DNA of 64,000 nucleotides from positions 13,690,611 through 13,754,610 of the forward strand of contig OZ022238.1 of the NCBI GenBank assembly GCA_963978895.1, in the 5' to 3' direction. Positions 1 to 64,000 of this stretch are shown here, one piece after another. Position numbers and translations under genes: made by a program. Numbering within the stretch: position 1 is the first letter of the stretch; the number at the start of each line of letters is the position of its first letter. The notes below the pieces were generated by a model. The model had not been told where the DNA came from. It ran no database searches and saw nothing but the letters and a program-made list of their open reading frames with translations. Source of the DNA: Erpobdella octoculata. Its lineage: Eukaryota > Annelida > Clitellata > Hirudinida > Erpobdellidae.

Positions 1-328
1 TCTCAACAGTTGTACCGGCTGCTGCTACTTTGTTTTCGTGGCTAAGAATCATTCCTTCTCCTGTCTTCCCCTGTGCTGCCCTGTTTTCTCTCGCTTGTTG
101 TCCTTCTTCCTCCCGCAAGTTTCTTTTTAATTTTCTCCGCTTAACCACAGCTTCCTCGTCACTTTTGAATAAATATTCATCGTCGTCAGGCCCATAGCCT
201 TCATTCACTAACGCGGCTAAGAGGCGTTCCCTAAGCTCGTCCTTTTTACCTGTATCGCTCAGGCCACGTTTCTCCTGCTCGTCTTTCAATTCACTTGCCC
301 AAAGCTCATCCAATGATTTCAAAACCAT
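1..328 (-). CDS. Partial Gag-like ORF of an LTR retrotransposon with N-terminal SAP-like motif
   Basis: An open minus-strand frame starts with ATG at 328 and runs off the window edge (about 109 codons, no stop). The N-terminus MVLKSLDELWASELK is followed by an SAP-like helix-turn-helix stretch (LSDTGKKDELRERLL) and a charged Lys/Arg/Glu-rich segment. Just upstream on the minus strand is CTGGTGTCTTGAAGTGAGAT, which resembles the primer-binding region that precedes gag in Ty3/Gypsy-type elements (typical form TGGTGTCAGAAGTGGGAT). A decayed relative with the same start and spacing lies at about 52,490-52,850 on the plus strand. That Gag assignment rests on position and on the paired copy; the polymerase part lies outside the window. 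It could be a host SAP protein, but the repeated copy argues against this. Confidence 0.6.
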   Translation of the reverse strand, partial: MVLKSLDELWASELKDEQEKRGLSDTGKKDELRERLLAALVNEGYGPDDDEYLFKSDEEAVVKRRKLKRNLREEEGQQARENRAAQGKTGEGMILSHENKVAAAGTTVE

Positions 329-649
329 TCTTCTAATCTCACTTCAAGACACCAGTGTAGTAAAGTTGTCAAATTGTATTACAGGTCCAGAAGAATGGTT
401 TTGTAGTTTATTGGGTGATAATAAATAAAGCTTGGTTAATGCTACTTATACCTTCTCATATAATCCATGTTAATAAAAATACTTTTATGCTTTGTTTTCT
501 GTAATCTGATGACATTGATTTACTTGAGAAAATAAACCAGCAGTGGAGAAATTCGATATTTAAAACAGATGCGTTTTTCTAAATTTTCCGAAATTCGTAA
601 GCACGCATATAAAAACTATCTGCAACTCAATTATTACTCGGACGCATCC
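329..649 (-). mobile_element. Primer-binding region and probable LTR of the edge retrotransposon
   Basis: The sequence next to the Gag start contains the primer-binding-like motif at about 335-356 (minus strand). Next to it, a stretch starting TGTAGTAAAGTTG on the plus strand fits the inner edge of an LTR. The outer LTR boundary is not visible, and no second LTR is in the window. Nothing else is recognised here. Confidence 0.35.
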
Positions 650-679
650 GATCATGAATAAACTTCAGGATCAACATAC

Positions 680-986
680 ATGTATGTATGTATGTATGTA
701 TGTATGTATGTACGTACGTATGTATGTATGTATGTATGTATGTATGTATGTATGTATGTATGTATGTATGTATGTATGTATGTATGTATGTATGTATGTA
801 TGTATGTATGTATGTATGTATGTATGTATGTATGTATGTATGTATGTATGTATGTATGTATGTATGTATGTATGTATGTATGTATGTATGTATGTATGTA
901 TGTATGTATGTATGTATGTATGTATGTATGTATGTATGTATGTATGTATGTATGTATGTATGTATGTATGTATGTATGTATGTATG
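680..986 (+). repeat. (TGTA)n microsatellite
   Basis: About 300 bp of nearly perfect TGTA tetranucleotide repeat, with small TACG interruptions near 710-719. It is open in all frames (Met-Tyr-Val-Cys or Ile-His-Thr-Tyr repeats), but these frames are not genes. Confidence 0.97.
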
Positions 987-2847
987 ACATATATGCCGAG
1001 TGTGCCGAACAACAGTTTTTTGTTTTTCTGCTCAATTGTAAGCAATTTTGTTTAAAACTAATAAAATTTTATATTTCCTGGCAGAGTTTTTTTTTAAAAA
1101 CAAATCAATTTTCGGACTGATCATATTTTCCACAAGCTCCGCTCCAGGATTGATGATTTCACGTTTTATCAAATTTTGCCGTGCATTCACTTTCAGTAAC
1201 GTTGAGATTAGGATAGTATACTTAAGAAATGATTTAGAAAAAAATTTCACTTTACTTCCGGTTTTTTTAATAAATTGTAATTCTTATGTATACCTGATCT
1301 ATAATATGTGTGCAAATAAATTATATAAGTATAGAAACATATCTTTCAGTGTGGTAGAAAATTTCGAGATGTGTTTTTTGCTATAAGTAATATCATTTTC
1401 TTTTGCATAAAGCTAATGAAGGAAATCACTTTGCTATGTTTGCAATTTCTATTTTCTCTTGCCTTTTTTATCTAATATGTTTTTTTATATCCTTTTTTCA
1501 TTCTCACTTTCATTTCCTTTTTATTTATTTCTCTTTTTTTTAAAGTTGAACATTTCTTATATAAATTTGATAATCCTGTTTTCGCTTTTGTTGTTAGTTC
1601 TTTTTTTACTCTCTTTCTCTTTTTTTCTTTTTCTCTCTTTTTTTCTCTCTTTTTCTCTTTTTTTCTCATTATCTCCACATATTTCTATTTTTCTTTTTTC
1701 TTATCTTTATATTTTACTCTTTCTTTTTTTCTCCCTCTCTTTCTCTTTTTATCTTTTTCTGCGTCTCTGTTTCTTTCACGTTATTTATGGACGTGTATGA
1801 ATAAAAAACAATTTTAAGTTTTTTGAACTTTTCGTGTGTTTGTATGTCAATCAGGATCAAATGTTTAAATACTTAAAAATATGAAATTTGTAGAACTTGG
1901 TAATGCTGAAAAACAATGATTATACAAACCATTAAAAATATTCCTTTTGTGTTCTTACTTGTTTTTTAGATCTGCAGAAACTCAGTTTGCTCGTAAGCAG
2001 TGTTTTTTAGCTTTAATAAAACTGAAATTACCAATTCGGGTCGGTTCGACAGCCTTTGAGTTTGGTTAGAGTTTGGTCGCCTCTGAGTTTGCATTTGATT
2101 TGAGTTTGACTTCGGATAGACAAGCTAGCATATCTACAAATCACACTGTCTGTCTAAATTTATATATATATACTTTATATCTGGTTCAACGAAAGAGTTT
2201 GAAAGCAATGTGGAGGTTTCTAGGAGTGACATAAGCTCTTCAGGAATAAAAAACTAATTAATAACTGAGATAAATATATTTGAATCAACAAACCAAAAAA
2301 AACTAAAAAATAGTTTATAACAACGTTTTGTTAAACTATAATAATATTATATTTATCAATGTGGATACAATAATTAATATTTTGTTAGCCCCAAATCATT
2401 AACACAATTATAAATCCTATTCTCATTTCAAGTTAAAATCTGTATTGAACCTGTTATTTAATAAGCTGTTAAGTATCTAAATTATCTTATCAAAAATATA
2501 TTTGGTTATATAACGCCTATATATAAATTACAAATTAACGAGACACAACAGTAATGATGTTTCCTTTTCATTACAGATGCAACTTTCCTAATACAATACG
2601 TTCAAATGACTAGTATCAATCATTTCCTGATTAATGTTTTGTGCTATTGATAAAAAAACACGTGTTTGCAATTTCGTCATCGATGTTTTGTGCTATTGAT
2701 AGAAAAACACTTTCGGGCTTTTGCAATTTTTATATAACTAATGGAAAACACGAAAGTGTTAGAATATAATTTTGGATTCGATCCACAAAGTAGCACTCGA
2801 TTTTGAAAATTTTATCAAAATGTACTGATCTGAAAAGTATTAAAATT
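987..2847. other. Non-coding stretch upstream of copy A
   Basis: AT-rich DNA with a pyrimidine-rich tract (about 1,450-1,790), a degenerate GAGTTTG-rich patch (2,055-2,115) and no supported gene. The last 220 bp contain a duplicated promoter-proximal motif, listed separately. Confidence 0.5.
2634..2736 (+). promoter_or_regulatory. Duplicated upstream motif and TATA-like site of copy A
   Basis: The block TTTTGTGCTATTGATA-AAAAACAC followed by TTGCAATTT occurs twice in a row, at about 2,636-2,675 and 2,685-2,720. It is followed by TATATAAC near 2,731. A related block (CTATTGCTACTGATAAAAAA, then TTTGCATTTT) lies about 170 bp upstream of the start codon of copy C, at 33,194-33,228. Conservation of an upstream block between paralogues suggests a shared promoter element. 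The transcription start is not known. Confidence 0.4.
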
Positions 2848-5675
2848 ATGAATACAGGTAAATGTTTTTGTATTTTGTTGCCAACATTTTTCAGCAACAT
2901 TATAGCCAAGATCTGCTACCGGAACGTCATCACTGAAGAAGTAAATTACAACTCACCATCTGCAACAAATCAATGTCCACAATCAACCTGCGCTTTGTCA
3001 AGCAACCTCTCATACACACCTTTCTTTTTAAACGGACCAATGTCTGATCTTGACCAGGTGAAAAAATTGATGGCACTGACAGCTTTCAGGTGTGCAATGT
3101 TCTGCAATGGCTTGACGCAATATTCTGGATTCAACGTCAAACAAGCTAAAACCAACTTAAACGTGACTATTTCTTGTGAAGTTTTTCCTACAAAACCATA
3201 TCTGGTTGTTTCTCACTTGGGAAACTGCTTTTATTTTGGAGTGAGCAATTTTGATTATTCATAATCATTATGAAAAATCTGAGCATTTGAAATATTTTTG
3301 GGCACATTCATTCTTATTTATATTTAATTTAATTTAATTTAATTTATAAATATTTGTGTATATTTAATTTAATTCATTTTATCTTTTATTATGGAAAATA
3401 AAACAATGCTCATTAAAAACTTTAGATTAGAAAAATTGAAGAAACAAAAACTTATTTAAAAAATAGAAACATGCTCATATAAAATATACTCTAAAAAATA
3501 TAAAATAAATTAAAACATAAAAGCGTTGAGTTTTTTTGCATCCCAACAATTGCAACGATTCACACCACGCTTTTATGTCTATTTTGTTTTTGTAATTTCT
3601 TGAACATATTTTTAAATTGTGTTTTTATTTTTCTTAAATATTGTTTATTTCAAACGTTTATTTAGTTTACAATCTCTGTTTGCGCGTGTGTGTGGCTTTC
3701 TCTGTACGCAAATCTTCCAAGTAACATTTAAGCAGCTTTTTGACTAGCTAGGAGGCTAAAACTTTCAGAATAGCTTTATATTGGATGACAATACATGATT
3801 CAACTAAAAAAAATTAATTTGAATATCTTTCGTATTTCTAAATCGAGTGTATTTGAAATTAAAGTTTGTGTTAAAAAACTCGTTTTTTCTTTTACTTGTT
3901 TTTTATTTTTCTATATATAGACAGAAAATCAAGAATATTGTTCACTGATGCAAGTAGGTTGATAATTTATTTTAAACAAATAATCAGGTCACATAACATT
4001 TGACTAAACATTAATTCATTAAGTTATGGGATACCTAGTGTTTGATTATAAAAAATGACGGATAAAACAAAATGGTTTTGAAAGCAGCTTGGGATGGAAA
4101 TTAATTTTTTTTTGCTAAATTAACAACATTGTAAATAGTTGTTAAATAAGTTATTAAATAAATTGGAAAAAAATGACGTAGAAAAATTAATTTAAAATAA
4201 AACAACCAACAACAAAATGTCAATCTAAAATGTGATTATTTTTTTAAAGGTGCTACCACAACAGCGACTTCTAAAACACAAAACAAGCCACAATACAAAT
4301 GAAATCTGAAACTACTGATGTTTCTGAAACTGAAACAACTCCAACGTGGATTGTGAGAATAAAAAAATGATTTATTAAAATGATGGAATTGTTGATAAAA
4401 AATATTATTTTGACGGTTGAGATGATTAAGATAAACATGCCAATGATGACGACGATGACGATGGTGTTGATAATGATGACTGTCACGCTTATGTCTGAAA
4501 TACAGTAAAAACGTGGATTAAGTTTAATTTGTATATCGTTTTAATTTGTTCCGAAAGCCAATCAGAAGGCTCTATTCAAATGTATTTCTAGACAAATCTG
4601 AACAAAGAATTATTGTGAGCACCTCTAATTTGAATTTGCTGTATGATTGTTATTGGTGAGTAGTGTGATCACGTGATATTTTTGGCGCATTGTTATTGCA
4701 AGTTTTGTTTGAATTTTAGGCGCGCAGTCATCATTGGAGAACCATGCCATCACGAGCTTCTTGACTAGAGTCGGCTATAAATAGGACATTAGTCGGTAAA
4801 AAACATTAAATAAATAAACAACAACAGCTTTAAGACGGAGATGAGTTTTAGGACGGAAATGAGCTTTAGGAGTTTTATGACCTGTACGATTATTCGTTTA
4901 CAAACTTTATAGATATTGACTTATGTTTGATTTGTTTTTAATAAAAGTTTAAAACTTTATTAGACTTTCTATTCTTTTACAGTTACGAACGATTTTTACT
5001 ATGGGAACTTTCTTTTGCACTTCTTCAATTTCGTCCCCTGCTTTTATGTTTATAATTTAATTGGTAATTCTTAGAGCATTTTAATTAAATTTGTTCTTAA
5101 TTTTTTTTATTCAGACAAAGAATCAAGAATACCTGATCACTGATACTAGTAGGTTGATAACGTTTTTGTTTGATGAGTACCTAATGAGGTAACATAAAAT
5201 TGGACTAAATATTAAATCATAAACTTATTGATTGTTAAAAATGGCGGATAAAACAGAATATTTTTAATAGCAATCAGGATGGAAATCATGTTTTTGTTGA
5301 AATAACAACATTTTAAATATCTTTTGAAATAAATTAATAAATAAATTTGAAACAAGTATGCCGAAAAAACCAGGTTTTTTTTATCAATTCCCTTATATTT
5401 CTGGATTTGTCGGCTTTTCATTTATTACAAAAAATGTTTGTTTAAATAACATTTTTTTTACTTCATATGTGTAAAATTTTATTCAATTGTATTTGATTGG
5501 TTTTTGTTTTAAAACATAAATAATTATTATTTTTAATTACAGATGGTTTTTTTTTTTCAAAAAATGTTCAAACTTTAATACAATGCATTGTCATAAGGGG
5601 CAAGCCTATATTTCAAGTTTCAGCTTGATTAAATGACGTAAAGTTAGTTAATTTTCACTTTCAAGGTTTGCAAAC

Positions 5676-5706
<31 letters not shown>

Positions 5707-8564
5707 TATTTCTATAGCGCTATTTCCGCAGTGTTCAATAGCGCTCGGTCGTGAACTTGGTAAACAGATATGTTTTAAGTCCACGACGGAAAACTGTGAG
5801 AGAAGTAGAGTTAGTAAGAGAAGAAGGAAGAGAGTTCCAGAGATAGGGGCCAGAGTAGGAGAAAGAGCGTTTAGCAAAAGAATGCTTAATAGTGAAGATG
5901 CGAGAGTGATTACGAGAAGAAGAACGAAGACCAGACTTAGGAGGGATATGTATTAAATTAGTTAAGTAGAGAGGAGAAAGGCAATTTTTTATTTTGTACA
6001 TTATTAAACATATTTTAAAAATCACCCTATATCTGAGAGGAAGCCAATGGAGAAGAACAAGAGATGGAGAGATGTGAGAGGAGTAGGAGGTGCGAGAAAC
6101 TAAGCGAGCAGCCGAGTTGAAGGCTTTGGAGAGAGGATAGAGGGTAGTGTCAGGAAGACCATAGTATAGAGAATTGCAGTAGTCAATTCGAGACAGGACA
6201 AGAGAAGAGACTAGAAGTTGCAGCGAAGGATCATCCAGAAGTGGACGAAGCTGCTTAATACGGCGAAGATGAAAGTAGCAGGATTTAGTAACAGAAGTAA
6301 TTTGGGGGGTTAGCGACAAGTTAGAGTCAAAGAGAAAACCTAAGCTACGAATCAAGGGAGAAGGAGAAATGGAAAGAGAAGATGGTGGTGGCAAAACCAA
6401 AGGAAGAGGATTTAGGGATTTAGAGGACTTGTTGAAATAGATTAGTTCAAACTTGTCAGGATTAAGTTTAAGACACATAGAAGAACTCCAGGATATAATA
6501 GATTGAAGGCAGGCAGCTATTTTGTTAAGAACAGACTCAAGAGAAGAGTTAGAGAAAGTAGAATAGACATAGGAGTCATCGGCATACATTTGGCTATTGA
6601 GAGAGTGAGAAGATATAATATGAGGAAGTTTAGAAGTATAGAGAATAAACAGTAAAGGACCAAGAATAGACCCTTGAGGGACACCGTAGGTCAAAGTTAC
6701 AGGAGTAGATTTAGAAGATTCAATAGAAACATAGGAATATCTACCAGATAGATAAGATTTAATCCACCGGAGAGCATCACTAGTTATATTAAAAGATTTA
6801 TCAAGTACATCCAACAACAGTGAGTGATCAACTGTATCAAATGCAGATGAATAATCAAGACAAAGAAGAAGAGTAGAGAGGCCAGAGTCAGAAAAAACAA
6901 TAAGGTCATTATGAAGCTTAAGTAGAGCAGTTTCAGTGGAGTGGCCAGGTCTGAAGCCAGATTGAGAAGAGGGAAGAAGTGAGAAAGCAGTTAGATAAGC
7001 ACTTATTTGCTCATACACAACTCTTTCCATAATTTTAGAGATAAAGGATAGGTTAGAGACAGGCCTATAGCTAGATAGAGAAGAAGGATCAAGAGAGGCA
7101 TTTTTAATAGTAGGGATAATAAAAGAGGACTTAAGAACAGAGGGAAACACAGATGTAGATAAAGAGAGATTAATTAAATCAAGTAAAATTGGATAAAGAA
7201 CAGAAGAAAGCTCTTTAAAGATAGTAGTAGGAATGAGATCCAAAGAGCAAGTAGAAGAAGACATAGAGTTAATAAGTTTAGTAAGATAGTCAAGTGTAAT
7301 AGGAGAGAAAAAAGTAAAAGTTTCAGTAGAGAATTTAGAAAAAATAGGGGTTTTACTATTGTTAGAAGATCTGATGCTTTCAATTTTCGTGGTAAGAAAA
7401 TTATGATAGTCATCAGGAGAAAAAGAAGGAGGAGGAGATTTTTTATTAAGGAGTTTAGAAAGAGAAGACCACCTATTCCTCGAGCTAGAAGCAAGAACAA
7501 TAGATTTTCTCAAAAAGGAAGAATGCTTAGTAAAGATGAGGTTATGGTATTGTTTGAGATGGTATTGCCACTCATACCAAGAACCTTTAGACAATTTAGA
7601 ACGATAAGCTCGCTCGGCTTTACGTGCAGATTGTTTCAAGAGAACACAATCACGATCAAACCAAGGAGCTTTTTTAGAAAAGAGTCGAAACTTAAACGTC
7701 TCAAAAGGAACCAAAGTATCCAGTATGGATGAAATCGTCAGATTGAGATTGTCCATAAAGGAATCAACATCAGTGAAAGAAGAAGAAGAAAACCCAGAGG
7801 TGAGAAATAAATTTGAAAATTGAATATTATCAAATCTAGACCAACACCTTTTAGTGACTGAAGTAAGATTAATTAAAGGTTGAGATAGAGGTAAAGTGAA
7901 AGAAATAAAGTAGTGATCAGTAAAGTGAAGATTAACAGGTGAAAGATTGCTTATATTAGAGAAAAGAGGAGAAATAATAAGATCTAATGTGTTACCCCGA
8001 TTATGAGTCGGAAAGTCACAATGCTTAAAGAAGTTAAAAGTAGATAAGATTTCAAGAAATTGAGAAACAAAAGAGTCCTTAGTTTTATTAATAGGAATAT
8101 TAAAATCCCCAATGATAAAAGAAGGAGTAGATAGAGAGAAGAGAGATTCAGAAAGGTTGTAGAAATCCTCCAGAAATTGTGGTTTAGAGCATTTAGGAGG
8201 CCTATAGATACCTATTAAATTGAACTTAAAAGAATTAATTTTAACAGAAGTAAAGAGGCATTCAAAAGATGAGAATTTAGTAGAAGAATTGAGAGAGACA
8301 GAATAGGAAGACTTGAAGAGAAGGCATATGCCACCATAGGAAGAATGTTGAGCAGAAAAATGATTAGTAGGAGGCCTAGCCTGCTCAACAAAAGAGAAGC
8401 CAGTAGGAACAGAAGCAAGGAGAGAAGGAGAAGAAGCAGATTCATGCCAGGTCTCAGTCAGGAGAAAGAGATCAAGATAGTTAGACAGGGCTAGCTCAGA
8501 GATAAAGTGATTTATTATTTAGAGAACGAATATTAAGGGTGGCTATATTAAGGCTAGAACTAGG

Positions 8565-8614
<50 letters not shown>

Positions 8615-10512
8615 GACTATTATTAGTTTTAAGATTGTTTATTTTAAGAAGAGGATTTGATATAGAGAGATCAGAGAAAGAAGAGTTGCACTTAGCAATA
8701 CGTTTAAATTTCCTAATATAATTTAGGTTAAGAATATCAAGATAATAAATCTTACGGCGAACAGTGCGAGTGGGCAGAGTAGAAGATTGAGAGAGGCTTA
8801 ATAAGAAATCCCTAGAGTACATTATTAGAGAAAGAAAAGTTTAGAAAAGGGAATACAGAAGAAAAGAAGAAAAACTCACAGTTTCCACGTGAAACAATAA
8901 AACAATTCAAATTTAACTTCGCTCACGAGCCGAAACGCCATGACACCACGGCGCTAAAAACCATAAATATTTGTCAATTCAAGCAGGCAAACAAGCAAGC
9001 AAGCAGGACCAGCGGTGAAGTTAATATGCGGGATTTAAAAATGTAATAGATAAAATAATTTCTAAATGAAACTATCAACTATAAAAAAGTTAATCTAAAA
9101 TGTATACAACTATGTATTTCTTTTAAAGTTGTTACCACCACAGCAACTCTTGAAACAACAAAACAAATTACAATACAAATGAACTCTAAAGCAACTGCTG
9201 TTTCTGCAACTGTAACCACGTCAACATGGAATGTGAGAATTAAAAGATGGTTTATTAAATGGATGGGTTTGTTGATGAGGTTATGACGATTAGGATAAAC
9301 ATGACGATGATGACGACTACGGATGCTTTTTTTAGTATTCCAGCAATAGCAATGATTGCGCTTCAAGCTATTGTGTTTTAAATTGTTTTTACTTTTTCGA
9401 GCATTTTATAAAATCGTGTTTTTTTAAATATTTTTATTTTCTAATTTTTTCTATTTTTAGACGGAAAAACAACAAAACCTGGTTACCTATACAAGTAGGT
9501 TGATAATTTTTTATTAGATAATTATCAGGTCATTTGAATAAATATTAGTTTTGCGTGATTATAAACAAGCAATTATAATTTAAAAATTAAAACAGGTTCT
9601 TAAGAAATGCTCTAGCAGTAACAAAATCTCATAGCAAAATTGTATGTTAAATACTAACATTAAAACTCGTAAACAAAAAATGTTTATATTCACTAAGAGG
9701 TTTAAACGTTTTTTTTGTTTAGAACACCACGGACATCTTAAGACATCCCCGGACAACCCCGGACATCCGCGGACATCCAGATAAAACAGAATGATTTTGA
9801 AAGCAAAAAAGGCTGAAATGACAATTTTGTAAATATTTCTTTTTAATAATAAAATTTAAAAAAATGCTGAATTAGAAAAAAATATTTAAGAATAAAACTA
9901 TCAACAAGAAAAAGTTAATCTAGCGGTGGTGGCAAAGCGGTAAAGCTTGGAGGTCGGCGGTTTAAATCTCACCGGCATCACCATTGTAACTCCCTTAAGC
10001 AAGGAGTTTACACGCATTGCTCAGGTTGAGTGTCTCACGGGGTTAACAACTCCTTTCACTAATCTTAAAAAAAAATGTAAACCACTATTTTTTCAAAGGT
10101 GCTATTAACACACCAACTCTGGAAACAGCAAAACAAGTTGAAAAACAAATGAAATCTGAAACCACTGATGTTTCTGAAACCACTCCGATGTTGATAGTGA
10201 GAATTAAAAGAGGGTTTTTTAAATTGGTGAAATTATTGATACGACAATTTATCTTGACGGCTATGATGAACTAAAACACGATAGCGATAGCGACGATGAT
10301 AATGATGACTATGTTGTTGATGGATGAAAACGTGCATAGTGATAAAATAGTTTTATTCAATTCAGGTGATTCAGAGACGAATAGACGGAAAAGAAAATTT
10401 TTATAGAAACTGGAAGGACTATAAGAATGGATTTGGAAATGCAACTCAAGAAATGTGGATAGGTTAAAATAATTATCAACAAATTAATTTTTGATGTATG
10501 TATGTATGTATG

Positions 10513-10546
<34 letters not shown>

Positions 10547-12671
10547 TGTATGTATGTATGTATGTATGTATGTATGTATGTATGTATGTATGTATGTATG
10601 TATGTATGTATGTATGTATGTATGTATGTATGTATGTATGTATGTATGTATGTATGTATGTATGTATGTATGTATGTATGTATGTATGTATGTATGTATG
10701 TATGTATGTATGTATGTATGTATGTATGTATGTATGTATGTATGTATGTATGTATGTATGTATGTATGTATGTATGTATGTATGTATGTATGTATGTATG
10801 TATGTATGTATGTATGTATGTATGTTATAACTTTGCGTAACGCTGTAATCGTAAAATGATATATAATGATATTTTGAAAAGGCCAACATTTTTACGGGCT
10901 ATTTTGATTATAAATGTAGCTAGGAAACGACCGACTCTTAAAATCACCTATCGGTATTTTCATCCAACAAATTTGGATACTCAAATTTAGTAAATAACGT
11001 TGTACAGACAAAAATTGCCAGTTTTTAAGGCTATTGCAGGTGTAATAGTTTTTAGTGTACGGCTTTTGAAAGCAGTTTTACAGAAACGAAATTCTGGCGA
11101 GGACTGGCAAATTTAAACAATACGCACTGAATTGCTTGAAGATCTCTGTGCTAGAGAGGCTAACATTTACAACAAAAAGCTACGTGTTTTAGACACTGTA
11201 CTGGATTATAGAACCATAAACATTGATGGTACTTGTCCCGCTTATGTCTGAAACAAAACAGACACTCCTGACCTGGTTTAATATGCATATCATGTTGGTG
11301 TGTGTGTATGCATTTGCTGGTGATTGCTGCTAACTCGATAAAAAAATAACGGTAGCCAGTTTGCTTGTTTACTACAGGTAAGCGTATCCACCAGTGTTCA
11401 CCGTTTTCTAAAAATGTTCACCTTATTTGATTTCATTTAAAGTTTTTATTTTTGGATTACACGTGATAAAAACATTTTTTCAGAGATAAACAAAATAAAA
11501 ACTGAAAAAATCTGTTACTACACATTTTCTGTAATTCCAGGAAATGATATGTTGTACAATTTAACGTCAACAAGAAATTGCAAGTTGTCAATTGTTATGG
11601 AAGATTATACTGGGCAAGTGAGATATGCAACTTACTCTTATTTCTCCGTTGGACCTCCTCAGGAAAACTATCGTTTGTATGTTTCTGGCTATTCAGGAAA
11701 TGCTGGTAAGGATGATTGATTTTCTGAATTTTAATCACTCTTTTTGTACTTAAACTGATTTAAGAAAGTAATAAACTGTTACAAATTTTATGAAGGTAGC
11801 CAACTTGAAACATTTTTTAAGCGTTTAGTTAAAATATTTATTTACGAGTTTTTCAAAATTATTTAAAAAATGTTATAAAAATATTTTCAGTATTGTTTTC
11901 AATCACAAACCATTTGAGATGTCTACAAAATCAGCTTTACTATAACAGTTTTGACCAGACTAAATGCTGTATATTTTAGCTATTTTTTTCAATAAAAATT
12001 ATAATTATTATAAAAATTTATAATAACATATAAAAATTATAGTTTGAAATTACAAATTAATTATTTTTTAGAAAATTGAAAATTGTTGATAGAGAAATTT
12101 AATAATTTTCACTTTTTACATTTGTTTACAAGCAAGCAAAAAAAAGAAAGAAGATTAACAGCAAAGTTGATAAAAGAGATTTAATAGTTATTTCTTCTCG
12201 CAAATCATAATTTTATCTATTATTATTATCCAGATTTGCAAAATAGCTTGTCGTCAGCGATTTTATTTCTATCAATACATAAAATGTACTCTATGATGAC
12301 ACAAATGTCAATTTGTTATTTAAATGCTTCTGTAAATCAATACATGAATGTTTACGTTATTTTTAGGTATCATAGAAGGAGTCCAACATTAATAATTAAA
12401 TAATTTAATAGTTTTCATTCTACCAACAGGAGACTCTCTTGAAAACCACAATGGGTGTCAATTTTCTACATTTGACAACGACAATGATCAGGTGACCGGA
12501 AACTCAGCAATCATGTACGGAGGAGCCTGGTGGTTCTGTCGGGGGTTCAGCTCCCACTTAAATGGTAATTACCTTGACAATCAGTCGGTCAGCTTTGGAA
12601 TAATCTGGCAAACGTTCAGCGGCTATTTTGAGTCTCTGAAATTTTGTGAAGTGAAAATTGTGGTTGGTTAG
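2848..12671 (+). CDS. Fibrinogen-related protein A (PAN + Thr-rich + shortened fibrinogen domain)
   Basis: Proposed exons: 2848-3240, 5115-5148, 9129-9232, 9461-9494, 10099-10196, 10366-10462, 11541-11705 and 12430-12671. All borders are GT/AG and all phases fit; the joined frame is 389 codons including TAG. The start MNTGKC was chosen because it aligns with MNT of copy C. Exon 1 gives a signal peptide and a PAN/Apple-like domain ([10 protein letters not shown], then SCEVF). Two short exon pairs give Thr/Ser-rich linkers. The last three exons give a fibrinogen C-terminal domain: VIQRRIDG and [19 protein letters not shown]; the Asp-rich calcium loop FDNDND; and GAWWFCRG. A secreted lectin-like recognition protein is inferred from family knowledge. 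Oddities: one PAN cysteine is Tyr (LTQYSGFN against LTQCFGFN in C), there is an extra broken exon pair, and a full LINE sits in the second intron. AATAAA is at 12749. Confidence 0.75.
3921..4352 (+). pseudogene. Broken exon cassette of copy A (34-nt exon + Thr exon, unit 1)
   Basis: The pair 3921-3953 and 4250-4352 is a relative of the two working cassettes further down. The small exon is 33 nt instead of 34 (one base lost), and the Thr exon reaches an in-frame TGA after about 17 codons in either usable phase. Splice signals are still visible (CAA|GTAGGT; TGGATT|GTGAGA). If included it would truncate the protein, so it is probably skipped. It marks an intragenic exon duplication followed by decay. 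Confidence 0.6.
5678..8965 (-). mobile_element. CR1/L2-like non-LTR retrotransposon (LINE), near full length
   Basis: A minus-strand element carries an endonuclease-reverse transcriptase frame. At its 3' end is a tail of TTGA repeats (plus strand AATC repeats, 5678-5706), the kind of short tandem 3' tail used by CR1/L2-type elements. Before that tail a stem-forming sequence (TATAGCGCTATT ... AATAGCGCT) ends the element. The 5' boundary is placed near 8965, where sequence shared with the other exon cassettes resumes (AAGCAAGCAAGC motif at 8985 onwards). The element lies inside the second intron of copy A and is antisense to it. Confidence 0.8.
5735..8822 (-). CDS. LINE endonuclease-reverse transcriptase (one frameshift)
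   Basis: The frame 7756-5735 (673 codons) holds the reverse transcriptase: [13 protein letters not shown] (palm), [13 protein letters not shown], and the catalytic box MYADDSYVY. Reading upstream without a stop to about 8500 gives an apurinic-type endonuclease: [24 protein letters not shown] and FTDHYFISF. The start of the endonuclease ([11 protein letters not shown]) is in another frame, from an ATG at 8822, so a single-base shift near 8508 separates the N-terminal part. An Asn-rich run from an ATT trinucleotide repeat lies just before it. Its function would be target-primed reverse transcription of the element's own RNA. The copy looks young, apart from the frameshift. Confidence 0.85.
9720..9782 (+). 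repeat. Short CCCCGGACATC minisatellite
   Basis: About five degenerate copies of a CCCCGGACATC-like unit, in an intron of copy A. Confidence 0.6.
9922..10068 (+). mobile_element. tRNA-derived SINE
   Basis: The head GGTGGCAAAGCGGTAAAGC and the box-B-like GGCGGTTTAAATCTCACC look like a decayed tRNA promoter. The downstream TAACTCCCTTAAGCAAGGAGTT is shared with the SINE on the minus strand at 26,340-26,560. TAATCTA and TAATCTT flank it and may be target duplications. It sits in an intron of copy A and splits a sequence block that is continuous in the sister cassettes. Confidence 0.7.
10493..10826 (+). repeat. (TGTA)n microsatellite in copy A intron
   Basis: About 330 bp of almost perfect TGTA repeat, 31 bp after the first fibrinogen exon of copy A. 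The reading frames through it are not genes. Confidence 0.97.
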
Positions 12672-15088
12672 AGAAACAAAATGTTTTTTTCATTTTATAA
12701 AAGTCCTGTATTTAATTTATATTGTTTTATAATTTTTTTCTTCAGATAAATAAAATGAACAAAAACACAAAATAACAGTTATATATCTCTAACAGTATTT
12801 TACTTTCGATACTTTTATCATATCACCATTTCTTTATTAATTCACTAAGATCATGTCTTGCAATGTCCATGCAGGATGTAACGCTATTGACCTATAATGT
12901 TGCTGCTTGCAAAAATGCTCAGTTTTTTTAAACAAATCCGCAAAGTATTTTTTTTAAATTAGAAAGCATTTGATGTGTATAAAAATGTAATACATGTACA
13001 ATTTGACCCATAAATTTTTAGACACAACCTTGATTTTATTATTAAAATATTTGCCAGGTTTTATATCAAAACAAGTTTTTGTTTTTAGATTTTAAGCGTT
13101 TTTAATCAAATTTTCTTTTAATAAATCACTATTTTTAAATTATGTTGTTTTTTGCAAAACAAATAATAAATACATTTGATTCCCAACAAACAGCAGTTTT
13201 TCACGTTAATTTAAAAGTTTTTGTAAATGGCCGAGCGTCTAAATGTGCACATCTATCAACTCGTTATCCTAAAATGTTTAGTTTTTTTTGAATAATTATT
13301 CGAATAACGCTCCAAATAAGTTTTCCAGAAAAACGTTTCTACCCAACTACCGTCAAAAATGTGCCAACGATAGATTTTTTACGTTAGTTTGGTGGAGACA
13401 TTTTTCTGGAAATTGTATTTCGAGCGTAATTTGATTAACCATTAAACAGCAGTCTTTCAAATTTTAAGTATATTGATATTGATACAAATTGTTAATCAAG
13501 GTCATTGTTGACAGTTTGTCATGCCTAACTTTGATTAAATAAATTAGTTAATATAATTTACACGTGAAATACAACTGTAACTGTGTGACTGGTCATTAAA
13601 AACTCAAGCACTGACTAAAATGCTTAGCAAAATCAGTGATGGCGTCATGGTTTTTAAAACATATTTTTTTTAAAAACTAGGGGTTTGAAAATTTTTAATT
13701 GTAAATGCATAGCATTGGAAACCTTGTAAAAATCAAATAAAATAAGCCAAAAAAGAGTGAGTCTTGTTTGCAATTACTGGTTCAAAATTCAATAAATGAA
13801 GATAATTAAGTACGGAGGATACAGATAGTCTGAAAACTAAAAAAAAAGGAAATTTAGAGAAGCACAAATAAACAAAAATTGATTTTTTATAACATTCCAA
13901 TTTTTAGATTACAAAAATAATAAAAAAAAACTGTAGTGTTTGTTAGAGCAATTATAAAAGAAGAATAAATGTTGAGAAGTGACGTAACGGAATATTAGGT
14001 CTAAGCAATTTTAATCCGAGATGAAAATAGATTATATACAAAATCACTTGACAGGTCTACAAAACTGCATATTTTTAATTTTTTGATACAGAAAAATAAT
14101 TTGGTTATTGCTGTTTTGATTTTAGATAATTTTAAAATTATTTAATACACTTTTATTGTAATTAAATTATTTCAAATTCTTAACTTTTTATTTTTAATAG
14201 TACACAAACAAGATTCCTGTAATAAACATTTGTGTAAGTCGATCAAATTTTTTCTGTAGGTATACATTACCTGTAGGCTAAATTTGAATTTATATTTTAA
14301 AAATTCCAAGATATGAAAATTTAAAAACAAAACCATGCTCTAATTCTCTAAAAACAGGCTTAAAATGCTTTAAAAATATAAAATAAATTATAAACCCAAG
14401 TGAAATTTGAAAAACTTTATATTTAATTTTTTTAAAGTTTAATATTTACTTATTTTTATTTACTCAATTATTTTAAATTTTTAAATAACTTTCTGTCACT
14501 AAAAACAAATCACAGAGATTGTTTAATGGAAGTCAATTAAAAACATTTTTTATAGTAAAAACAGGTCTAAACTCTTTCAACATAATTTTACTAATTTTAT
14601 TTATTTTACATGTTATATTTGAGTATTCAATAAAATAAACTAATTTTTTTGTTTTCTTTACTAGAAGTCTTGAAAAACTGTTAAAAAATTTGTAAAAAAT
14701 TTAGATAAAAAATGATTTATTAAAACTTGTCGTCCTTGATCCATTTGAAGTTAATTGTATTCATATCTTGTGGTTCGGCTGTGGGTAGTTTATTTTATAT
14801 ACATAACCTATATATTGACGTTTTACTGTACTTGACCTGTTCTGTATGGAAATTTAATATTTATATTCTATCAGCCCATTGAAAACTGTTTGACCTGCAG
14901 TTATATTCTTCTTAAATACAGTTTCACTATTTCCATCACAAAGGCCGACGGCATTTGCAAGCGTTCAAATAGGCATAATCGATAACTCTGCAACAAAACG
15001 TTATAGAAAAACAACTAATCGCTATTTAGGTTTTCAATATACACACAACAATTAAATGCCATAAAAATGATTAAGCATTTTTTTTGCT
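12672..15088. other. Intergenic A-B
   Basis: AT-rich DNA with no supported gene. It holds one inverted-repeat element (listed separately). Otherwise it contains only A/T runs. Confidence 0.5.
13278..13442. mobile_element. Inverted-repeat (MITE-like) element
   Basis: The left arm (CGCTCCAAATAAGTTTTCCA, then GAAAAACGTTTCTACC) and the right arm read as its complement (CGCTCGAAATACAATTTCCA, then GAAAAATGTCTCCACC) form imperfect terminal inverted repeats around a short centre. No coding capacity. Confidence 0.55.
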
Positions 15089-15097
15089 TATAAATAG
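15089..15097 (+). promoter_or_regulatory. TATA box candidate of copy B
   Basis: TATAAATAG lies 82 bp upstream of the copy B start codon, which fits a core promoter with a short leader. Confidence 0.45.
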
Positions 15098-16017
15098 CCA
15101 GATACATTTCAGCACTCTTAATGACAACACATTTTTTATAAAAATTGATTGAAATTGTTTTTCAAAAAAAAATGAATTATGATTAAATACCAAATCATTT
15201 TTTGCAGTTTGCTTTTAAAATTTTCTAATGTATTAACCAGTAAGTTCTGCTATCAGAAATCAGTTTCTACTGATGATCAATCCCAAAGTCGCCAGTCGAC
15301 GTGCGCCTCTCCATCCAACCTCTCATATACTCCTTTTTATCTAAGCACACCACTTTCCGATGTCAATCAGATGGAAAAATTGCCAGCCTTAACTGGTTTC
15401 AGATGTGCTATGTTCTGTAATGGCTTGCCGCAGTGTTTTGGATTCAACATCCGACGGGATAAAAACACCTCATACTTGACTCTTTCTTGCGAAGTTTTTC
15501 CCGCAGAACCGCTGCATCTTTCGTACAAGGAAAATTGCTTTTATTTCAAAGTAAGGTATTTTCATTTTATAAAAGTTTAAATTTTACTGTTTGTTTGTCT
15601 TCTATACAAATTCAAACTGTTGGACCAATTTTAACAAAATTTAACGTGGAGATATATGTCAAAGAGTAGAAAAAGATAAGATAGTTTTTAATCACAAAAT
15701 GTTTTTAATTTTTATATGACTAAAAAAACTTTCAAACCAAAAGTTCCTATTTAAGAACATTAAAAATTATTGAGTAATAAAATATGACATTTTGACACAA
15801 CATAGAAATCATTAAAGAAAAGGTTTTTATCAATTATTTTTAAAAAAATTATTTGTTATTTAACTTTTTATTAGCAAAAAATCTTCTAGGCCAAAAGTCC
15901 TTATGCACGAACATCAAAGGTTATTGCGTAACCAATTCAAAATTTAGTTTACGTAATAACAAAGTTTAAAGAAAGTTTCAAAAAAACGTTTATTAAATTT
16001 ATTTTACATTTTATGGG

Positions 16018-16233
16018 CAAAAGAAGTTAGGAGGAAGATGAAGAGGCAGCGGGTAAGCAAGCGGGAAAACGAACGGAACTGGGAAAAGAACGGGAACGAA
16101 AGAACGAGTTGGAACGAGAACGGGATAGCGAGCAAAAAATGAAAAAATACAGGAAAACGAGAAAAACAGCAACAGCAAGCGAAAGAAAAAAAATCAATTG
16201 AAAAACCTTTAAAACTCCGGGTCACCTTGCTAG
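16018..16233 (+). mobile_element. Non-autonomous Helitron fragment
   Basis: A purine-rich run of GGGAACGAGAA-like units leads to AAAACTCCGGGTCACCTTG and ends with CTAG at 16230-16233. This is the decayed 3' end of the Helitron family whose better copies end at 41,417 and 44,178. It sits in an intron of copy B. Confidence 0.55.
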
Positions 16234-16854
16234 TTACAGAATAATAAAAAATTTTAAAAAAATGTAGTTTTTCACGGTTCATTTGTTTTATAACCATTTA
16301 ACGGGAATTAAACTGTAATTTCGATACCAGTTGCTTATAATTTTGTGTATAACATTTTTTAATTGTCTATTTTACTAATAGGTGTTTTTCGTCTTAGTGA
16401 GGTGTTTTATTTTTTTATTGATTTATATATTTACACCGTTATTAGATTAAGGGGTTTAATTGTAACTTTAAAAATATTTTTAATGAAAATATTTTAGAGT
16501 CTTGAAAACCAAAAATTTTGACCAATCTATTTCCAAAACCACATATCGGCATAAAAACACATTGTATTTATCTACAAAAACGTAAATGAAATAACTGATT
16601 GACAAAAGTTAAAATTGAAAAAAATTATATAAATTTTTTTTTATGAAATGCAACAAAGCAACAATTTTATTAATAAGTTCTATTTTTTTATTTCACTACT
16701 TTACATTAATTCAACATGATGATAAATGAGAAAAAAACTTTCAAGAAAACCGTAAAATACTTCGTTTCTTAAAAATCATTTAAAATTTTGTAATTCGGCG
16801 ACTAAAATGTTTTCAAAATATTCTTGATGAGAGTCAGTTTATAAAATATGAAAA

Positions 16855-17530
16855 CATTGACCACAGTCTTTTAAATACTCAATATGTTAAGTATGTAAGG
16901 ATTGATAATTTAAGAAACTTTCCAATAAATATGGAATAAACATATTTTTTATTAAAAATTTTTAAATTTGAAAATTAAATGTTGCTTTTTTTTAAATAAA
17001 CTACAAAATTATTTTTTGTTTGTTTCCCTAAAATTTTTAAGTTGTAAAACGTTTTTCTAAAATTTTAATTTATTTTATTCTATAATTCACTCAAATCGAT
17101 TTAAAAATTTAATAGAATTTAAAATCCGCACCAATAATTAAACCCACCAAATTTAGACTCAATTTTGAAAATATAAAATATAAAATTTTTTTGAACCAAT
17201 ATGAAATAAACAAATATTTTATTACAAATTTTTAAAATTAAAAATTAAATATTGCTTTAAAAAAAACAACAAAAAATAACGGTTTGTGTATCTACGTAAA
17301 ATTTTTAATTGTTTAAAATTGTTTTAAAGTTTTATTGATTTTAATTTATAATTCACTTATAATTTGTCCAATAAATGTAAAAATTTAAAAGAATGTAAAG
17401 TCTGCAGCGACAAATAAACACACCTGAATAACAGGAAGCTGGTTTTTTGGAGTGGTATATGGTCCCAACGTATGGCTCAAGCAAGCAAACAAACACGGTG
17501 ATATAAATACAAAAGATTTAAAAATGTAAA
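16855..17530 (+). repeat. Dispersed intronic repeat (second copy inverted in copy C)
   Basis: AACATTGACCAC to AATATGGAATAAA (16855-16940), and later GCAAGCAAACAAACACGGTG followed by AAAAGATTTAAAAAT (from about 17,477). Both recur on the opposite strand at about 37,165-37,565 in copy C. It is a mobile or repeated element of unknown class. Confidence 0.5.
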
Positions 17531-17696
17531 ACTTTAAAAATTTCACATTTAGATTTTTAAATCCTTTATATTATTTTCGATTGTCTTCCAGTCACAAACT
17601 TTGAGTCTCAAAATTAACTCACTTCCCGTTATCCGATCGAGCTGAAATTTGGCACATCGACTTGGGCTGCGAGACAATTGAATCTATCAAAATTTC

Positions 17697-17842
17697 AGTC
17701 AAAACGGCCCCCGTCAAAACGGCCCCCGTCAAAACTGCCCCCGTCAAAACTGCTCCCGGCAAAACGGTCCTCGTCAAAACGGTCTCCGTCAAAACGGTCC
17801 CCGTCAAAACGGTCCCCGTCAAAACGGTCCCCGTCAAAAGGG
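17697..17842 (+). repeat. 15-bp GTCAAAACGGCCCCC minisatellite
   Basis: About ten copies of a 15-bp unit (GTCAAAACGG(C/T)CCCC) with substitutions. Because the unit is divisible by three, both strands are open, but the frames are a by-product of the repeat. Confidence 0.9.
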
Positions 17843-17994
17843 TCCATATTTTTGAATTTGAATTTAATTTTTGAATTTGGCTCTGGGCTTAAAAATAAAA
17901 ATCTAGGATCGTATATAAAGGATTTATAATAAAAACTTTGTTTTTATGGGTTAGTTTTTTTTTAAATATAAAATACGTGTTTCACCAATTTTTT

Positions 17995-18060
17995 CACAAC
18001 ATACGGCTCAAGCAAGCAAGCCCGGTGACGTTAGTATAAAAGATTTAAAAATACCTAAAT
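17995..18060 (+). repeat. Second AAGCAAGCAAGC / AAAGATTTAAAAA motif
   Basis: The motif GGCTCAAGCAAGCAAG followed by CGGTGACGTT and AAAAGATTTAAAAA repeats the one at about 17,470-17,525. Related pieces occur near 8,985 and, inverted, at about 37,165-37,215. Confidence 0.5.
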
Positions 18061-18299
18061 AAATTTATTATTAGTGCGAATAACTATTTTCACAGACAAT
18101 ACTACAACATACAAGTTTTATGTAGCATTTTTAAAATTGGTTTTCTGCCACACTTCTGCTATAGATAAATGTTCAATGATGTGCTGTTATTTACAAAACT
18201 CTTTTAAATCAATTTTTATGTTTTTAGACAAAAAATCAGACATCCTTGACATCAACTTCAAGTAAGTTTATATTATATTAGATACCAGTTCATTTTACC

Positions 18300-18915
18300 A
18301 TCGATAAATAAACACACATCTATCCAGGTTGACGTTAGAGAGGCTGGGGGCACTCATTTTAGGATTATCTAACCAGACCGAAGTCAGTAATGGCCAAGGT
18401 CTTAGTGCCAAGTATAGGGATTTTAGGCTTATGAAACAGGTCGCAAAAAATATTCCCATGCAGGACTTTAGTTGACACGCTTTACATGGAACTCATTGGA
18501 TGTGTGTTTGGTTCCCAGAGTAGCTGTCTATGGGTCAATTCAGTTTTAAAATGTTAAGTTTTGTGAAATGGACACTAAGTTTAGGCTGAAAAGTTATTAA
18601 ATGTGTCATAATTCACTTCCTAATGGCATATAATTTTGTCATTCTAGGGGTCTTCTGAGCGTTTCATAAGTTGGGCCACTACGGTTTTTAATTAAATCAA
18701 TTGTTTTTAGTTGGCCAATCTATGTGTTAATGAAAAACATTAAAAATCTATTGAAAATATAAAAAACCAATAAAACCAAATGAATTCTTGTAAAAGCAAT
18801 AAACTATTAACAATTTTAAACATTTGAAATTTCTTAATGTTAAAAAGGTAATTTTATTAAATAAAATACACGTTCAAATATATATTAACTGACTACAATT
18901 AATCTTCGTTGTACA
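18300..18915. other. Copy B intron, no recognised element
   Basis: Somewhat more GC-rich than its surroundings from 18,310 to 18,560. I recognise no gene or repeat family here. Confidence 0.4.
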
Positions 18916-19509
18916 GCAACAGCAACACTTGCGACAAAGATACCAACAACGACATTAGGAACTGCAACATCAACATTTACAGGAGTATCAACAAGAACTA
19001 CAAAGGCAACACCAGTTGTTGTACAAGATCCACTAACGACTACTAAAAGAGCCCAGAAAGCTAGTGACGACTGTAAGAATAAATTAAATTTCTTTCCAAA
19101 ATTGAAAACGTCTGAATGAGGGAGGGTGGTGTGCTAGTATTGCCTGCTGGGCGGCTGATAGATGTTAATTGTTAATTGTTTTTTAAGAAAATGATGAAAA
19201 TAAAGATAAAAAAAATTGTTTATGATTTTTATAAAGATGGAAAATTTAGTAATAATGATGATGATGATTATGGCAACAATAATGATAAAAATAAAAAAAA
19301 TTATAATGATAATAAATGATGGTAGTGATGACAACGATGATTATGGTTAGAGTATTACTGTTTTATTTGCTTCAGGTGATTCAGAGGCAAACAGCCAAGA
19401 AAGAAAATGTCCATAAACACTGGGGGTGTCCCAAGAATGGATTTGGAAATTGAATTCAAAAACTGTTGATAGGTTACCATAATTACTAACAAGTTTTCCT
19501 ATTGAAACT

Positions 19510-20945
19510 GGAGTAATACATGATCCACTTAAACTAGCCAAAGTTAATCCACTTTATAAATCGGGTGAAATCAACTAAGCTTCAAATACTGAGCAATTTC
19601 TTTATTGCCTTTTTTCAAAAATATTTGAGAGGGTTATGTGTAATAGATTACAATCATACTTCGATGAATTTTCATTTTTTACTAATTCAAAATTTGGCTT
19701 ACGCAAAAAACCACTTTTCATATATACTTTTGTTTTTGTCAAAGATTTTCAATATTACTGACTCCAAAAAATTTGGTATTGGTTTATTCCTTGATTTGTC
19801 AAAGCCATTCGAAACAGTTGATCACGCCATTTTATTTAAAAAACTAAAATATTATGGGGTTCGCGGAGTTGTTTTGCAAAGTTTTGCTGATTATTTACAT
19901 AATAGGAAACAGCAGGTTTACTTTCAGGGTATCTGGTCATCTGTTGAAACCATCTCCTGTGGTGTCCCCAGGTGTTTATCCTAGGCTCGATATTGTTTTA
20001 ATTCTATATAAATGATTTTTTTTCAATATCAAGTTTCTTTCAATTCATACTGTTTGCAGATGATACAAATATTTTTGTTGCTGGTGATAATATATCTACT
20101 TTTTTTTTATCTTAAATAATGAAGTTTCTAAGCTTTCCGATTGGTTTAGTCATAATAATTTTTTTTAAATTTGAAAAAGATTAATTATGTCTTTTTTCAT
20201 TTCTAGAAGGAAAGTATTTTAAATGCTCTTGATATATTTATTAATAATATTCTTATAAATCGCGTATCACATGTAAGTGTTTGAGAGTTTATTTGAACGA
20301 GCACTTATCATAATAACCATTTTACAAACAAAATTGCAAAAAATCTTTGTATTACTATTTGAATTCGTTTATTCATAATAAAGTCTGTTGCGAATATGCT
20401 TTATTACTCAGTGATCTATCCTTACCTTTCATATTGTAATATTGTATGGGGAGCGACCTACCCAGTCACCTGAATAAGCTTTATTTACCTCAAAAGCGAG
20501 TGTCACAAACTATATTGAAACGCCCTCTGTTATCTCATTTTGAAACCAGATTCAATTAAATTGGCATGTCGATTATTTATTAAATTGATCATTACTTGAC
20601 CTGTGTATTTATGTTTAAATATTAAAGAAATCTGTTACCTACTGTATGTAATATTTTTTCATGACTTGTTCAAATATTCATAGTTATAACACACGCTCTT
20701 CAAATAATTTTTTCTGCACCTGCAAAAGCTAACTTAATTTTTTTTAATTGTAGTGGTCCTCTCATCTACTCAAAAAAGTTTATATCAACAAAACTACTAT
20801 CTCCTTATTTAAAAAGAAATTCAATTTATTTCTTTTGAAAAATCCAGAGTTTTCTACTTTTTTATATTTTTCTCACCGACTACAATAGTTTTTCTTCTGG
20901 TTTGTTTTTTTTTAAATCTGACATTATCACCTAATAAATGTTACA
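19510..20945 (+). mobile_element. 5'-truncated LINE fragment (reverse transcriptase relic)
   Basis: A decayed plus-strand reverse transcriptase: KLAKVNPLYKSG at the start, LFLDLSKPFETVDHAILFKK in the frame 19565-19984, then ILYINDFF and LFADDTNIFVAG in shifted frames, and LSDWFSHNN. Several frameshifts and stops are present. It is a different, older element than the LINE at 5.7-9.0 kb. It lies at the point where copy B loses its fibrinogen exons. Confidence 0.8.
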
Positions 20946-22118
20946 TAATTTTTTTATCACGTTTCTATTGCTTTTCGTTATTTGATGGCGGCCCATAAGC
21001 GGGGAGAGACTCCTTAGGTCTTGTTTCCCTTTGCTTATTTCCTCGTTAATTTTTGTCAGTTTATATGTAATTTTGCGAGTTTATGGTTTGGAAACTGAAA
21101 AAAATGGTTAAGCACGTCTCTTCTTACTTTTTTAAAAAAAAAGTGTAGATACCAAATTTTAAAACCTTCTCATTTTTGGTTTTTGAGATATGCGGTGTTT
21201 TTAGAAACAAGTTTATCTTCCTGTTTTATTTTCTCAGAAGCAAAATTAAAAAATTAAAAAAAACTCTTTTTTAATGGGTGCGTGCATTGCGCTATAAAAT
21301 TAACATAAGTTCCAAATTTAACGTTCCTAGGATGAGGCGTTTTAGATCGGTGTTCATTATCAGTCAATCAGTCAGTCAGGACATGTTCTCTTATATATAT
21401 ATGATATAGATGTGGGAAAATACCAAAATACGCCTACTTCTTGTCGCGGGTCATAATTTGATCTTGTTTTCTTTTTTCTTCCTTTTTAGTCAGGCTCATG
21501 ACTGGCTCGCCTCGTGCGAGGCGGAGTTAAAACATTTTTTAAGTCTGTGTAATGTTTTTAAGTATAGTAATAAAAATTTATTTTATTAAATGTTTTTAAA
21601 GTTTAAGTTTAAACACTATCATAATGATGATGATTTTTAAAATGAATTATTTTACTACTTAACTTGTTTGCATTTCATTTGTATTTTTGTTGCACAAACA
21701 ATATTACTAATATCAAAAACATGTATTATGTTTTGTAAACAAAAAAAGTACACTAACGGGTCAACTCGATCTTTTTTTATTATTGAGAGCAGTGAATGCA
21801 TAGGACACACAAGCTCTGTCCTGTTATTGCACAGTAGTCGACAGGTTGCAATGAATTGAGCCATGCGCTAACGATAAACCTTGAGAGCTATCGGCGGCCT
21901 TTCGGGGATCGAACCTCTAATTGTAAGGTCCTGCGTTTGATGCGGGATTGTGCGCATTATGCGAAAATCGCACAATTGTGCGCAATTTTTATCCGATCCA
22001 AATAGGTTCAAATAAAATAATTTATTTGATGCGCACCCATTCGCAAGTGCGCACAAGAACAAAAATTGTTTGAAAAAAAATCACGCACAAAAAACCAAAT
22101 AATTGCGCACAAAAAACT
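20946..22118. other. Repeat-rich intergenic DNA
   Basis: No gene supported. It holds a palindromic GCCTCGTGCGAGGC (about 21,509), a short Helitron-like AT run, and a tRNA-like patch at about 21,880-21,960 (minus strand; box-B-like GGTTCGATCCCCG), probably an old SINE. Confidence 0.4.
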
Positions 22119-22119
22119 A

Positions 22120-23135
22120 GAAAACAAACTTTTTTCTAAAACAACGTATATCTCGAAAACCAAAAATAAAGAGATTTTGAAATTTGGTATATGGATTCTT
22201 CTTAAAAAATTAAAATATACGTGTTTCATCATTTTTTGAAAATTCGGTTTCCCGGACCTCAAATGTGGGTTGGAAAATTGGGTTATTTGGTTTTTAAAGT
22301 AGCTGCAACTCAAAACCTGTCATTGCTACAGGAGTACAAATTAGTATTTAGTTTCTACTCCAAAATTAATGAAATACGTGTTTTAGCATTTTTTGAAAAT
22401 TTGGTTTCCAGGACTTTAAATGTGGGGTGGAAAATAGGGTTATTTGTTTTTCAAAGTAACTGCTATTCAAAAACTGTAAATACCACAGTTGTAAAAATTA
22501 GTATTTAGTTTCTATTCTAAAGATAAAGATATACGTGTTTCACCATTTTTTACAAATTTGGTTTCCAGGATCTTAAATGTGGGGTGGACAATAGGATTAC
22601 TAGGTTTTTAAAGTAGCTGCTACTCAAAAACTGTGAATGCTACAGATGTCAAAATTAGTATTTAGTTTTTAATCTAAAAATAATGATATACGTGTTTCAC
22701 CATTTTTTGAAAATTTGGTTTCCACAACTTCAAATGTGGGGTGGAAAATAGGGTTATTTGGTTTTTAAAGTAGCTGCTACTCAACAACTGTAAATGCTAC
22801 AAAAGTAAAAGTTAGTATTTAGTTTCTACTCTAAAAATAAGGATATATGTGTTTCACCATTTTTTGAAATTTTGGTTTTCAGGACCTGAAATGTGAGGTG
22901 GAAAAAAAGTTTCTTTAGTTATTAAAGTAACTGCTACTCAAAAACTGTGAATGCTACAGTTGTCAAAATTAGTATTTAGTATTTACTCAAAAAATAGTAA
23001 TATAAGTGTTTCAACATTTTTTAAAAATTTGGTTTCCAGGACCTCAAATGTGGGGTGGAAATAATTTGATTTCAAAATAACTGCTACTCAAAAACAGTAA
23101 GTGCAACAAATGTAAAAATTAGTATTTTGAAGTTT
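22120..23135 (+). repeat. 157-bp satellite, about six copies
   Basis: The landmark (A)CGTGTTTCA, or its variants, occurs at 22219, 22376, 22533, 22690, 22847 and 23004, i.e. exactly every 157 bp. Each unit contains TTTTTTGAAAATTTGGTTTCC, then AAATGTGGGGTGGAAAATAG, then GTAGCTGCTACTCAAAAACT. Copies differ by scattered substitutions with almost no length change. Confidence 0.9.
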
Positions 23136-23139
23136 TGTG

Positions 23140-23560
23140 CCGGTTAAAAGTAGCTAAGTCCAGTTTATACCGGCCGGGCCAAGCCGTTATTTTAGAGTCT
23201 TCACACGAGCCAGGCCAAACCTTAAATCAAAGTGGGACGGGCCGAGGTTTTTCACCAAGTATATAGATATTTTAGTGATTTTAGGGTTTTCAGTTGGGCC
23301 GGGCCAAACCTGAAGTCAAGGTGGGACGAGCCGAAGTTTTTCATCAAGTATATAGAACTTCTAGGCCTGTAAGAATGGGCGGGCCTAATTCAGACGGGCT
23401 GTGCCGGGCCAGGAGTTTGGGTTTTTAAAACGGGCTGGGCTAAGTTGTCGACGGGCCGAGCCGAGACCTAAAAAATTGATCTCTACTATGGATGCACGGT
23501 TCAAACTCGTTAATTTCATGCGAGCGAAACCGCTACGGGCACTGGTAGTCTTACATACAA
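23140..23560 (+). repeat. GC-rich dispersed repeat (GGGCCGGGCC block)
   Basis: Contains GGGCCGGGCCAAACCTGAAG, GTGGGACGAGCCGA and CAAGTATATAGAA, ending near GATGCACGG ... GCGAGCGAAACCGC. A second copy lies at about 62,310-62,610, also preceded by a piece of the 157-bp-satellite-like sequence at 62,140. It is a transposon-derived block of unknown class. Confidence 0.65.
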
Positions 23561-23769
23561 TTAAACTCGACAACAAAATGTCAAATTTTTTGTTTAATAT
23601 GTAATGAAAACAAGTAAATTAAAAACGAATTTTTAAAACCAATGCTCTCATATGTAATTAAAACACAAATTTTGCAATCAATTTTTTCTTATTTTACTCT
23701 TTTATTTTATATTAAAGTCGAAATATCTTAATTATATCGAAATATCGAAATTAATTAAAATTAACTAAA

Positions 23770-24420
23770 TTAATTGACTTATTGTAAAACTAATAATTGA
23801 ATATTGCATTGTCTTCTATTTTGAGGATGTATGCAAAATTTGAAAAAAATCTATCATCAGGAAGTGACTCAAAAATTGATTGCAAGATTTGAAACAGACA
23901 GAGAAACAAACAGACAGACAGAGAAACAAACAGACAGACAGAGAAACAGAGAAACATAAAAGCATTGGTAATAATAATAAAAATATCATCAAAATGCATC
24001 GAATTTAAATATCTCAACTATTTTCATGAAAATTTCGTACACGCTTGAGAATCGCGGTCAGTGAGTGTGGTTCGTGTTAACTTGGTAAAATAGTCTGCCA
24101 GTCGGTTAGCGTTTTGTGGTCAAGAAAACCCTCAAGAAAACCCTCAAGAAAACCCTCAAGAAAACCCTCCAGAAAACCCTCAAGAAAACCCTCAAGAAAA
24201 CCCTCAAGAAACCCCTCGATAAAATCCTCAAGAAAATTAACTAAATTAATTGACTTATTGTAAAACTAATAATTTAATATTGCATTGTCTTCTATTTTGA
24301 GCATGTATGCAAAATTTGAAAAAAATCTATCATCAGGAAGTGACTCAAAAATTGATTGCAAGATTTGAAACAGACAGAGAAACAGAGACAACGAGTTAAT
24401 AAAAGCATTGGTAAAAATAA
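23770..24420 (+). repeat. Local duplication with 12-bp minisatellite between the copies
   Basis: About 150 bp (AACTAAATTAATTGACTTAT to GATTTGAAACAGACAGAGA) occurs at 23768-23905 and again at 24236-24382 with few differences. Between them lies a minisatellite of about nine CAAGAAAACCCT units (24122-24232). The first copy ends in repeated AGACAGAGAAACA units. Confidence 0.85.
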
Positions 24421-24424
24421 CGTA

Positions 24425-24557
24425 AATTTCGTTACAATTACTCAAAAAAGTAATATATTACTATTACATATTATTTTAAAATGAAAGCAATCGTTACTAT
24501 TTCAAGTTACGGTAAAAAGTAATATAATTACAGTAACGCGTTACTCCCCAACACTGA
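24425..24557 (-). mobile_element. hAT-type MITE end
   Basis: The stretch ends ACGCGTTACTCCCCAACACTG. Read on the minus strand it starts CAGTGTTGGGGAGTAACG, a common hAT-type terminal sequence. The other end is not clear. Confidence 0.45.
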
Positions 24558-25024
24558 TTATATATATATATATTAGGGCTTATAAGGCCAAAAAAATTAA
24601 AATTATTATTTTTTAATGTCTAACCTCACTAATCCGTTTTTTTTTGGTATAAAAACACTGTATACAAATTTTGAGAAAAAAATGTTTATATTTAGGGGTA
24701 GCTCAAGCACCTCAAAATTTCAAAAATTATGAAAATTTTAAGAATTACGAGTATATCGTAGTTTATTGTAAAAAAAGCAGTAATTATTTATGAAAACATT
24801 AATAATTAATAATCTTTTTTTCAATGTTCACTATTAAGTTTCTGACTAGAGTTTATAGACTTATGACAGCCTTGAAAGAGTCTGTTTCCTGCTCTTAGGG
24901 TACATTTTGCGATGGTCCTCTACAACTTGCAGTAGGAATTGCAGCTGCGATTCATCACGTGTTAAAATTCCACTGTACTCCTAAAACTCAGATAAAGAGG
25001 AAAATAAAAACTTTTTTTTTAAAT

Positions 25025-26317
25025 TTATTTTTTATCTTTACTTGTTTGGTTTTGGTGTTCATTGATTAATTGATACCATTCTTTGGTTCCAAACTTGTGA
25101 CAATTTGAAATCAAATAAGAAAAAAGCTTTGTGTTATCAGATTTAAATATAACGTATTTAGAAATATCGTATGTTGTTAAAACATTTTCCCAGAATGACC
25201 AGGCCCATGAGATGTTATTAAAATTTTGACTTGTTTCCAAAAGTAGCAATTTAATGGCTTCTAGCTGTGGTAAGGATTCATTAAAAAGTTTTAAGTGCAT
25301 TTCGCAAAAACACATCAAATGAATTCTAAGATAAGTTTCCTTGTAAGCTCCTTTGATTGTGTTTTCTATCAGTTCATTATCTGTAACAATATCTTTCCAT
25401 ATTTTGTCAGGAAAACTTGTTCGATAAATATGAACAGTTGTCAATTCTCTAAGAGATTTATCTGAAAGTGCAACTCGAATAAAAACACTCATAAATTGTT
25501 TTAAATCCTTGTCCGTCATACCGTTACGTGATAGATTCTTGAAACATTTTAAAATGTTTAAAATTGATTCGCATTGCAAACTTTTGCATAACAGTTGCAC
25601 AGCATCTTGAACATTTTTTTGAGTGATTGTTATGTTATTAGAATTTAACATAATATTTAATTGATATAAACATTGTTGCAAGGATGTTTTTGAAAACAGA
25701 GATAACTCTAATTTTACTAAAATCTCATCAAAATTCATAAAACTGCCTAAGACCCTTGCTTTTAAATTGTTCTTTGCAGATATGGGATAATATTTGCCAA
25801 TGCCTAAATAGTCAAATGTTTTTGTTTCAAGCCACGTGTGATTGTACATCTCGTGTGAAAAATTACCAAGTTCAAGATGCTTTAAATTAATAAGCTGATC
25901 AACTAAACTTTCTAATTCAAAATGGAATATTTGTAGAAACGTCGCGGACATGAAGCTAGGATTCGGACATAAAGTAAGATCTAACCAATTGATGTTTACT
26001 AATTTAGATATACACCTAAACAAACTGTACAACATTTCGTGATTGTACTGAAAATTTATAATAGGTAGAGCTAATTTTTTAAGATTTACACATTTTGTTA
26101 CTACGCTGAGAAGGGTAGTTGTTAAACTACATCCATCATAACAAAAACTTTCAAGTTTTTCTTCCGGAAAAGAAATATTCAAAACTTCTAAAATACCTTT
26201 ATGATCAACGCCAGCGTCCAACTGACAAAAAAGGTACAATTCAACCAAGTGTGGACAGTATGTAGAAGCCTCTGCTGAACAAAGCTTATGATATTGATTT
26301 TCACAATTCATTTTCAA
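25025..26317 (-). CDS. Leucine-rich hypothetical protein, main part
   Basis: An intact minus-strand frame of about 430 codons with host-like composition. The N-terminal half has leucine-rich-repeat-like segments (CPHLVELYLFC, VNLKKLALPIINF, INLKHLELGNF); the C-terminal half is helical with no motif I recognise. The first ATG is at about 26311 (MNCENQYHK), but the protein probably continues upstream: the frame 26959-26558 has the same character. ZYG11/ZER1-type LRR proteins are a possible comparison, but I cannot confirm this. It has no homology to the neighbouring genes. It may be a real gene or a captured transposon cargo gene. Confidence 0.55.
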   Translation of the reverse strand: MKMNCENQYHKLCSAEASTYCPHLVELYLFCQLDAGVDHKGILEVLNISFPEEKLESFCYDGCSLTTTLLSVVTKCVNLKKLALPIINFQYNHEMLYSLFRCISKLVNINWLDLTLCPNPSFMSATFLQIFHFELESLVDQLINLKHLELGNFSHEMYNHTWLETKTFDYLGIGKYYPISAKNNLKARVLGSFMNFDEILVKLELSLFSKTSLQQCLYQLNIMLNSNNITITQKNVQDAVQLLCKSLQCESILNILKCFKNLSRNGMTDKDLKQFMSVFIRVALSDKSLRELTTVHIYRTSFPDKIWKDIVTDNELIENTIKGAYKETYLRIHLMCFCEMHLKLFNESLPQLEAIKLLLLETSQNFNNISWAWSFWENVLTTYDISKYVIFKSDNTKLFSYLISNCHKFGTKEWYQLINEHQNQTSKDKK

Positions 26318-26337
26318 CTCAAGATATTTTATATTTA

Positions 26338-26560
26338 TAATAATATAATGAATTTATATAGCGCCAGATAAGTCAGAGGCGCTTACGAAGGTTCCTTTGG
26401 ATCGGAAACTTCGAAGAACACGCTATTTTCATAGACATGAGAAAGCAATGCGAGTGAACTCCTTGCCTAAGGGAGTTACGCTGGTGACGCAGGTGAGGCT
26501 TGAACTGCCGACCTAACGATCAACAGGCGAGCGCTCTACCGCTCTTCCACCAGCGCCTCA
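26338..26560 (-). mobile_element. tRNA-derived SINE with LINE-like 3' end
   Basis: On the minus strand it starts GAGGCGCTGGTGGAAGAGCG, with box-B-like CGGCAGTTCAAGCCTCACC. It then shares TAACTCCCTTAGGCAAGGAGTT with the SINE at 9.9 kb, and ends with GAGGCGCTTTT-type stem sequence (AGCGCC ... GGCGCT) and TATATAAATTCATTATATTA. This 3' stem resembles the end of the LINE at 5.7 kb (TATAGCGCTATT ... ATAGCGCT). It lies between the two parts of the leucine-rich gene. Confidence 0.75.
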
Positions 26561-26959
26561 TTTAAAGAAGTTTCTATTAAATTTATGTGCAAATTCTTGT
26601 CCAGAACAAAAAAAATAATAGGGACTGTACAAATTCAAAATTTGGTTTATGTTTTTCTCAGCAAATTCTTTTTCATTTTTTAATATTATCAACTGAAGAT
26701 TTGAGCATTTAATTTTTTCTTTTTCTAACAAACAGGGATGCATGTATGAGAAAGATATGTATTGAATTTTTTCGATGCTTTTATGAACAATATCTTCAAA
26801 AATGAACTTAGTAAGAACAATGTTGTTTTTCATTTTGTAATTGTTTTCTTTCAGTGGATCATTAAAATGATCGAGAAAAATTGTTGTAAAGTTTTCAACG
26901 CAAAAATCCTGACAACAAGATTTCAAGGAAAGACATTTGTGATTTTTGAAAAAATACAT
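26558..26959 (-). CDS. Leucine-rich hypothetical protein, probable N-terminal part
   Basis: A 133-codon frame (CLSLKSCCQDFCVENF, then IQYISFSYMHPCLL and SNLQLIILKN) resembles the beginning of an LRR protein and lies directly upstream of the 430-codon frame. Its stop codon is made by the first bases of the SINE. Either the SINE broke a once-continuous coding exon, or it sits in an intron whose donor (perhaps GTACAG in the LNLYSPYY codons) lies before it. I cannot decide which. Confidence 0.4.
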   Translation of the reverse strand: MYFFKNHKCLSLKSCCQDFCVENFTTIFLDHFNDPLKENNYKMKNNIVLTKFIFEDIVHKSIEKIQYISFSYMHPCLLEKEKIKCSNLQLIILKNEKEFAEKNINQILNLYSPYYFFCSGQEFAHKFNRNFFK

Positions 26960-27111
26960 ACTGTTTAAATATCAGATGGCAGAAAATAAATAACAAAATG
27001 AAATAGCAATATTATTCAAACTAAATGCTCTGAACCTATGTATCTGAAATGCAGGAAATACATAATCGCTGAACATTAATATAAATATGTGTATTTAAAT
27101 ATATATATATA

Positions 27112-30100
27112 CTAGCGGACCCGGCGAACTTCGTTTCACCTTAAAGAGTGTGTTTTTTAAGCAATTAAGAACAAAAATAACAAATATCCTATATATAAGT
27201 TTAAAAAAAAACAAAAATAAAAAACGTTCACTTTAATAGTTTATTAGAAAAACATTGGTTGAACTCGGGTCGATTCTCTTTAATCCAGCACTTTATGATA
27301 CATTATGTTTTTTGTTTTATTATCGGGCGAAAAAACAAATAAATCTGATGGTCTGCCGACACATGAACACGCCACATACAATTGACCATGAGAAAAACAT
27401 GCATTATCCAAGTTCAGACCACAAACACTCAAAGATTGGCCTTGTGATTTGTTAATCGTCATAGCAAATGCTAGGCGAATCGGAAATTGAATTCTTTTAA
27501 ACTCAAAGGGCAAATCGGTTGGGATCATAGGAATCCTCGGAATGAGTATTTCTTCGCCTTTGAATTTTCCTTTGAGGATCGTCGCGTGAAGCACATTGAC
27601 CCTTAGTTTCTTTAAAACCAAACGCGTTTCATTGCATAGTTTTGGTTGATTTAGATTTCTAAGCATAATAACTACTGATCCAACCTTCAGTTGTAAATTG
27701 TGCGGTGGTAAGCCAGGCACATCCAAGGAGTTCAAAAATTTAGTTGGATAGTTAGTGGCTTCATCATCATTTGTTACACAGTCAATAGATTTGAATGAAC
27801 GCAGAGTACCAAAAATTTGATTCTGAATTAGAATATTTAAGTCATCCACATCTTTATTCTTAGCCGCCAAAATTGCTCTCTCACTCAACCATTTGTTCTT
27901 TTTATGATTAGCAATGATGTCTGGGAACACTTTATTGATAAGCTCGTCTTTCGATGAAACAAAAGTGCAAAAATTGGGAGGAAAAAAAATCAATCCGGTC
28001 GATTTGTCGACAGGAACACGACCATTACCGATGTTGAGCAATTGCATGGAGAAATCTTCAGCAGATGGATCATTCAGCAATGCAACTCTCATGTTAGAAG
28101 ACAGCTGAAGTTTCATCACATAGCGCCACAGATATGACGATTTGAGGGAAGCATTAATTTCATCGGCAGCAGTCGATCTTGGAATGACTGGCAGTGTTTG
28201 GCGGAAATCGCCAGACAATAAAATCATTGCACCTTCAAAATGTCGCGAGTCATTGCGCAGATCTTTCAGTGTTCTATCAAGTGCTTCCAATGCGCGTCTG
28301 TGCGCCATTGTGCACTCGTCCCAGATGATGATTTTAGATGCTACTAAATCTTTTGCCATTGCAGAGTGTTTTGCAATGTTGCATGTTGGTTGTTCAGTAG
28401 TTTGAAGATTTAAGGGCAATTTTAATGCTGAATGAGCCGTACGGCATCCTTCTAACAATGTGGCTGCTATTCCAGAAGAAGCAACTGCTACCGCGATGTC
28501 TGATCTCGCACGAACAGCGGCCAATATCAAAGACATATGAGAAACGTCTTTCCAGTTCCACCTGGGGCATCAAGAAAAAATAAGCCACCATTTCCATTAT
28601 CGATTGCCTTCATTAATGTATCATACACTTTTTTTGTTGAGGGTTTAAGAGGGGTACATTCGATTGAACTAATTGATCTAATACATCAGGTAACACATGT
28701 CTTCAATCAAGAGCAAAGCCTGGTTATGCATTTCTTCATTCACTTCAAGGTCGGGATTAGTTGAACTGACCCGTATTTGATGTAAAATGTCTTCTGACAT
28801 GCTATTTTTGCATTTGTTCCACAGTTCACGTGGATTTGATGGAAAGCAGGTGGAAATTATAATAGCAAATAATGTGCGTATCTGACTTGGAGATGCTGAA
28901 ATAATTGCTTCAGACATTGTCGTGTCCCAATGATTATCGTTTCCAAGCAACTTGAGCTCTTGACATGCAGCACGAAATGTTGGGCACACTATACCATTGA
29001 TAGTTCGTTGTGATCCAAAAGATGTTGGGCCACAAACATTGACCTACAACAACCTCAATTAGAAGCATTCATCGCTTTTTGGGTGAACTGTATAAATACA
29101 ACCAAGAGCATCAGTAGAATACACACCCGGATGTCCAGGAACCGCACTGCCTTGCTTCCGACGTTGAAATTTCTTTGATGAAGCGTTCCAAGTGTAATAA
29201 CGTGGCATCTTCGAGTAAAGCAACGTTTGTGCAAATGGATCGCTTTGGCAAATCGCAAAAAAACTCGTTAATGTTGTTCGTGGAGGTTTTTCAGCACGTT
29301 GAATAATATTCGACGCGTTAAAATAAACTCGTTGATCGTTCTCCAGATGCACAGCCAAATGGACAACAGTGGGATGACGTTCGTGAATAGAGAATGAGAA
29401 TATACGCCAAATTGCCTCATTGCAGTTCACATATCTACCAATTTGATAGCGTCTAATCTTGTCGCTATCTGAGCTTTGAATGCCAAAAACTGCCATATCG
29501 CTGCCTTTCGTTACATATTTGCAGATGTACTTAATTGACTTTACAGAATTGCAATACTCAACATTGCAATGTGTCTTGAATGTTTAGGAAAGAAGTGGCG
29601 AATATGGAACAATCCAACCGTTGTCAACCACGAAATCGTTTCCTTTCACTTTCTTTGTGACAGTTCGACCGTTATCATCGGGTGATCGACGTCGATATAA
29701 TGGATAGCCATCAGTGCCAGTGATTGTCTCTGTCGTAAATGTTCGTGGATAACGTTTGGAACACTTGCCGTCGACCATGCACGGTGATTAGGGGTTGATG
29801 GCGCCACACGGTCCATGAATCATATTCATAACTACAACATCATGTAGGTCTGGATCGATTTCGGGATCAGCAATATTGACAAAACAGCATTGACACTTTG
29901 TTAATGCCAAATGGAAACGGAAAATGCGAAACTAAAAATCATATATCTATGCTAAATTAATCATCTGTATATCTCGATAACCCAAACTCCAATTTGAAAA
30001 ATTCCGTAAGACCAAATAGAGGGTACTCTACAACTTTGCCATTTGAAGTTTTTTTCTAGGACGCACTGTTGTGACTGTATAGCTACCGGGTACATACTGC

Positions 30101-30262
30101 GGTCCCCATGGGCCACTCCATGGTTCAATGTCAAATTTTTTAGTTATTCTGTTAATAGGAGCTGAGAGAAATCCAATAAATCAAAAATCTCAAAAATAGG
30201 TTCAGCCGTTCTTGAGTTATAAGTGTCGTAACACAAACCCGACTTCCTTTTATATATATAGA
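27112..30262 (-). mobile_element. Autonomous Helitron, decayed
   Basis: On the minus strand the 5' end reads TCTATATATATAAAAGG, followed by AAGTCGGGTTTGTGTTACGAC and CAAGAACGGCTGAACC. The 3' end is GAACTTCGCCGGGTCCG then CTAG (27112-27115), followed by the host T. These are Helitron-type termini (5' TC, 3' CTAG, no target duplication). The interior carries the Rep/helicase pseudogene. Confidence 0.8.
27280..29800 (-). pseudogene. Helitron Rep/PIF1-like helicase (several frameshifts)
   Basis: Best frame 28536-27280 (418 codons): Walker B region IIIWDECTM, GDFRQTLPVIPR, and the C-terminal TINKSQGQSL, of the PIF1-like helicase of Helitrons. The Walker A sequence APGGTGKTFL is just upstream but in another frame (about 28,545-28,580). 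Upstream frames continue the family order: DDNHW-like NDNHWDTTMSEAI with TLFAIIISTCFPSNP (28989-28678), MPRYYTWNASSKKF with CIYTVHPKSDECF (29496-29059), and MVDGKCSKRYPRTF (29778-29584). The family role is rolling-circle transposition. At least four frame breaks make this copy non-functional. Confidence 0.85.
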
Positions 30263-33193
30263 TATATATATATATATATATATATAAATATTAATGAATG
30301 TTTGTATAAATGTATGTATGTATGTATGTATGTCCTTTATGCATTGCTACACCATTCATCCGATTGTAATGAAATTTTCACGCAACCTTGAGAGTCAAGG
30401 GGAATCAAATATAGAGAAAATAATTGAAATTGTGACCTAAATAAAAGTTTGTAATAAAAGCATGTGCAGTATTTTCGTGACTGCAAAAAATTGATAAACA
30501 AAATCGAGATCAAAGTTCTTAATCAAGCACGTTGATCTGCTGCTGTTTTGTTCAATCATCTATTAAATAAAAGTGTAACTCTTCGATTGTTTCAAACCGA
30601 GGGCCACCGAACATTCCGGACCTTTTTGACATAACGAGAATGTTCTTAATGTTGTTATTATTTTACGTTTTATTTAAATCTGTGTTTTGCACTGAATATT
30701 TAACGCCACAGGAAAACAATTTTTAACATGCTATATGTAGCGTTATATGCTGTTTGTAGACATGGCGCTTAAAAACCGAAAACGACTCAAAAGTAAGACA
30801 GCCGTTGAATAACGTCTGATAAATCAAACTCAAGCATTTTTAATCTTACGAGTGTATAAAATGAAAATAACCTGTTAAGTTATGCAAGTGGCTTTCTGCA
30901 ACATTATTGCAGCATTAACTAATAAGTACCTCAATTTTTTCAGTGCAAACGATCTGCTTTAGTCCATCAAAAGAAGAAGATCTTGCAGAAGACCACACTT
31001 GCAGAGCGGAACCAATGCATTAGAAATTCTAGTTAAAGTTAAGGAAGTTCAGAAATAACTAAAGCGAACCAAACAGCAAAGAGTCAATGAGAAAGAAGAC
31101 ATCAACGTCGGCTACTACTCCGTGCATAGCATTCATTTGGCATTCCGCTACAGCCCAGTTTAAGCCAGCATCTTGACATCTTTAATAGAGTTTAATAGAG
31201 AAATGAAACATGTGTTTGGTCGTCAGAAAACTTAAACTGCCTTAATTTGAATAGCCATCGCAGACATTAAAAGTTTAGATACAAATGTCTTTAACCCTTG
31301 CATTCTTATTAGTCAACAAATTTTCAATTTAATTAAAGACTTGCAGTGCTTGTTGATTAAAAAAATCATAAACATCGTAGGTATTGTATCTATGAAAGAT
31401 ATAATTGAAACTTTTGAACCCCGTTAAAATTAGAAATCTATGTTAAAATTTTTAATTGAGATAATTCTTTAACAGGTTAATCAAAAAGTTAACGTAGATT
31501 AAAAAGCAGCACTAATACAAATCCAAACATCTGGACCAATTTCAAGAAATTTTGGCATGGAGGTGGGTCCTAAAAGGGAGCAAATGATACAGACAGACGA
31601 ACATAGCCAATTATATATAGTAGATGAAATTGGTACATTTTTCCACGTTTTATGTGCAAAAAACCAGCCGTCAGCTTTTATTGCGTAACCATCAGGACCA
31701 CTGAGTGCATTTAATCAAACTAAGCCACAGCATACGGTGACCGGGTACAGCCAGTTGTAGTTAATAACTATCTTATCTGAAATTGCAGCAATTTACACCG
31801 AGAAAATTAAATATCTAATAAATAAATTCTGTAATTTTTATTTCCTTGAAAAAACTTTAAATACAATTAATAAACAAAATTGTTAAATTTGTCACTATTA
31901 TATGATTTATTATGTTAGTTGTGTGCATTGCTATTAAACAAACAGGTTGCCATTGGGCGTGTTTTGCATAGTTACTCCACAACATCCACTGAAACCATAA
32001 AGACTTTTAAACACACATGTTCTTGATACAATGTTGGCATGTCAGTAGCAGGAAATGTTCTTCTTTTGTTACACGGAAAACTGCGTCCTATTTTTTTGGA
32101 TTTTTCATATTGACTCACACGCATGGTCTTGATCTTGATGCTTCTAATTAAACCTTAAATATAGCTCCACTCTAATTTTTTGAAAAGGATTCGAGGCACA
32201 GATTTGCTTGAAAAATAACTTGATAGAATTTATTTGCAATAAAAAACTAAGTCAGCTTTTGTTTAACTTAAATAAAATTTTCTGATTTTTTCTTGTAACT
32301 TTATATTGGAATTATTTTATTATTCACTAACAAGTGTTTTTAATTTTTACTTTTAAATGTTTTTAAATACTATCATAAGCATTAATGCAATGTGTATGCA
32401 CATTACAAAAAAGCAATTTACTTAAAATGCCATAGCTTCATGGCAAAGCGCTTATCACAAGCAGAGATTCTTCTAATGCTCTGGAATAGCCGGTGCAAAT
32501 ATTTTCTGGAGGAATCCACGCCATATGTCACAAACGCTTTCTTGCTGCTTGGAAAAAAGCGTCCATTACCTTGGGGATTAACTAAATTTTTTCAGATAAA
32601 CATGTTAAGGATTTTTGTAGACTATAAATTTTACCTTTAATGTTTCTTATGGTAAAAGCAAATCCAAAAAAGCAAACTTCAGTCTAAAAGTTAAGTTCAC
32701 AGTTTACATTCGTGACGTCATGTTGTTGCTCTCATTAATAAATTTTTTTTCGAAGACTAAAACAGGTAAATTTAGAGTGTAGGTCAGTTTGCACAAATAA
32801 CACCAATGTTAAAATCTCCACTGGTCACAATTTTTTCACAAATTCCACATCTGCAGTAGCTAATTCAGTTAAAAAGTGTATTAAATCTTTTCTTTTTTTA
32901 TATTCTTGTAACCAAAAGATTCTTAAAAATGTTTATACAAAATCATTATTTTATTTAAAAATCATAAAAAATAAAATAAAATTTTAATTTTGTTAATACA
33001 CAAATCAGATAAACAGAATCAAACAAACATTTTATGATTTTCATTTTGTTTTTAAGAAGAAATTAGTAATTGTTTATTGTTTTCTGTTGCCGGCATACAT
33101 TGTTCCAATAATAGGTACATTTTTACCAATACAATACCAATGGATTTCTACTAGCGTTTGAAGTACTCAAATCAATTATTTCGTGACAAACTG
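30263..33193. other. Intergenic region upstream of copy C
   Basis: A second Helitron-like 5' segment lies at 30,295-30,430 (AATGTTTGTATAAATG, a short TGTA run, then CCATTCATCCGATTGTAATG), matching 41,570-41,650. The rest is AT-rich with short relics, including GGACCAATTTCAAGAAATTT at 31,535. No gene is supported. Confidence 0.5.
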
Positions 33194-33375
33194 CTATTGC
33201 TACTGATAAAAAAAATCACTTTGCATTTTTTTTTTCATTTTTATGGTACGCATGATAAAACACGTTTGTTAAGCAAATTATTTAAACAAATATTTAGCAT
33301 TAGTTCGGCTCTTCTTATAGCAGCACTTGATCTTGTAAACTTTTATAAAATCGTTTATGAAATTCATTAGCAAAG

Positions 33376-40120
<6,745 letters not shown>

Positions 40121-40459
40121 AGAGACCACAGATTTTTCTGACAACAAATTTGTATCTAATTTTTTTTTTTACTTTTTTTAGAGAAATTATATAAACAACT
40201 CATCAAAATAACATAAATTAAATTTTCTATAAACGTTTTTCAATATCTTTTTTCTAAGCATGGCACCATTATTTAAAATTTTTCTATTATCTCTACCATC
40301 AGTCTTGCTCGCATTTTTATGGACAAATTTTAGAAGTGAAATTAAACTTTCGGTTATCCAATTGAGTTATATATATTTATATATATATATATGTATATAT
40401 ATAATTATATTTATATATATATTTATATATTTATATATATAGTTATTTATTTATATTTA

Positions 40460-40497
40460 TCTATATATATAAAAATAAATGTTTGTATATATGTATG

Positions 40498-40531
<34 letters not shown>

Positions 40532-40543
40532 TGTATGTACTAG
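40460..40543 (+). mobile_element. Helitron 5' end with TGTA run
   Basis: TCTATATATATAAA at 40460, followed by ATAAATGTTTGTATATATG and a short TGTA array. The same 5' terminus occurs at 30262 (minus) and 41806 (minus). It is interrupted at 40,540 by the end of the next element. Confidence 0.65.
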
Positions 40544-41085
40544 CGGGGTTACCCGGCGTTGCCCGGGGTTTTTAGAGGTTTTTCTAATGTTTGTCTCTCT
40601 CGCTCCTGTTTCCTTCTCCACTTTCCCGTTTTCGTCGCGTTCCCGGTCGCTTTTCCGCTCTCGGTCGTTTTCCAGCTCCCGATCGCTTTCCCGCTCAGAA
40701 GTTTTGTTATCGATTTTCTCTCTTGCTCGCGTTTCCTTCCAAGCTTGCTCTCCCGATTCCAGTCGCTTTCCGCGTTCCCGGTCGCTTTCCGCGTTCCCGG
40801 TCGCTTTCCGCGTTCCCGGTCGCTTTCCCGTTCCCGGTCGCTTTCCCGTTCCCGGTCGCTTTTCCGTTCCCGGTCGCTTTCCCGTTCCCGGTCGCTTTTC
40901 CGTTGCCGCTCACGCTTGCTCTCCCGTTCCCGGTCATGCTTGCTTTCCCATTCCCGGTCATGCTTGCTCTCCCATTCCCGGTCACGGTTGCTCTCCCGTT
41001 CCCGTTCCCGTTCACGCTCATTTTCTCTTTTCCATTCTTTCATAACTTCTGTTAGCCTATAAAACGTAAAATAGATTTGCTAAGA
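40540..41085 (-). mobile_element. Non-autonomous Helitron with 18-bp internal minisatellite
   Basis: Its 3' end on the minus strand is AACCCCGGGCAACGCCGGGT followed by AACCCCGCTAG; CTAG is at 40540-40543. The interior is an array of CGTTCCCGGTCGCTTTCC units (18-19 bp, about 40,755-40,905) with variants to 41,030. Long frames on both strands (Arg/Glu/Asp- or Pro/Arg/Ser-rich) come from the repeat and are not genes. Confidence 0.75.
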
Positions 41086-41417
41086 CTATATATATATATG
41101 AATGTTTGTGGGTTAGTTTGTCTATTAAAGAAACGGGAAAGCGACCCGGCATGGACAGCGAGCGGGAACAGAAAAGCAAGCGTGAGCGGGAATGGGAGAG
41201 CAAACGTGAGCGGGAATGGGACAGCGACCGGGAACGAGAAAACGACCGGGAGCGGGAAAGCGACCGGCAGCGGGAAAGCGACCGGCAGCGGGAAAACGAC
41301 CGAAAACGGGAAAGCGAACAGGAGTGGGAAAAAAAGTTGGGAAAGGAAACGGGAGAGAAAGAGACAAACATTAGAAAAACCTCTAAAAACCCGGGCAACG
41401 CCGGGTATCTCCGCTAG
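41086..41417 (+). mobile_element. Non-autonomous Helitron, head-to-head with the previous one
   Basis: It starts at TATATATATGAATGTTTGTG (about 41,088) and carries the same GGGAAAGCGACCGG units in the other orientation. It ends AAAACCCGGGCAACGCCGGG, TATCTC and CGCTAG (41414-41417). Confidence 0.75.
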
Positions 41418-41499
41418 TACATACATAAACACACACACAGACACACATACATGCACATACACATACATACATACACACAAACATACGCACATACATATA

Positions 41500-41806
41500 T
41501 ATATAGTTCCCGCTCGCTCACCCGCTCCGCTCGCTCATTTTGTGACGGATTTCAAAATTTTTTTCTCTATATTTGATTCCCCTTGACTCTCAAGGTTGTG
41601 TGAAAATTTCATTACCATCGGATGAATGGTGTAGCAATGCGTGAATACAATACCTATATACATACATACATACATACATACATACATACATACATACATA
41701 CATACATACATACATACATACATACATACATACATACATACATACATACATACATACATACATACATACATACATACATACAAACATTCATTTTTATATA
41801 TATAGA
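41500..41806 (-). mobile_element. Helitron 5' part with TACA/TGTA array
   Basis: On the minus strand it begins TCTATATATATAAAAATGAA at 41806. A TGTA array of about 120 bp follows (plus-strand TACA, 41,659-41,782). Then come ACCATTCATCCGATGGTAAT and CTTGAGAGTCAAGGGGAATC, shared with 30,345-30,410, and a GAGCGAGCGG-rich remnant. The 3' end is missing. Confidence 0.7.
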
Positions 41807-42309
41807 TGTATGTATGTATGTATGTATGTATGTATGTATGTATGTATGTATGTATGTATGTATGTATGTATGTATGTATGTATGTATGTATGTATGTATG
41901 TATGTATGTATGTATGTATGTATGTATGTATGTATGTATGTATGTATGTATGTATGTATGTATGTATGTATGTATGTATGTATGTATGTATGTATGTATG
42001 TATGTATGTATGTATGTATGTATGTATGTATGTATGTATGTATGTATGTATGTATGTATATATGTATGTATGTATGTATGCATGTATGTATGTGCGTATG
42101 TATGTGTGTATGTATGTATGTATGTGTATGTGCATGTATGTGTCTCTGTATGTGTGTTTATGTATGTATGTATCTATGTATGTATGTATGCATGTATGTA
42201 TGTATGTATGTATGTATGTATGTATGTATGTATGTGTTTTTTAACAATACTTCGGCACTAATTGCTTATTCAAAGTATGTATGTGTATATATGTATGTAT
42301 GTATGTATG
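41807..42309 (+). repeat. (TGTA)n microsatellite, left part
   Basis: About 430 bp of TGTA repeat, pure to about 42,055 and then with many variants (TGTGTA, GCATG). It is split from its continuation at 43,911 by a hAT insertion. Confidence 0.95.
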
Positions 42310-43910
42310 CAGTGTTGGGTAGGATTTGAAATCAAATGATTTCAAATCACGATTTCAAATCAAAATATTGGTTTTTTATTTTTGATTTTTGATTTGAAAT
42401 CATTTTGCAAAGTTTAATTTTGATTTGAAATCATTTTTTGACGATTATCGATTTTATTTTAATATTCGAAAATCAAAATCATAACATATTTTGTCTATGC
42501 TGCTATTTCTATGCCAAGCCAACAATCGCTTTGAGCGGTAACTTATACAAATAGTTTTTATGAACATGGCAGATAGTATAGATTACGATTTGAATTGCGT
42601 AAGAATGTGTAATTTGCCTTCGTTACTTGATAATTTTTTTTAAATAACTAGCGGGAAAGGTGACAGAGTGGTAGCTAAGTGTGTTAATTGCGCTAAGTCA
42701 ATTTCAGGATCAAAATTTTCTTCGTCATTTGAAGGTAACGTGCTATAATTATACTATAATAGATACGGTAAAACCGTACTTTCCTACAGGTGAATGAAGT
42801 TAGCAACGAAGCGGGAAACGATGTCTATTTTCACTCCAAATCGCCACAAATTAATTGAATAAAAAATAAACTAAAATTGTCCGCCTTTTCAAACAAATGT
42901 TTTCTTTTATAGAAATATTAGCTTGATTAAAGAGTGCAAAAACTATTTTGAAATATTTATTGACACTTTGTGATAAATGCTTTCCACGACTTGACTTTAC
43001 AAATATGTTACCGACACAGCCAATCAGAAAAAAATTAATCAAAAAATAATAAAATTATCCGCCTTTTCAAACAAATGTATTCTCATAGCAAGTTTAACGT
43101 AGAACTCAAATATCTAATTACATTTTACACTTAATAATTGCCGAAAATCGTTGCCCGAAGCGTTGCTAATTTCCTGGAGCTCTTTCTACCGAACAATTAT
43201 TAAATCAAATAGGTTGCTATCTTAATGTGCCGAAAACTCAAATGCAGTTGAATTTTGTTGATTTTAATATTTAAAGGATGAGCGTCATATCTGTGTCAGC
43301 TACTGCTGATGGACTCAAAAGTCAAAGAATGGAACGAATTGATAATGACTACGGCTACTATGATGACCAGTGTTCTTCACAGACCATCGGTACCTCTAAC
43401 AATGTCTACAACATTCAGATAAAAATGATGAACTATTTATCGGATGTTGACAGCACTTTTGCCATATTTAGTTCATATGAATTGATTAAAAAAGTGTTCA
43501 TAAGATATAATACAACACTGCCTTCGTCATCTCCTGTCGAAAAACTGTTCAGTTCCGCCGGTTTAATTGAAACTCACAGAAGAAATAGTTTGACTGATTC
43601 AACATTTGAGAAATTGTTGCTTTTGAAGATGAATAAACTTTAGTCACATTTCATTGTTTAAGTGATTTTAGATCAAATTGTGTTAAAACATAGTTTTATA
43701 GACAAAATTATGTTGAATTAAACCATACCGTGTAATAATAGTTTATAAAAAAATGATTTTGATTTGATGATTTGAAATCATTTTTAAAAGTGATTTTGAT
43801 TTGAAATCATTTTGAAATTAATGATTTTGATTTTGATTTGAAATCATATTTTTCTTGACGATTTTGATTTTGATTTCAAATCATTTCAAAAATGATTTTA
43901 CCCAACACTG
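42310..43910 (+). mobile_element. hAT transposon inserted into the TGTA array
   Basis: Terminal inverted repeats CAGTGTTGGGTAGGATTTGA and, at the other end, TTTTACCCAACACTG. Subterminal GATTTGAAATCA repeats occur at both ends. Flanks TATGTATG and TTTGTATG are near-identical 8-bp duplications of the microsatellite. The element contains the end of a hAT transposase frame. Confidence 0.85.
43278..43643 (+). CDS. hAT transposase, C-terminal dimerisation region
   Basis: A 121-codon frame whose C-terminal half reads NTTLPSSSPVEKLFSSAGLI, then RRNSLTDSTFEKLLLLKMN. This is the hAT family dimerisation region (P.SS..VERLFS.AG...R..L....E.L..L..N). The catalytic N-terminal part is missing, so the element cannot move itself. 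Confidence 0.75.
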   Translation: MSVISVSATADGLKSQRMERIDNDYGYYDDQCSSQTIGTSNNVYNIQIKMMNYLSDVDSTFAIFSSYELIKKVFIRYNTTLPSSSPVEKLFSSAGLIETHRRNSLTDSTFEKLLLLKMNKL

Positions 43911-44178
43911 TTTGTATGTATGTATGTATGTATGTATGTATGTATGTATGTATGTATGTATGTATGTATGTATGTATGTATGTATGTATGTATGTATGTA
44001 TGTATGTAGAATCGGATCTATGGGGGAAGCAACTGAGAGCAAAAGAATGAGCAGGAAAGCGACAGGGAACAGATAACGACCGGGAGCGGTAGCCCAAACA
44101 GGAAGGAAACGGGAGCGAAAAAGAAACGCATTAGGTAAACCTCTAAAAACCCCGGGCAACGCCGGGCGCCCCCGCTAG
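43911..44178 (+). mobile_element. TGTA array and Helitron 3' end
   Basis: A TGTA run (to 44,008) is followed by GGAAAGCGACAGGGAAC-type units, CCTCTAAAAACCCCGGGCAA, CGCCGGGCGCCCC and CGCTAG (CTAG at 44175-44178). This is the same family as the elements at 40.5-41.4 kb. Confidence 0.7.
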
Positions 44179-44705
44179 TACAAATATAAATTTTGCAAAA
44201 TCTAGGCTCTCAGAAAGTAGGTCAAATGCAGATTACAAAATTTTTGCTAGAAAGACAAACATTTTCGTAATTGTTTGTTTTAATTATAATAAATTAGTTT
44301 TAGTTACTTCCCTGTTAGATCATTGTCAATATTAATCTTGTTAGAATAAATCTTTCATCAGGCTAGATTTGCAGATGAATATTCATTGTTTGCTAATCAA
44401 CTACATCCGTTTTTGTTCACAAATGCAATGCTGCTAATGTTTTAAACCAGCTCTACTGCTATCTTAATATTTTTGTATACTTGGCTGTTGTCATAGCAAT
44501 GAATACAATGTTAAGTTTATGACAAACGCTTAATCAAGCCTCAGCCTAATTGTTGACTGGTTGCGAGTTTTAAATAAAAGGAAATTCAACTTGAGACATA
44601 ATTACAGTATTACATATTTCTGATCTTTGTAGACTTACCAAATGTATATCATAGAGTGACTATTGTAACAATTAACGTGGACTTTTTCTAAATATCCAAA
44701 TAAAC
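44179..44705 (+). other. Upstream region of the vWA-profilin gene
   Basis: AT-rich, with no element recognised. A TATA-like TTTAAATAAAAGG lies near 44,568, about 135 bp before the start codon. Confidence 0.4.
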
Positions 44706-47700
44706 ATGCTGCTAACATTGTTTTTATTTTTAGCATCTTCGCAAGGTCTTAATAATGAAGAGTGCCATAAGCCGCTATCTGAAGGAGTATGCTCAAACGA
44801 AAATTTTACTAACTGCCGATATCTTTCTTTGACTCAAAATTTCTTTAACCTTTCACACAGTGTAGACATTTACTTTTTGGTCGACACAAACATTTATTCA
44901 GCAAGAGATAGTGAGCTAAAAGATTATAACGCTAAGATTGTAAGGTTTGTGTCAGAATTACCGCTTACATTAGACGCCATCTTTAACAGATCGACATCTT
45001 TCAGACAATTAACTGTATTAGCGTTTAACAACACGTACACGTTTGATATGGTGGCCAATGTTAGTAATTATGGAGATATGTTAAATGGATTTAAAAACGA
45101 GGTTCAAAATAAATTGACCATTACTAACGTCAACCAAGAAGGTAAAGACAAACTTACGGATGCACTCGAAAAATTTAACAGTTCTTTAAAAAATGACTCG
45201 GCTCACAAAGTTCTATGGGTGTTAACAGATGTCAGAGTTATTTCGAACACAGAAAAGTTTAGAGACTTGACAACTGCAATTAAAAACAAACATACAGTTA
45301 TTTATACAGTTTCAGTTGGCGCTTGCCCGTTTGGATTTTTTAATGATAAAACATTCCAAGATGCCATGCACAATCTGTCCACCGAACGAAAAGGATACTC
45401 GGCATGTTTTGACAGTTGGAATTCAAGCATTTTGAGTAGGTGAATTTAATTTTTTCAGTGTCCACATCTCGTTTTTTTATGTATTTATTTTATTTATAAT
45501 TCCGCACACCTGCCCAGGGGCGCAACCAGCAGAAAATGCTGGGGAGCTCAAGTGTGAAAAAAGAAAAAAGCCCGCCGCAGGCAAATATTTTTTTGACTAT
45601 CTTTAGTTTGCAGTTTTTTTGGTATCTTTAAGAATTTATTAATGAAAGAAAAGAAAAACTGAAAACTGAAGATACTCAAACTCAGTCTCAAACCAGTTTA
45701 AGCAATTGTAAAAAAAAAATAAGTTTATGAATAAATGTAGCATCCCCTAGTTTTAGAAAGAGAAGAAAGCCCGCCGCAGGCAAAAATTTTGTTTGACTAT
45801 CTCCAGTCTGCAGTCTTTTTTAGTATCTTTAAGAATTTATTAGTAATGGAAAATAAAGACTACAAACTGAAAGTCAAAATCAGTCTCAAACCAGTTAAAG
45901 CAATTGTGAAAAAAAACAATTTTATGAATAAATGTAGCACCACTCACCCCCACCCAAAAAAACCCTAATATTTGGAAAAATTGCAGGGCCTTCCGATTTG
46001 CCTTCGGAGGTGGAGGGCTTGCTGAAGTTTTAAAAAGGAAATAAAACTCGCCCCAGGCAAAAAATATTTGACTATCTTTAGTCTGCAGTCTTTTTTGGTG
46101 TCTTTAAGAATTTATTAATGATAGAAAATAAAGACTACAAACTGAAGATAGTCAAAATCAGTCTCAAACCAGTTAAAGCAATTGTAAAAAAAATAAGTTT
46201 ATGAATAAATGTAGCACCCCCTCCATTCCCCTACCCAAAAAAACTCATCGAATTTGGAAAAATTGCAGGACCCTCCGATTTGCCCCCCCCCTAGTTGCGC
46301 CCCTGCACCTGCCTCAATTTGTTGTCATCGTTTTGATGTTTTTGGATTTGCGGTGACGAGCTCCTGTGCACTGAATACTCTGTAGTGAATAATTATTGTG
46401 GTTTTAACTTATTATACGCGTCATTTTACCATTTTATATTTATATAATTTCTTATTCATTAATTACGTTTGTCTTAACAGTTAGTATTGCTTTAAATTCT
46501 AATTTCTAATTTGTTTCATTTTCCGTCAATAACTTTCTTTCATAGTATTCTGTTTTATGCTTAAGGGTTCTGAAGATGGCTTAGTTAAAACTGACCAGTT
46601 AATCTTTTTTTTATTATTTAATAAATTATTTCAATTTCTCAAACCGTTAAAAATAACAAAAGACGTCATGAAAGACAGTCAAAAAAGTGTTGAATGTTAA
46701 ATGGACTATGATCTTCAATAGAGGATGTTACAGCAAATATATATATATATATATTGTTACGATATTGCCTTATCATATTTGATCCATTTTCATTTTTCTC
46801 TTCTCCCCAGGCCCGTGACTGACTCACTTTACGCAAGACGCGGAATACGTTTCAATATACGTACTCTCTTACGCTAGTTAAAAGTGAAACAACTTTCTTC
46901 GTGTTTGTAGGTGCCTTTTCAAACAGATGTGACGACGTCGAATGCCCCTGTAACGCTATCACAAGTGTTTTAACAAGTAGAATTTCAAATTTTAATATTA
47001 TTTAAAGTTGATTATATTGAAACATGCCATAACAAGTGCATGATTATTGAAACCATTACTAACTACCTGATCATTGCTCAAAGTACTGTTAACAATTGAG
47101 ATATTATTTTAACTTATATCAGCGGCCACCACTATTACATTGCAAGAAAAAGTCATCATTATAGCCTGTGTGGTCTGTGGAGGAATCTTTCTTCTTATCT
47201 TCGTGACCATCTTTCTAGTGATAATCTGTAGAAAAAAGAATTATTGCACAAGGAAAGAAACTGAGACGGACCCACAGAGAGAATATGACGAAGTAGATAA
47301 CGTGAGTTGGTGGTTTCTCTTTTTTGTCAAAGCAAGCTTTAGGTTTAACTGAAAGGTGGGTTCTTTGACATTCTCTGAAAATGATGAGCTGTTTAACAAA
47401 TTGTTCTATGTAAATGTGTGTCATCAATTGAAGTTTCGTACACATTACACATTAGTTTAAATGAAAGGTGGGTTCCTTGACATTGTTTGAATGTGATGAG
47501 CTGTTAAACAAATTGTTCTATGTAAATGGTTTGATGTGTGTCATCAGTTGAAGTTGCGTACAAATTAAGGCTGCACGGGTAAGGCAAAATCCGTACCCAA
47601 CCCGTAAAATGGTGTACCTGATTATAATTATTTTTATTTACTTCCAAGACAAACCTGAAAGAACATTTTTTTATAGGTAAACCGCGGGTAGAGTTGTAAT

Positions 47701-49451
47701 TGTGCAGCCCTAGTATACATGTATGTGTGCGAATAAGGATTTATATTACATCGAGCTGATTGTATATATTTTGGCAATTAAATTATTATTCATATACATC
47801 TAAGCTGCATTGAGATTTTAGAGGCGTAATGGGAGTTTTCGGTTTGCGGAAAGTTTACCCCCGTCTTTTTGTTCCCCGGCTTTGGATCCCAGTTGTTTTG
47901 CCTCTTTGAAAGTCTGCTCCCAGTTTTTCACCTCTGTATAAAACTTTAGATAAATTTTGCAAAAACATCAACAACTACCCCCCCCCCTCTCCGGTCATCA
48001 GCTATTTTGGCAGGAAAGTGTATACAATTTTGGAGAAGTTTTGGAAAAATTATTTACTATTAGTTATTATAGGAGGGAAAAGTGTCAAAAAAAGTTTTGA
48101 ATTGTGTGGGTTTTTGAAACTAATTGCTCCCCCCAACTCAAATTTATGCCGAAATGACGCTCCTACCCTCCCCTAATTTTAAAATTATCCCTCAAATTCA
48201 AGTTGTCTGGATGAAACCAACTTGCAATATTTCTTGGGAACAAAAGATTGTGAGAGAAAAGGGGTCGAAATCCCCGAGAACTAACGTTTCATGAAGAGAA
48301 GGTGTTAAAATCGAAAACAATAAAACGTTGATGAATTTTTCCAAATCAAAATGCAGGGGTGAAAACCGGGACAAAAAACTGGGGGCGAGAAAACAGGATA
48401 AAAATCGGAGGCAAAACACTGAAAACAAGTTTTTCTAAGGAAAAAACTGGGGGCAAAAAAATAGAGCAAAAAATCTGGGGCTGAAAAAGGAAGGCGAGAA
48501 ACAAGAGGCAAACTTTCCCAGGGCAGGTCTTTCCCGGGAACGAAAAAATAGCGACAAAAAGATGACGGCGAAAATCCGGTGGCGAACCTTTCGTAAACCA
48601 AAGTTTTCACCTCACCTGGTGACTAAATGGCACCTCTTCTACAAATTATGGAGATCATGGAGAGTAAACACTAATCAGCCTTTTCTCTGAAGAAATATTG
48701 ATGACAGGGGAACACTAGTCAGCTTTTCCTTATTTTCGATATACGTAGGCCGTCGTAGGCAATAAAATCGTCGATTTTTAATCTATATTTGTTTAGCTCT
48801 CGCTGATGCGGTACACGGGAACATGTCTCCTTTGCTACGCGTTTGTACAGTTTGAATCGGACATTTACGCACACATTCGCAAACACACACTGACACAACC
48901 ACCTCATTTTAATGCTTGACACACGTGCAATAGCTTGCGGTAAAGCGGCTTCCCTAAAGCTACAAACTTGTTCTTTTACCAAAAACTCAAACCAGCGCTT
49001 TATTCACTACATTTTATTTCATTAACAAAAGATTCCGCTCAGCGAATGGAAAGAACATATAGAAAGCAAAGCTGCAGAGCTTAGTTTGAGCAACCTGGTC
49101 ATCACATCTTTTGACGACAACACATTAATCCAATCCAGCAACGAAGATATTCTACAACCAGAAGATATTAACACAGTAAAAAAACTATTCCAAAGTAAAA
49201 AACCTGTCACTACAAAAAACGCGCCAAAATTGATCATCAACAGATACGAGTTTCAAATCATAGAAAGAGACCAAAAAACCATCAAATGCACCGGATTCAG
49301 CTCCACTGGTAACTACCAAAGTCCAGCCACACTTATTGCCTCGAGCAACACGAATAAACTAGTATTCGCCATGTCCAGGGCTACAAGCGACAAAACAGTG
49401 CAGCAGAGAATTCAAAACGAATTAAACGAAATTCTTAACAGTTTTAATTGA
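44706..49451 (+). CDS. Predicted type I membrane protein: vWA-like domain, transmembrane helix, cytoplasmic profilin domain
   Basis: Exons: 44706-45435, 46911-46964, 47123-47301 and 49032-49451. The phases fit (1, 1, 0) and the joined frame is 461 codons including TGA. Residues 1-14 are a signal peptide (MLLTLFLFLASSQG). Residues about 50-240 form a vWA-like domain (VDIYFLVDTNIY, LTVLAFNN, KVLWVLTDVRV, TVIYTVSVGAC); the metal-site motif DxSxS is changed to DTNIY. Exon 2 adds a Cys-rich hinge (CDDVECPC). Exon 3 encodes one transmembrane helix (IIIACVVCGGIFLLIFVTIF) and a basic stop CRKK. Exon 4 reads as a whole profilin-like domain: SEWKEHIES, LVITSFDDNTLIQSSNEDIL, LIINRYEFQIIERDQKTI, then a C-terminal helix. 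AATAAA lies at 49510. The link of exon 4 to exon 3 is inferred from phase and position; exon 4 could belong to a separate profilin gene. Confidence 0.6.
45515..46305. mobile_element. Non-autonomous hAT-like element with perfect 8-bp target duplication
   Basis: Ends CAGGGGCGCAACCAG and CTAGTTGCGCCCCTG are inverted repeats. CACCTGCC flanks both sides (45507-45514 and 46306-46313). The interior holds three related blocks, each with a GCC(G)CAGGCAAA motif, TTGACTATCT, CTTTAAGAATTTATTA, and ATGAATAAATGTAGCA (about 45,570, 45,769 and 46,049). It sits in the first intron of the vWA-profilin gene. Confidence 0.9.
46755..46910. repeat. Possible solo-LTR-like or SINE-like fragment
   Basis: TGTTACGATATTGCC, then CAGGCCCGTGACTGACTC and ACGCAAGACGCGG. 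A similar CAGGCTCATGACTGGCTC and CGTGCGAGGCGGAG occurs at about 21,492-21,527. The class is unknown. Confidence 0.3.
47350..47565 (+). repeat. Tandem duplication of about 110 bp
   Basis: GAAAGGTGGGTTCTTTGACA to GTTCTATGTAAATG and GTGTGTCATCA-TTGAAGTT occurs twice in a row (about 47,351-47,445 and 47,463-47,563). It lies in the intron just after the transmembrane exon. Confidence 0.85.
47567..47712. mobile_element. Short MITE
   Basis: Inverted ends AGGCTGCACGGGT and TTGTGCAGCCCT around a 146-bp element. The flanks GTACAAAT and GTATACAT agree at 6 of 8 positions. Confidence 0.6.
47830..48610. repeat. Element with long imperfect inverted ends and a purine-rich interior
   Basis: The left end (GGTTTGCGGAAAGTTTACCC, CCGTCTTTTTGTTCCCC) resembles the reverse complement of the right end (GGTTTACGAAAGGTTCGCC, CGTCATCTTTTTGTCGC). 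From 48,340 to 48,560 there are irregular AAAAACTGGGGGC-like units. No coding capacity is supported. It is in the intron before the profilin exon. Confidence 0.45.
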
Positions 49452-49509
49452 TGGTAAAACAAATTCAGCTTATACTGAACTCGAATTTAATTTGTTTTAT
49501 TTTAAACCA

Positions 49510-49515
49510 AATAAA
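49510..49515 (+). terminator. Polyadenylation signal of the vWA-profilin gene
   Basis: AATAAA lies 59 bp after the TGA stop. It fits the end of the profilin exon transcript. Confidence 0.5.
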
Positions 49516-51915
49516 CAAAATACTACACTACTGAATTGACCTTGCCGAGTTGTTCGACAACCCGTGTTAGGGTTAGACCCGTATGTACATAAATGTTTTG
49601 TTATCAAATTGTATTTTTAATGGTCTACTTTATAGGATAATAAATTAATGTTTTAAATTATAAATTTTTTTGTTTCGCAATAAATTTTTTTTATTAAACC
49701 AAAAAATAATGAAAAACATTTCTTTAATGCCTTTTACGTGTTATTTCCAGCTTCCTTAGTTTGTTTTCAAATTTTCATAAAAAATTTATTACATTCTGAA
49801 TAATTAAAGCTTTGAAATTTTTAGCCTTACTTTATTCAATTAATTAAATATTATTGATCAAGAGTAACAAAATAAATTAAAGTATTTTTCTTAAATTTGT
49901 TAACTACTTGTTCAATGGTGATCATATGTGAAACATAGTGTTACTGATCACAAAAACTTGAAAATTTGTTTGCCTGCAACTACCAGTCAGCGCTAACATA
50001 GATACGTTTACTCTCAGTGTCCAGATAGAAGTTCAGTAGCCGGTAGTCACATGCAGTACTGGATCAAGAAAAACTAGCATTGGTACGCCCATTATGTAGA
50101 ATCAGTAACTTTTACTTAGGATCGGACTGACTACCATTTGGCATACCTTATCTAATATAGAGTAAAATGATAACCGGGAGTGGTAAATCCTAAATCGAGA
50201 TTACTGTAAAAATATTTGGCCTACCTGGCGACAGCCAATTGGCCAGCTGGCTCAGTCCTGGTTTGGTCCTACTATCCAGTTCCCGACGGTCATGTTTGTT
50301 TTTGTCAGGATACGGTAAGTAGGCTTGAGGCCAAGTATTCATCGCATAACCTTGCAGTACTTTTTGAACTCTTGTCATTATGTGTTTTGATGGTTATGAC
50401 TAATGTAATGACTAGTCATTAAAGTGAAGTATTTAAGTATTTAAGTATGTCTGTATGCTATATTTAGAATCAATATTACTGTACTTGTTTGACCTTTTAT
50501 TGAATTAATGATTAATATTTTATTTTATCATTTGTTCAATTCAATAACAACTTAATTTGAGAAAAAAATTAAACGACATGCAGCATGCAAACTGATTTTT
50601 TTATATATTTTATGTTCAAACAAAAGATTATTAATAATAACAATTAATATGAAAAACCCTAATAAAACTTATTAAAGTTTATAAAAATAGTTTAGTTAAT
50701 AAAAAAGGCAAATGATGCGTCACTAATCTGTTAATTAATTTAACCATCTTTTGTTCAATAGCACCAATAATGCATTTGTCGTAGATGGCACATCAAGCCG
50801 TAGTAGAGTGTAAAATGTTTTATAACCAAATTGCAAGTTTAATAAAACTATTTAACCAATAAGTAAATAATATAATTAGTGTTAAGCGCAAATTATTAAA
50901 CAATAATTTAAAAAAACACTTAGCAACAAATTTGCTAAAAAGAACATATACATTTGAAGTTTTTAAAAATACAGTTAGAGATATAAGAACGTTTTAAATT
51001 AGAAAAATTACTTACAAAAGCCATCACACATGAATAGGATGCAGACACATTTTCGCAAACATACCAGGTTCTACGAAGTTTTTTAAGGAAACCAATTAAA
51101 CGATACTTTTTATAAATGCGTCTTAAAACCTTAAACATTTGCGTGTGATTTACAAATTTTGTGAATTTTGTTAAACTTTTATCTTTTAAAATGTGAGGCA
51201 AGAGATTTAGGTGGGTACTTGCATGCTGAGATGGGGAGCTTTAACGTGTAAAAAATGCTTTTCTACTATTTATTCTTAGAGACCATTTTTTCAAGAAATG
51301 AGCTCATTTTTAATTATCTACATATAATTCGACAAAAGTAACTCTAAAAATTAAAGCTAAGGAATTTATATACCGCCTGTGAAAAAGTGCACTAGATCTG
51401 TAATATGTAAAATCAAAAAAAAGTTGTTTTTAGATTCGTATGCTTTTAATTTGAAAAGTAATATTATTCGCTAGAATAATTTTTTTTTTATAAATTGTTT
51501 ACTTTATTAAAAGCGCGTGCATTTAATGATTTTAGTGTTTTGGGAATGGACAAGTGGGTAATTTTGTCCATATTGGTCTAATTTAATTTCGTATGTGAAA
51601 CAGTGACAACATTCCTTTTGGAATGTTGTTGCCAATCAAACACAAAATACAGTTTCTTGCACATGAAACATTAAATTAAGGCATGGCTAAACACTTGAAT
51701 ACAAAATACCTATACAAATTTGCAAAATACATAAAAAATAATTTGAATAACACACAGGAAAAATAGTCGTAAAACGTTTATAATTGAAAGAACCAGCAGT
51801 AGAAACAAGAACCAAAACAATATATCTCTAAACTAAAAATGTAACAATTTCTACCATCCAAACTATAAAAACACGAAAATAAAAACACACAAAATAACCC
51901 TCTAAACTGTGTAAA
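49516..51915. other. Intergenic between the profilin exon and the receptor gene
   Basis: AT-rich DNA with only short frames and no recognised repeat family. The convergent genes on either side both end here; the receptor's 3' UTR probably covers part of it, with AATAAA on the minus strand at 51503-51508. Confidence 0.45.
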
Positions 51916-54900
51916 TCAATCAAAAATGTGAGGAGCCGAGAAAAAGATGCCGAAAGTTCCAATGGTGAGATAGGCGGTGAATATCCAGAAGCACAACCTG
52001 TCGACGACCATGGCTGCGAACTTCCAGTCGTTCGTCTCCTCTGTGTTTCTTGCGTTTTCCTTGATCTTTCTTGTTATGAAACGAATCTCGTTAAGTATTA
52101 ACAGGATCTCGTTTCGTATCAATCCCAGGCCTAGTCGAAGTTACGAATTATTTATTATTATTAACATATAATATACAAATTCAGTATTTTTATACGTAAC
52201 AAAATTAAATATTAATATTAGTAAATTATTTAATTATTTATTACTATTATAGATGTACACTTGTACACATATAAAAAACGTTTACTTATGGATGAAAATT
52301 TTAATAAGTATAGTATTGTATACAGAAACATATACACATTTTAGATAGGTATACTACACACGTACAATTATATTGATCTATTTTTTTTCAATGATTTATT
52401 TGTCGATTACCCGCTGGTCCACCTGATTTTTCAATAAATTACAAAACCATTCAAAGAACTCCGTATACGATTAGCGATATCGTAACATTTGGTGTCAGTA
52501 GTAGGATTTAAAAGAATGGTTTTGAAAGCATTAGATGAGCTCTTGATGTGTGAGCTGAAAGATTAACTAGAGAAACAAAACCTAAGTAATAGGGATAAGA
52601 AGGACAAACATATGGAGCTTTTCCTAGAGGCTTGGTGAATGAAGGCGTTGGTCCTGAAAAAGATGAGTATGAATTTGATATTGACGAAGAAACTCTGGAA
52701 AAGCGGAAAAGCTGAAAATGAAATTGTTAGAGAAAAAACACAACAAACGAGAGAGAAAAAGCAGCACAAAAAAAGACAAGAAAAAAATTACGTCTGCACT
52801 AAAAACAGAGTATCAGCGGCTGTTACGCGATGCTGCTAGTAAACTGCAAACAAATGAATGAAATCGGGAAATCCTCTGGTAGTGATTTGACTGAGTGTTG
52901 TTTGAATGGCAAGGTTATTGAGAGTCTGGTCACAGAGACGGCTAAGGCAGTGGTAGACACGGTTTCGGACCAGCGTGTTGCTGGTAAAGAAAATGTGGTG
53001 AGTTGCTGCGGCAAAACCCGGTTTGAATCAAAGTCCACTTGCTGTGTCTCAGAGAATGTGACGGATGATGGCCGGACAGACTGCACAAATAAGGTGGGGC
53101 ACGAGAAAAACAAAGGAAGAATTAATCCAGTTATGTGGCGGGGCGCCAACAAGGTGGGCTTTTTAGCTGAGTGTTGCTGGATTCTGACAGATTCTGGGGA
53201 AATCGTCGGATCCGTTGAAAAGATTTTGGAGGCACCTGGTGGTGCCGGCGCCCGGTTGCAAACAACTCCTGGCATGTTGTGAGAACCGGAATTTTGCATA
53301 AGGGTGCGCCGGGATTTTTGTGAACAGGCCGCAGAGGAGTTGTGCCGATTCTTAAACATAAAACAAACCAACACAACCAAACATCCGTATATACTCATAC
53401 ACATGACCCAAGACCACACACATACATTAACACTTAAACAACAAACACTCATGAACATACCCCAACACCACATGTTACAAACTGACATACACAAGAACAT
53501 ACAACCTACCTGACTCATCATCTTCATCAGGGCCTCTGTTATATCTGAAATAAGGCTGGTTGATCGGTTTAATGTTCTCGATATCTGCCACATTGGCCAG
53601 GAGACTGAGGGAAAGAGGCATTCTTTCTTCCAGTTCTCGGACACTAGCCTTCCTCATTAACTTTTCAAGGGTCAACTCTTTGCCCGGCCGTGACATTCGC
53701 AGTGTCCATGCAAGCCATTCGCATATCCCGGTACGTACCTTTACAATAATGCGTTGAATTAGAGCATGCCTTATTTGCTAAACTTATCTTTTTTCATAAT
53801 GATATAAAATGTGTATTTAACTTGGTTATTGAAACTAGCACAACTATCACAAAAACCATCGTCACCACCATCATCATCATCGTCACATCAAAGTAACTGT
53901 TAGTTACCCAAGATGGCATCTTGCACATGTCAGGCGTGCTATGATGGAAGTAGAGAACAAGGACCGTCATGATGACAGACAGGGTGGACATGATCATCAC
54001 ACAAGCAAAATAAACCCCTGAAATCATTATTATTTATTGTTTAGTTAATAAATAAGCTTGTCTAATACCAGTGAGCAGAGATGTTGCGAGTACTTATGGT
54101 GCGAGTACCATGGTATCGAGTACGAGTATTTGAAAAACGTACTCGAGTTGTACTCAAGTACGAATACGAGTACCAAGTACTACAACTCTGCCAATGAAAT
54201 TGATTTACAAAAATGAACACTGAAGAATAAATTTGATACCTAATGTCACATAGTTTTATTACTTGACTAAGACTGTTTAAATACTAAAGAGAATAAATAG
54301 TAAAAAAATAACAAAAACAACATAAAACAAATAACAAATGAATGGTTTGATATAATCAGCTGACCAACAAGAGGAACTGCCATCGATGTTGGAGGTACCA
54401 TTTCAGCCACGATCATTTGAAATACACTCAATGATAGCAGGATTGTCACGCCTGATTAACAAAAATCATCATCTAAATAAATATTAAATAATCATAAGAA
54501 CAATATAAATTTTCTAACTTGATTGAATTATGAAATAACTGTCTAGTTGAGCACCAGCAATTTCACATCTTATGATTCATTAATATCGATTCAATGAGAC
54601 TGCAGCAAACAACGAAACGTGTTAAAATGAAAAATGATTTCCATCACAATCATCATCATCACCATCACGAACAGTTTATGACTATTTAAAGAAACGATTT
54701 ATTGAAGTCTGCTTATAAAACGATAAATCAACAAAAGCCATAATATGGATTCAGCCTTTCAGAAACACGTCACTTCAACTTCATGGGAAATCTTCAAAAG
54801 GACACGTGATTATTAAATGGATAACATGGTTTAAAGAAAAGAACTTGCAATCATATCTTTCTTATTAGACGATCAGGAAAAAGTTAGTCTTATATAAATT

Positions 54901-57900
54901 ATTACAACACTCACATCTTTTTGCGGTTTATATTCAAAAACTAGCTTTTGCCAGCATTTTCAGAAATTTAGATTTTTGTAGGGCCTGATATAAATTAAAC
55001 ATCCTTGTATGTTTTGATGGAAGAAAGGAATTAATTAAACTCGATTGAGACAATTTAACTTACAAATACTATTATAAACAGATGCCGATGTCGTCCCAAA
55101 ACGTTGACAGTTACGCTTATTAAAATTACATAGGATCATCTGCTAAGTTCTGCTTTAATAATTTTGACATTTTTAATAAATATTTACAAACTAAATGTCT
55201 GTAAATTAAAACACATAGCAAATTTAAAACCAATAAATTATTATAATACATGTTCTAACCAAGTCACAGGTTGCAAATATCTGGACAGCAAAACTCAACA
55301 CTCAAAAGTTTTGCTATTTCAAACCTTTAATTTTGTACTCATTTGGTATAATATAAAATATTAAGATGTTAAAAACAAGAGCTAAATAAAAAAATTAGAA
55401 TAGTACGTGTACTCACCAAGGCCGATTTTCTCTCCGGCATCTGGCGGTAGAATGAAGGTGAGCAGTGACAGAAGAGATATGAGAGCACAGGGTATGATCA
55501 GATTGAAGCCGTAGTATAACGTTCTCCGACGTATATGAAACGTGTACGTTATGTCCAGATATGTAGCATTTGGACAGCAGTCGTACTTTTTCTCGTTGCG
55601 CATCGCGGGAGCCTCTGGGGAAAATCATTCTTTGAAACATTTTGTAAATTGAAATAAAATTAATTTAACTGGTTACAATTTTGTGGATAGACGATTGAAA
55701 AAAATTTATTCCGAGCGATTCCAAGTGTGAAAAGCATAGATATCTATGGTCAAAAGTGTTTAGAAAGAGTAATGTCTGCCAACGTGTAGGTAACACAGAA
55801 AGTTTTTGTAATTAAATGACTGTGCTGGCTACCACTATCAGAAAAATAATGTGTCTTTTGATTGTCTTCTGCGGTCCAAGTTTATAAATTCAAGCATATA
55901 TGAAGTAACAATTTTATGCTGGTTTAATTTTTTATATCTGACCAATACTAATCATCTGATCATAGTTTATTCTGGAGTTTTTTTAAACAAAAAATATTTA
56001 AGAATTAAATGAAATGAAATTAAATAAATTTTCAATTTTTGATGATATGAGATGTGGACTTGTCTCGTTAAAATACTAAGATTGATGTGGATTTTACATC
56101 TCAGGTACATGAAAGAATGTTCAGAATCATTAAAGATCAAAGGAATCGTTTAGAAAGTTCTTATCATGGACCAATGTGAAGATAAATGTATAACAAAATT
56201 GCACTTGCTGCTTGTGTGCTATCAGAATGCTTAAAAAAAGTTCAAAGTGATTTTATGCAAGAAGATTATTATAACAACTGTAATTTAATTGCAATTACGG
56301 AGGCTTAAATTGTTTTTAGCTATTTTTTATAACCATCCTCTTTATCATCATCATTGTCATCATCATCGTCGTCATCATCATCATTGTCGTCATAATCATC
56401 ATTGTCACCATGTTTGTCGTCATCATCATTGTGGTCATGACACAAATAATCAAGATGCAGATGAATATCTCTCACCGAGAAGGTCCCACTCTCCACTCTT
56501 CTGGTAAGTACCGATGTTGGCTCTGTCCGATTCGTTAAGAAGGTTGATCTGACTTCCGTCGTAACTCCACGAACCGAACTTCATGTGGCAGAACTGGTCG
56601 TCGAATGGAAACCACTTAATGTCGATGACGCAGGATGAGATGTAAAGACCCAGGGGTATCCAAGTGCAGACGCCTTCGCTAGTGACTATCACGTTTGTTG
56701 GATATTTGCTATCTATGTCCTCATCTGCACTGTGAATGCGAGGATATGATGGTTTTGTTGATGGTCGACGCAAGGAGCAGATATGAATAAGAATAACAAA
56801 TCGAATAGTAGACTTGAATGGTAGATATGAATGGTAGATATTAATGGTAGATATGAATGGTAGATTAGAATAGCAGATCACAAATATATTAATTGTTAAA
56901 CCACTCTTTGTAAGATGCAAGAAGACAATGCAGAAACTGTACTAATGAATCAAATAACCAAATAATTTCTTTAAAAAATCTTCTATAAGTTGCTGGTTAA
57001 CTTTAAAACCGCGTAAATCATTATTCCCAAATGTCCCCCATATTCAGTGGTGCAGTGGAGCCTATACGGTCCCATACGCCGTATAGGCACAGCTATTTCG
57101 TCCATTGTTCCGTATAGGCACAGCTTTTCCTTCGTTTTTTTTGTATATGCACAGCTCTTTCTACTTTATTTTCCGTATGGGTAGGAGTTGTAGTTGCAGT
57201 CATTTAGTGTCACCATACTCACCATTCCTCGACCACATTATATAAAAAAAAACGATTTGGGTGTCTGAATCTTTCAAAGAGGATCCTGGTGAAATGCAAA
57301 CGATGGCGATGCAAGCATCAGAATAGAAAGTGTTTCGAAATGTTCCCTAGCATGCAATGACCGATTGAGATTCATCAACTCAAAGCAATTTATTCAATCC
57401 ATTGTAGACAACATGCGCCATCGACTTTGCAGTTCTACTAGCGTTGGAACAGAGAAAATTATTGCAACTATTGCAATCCTTAATACCGACAATTGACCAC
57501 AAAATGTCTCAATTTGGTATGATAAAAAGAAGATTTCCAAGCTCTCAAAACGCTTTGGTTTGGAAGAGTCGCAATGAATAAATGGGATGCGCGACTATCA
57601 TCAGGATTTCACACAGATTCCGAATGATCTTGCGTCACTTCAAACTTATATCAACATCTTACCCTCCAGCACTGCTGAGTGCAAACGAATTTTTAGTCTC
57701 ATGAACAATATCATCACTGACACTCGATCTTCCATTCTAATTTGCACTGTCTCTAGTCTAATAACAATTCATTCAAATTGACCACCGCTCAACCTCTGGA
57801 ATCCGATGCCTTACCTTGAATCCTGGCTGCTGGAGCATCGCTCTGCTACTTGCACTAAAACCAGACCTGTTGACTCAAATAACAAATACGAAGCAGAAGG

Positions 57901-58888
57901 AAGAGAATCTTTATTGAAACTATTGTAAACAGTGTGCATTTAGTTAATCATTTATTTTTCAATATATTTTAATCAAGCATACACAGGATGTGGAATTAAA
58001 TAGAGTATTTAATAGATATTTGGATTATTTGCCATTCACTATTGTGAACCCAATAGAGAAGAGGGTCAGTACGATATTTTACCAAACCGGTCATTTAGCA
58101 AATGTTGTACAAACATTTATTAGATAAACTTTTTATCGCCAGTTTATGAAATTGGACTCGACTTTTTTACCAAAATGGCCCGATTTTAGCGTATGGGCAC
58201 AGCTTTTTTCGACTACGCCACTGCCCATATTCATTGATTTAAACTTTGGACCAGCAAATTGTGTAAAGACCTGTTATAGAGAAGAATGTCGGGCGTCCAA
58301 ATATTCTTCGATGGAAGTCTTACCTGACGCACACCTCCGTAATCCTTTGGATCCCAGTTCAGATTCCAGTCGTGCCATTCCTATAGCGTTTGAAACAATG
58401 ATATCTATGTATATAGTACAATATTACTTTAATTAATTTCTTGAAATTATTAGCCTTATAGACTGGTCGTTGATATCGGTGGGTGGTTCGAAGCCGGGCA
58501 TCATTGCCAGTGCTCACAACTGCGGAGGAAACAACAGACGACAGAGGCGACGCTTAAAAAGTTCTTAAGCTATATTTTAGATATTGAATAACCTACTAAC
58601 ATAATTGAGCCAGATGTTGGTGTGAAACATTTCGTTTTTTTCATCCTGTAATTTGTACACGTTTTGTAATTATTGATACAACTTTACATTGGAGAAAAAC
58701 AAATCCCATAGAATAGTTTCTTATGGAATGGCTAGCGCGTCCAACATGCAAGTTACATTTTTATTTTAATATCGCTCAAAAACATAAAAATTCTCACAAC
58801 GTCAATGATTTGTTGGAGGGAAATTCCGAATGTGACGTTGAGAGTATCGTTTTCATTCTCAACGGGCCTGCTCATTGGATTGTAATTT
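51916..58888 (-). CDS. Nicotinic acetylcholine receptor subunit, alpha7-like (5' exon missing)
   Basis: Nine minus-strand exons in coding order: 58888-58798, 58645-58601 (45 bp), 58380-58271 (110 bp), 56729-56476, 55614-55417, 54451-54365 (87 bp), 54017-53908 (110 bp), 53738-53510 and 52130-51916. All junction phases agree and give about 445 residues. The order of motifs is that of a Cys-loop receptor: [37 protein letters not shown] (loop D); [14 protein letters not shown] (loop A); Cys-loop [22 protein letters not shown] (loop B); vicinal CysCys in KYDCCPN (alpha subunit, loop C); M1; [17 protein letters not shown] (M2, with the Glu typical of cation channels); M3; and M4 in the last exon. 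The M3-M4 loop is short (about 75 residues). Exon sizes 45/110/87/110 are those of vertebrate alpha7 genes. The signal-peptide exon was not found up to 64,000. Confidence 0.93.
52435..53350 (+). mobile_element. Decayed LTR retrotransposon Gag region, relative of the edge element
   Basis: TTTGGTGTCAGTAGTAGGAT (about 52,490; primer-binding-like) is followed by a start [10 protein letters not shown] with CELKD, in-frame stops, and then [15 protein letters not shown] with ETLEKRK. The same order as at 328-1 (MVLKSLDELW, LVNEGYGPDDDEYLF). Later frames to about 53,280 ([18 protein letters not shown]) probably continue it. It lies in the intron before the last receptor exon, antisense to the gene. 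Confidence 0.6.
54076..54190. mobile_element. 115-bp hAT-like MITE in a receptor intron
   Basis: Inverted ends CAGAGATGTTGCGAGTACTT and CAAGTACTACAACTCTG, with a palindromic interior of GAGTAC units. Flanks CCAGTGAG and CCAATGAA agree at 6 of 8 bases. Confidence 0.7.
56338..56440. repeat. (CAT)n imperfect microsatellite
   Basis: Imperfect CAT/CGT trinucleotide run just downstream (gene sense) of the receptor loop B exon. Shorter ATC runs occur at 53,865-53,885 and 54,645-54,668. Confidence 0.85.
56808..56872. repeat. Short GAATGGTAGATAT tandem repeat
   Basis: About five units of GAATGGTAGATAT with small variants, in a receptor intron. Confidence 0.75.
57045..58223 (+). mobile_element. hAT transposon with perfect 8-bp target duplication
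   Basis: Ends CAGTGGTGCAGTGG and GACTACGCCACTG are inverted repeats. CCCATATT flanks both (57037-57044 and 58224-58231). Subterminal CGTATAGGCACAGCT-type repeats are at both ends. The interior (57587-57781, plus about 20 codons beyond) encodes the transposase C-terminus [16 protein letters not shown], then TDTRSS. It is in the intron between the loop A and loop B exons of the receptor. Confidence 0.9.
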
Positions 58889-59228
58889 CTGTGTGAAAAG
58901 ATGTGGTCGATCAGTCGATCTTCATGCTTTCCGCTGTGTGTTCCTGCATTGAAATACCGATTGAAATATTAAAGAATGCTGTATTCCTGATATGGTTATC
59001 ATTGTCACAACAAGAAATTTACAATTCACATTTGTTTTGCGCGACGAATATGTGGAACTGTTTTGGAAGATATGTGTTATTACAGTTGTAATAACTCAGG
59101 GTTCAAAGTTGTTAGACAAAGAAGTGCAAGAATAACAGTAAAAAACAAGAACATACAACCTAAAATGACAACATCTGAGTTAGTTTCGTTTTTCTCTGCA
59201 TTTTCATCACATGTAATACAATTAGGCA

Positions 59229-59345
59229 GACACTGGTGATATTGCGGTAAAGCGTACCTGAAAGTCTGTGGTTCAAATCCCACCGGCGTCACCAGCGTTC
59301 GTAGGGGTGTGGGTCATTGTAGATATACGCCTGAAAAATAGCTGC
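59229..59345 (+). mobile_element. tRNA-derived SINE, truncated
   Basis: CACTGGTGATATTGCGGTAA and the box-B-like GTGGTTCAAATCCCACCGGC, then GTCACCAGCG. This is the same head as the SINEs at 9.9 and 26.5 kb. Confidence 0.65.
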
Positions 59346-59533
59346 CTCTGGGTGTTTTGTAAGTGAACACGCAAATGAGAAAAAGTAAAAAAAAGTGATT
59401 TGTGGCATGGAAGTCTAGCGACTAACGTCACGTTAAACATTGTCAAACTTTAACTCATAGGTTCCTGCTGACTGTATCACTGGCACAGTTTATAAATTCA
59501 GTCTCTTTCCATGCACCAGTGAATGATAATTAG

Positions 59534-60345
59534 TAGGAGTGGGCCGACTTTTGATTTGGAAATCGGAATCGGCCGGATTCCCATTTCAACCGATTAATCG
59601 GAATTTGGCGCGAACAGCCTACCGATTCAAATAGTGTTAAAAAAAATTTTGTTTTATAAACTTTGCTCGATCCGACGTATAAACTAGCAATGCTTAATGA
59701 AGAAGCCCAACAGTTTGCCAAAAAATTGTGTGATTGAAGAGATGCATCTCTTCAATCACACAAAAAATGTCAGACACAAATAAATGCTTACTTGGCATAA
59801 CCTCGTCAGCCAAGAGGTAACATACCAACGGATACAATAATTTATTAGAAAGCTAAACATCTGGTCTTTCCTATTCTAACTGCTGTTTCCAAGCGATATT
59901 CTACAACCCCCCATTTAGCGTCGACAGCGAGCGAACGTTTAACACAGCAGGAAACATCTGCGATGATCTACAATCTACGTTCAAAATTGACAACCGAGAA
60001 AACGGAGAAGCTTTTATTTCTTCAAAAAATCTTGAAGTCATAAATTTCGATTACTAACTTATCTAAACTTGTCTAGTATTCAATTTTTTTTCACTCTATG
60101 TTATGCACTGCTCATTAATTATATGGTATTTTTACCACGTTAACAATAAAAAATGTGTACAATAAAATAATACATGATTTCATTGTCGATTTCCGCGATC
60201 GTCCCGGTAGATCTATAAAATTTTTTTTTATTAAATCATCAAAAATTGCTCCAATTTTCGATTAATCGAATCGGAATCGGCGGATAATCGCCACCGATTG
60301 TCCGGAATCGGTAATCGATAAAAAATCAAAATCGGCCCATCACTA
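59534..60345 (+). mobile_element. hAT element with perfect 8-bp target duplication
   Basis: Ends TAGGAGTGGGCCGACTTTTG and CAAAATCGGCCCATCACTA are inverted repeats, with ATCGGAATCGGC-type subterminal repeats at both ends. ATAATTAG flanks both sides (59526-59533 and 60346-60353). Inside, at about 59,925-60,055, is a relic of the transposase C-terminus (PFSVDSERTFNTAGNI). Confidence 0.9.
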
Positions 60346-60353
60346 ATAATTAG

Positions 60354-61097
60354 TTAGGAAGGACTGTGCCAAATTATGGTTCTGATGTGCTTTAAGTATA
60401 CAAGGTCTTGGGCCTATGAGTTTGAGGACTTGTTTGAGTAAGTTTTGTTATCATACGAAAATGCTTGCGTGAGAAAGTGACCTGTCTAGAACAAAGACCA
60501 GTGTAGAAAAAATAAACGTGTGGCGATTTTTCAACATTAGGCTTATAAACAAAACTAATAAAATATTAGAAAACTTTTTTTAAATACCACGTTTTTGTGA
60601 ACTAAAAAGCAAAAAATAATTTTTCTCTGGCCTGTGTATGTCAACAAATTTTATATATTTGGAAAATTATTTTCATTTTTTGAGTGCACAAAAGAAACTT
60701 GGTATTTAAAAAGTTTTTTTAGGTATCATTATTTATTTATTTTTTAGTTTCAATGTTATTTAAGAATTTAATTAATTATATTTTATCTGTTATTTTGATT
60801 TTGTCCAATACATTTGAAAATTTAATAGAATGCATTGTTAATAACGACAATCATATATACTAAATTTCAGCAAGATTGAATTATGGGAAGTGCTTCAAAA
60901 TTTGATCACACTTTCCGCCGGAACAAACAGATAAACAAGTTAAGAATAATAAAACTCATAAAAAATTGTTTTTAAAGCAACTCTTGTAAACTGATGTACT
61001 AAAAGGTTAAAAATAACATTTGAATAAAACTTTTCGTTTGGGCGTGATCTATCATCTATCTATAATGTTAGATAGATAGATAGATATATTAATTATT
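60354..61097. other. AT-rich intergenic stretch
   Basis: No gene or clear element. A GATA/TAGA run (61,065-61,085) leads into the AT microsatellite. Confidence 0.4.
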
Positions 61098-61103
61098 TAT
61101 ATA

Positions 61104-61180
<77 letters not shown>
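61098..61180. repeat. (AT)n microsatellite
   Basis: About 80 bp of AT dinucleotides with one phase slip near 61,111. Confidence 0.95.
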
Positions 61181-61183
<3 letters not shown>

Positions 61184-61415
61184 GCCTTATCTTCGCTCTT
61201 ATCTTTTAAACGAAAGGTTTATTTTCAAAAATTCAAATATGTACACTTAAATATTATTTTTAACCTTTTAGTACATTAGTTTACAAGCGTTACTTTAAAA
61301 AATATTTTTATGTATTTTATTATTTTTCATTTTTTAGTGTTTACAAATTTTTTATACACTATTATTTAAACAACATTTTTTATATTTTTCATCTAAACCA
61401 GATTAATGTATTTAA

Positions 61416-61485
61416 TGTCACCCATCGAAGTATTAACCGAGCTCGACGTTGCTTAATTTCGTTGATCGGACATGACGCGGTGTTT
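61416..61485 (-). pseudogene. 5S rRNA-like sequence
   Basis: On the minus strand: GTCCGATCAACGAAATTAAG, CAACGTCGAGC, TCGGTTAATACTTCGATGGG and TGAC. This follows the order of the middle of animal 5S rRNA (GTCCGATCACCGAAGTTAAG, CAACGTCGGGC, CGGTTAGTACTTGGATGGG, TGACC), including the internal promoter region. Several substitutions, and missing ends, make it a pseudogene or the head of a 5S-derived SINE. Confidence 0.7.
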
Positions 61486-61755
61486 TCAAAAACAACGTTT
61501 GCACTGAAATAACAACCATCAACAAACATTATTGCAATCGTTGTGAAAACGCAGTCATCAGACAACGTTTAGCATAAAAGATTATGGGAATGATGATGTA
61601 AAAACATCAAACATATTCTTTCTCTCTCTCTTTCATTGTTTTTTTTATGACACGCACATACACAGATAGAAAAAAAAAGTTGCGACAGGTTAAACACACA
61701 GCCACGCATTTATATTAAAATACCAAATTTTTTTTAAATCGTAATTTGTCTTAGA

Positions 61756-62620
61756 CTAGCGGGGTACCCGACGTTGCCCGGGTTTTTCTCTCTCGCTCCC
61801 GTTTCCTTCCCAGTTTGTTCTCCCGCTCCCGGTCGCTTTTTCGCTCCCGTTTGCTCTCCCTTTCCCGCCCATTCTCCATTTTCCGCTTCCGCTCGCTCTC
61901 TTTTTTTAGTAATACTGCGACTCTGAAACTAAAAATACTACAGATATGCAAATTAGTAACTAGATACTACTTAAAAGATAAAGTTACAAATGTTTTCTTT
62001 TTTTTGTGTGTGTGTTCTGGCTTCCAGGACTACAAATGTAATGCGTAGAAAAAGATTAAATTTACTTGAAGACTCAATAAATGAAAATGTAAAAACATTA
62101 AAATTCCATATTAAGGTTTTTTTTAAATTATAAGATACGTGTTTCATTATTTTTTTCAAAAAATTAGTCTCCAAGCTTTGAGGTTTTGTATCATTCCAAT
62201 TGGTTGAGTCCAGGCCTCGAGTTTTTTTGCTTATGAAACGGGACAGTTCGAGCCTAAATAACAAGCCAGGCCTGAAATTTTCTGTCTAAAAAAATCCGTG
62301 CAGAGCACTATGGATTAAAGTGCTGACGGACCGGGCCAGGCCGTGATTTTAAGGTAAAACCTGGAGTCAAAGTGGGACGGGCCGAGATTTTTTGCCAAGT
62401 ATATAGAAATTGTAGGCCTGTAAAAACGGGTCAGACCCAAATTAGATGCGCCGTTCCGGGCCTGAAATTTTAGCTTATGAAGCGGGCCAAGTTGTCGACG
62501 GACCGGACCGAGTCGGGCCGTAAAAAATCGCCCCGTGCAGTACGCTACTGTGGATGCGTATTCTCTTTTTCAAGCGAGCAAAGCCGCGACGGGAATGCTA
62601 GTCAAATATATAAAGTGTAA
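61756..62620 (-). mobile_element. Helitron-family element with GGGCCGGGCC block
   Basis: The 3' end on the minus strand is AAAAACCCGGGCAACGTCGG, GTACCCCG, CTAG (61756-61759), followed inwards by GGGAGCGAAAAAGCGACC units. From 62,130 it contains a piece like the 157-bp satellite (ATACGTGTTTCATT ... TTAGTCTCCA). From 62,310 it carries the block shared with 23,140-23,560 (GTGGGACGGGCCGAGATTTT, CAAGTATATAGAA). The 5' end is unclear. Confidence 0.5.
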
Positions 62621-63540
62621 TAAACAATATAAAATATAATCTAACCAATACTTGATAAAAATTCCATTAGATATTATTTAAACTCTAGCAACAGGAACTT
62701 ATGAACAACAAAATTGGCGGATATTCTGACCTCATTGACTTCTCTCCAATAAATTCGCTAAATATAAATGTTCTAAAAAACCACGAAAAACAACAATAAA
62801 TTACAACATGCATACCTAATTAGAAAACGGAAGACTATCAGCATAATTTATCAACAGACACAAGAAAACAAACATTCAACAAGAGCATAGATAACTAAAG
62901 AAAAAAAATACTATATGAAAATGATTTGTTAATGGCCTCTATAAGGCAGCACTACCAATTACCCTAAAACTAATAACTATAAAAAATCTTTTTTTAAATC
63001 TTTAACATGATACCATACTGAAACAAACAACTACAAAAAACTTTTTTTCAATGACTAACAGGAAAACACACTATAAAAAAGCATCAGTGGTGATGACAAA
63101 CATTCAGAAAAAAGATAAATAATAATCAGGAGGATCAGTGCGTTCTTTACCTACAGCGTAGCCGAAAATTTTTACTGACAATATATTTTAACTGACAATA
63201 TAAGTGGAACGACAATACATTTTTTAATGACATTGTGTCGAAAAGTGTCATGGTGCTCCACCCCCTCACATCCCGTTCAGACGGGCCGGTTTGCCGTTTG
63301 CAGTTAAACTTAATGGTAATCTTGTGACTTAAAAACCTCTAAAAATTGAATTGAAAAACAACCAAAATACTAGCTTATGAATTCTATAATTTTCGTTTGA
63401 CAATTTTTAGCAGCTTTCAAAGATAATAAACTTTAAAATAAAAAGTCAATTATTGAATTGTTTATTTGTTATTAAAATAATAAATTCTTAGAACTTAAAA
63501 AAGTTTTTTATTGTTTATTTTCATTATAAATAAATAGGGA
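62621..63540. other. Non-coding stretch
   Basis: AT-rich DNA with no supported gene or repeat family. Confidence 0.4.
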
Positions 63541-63544
63541 TGTC

Positions 63545-63792
63545 ACGGGTAGTACTTTTTGGAGTTTTCGGGTTCGGGTTCGGGTTCGGGTTTGTGAAAC
63601 TAGAGTTTTCGGGTTCGGGTTTGTGAATCTAGAGTTTTCGGGTTTGTAAAACTCGAGTTTTCTGGTTCGGGTTTGTGAAACTCGGGTTTTCGGGTTCGGG
63701 TTTGTGAATCTAGAGTTTTCGGGTTTGTGAAACTCGGGTTTTCGGGTTCGGGTTTGTAGTTTTCAAAAAACCGTGTTCGGGTTCGGGTACTG
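63545..63792 (+). repeat. GGGTTCGGGTTTGTGAAACT minisatellite
   Basis: Irregular tandem units built from GGGTTC and TTTGTGAAACTAGAGTTTTC. The run starts with AGGGATGTCACGGGTA, which resembles a hAT-type end. A matching right end is not in the window. Confidence 0.7.
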
Positions 63793-64000
63793 GCTTATGA
63801 TTTCAAATTCCTGGATTGATTTTAAATTTACCTAGTGTATATACATATACAAACGAGAGCGATCAATTCATCCATTGGACATTACACGTATTGAATAAAC
63901 TCTAACAAGTTATTTTTTTAGCTTTCCAAATAATGTGATTTCTTTGGCCGAAGGAGGCTTAATTGTTTTAGTTCGATGGCGGCTCGGTCCGGCCAGATAA

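Follow-up and report, generated by a model that had tools for sequence, protein, structure and literature searches.

A candidate leech receptor predicted to carry a profilin-fold tail behind a vWA-fold ectodomain and one membrane helix

Introduction

Profilins are known to act free in the cytosol, and the general view is that receptors are connected to actin by chains of adaptors. Could an animal receptor instead carry a profilin fold as its own cytoplasmic tail? The question is raised by a locus of the leech Erpobdella octoculata. It lies in a stretch of 64,000 bases of contig C1 (OZ022238.1), at C1:13690611-13754610, and this whole stretch is called the window here. A first-pass annotation of the window had proposed that an extracellular vWA-like domain, one membrane helix and a profilin-like domain follow one another in a single protein. 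We examined this proposal within the genome of 386 Mb (94 contigs). We estimate a probability of about 0.72 that splicing joins the four exons to encode a single-pass receptor with a profilin-fold tail, working as proposed below. The architecture itself, a vWA ectodomain with one membrane helix and a profilin-fold tail, is probable on the model presented here.

Results

The four-exon frame

Four exons on the plus strand form a single open frame of 464 codons, with intron phases of 1, 1 and 0. Positions in the list below are those of the window unless contig C1 is named.

44706..45435, plus strand: exon 1, with a start codon, a probable signal peptide (by eye) and the vWA-fold ectodomain, ending in phase 1; based on its open frame, the vWA fold and a paralogue exon at C1:18294549-18295296 (35-36% identity)
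44853..45425, plus strand: vWA-like domain, residues 50-240
46911..46976, plus strand: exon 2, a short membrane-proximal stalk with a cysteine (AFSNRCDDVECPCN...), 22 codons, phases 1/1; based on a short paralogue exon of the same phase, placed by eye at C1:18295365-18295406
47123..47301, plus strand: exon 3, the transmembrane helix and a short cytoplasmic linker, ending with EYDEVDN in phase 0 before GTGAGT; its paralogue counterpart, C1:18299400-18299695, likewise has a phase-0 end, followed by GTAAGT, but a sequence search with exon 3 did not find it
47152..47229, plus strand: membrane helix at about residues 276-301, where Kyte-Doolittle hydropathy peaks at 3.16 for a 19-residue span
47302..49031, plus strand: last intron, phase 0, donor GTGAGT and acceptor ...aacaaaag, splitting the membrane exon from the profilin-like exon
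49032..49451, plus strand: exon 4, the profilin-fold cytoplasmic tail, residues 326-464, and the stop codon
49510..49515, plus strand: polyadenylation-type signal AATAAA, from a motif scan, just 3' of the tail stop
C1:18306664-18307086, same strand as the ectodomain exon of its locus: paralogue tail exon, found by a genome search with the tail

The earlier model of 460 residues had joined donor 45439 to acceptor 46927. We rejected this pair because it gives the first junction a phase different from that of the paralogue. Donor 45435 (A/GTAGGT) and acceptor 46911 were chosen because the paralogue supports both, and the phases are then 1, 1 and 0 at both loci. The phases originally described were retained and the length was corrected; the boundaries at 44706, 47301, 49032 and 49451 were left in place and only the first junction was shifted. 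Donor scores came from a rough matrix. On this matrix the rejected donor outscores the chosen one (2.35 versus -0.65), two window donors are weak (-0.65 and -2.74), and three GT sites within the last intron (7.57, 6.76 and 6.76) score above the donor at 47301 (3.48).

A second locus on the same contig

A second locus, C1:18294549-18307089, has an exon set with the identical phases 1, 1 and 0, the two inner exons being placed by eye. Its joined model has 503 residues; identity with the window protein is 33% in one alignment and 27% (126 bits) by blastp. The ectodomain exon of the window had a single further genome match (C1:18294621-18295298, 35% identity, E 1.8e-19), as did the tail exon (C1:18306688-18307080, 33% identity, E 1.2e-11). 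These two matches share a strand, are separated by 11 kb and keep the order seen in the window, and reciprocal searches with the paralogue pieces matched only themselves and the window. These ectodomain and tail searches scored three or four candidates each, a depth at which a third, distant copy might escape notice. The membrane exon gave six matches at E <= 10, namely itself and five weak ones, none of them at the paralogue; the best non-self match (E 0.02) was on contig C11. When the two membrane exons were aligned, 12 of 54 residues were identical, a divergence too great for the search to detect. In exon 2, the residues F246, S247, D252, C255 and P256 are common to both loci.

Because the second locus has the same phases, and because the ectodomain and tail exons each match only there, the layout is more than would be expected by chance. 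The divergence of the two ends is similar, with dN 0.67 and dS 2.21 for exon 1 and dN 0.65 and dS 1.99 for exon 4, where dS is near-saturated. Such equal divergence is what a single gene under purifying selection should show. These data also bear on whether the locus is a copy in decay, or unrelated open frames wrongly joined, as the repeat-rich introns and the two weak donors might suggest. However, all four frames are open at both loci despite a dS of about 2, and the matches are reciprocal, so this explanation seems very improbable.

One gene or two

A different explanation is that two neighbouring genes were duplicated together: a vWA membrane protein ending just past 47301, and a separate profilin-like gene. 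Read-through beyond 47301 meets a stop after 16 codons, and the paralogue frame closes 9 codons past the GTAAGT donor of its membrane exon. In the paralogue, an ATG directly follows the acceptor AG of the tail exon, so that this tail could be a free-standing gene; the intron before it is 7 kb long and holds a reverse-transcriptase-like frame. Within the last intron of the window, 48562-48618 offers an ATG and a phase-0 donor that scores 3.33, compared with 3.48 for 47301, and a genome search with the DNA of this segment found no second copy, which is not proof of its rarity. The AATAAA at 49510..49515 is weak evidence, because the nearest signals in the paralogue are 209 bases past the membrane-exon stop and 270 bases past the tail stop.

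Other features argue against two genes. The window tail has no start codon of its own, as the first-pass annotation had pointed out: the first Trp is at tail residue 6, no in-frame Met stands before it or before the first helix, and a stop precedes the frame. The membrane exon ending at 47301 before GTGAGT and the phase-0 acceptor at 49032, both described earlier, are present in the sequence, and at both loci a GTRAGT phase-0 donor on the membrane exon faces a phase-0 acceptor on the tail. By eye, the read-through peptides past the two donors have no similarity except the donor-encoded Val-Ser. A first exon drawn at 48562-48618 would add 19 residues that have no counterpart in the paralogue. 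Furthermore, no other clear gene was co-duplicated within 70 kb. For this comparison, 501 window frames were searched for in the 70,402 bases that surround the paralogue. Besides the vWA and tail exons there were many matches, several of them to a reverse-transcriptase-like frame; these others are short or look repetitive, judged by their look and their multiple partners. No counterpart of the channel gene or the fibrinogen-domain genes of the window was found within the 70 kb around the paralogue. We consider two neighbouring genes unlikely and suggest that a transcript probably joins 47301 to 49032.

The extracellular part

A vWA (Rossmann-like) fold was predicted for the ectodomain, with matches by fold comparison only. 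The vWA domains of CMG2 and TEM8 were among its top 26 Foldseek matches, and the fold is one that integrin I domains share. The canonical vWA metal motif is DxSxS, and the corresponding site is non-canonical here, being D60-T-N-I-Y-S in the window and D-T-K-I-Y-S in the paralogue. Pfam returned no vWA match for the window ectodomain (0 families at E <= 1) and only two weak unrelated families for that of the paralogue, and a PDB sequence search with the ectodomain alignment found no vWA chain. No ANTXR-specific extracellular or cytoplasmic Pfam domain was found in exons 1, 3 and 4 at E <= 1.

The window protein has nine N-glycosylation sequons, all of them ahead of the membrane helix; in the paralogue five of six precede the helix and one follows it. 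The predicted receptor would sit at the cell surface. In the paralogue, proline runs flank the helix in the exon at C1:18299400-18299695, with PDPPPPSPPPVLP outside and KPPKLPPPIVPERP inside; the window gene has no such runs. The inner run could be a ligand in cis for profilin or SH3 domains.

Fold and family of the tail

The last 139 residues were modelled by AF2 with a pLDDT of 84.0 and a pTM of 0.81, and the model matched profilins by Foldseek and VIA-align. The fold check that had been proposed for this domain came out as profilin in prediction, and the structural matches included Leishmania and Asgard profilins that are actin-bound according to their entry titles. Membership in the profilin family is another matter. 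The Pfam Profilin model (PF00235) gave the window tail 16.9 bits (E 0.007), below the curated cut-off of 25 bits, while unrelated families scored 13.6-14.6 bits. The paralogue tail matched 0 Pfam families. Searching the genome with the Pfam profilin model gave three matches, all in exons of canonical profilins, and neither tail was found. Profile comparison with canonical profilins by hhalign did not reach significance (probability 0.1, E 0.62), and PDB sequence searches with the tail found no profilin. The earlier description as profilin-like is supported by the predicted fold and falls short at the Pfam cut-off. The genome has a canonical profilin gene of three exons at C1:34.86 Mb (joins by eye) and pieces of a second one on contig C8, and both tails are single exons.

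The poly-proline patch of profilin consists of the N-terminal Trp and Tyr, a second Trp and C-terminal aromatics. The tails do not preserve this aromatic patch in a four-sequence alignment of low confidence, which leaves the C-terminal aromatics outside. Both tails keep the N-terminal Trp, but His replaces the Tyr three residues on (WxxY), Leu stands in place of the Trp of GSxW, and the KKKGNGG loop of canonical profilin is here five residues shorter. With these two replacements and the shorter loop, conservation of the surfaces for actin and poly-proline is not assured.

It is a serious possibility, if somewhat short of even odds, that there is one receptor whose tail is a profilin fold only, no longer binding actin or poly-proline and acting instead as a scaffold on which some other partner docks. 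The replaced residues, the shorter loop and the weak Pfam score all fit this. There is also a precedent in vertebrate PFN3, which lacks two key poly-proline residues and is reported to have significantly lower affinity for actin and poly-proline (PMC8387879). On the other side, the tails retain the fold and the N-terminal Trp and are under purifying selection, and the Leishmania and Asgard profilins stand among the structural matches. Direct binding of actin by the tail is a tentative proposal, again rated a little under even.

Surroundings of the gene

Several other features were observed in the window. Fibrinogen C-terminal domain exons are at 11441-11716 and 12396-12668 (Pfam) and at 39836-40117 (by likeness), and Cys-rich exons that look alike are at 2794-3261, 15176-15577 and 33361-33777. 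Together they may encode fibrinogen-related proteins arranged as a tandem family. Exons of a nicotinic-type ligand-gated channel lie downstream, on the strand opposite to the receptor gene (55382-56941, minus), one assigned by Pfam (Neur_chan_LBD, E 3.5e-21 for 56453-56941) and the other by eye.

Mobile elements appear to have left traces as well. At 43275-43643, about 1 kb before the receptor gene, there may be what is left of the C-terminal dimerisation region of a hAT transposase (E 0.013, below the cut-off). A frame of 927 codons resembling a LINE endonuclease/reverse transcriptase (by eye) is at 5738-8518 on the minus strand, and related frames occur near the paralogue. Helicase-like frames at 27283-29583, minus strand, resemble a Helitron remnant (by eye). 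A SAP-domain frame (2-343, minus strand, 27.6 bits) is perhaps part of a transposon; it had a weak match (E 4e-4) 7 kb upstream of the paralogue. Long arrays of the (ATGT)n type are at 680-986, 10494-10825, 41806-42235 and 43909-44008, with up to 108 copies and a purity of 92-99%. Elsewhere in the assembly, contig C94 (19,123 bases) is mitochondrial, and its COX1 fits the invertebrate code best, with AGA/AGG read as Ser, ATA as Met and AAA as Lys (by eye against conserved motifs). This reading agrees with a protostome and lends no support to a tunicate, echinoderm or cnidarian source.

Discussion

The order of vWA domain, helix and profilin tail is supported by the fold predictions of both domains and by a paralogue whose exons agree with those of the window gene in order and phase. 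We propose that the vWA head would bind a matrix or cell-surface ligand and that the receptors would then cluster. The tethered profilin-like tails might concentrate actin monomers at the clustered patch of membrane. Alternatively, the cargo could be a partner of the profilin site, such as an actin regulator, gathered at the same patch.

Integrin I domains, like the window ectodomain, have an extracellular ligand-binding vWA/I-domain fold, but integrins are large heterodimers whose short tails act via adaptors. TEM8/ANTXR1 and CMG2/ANTXR2 are closer in that they, like the predicted protein, have a vWA ectodomain joined through a single membrane helix to a tail in the cytoplasm. However, the tails of ANTXR1 and ANTXR2 are not known to be profilin folds, and the window gene differs in having no ANTXR-type Pfam domain in exons 1, 3 and 4 and in its altered DxSxS motif. 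TEM8/ANTXR1 is the best analogue, as a vWA receptor with an actin-coupled tail: it is reported to be tied to actin without ligand and released by ligand binding, and an interaction of CMG2 with actin is described as not characterised (PMC6694455). Coupling in the leech protein may be akin to this, with a folded module of the profilin type as the coupler, and the ligand might either strengthen or release the actin link.

Compared with Profilin (PF00235), which is free, the tail is tethered to the membrane in our gene model; two aromatics of the poly-proline site are replaced, and a single exon stands against at least one canonical gene of three exons. The V-ATPase B subunit is not a receptor and is not known to have a membrane helix of its own. 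It is alike in that the profilin-like part belongs to a larger protein, and this 'profilin-like' stretch is reported to mediate the actin binding of a membrane complex (PMC3409362).

Relatives outside this genome were sought in a database that is perhaps poor in animals. The tail exon had none at E <= 0.01 (11 candidates), and at E <= 0.1 there was none for the joined protein in its earlier 460-residue form (4559 candidates) or for the two-protein alignment (7483 candidates). With such a database, these negatives argue only weakly that the protein is rare. No paper on a profilin-tailed receptor was found in a literature collection that is incomplete for animals. A vWA receptor coupled to actin is of a known kind, and the tail was described nowhere in the literature searched.

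If control of actin by the tail were shown, the class would be new. We suggest, at less than even confidence, a new class of animal receptor that carries its own profilin domain and in which clustering through the vWA head would switch local actin assembly without adaptors, represented by two diverged genes in one genome. If this is true, a profilin-fold receptor would be a very short route from ligand to actin monomer, and the leech would offer a natural experiment on how profilin behaves when it is fixed to a membrane.
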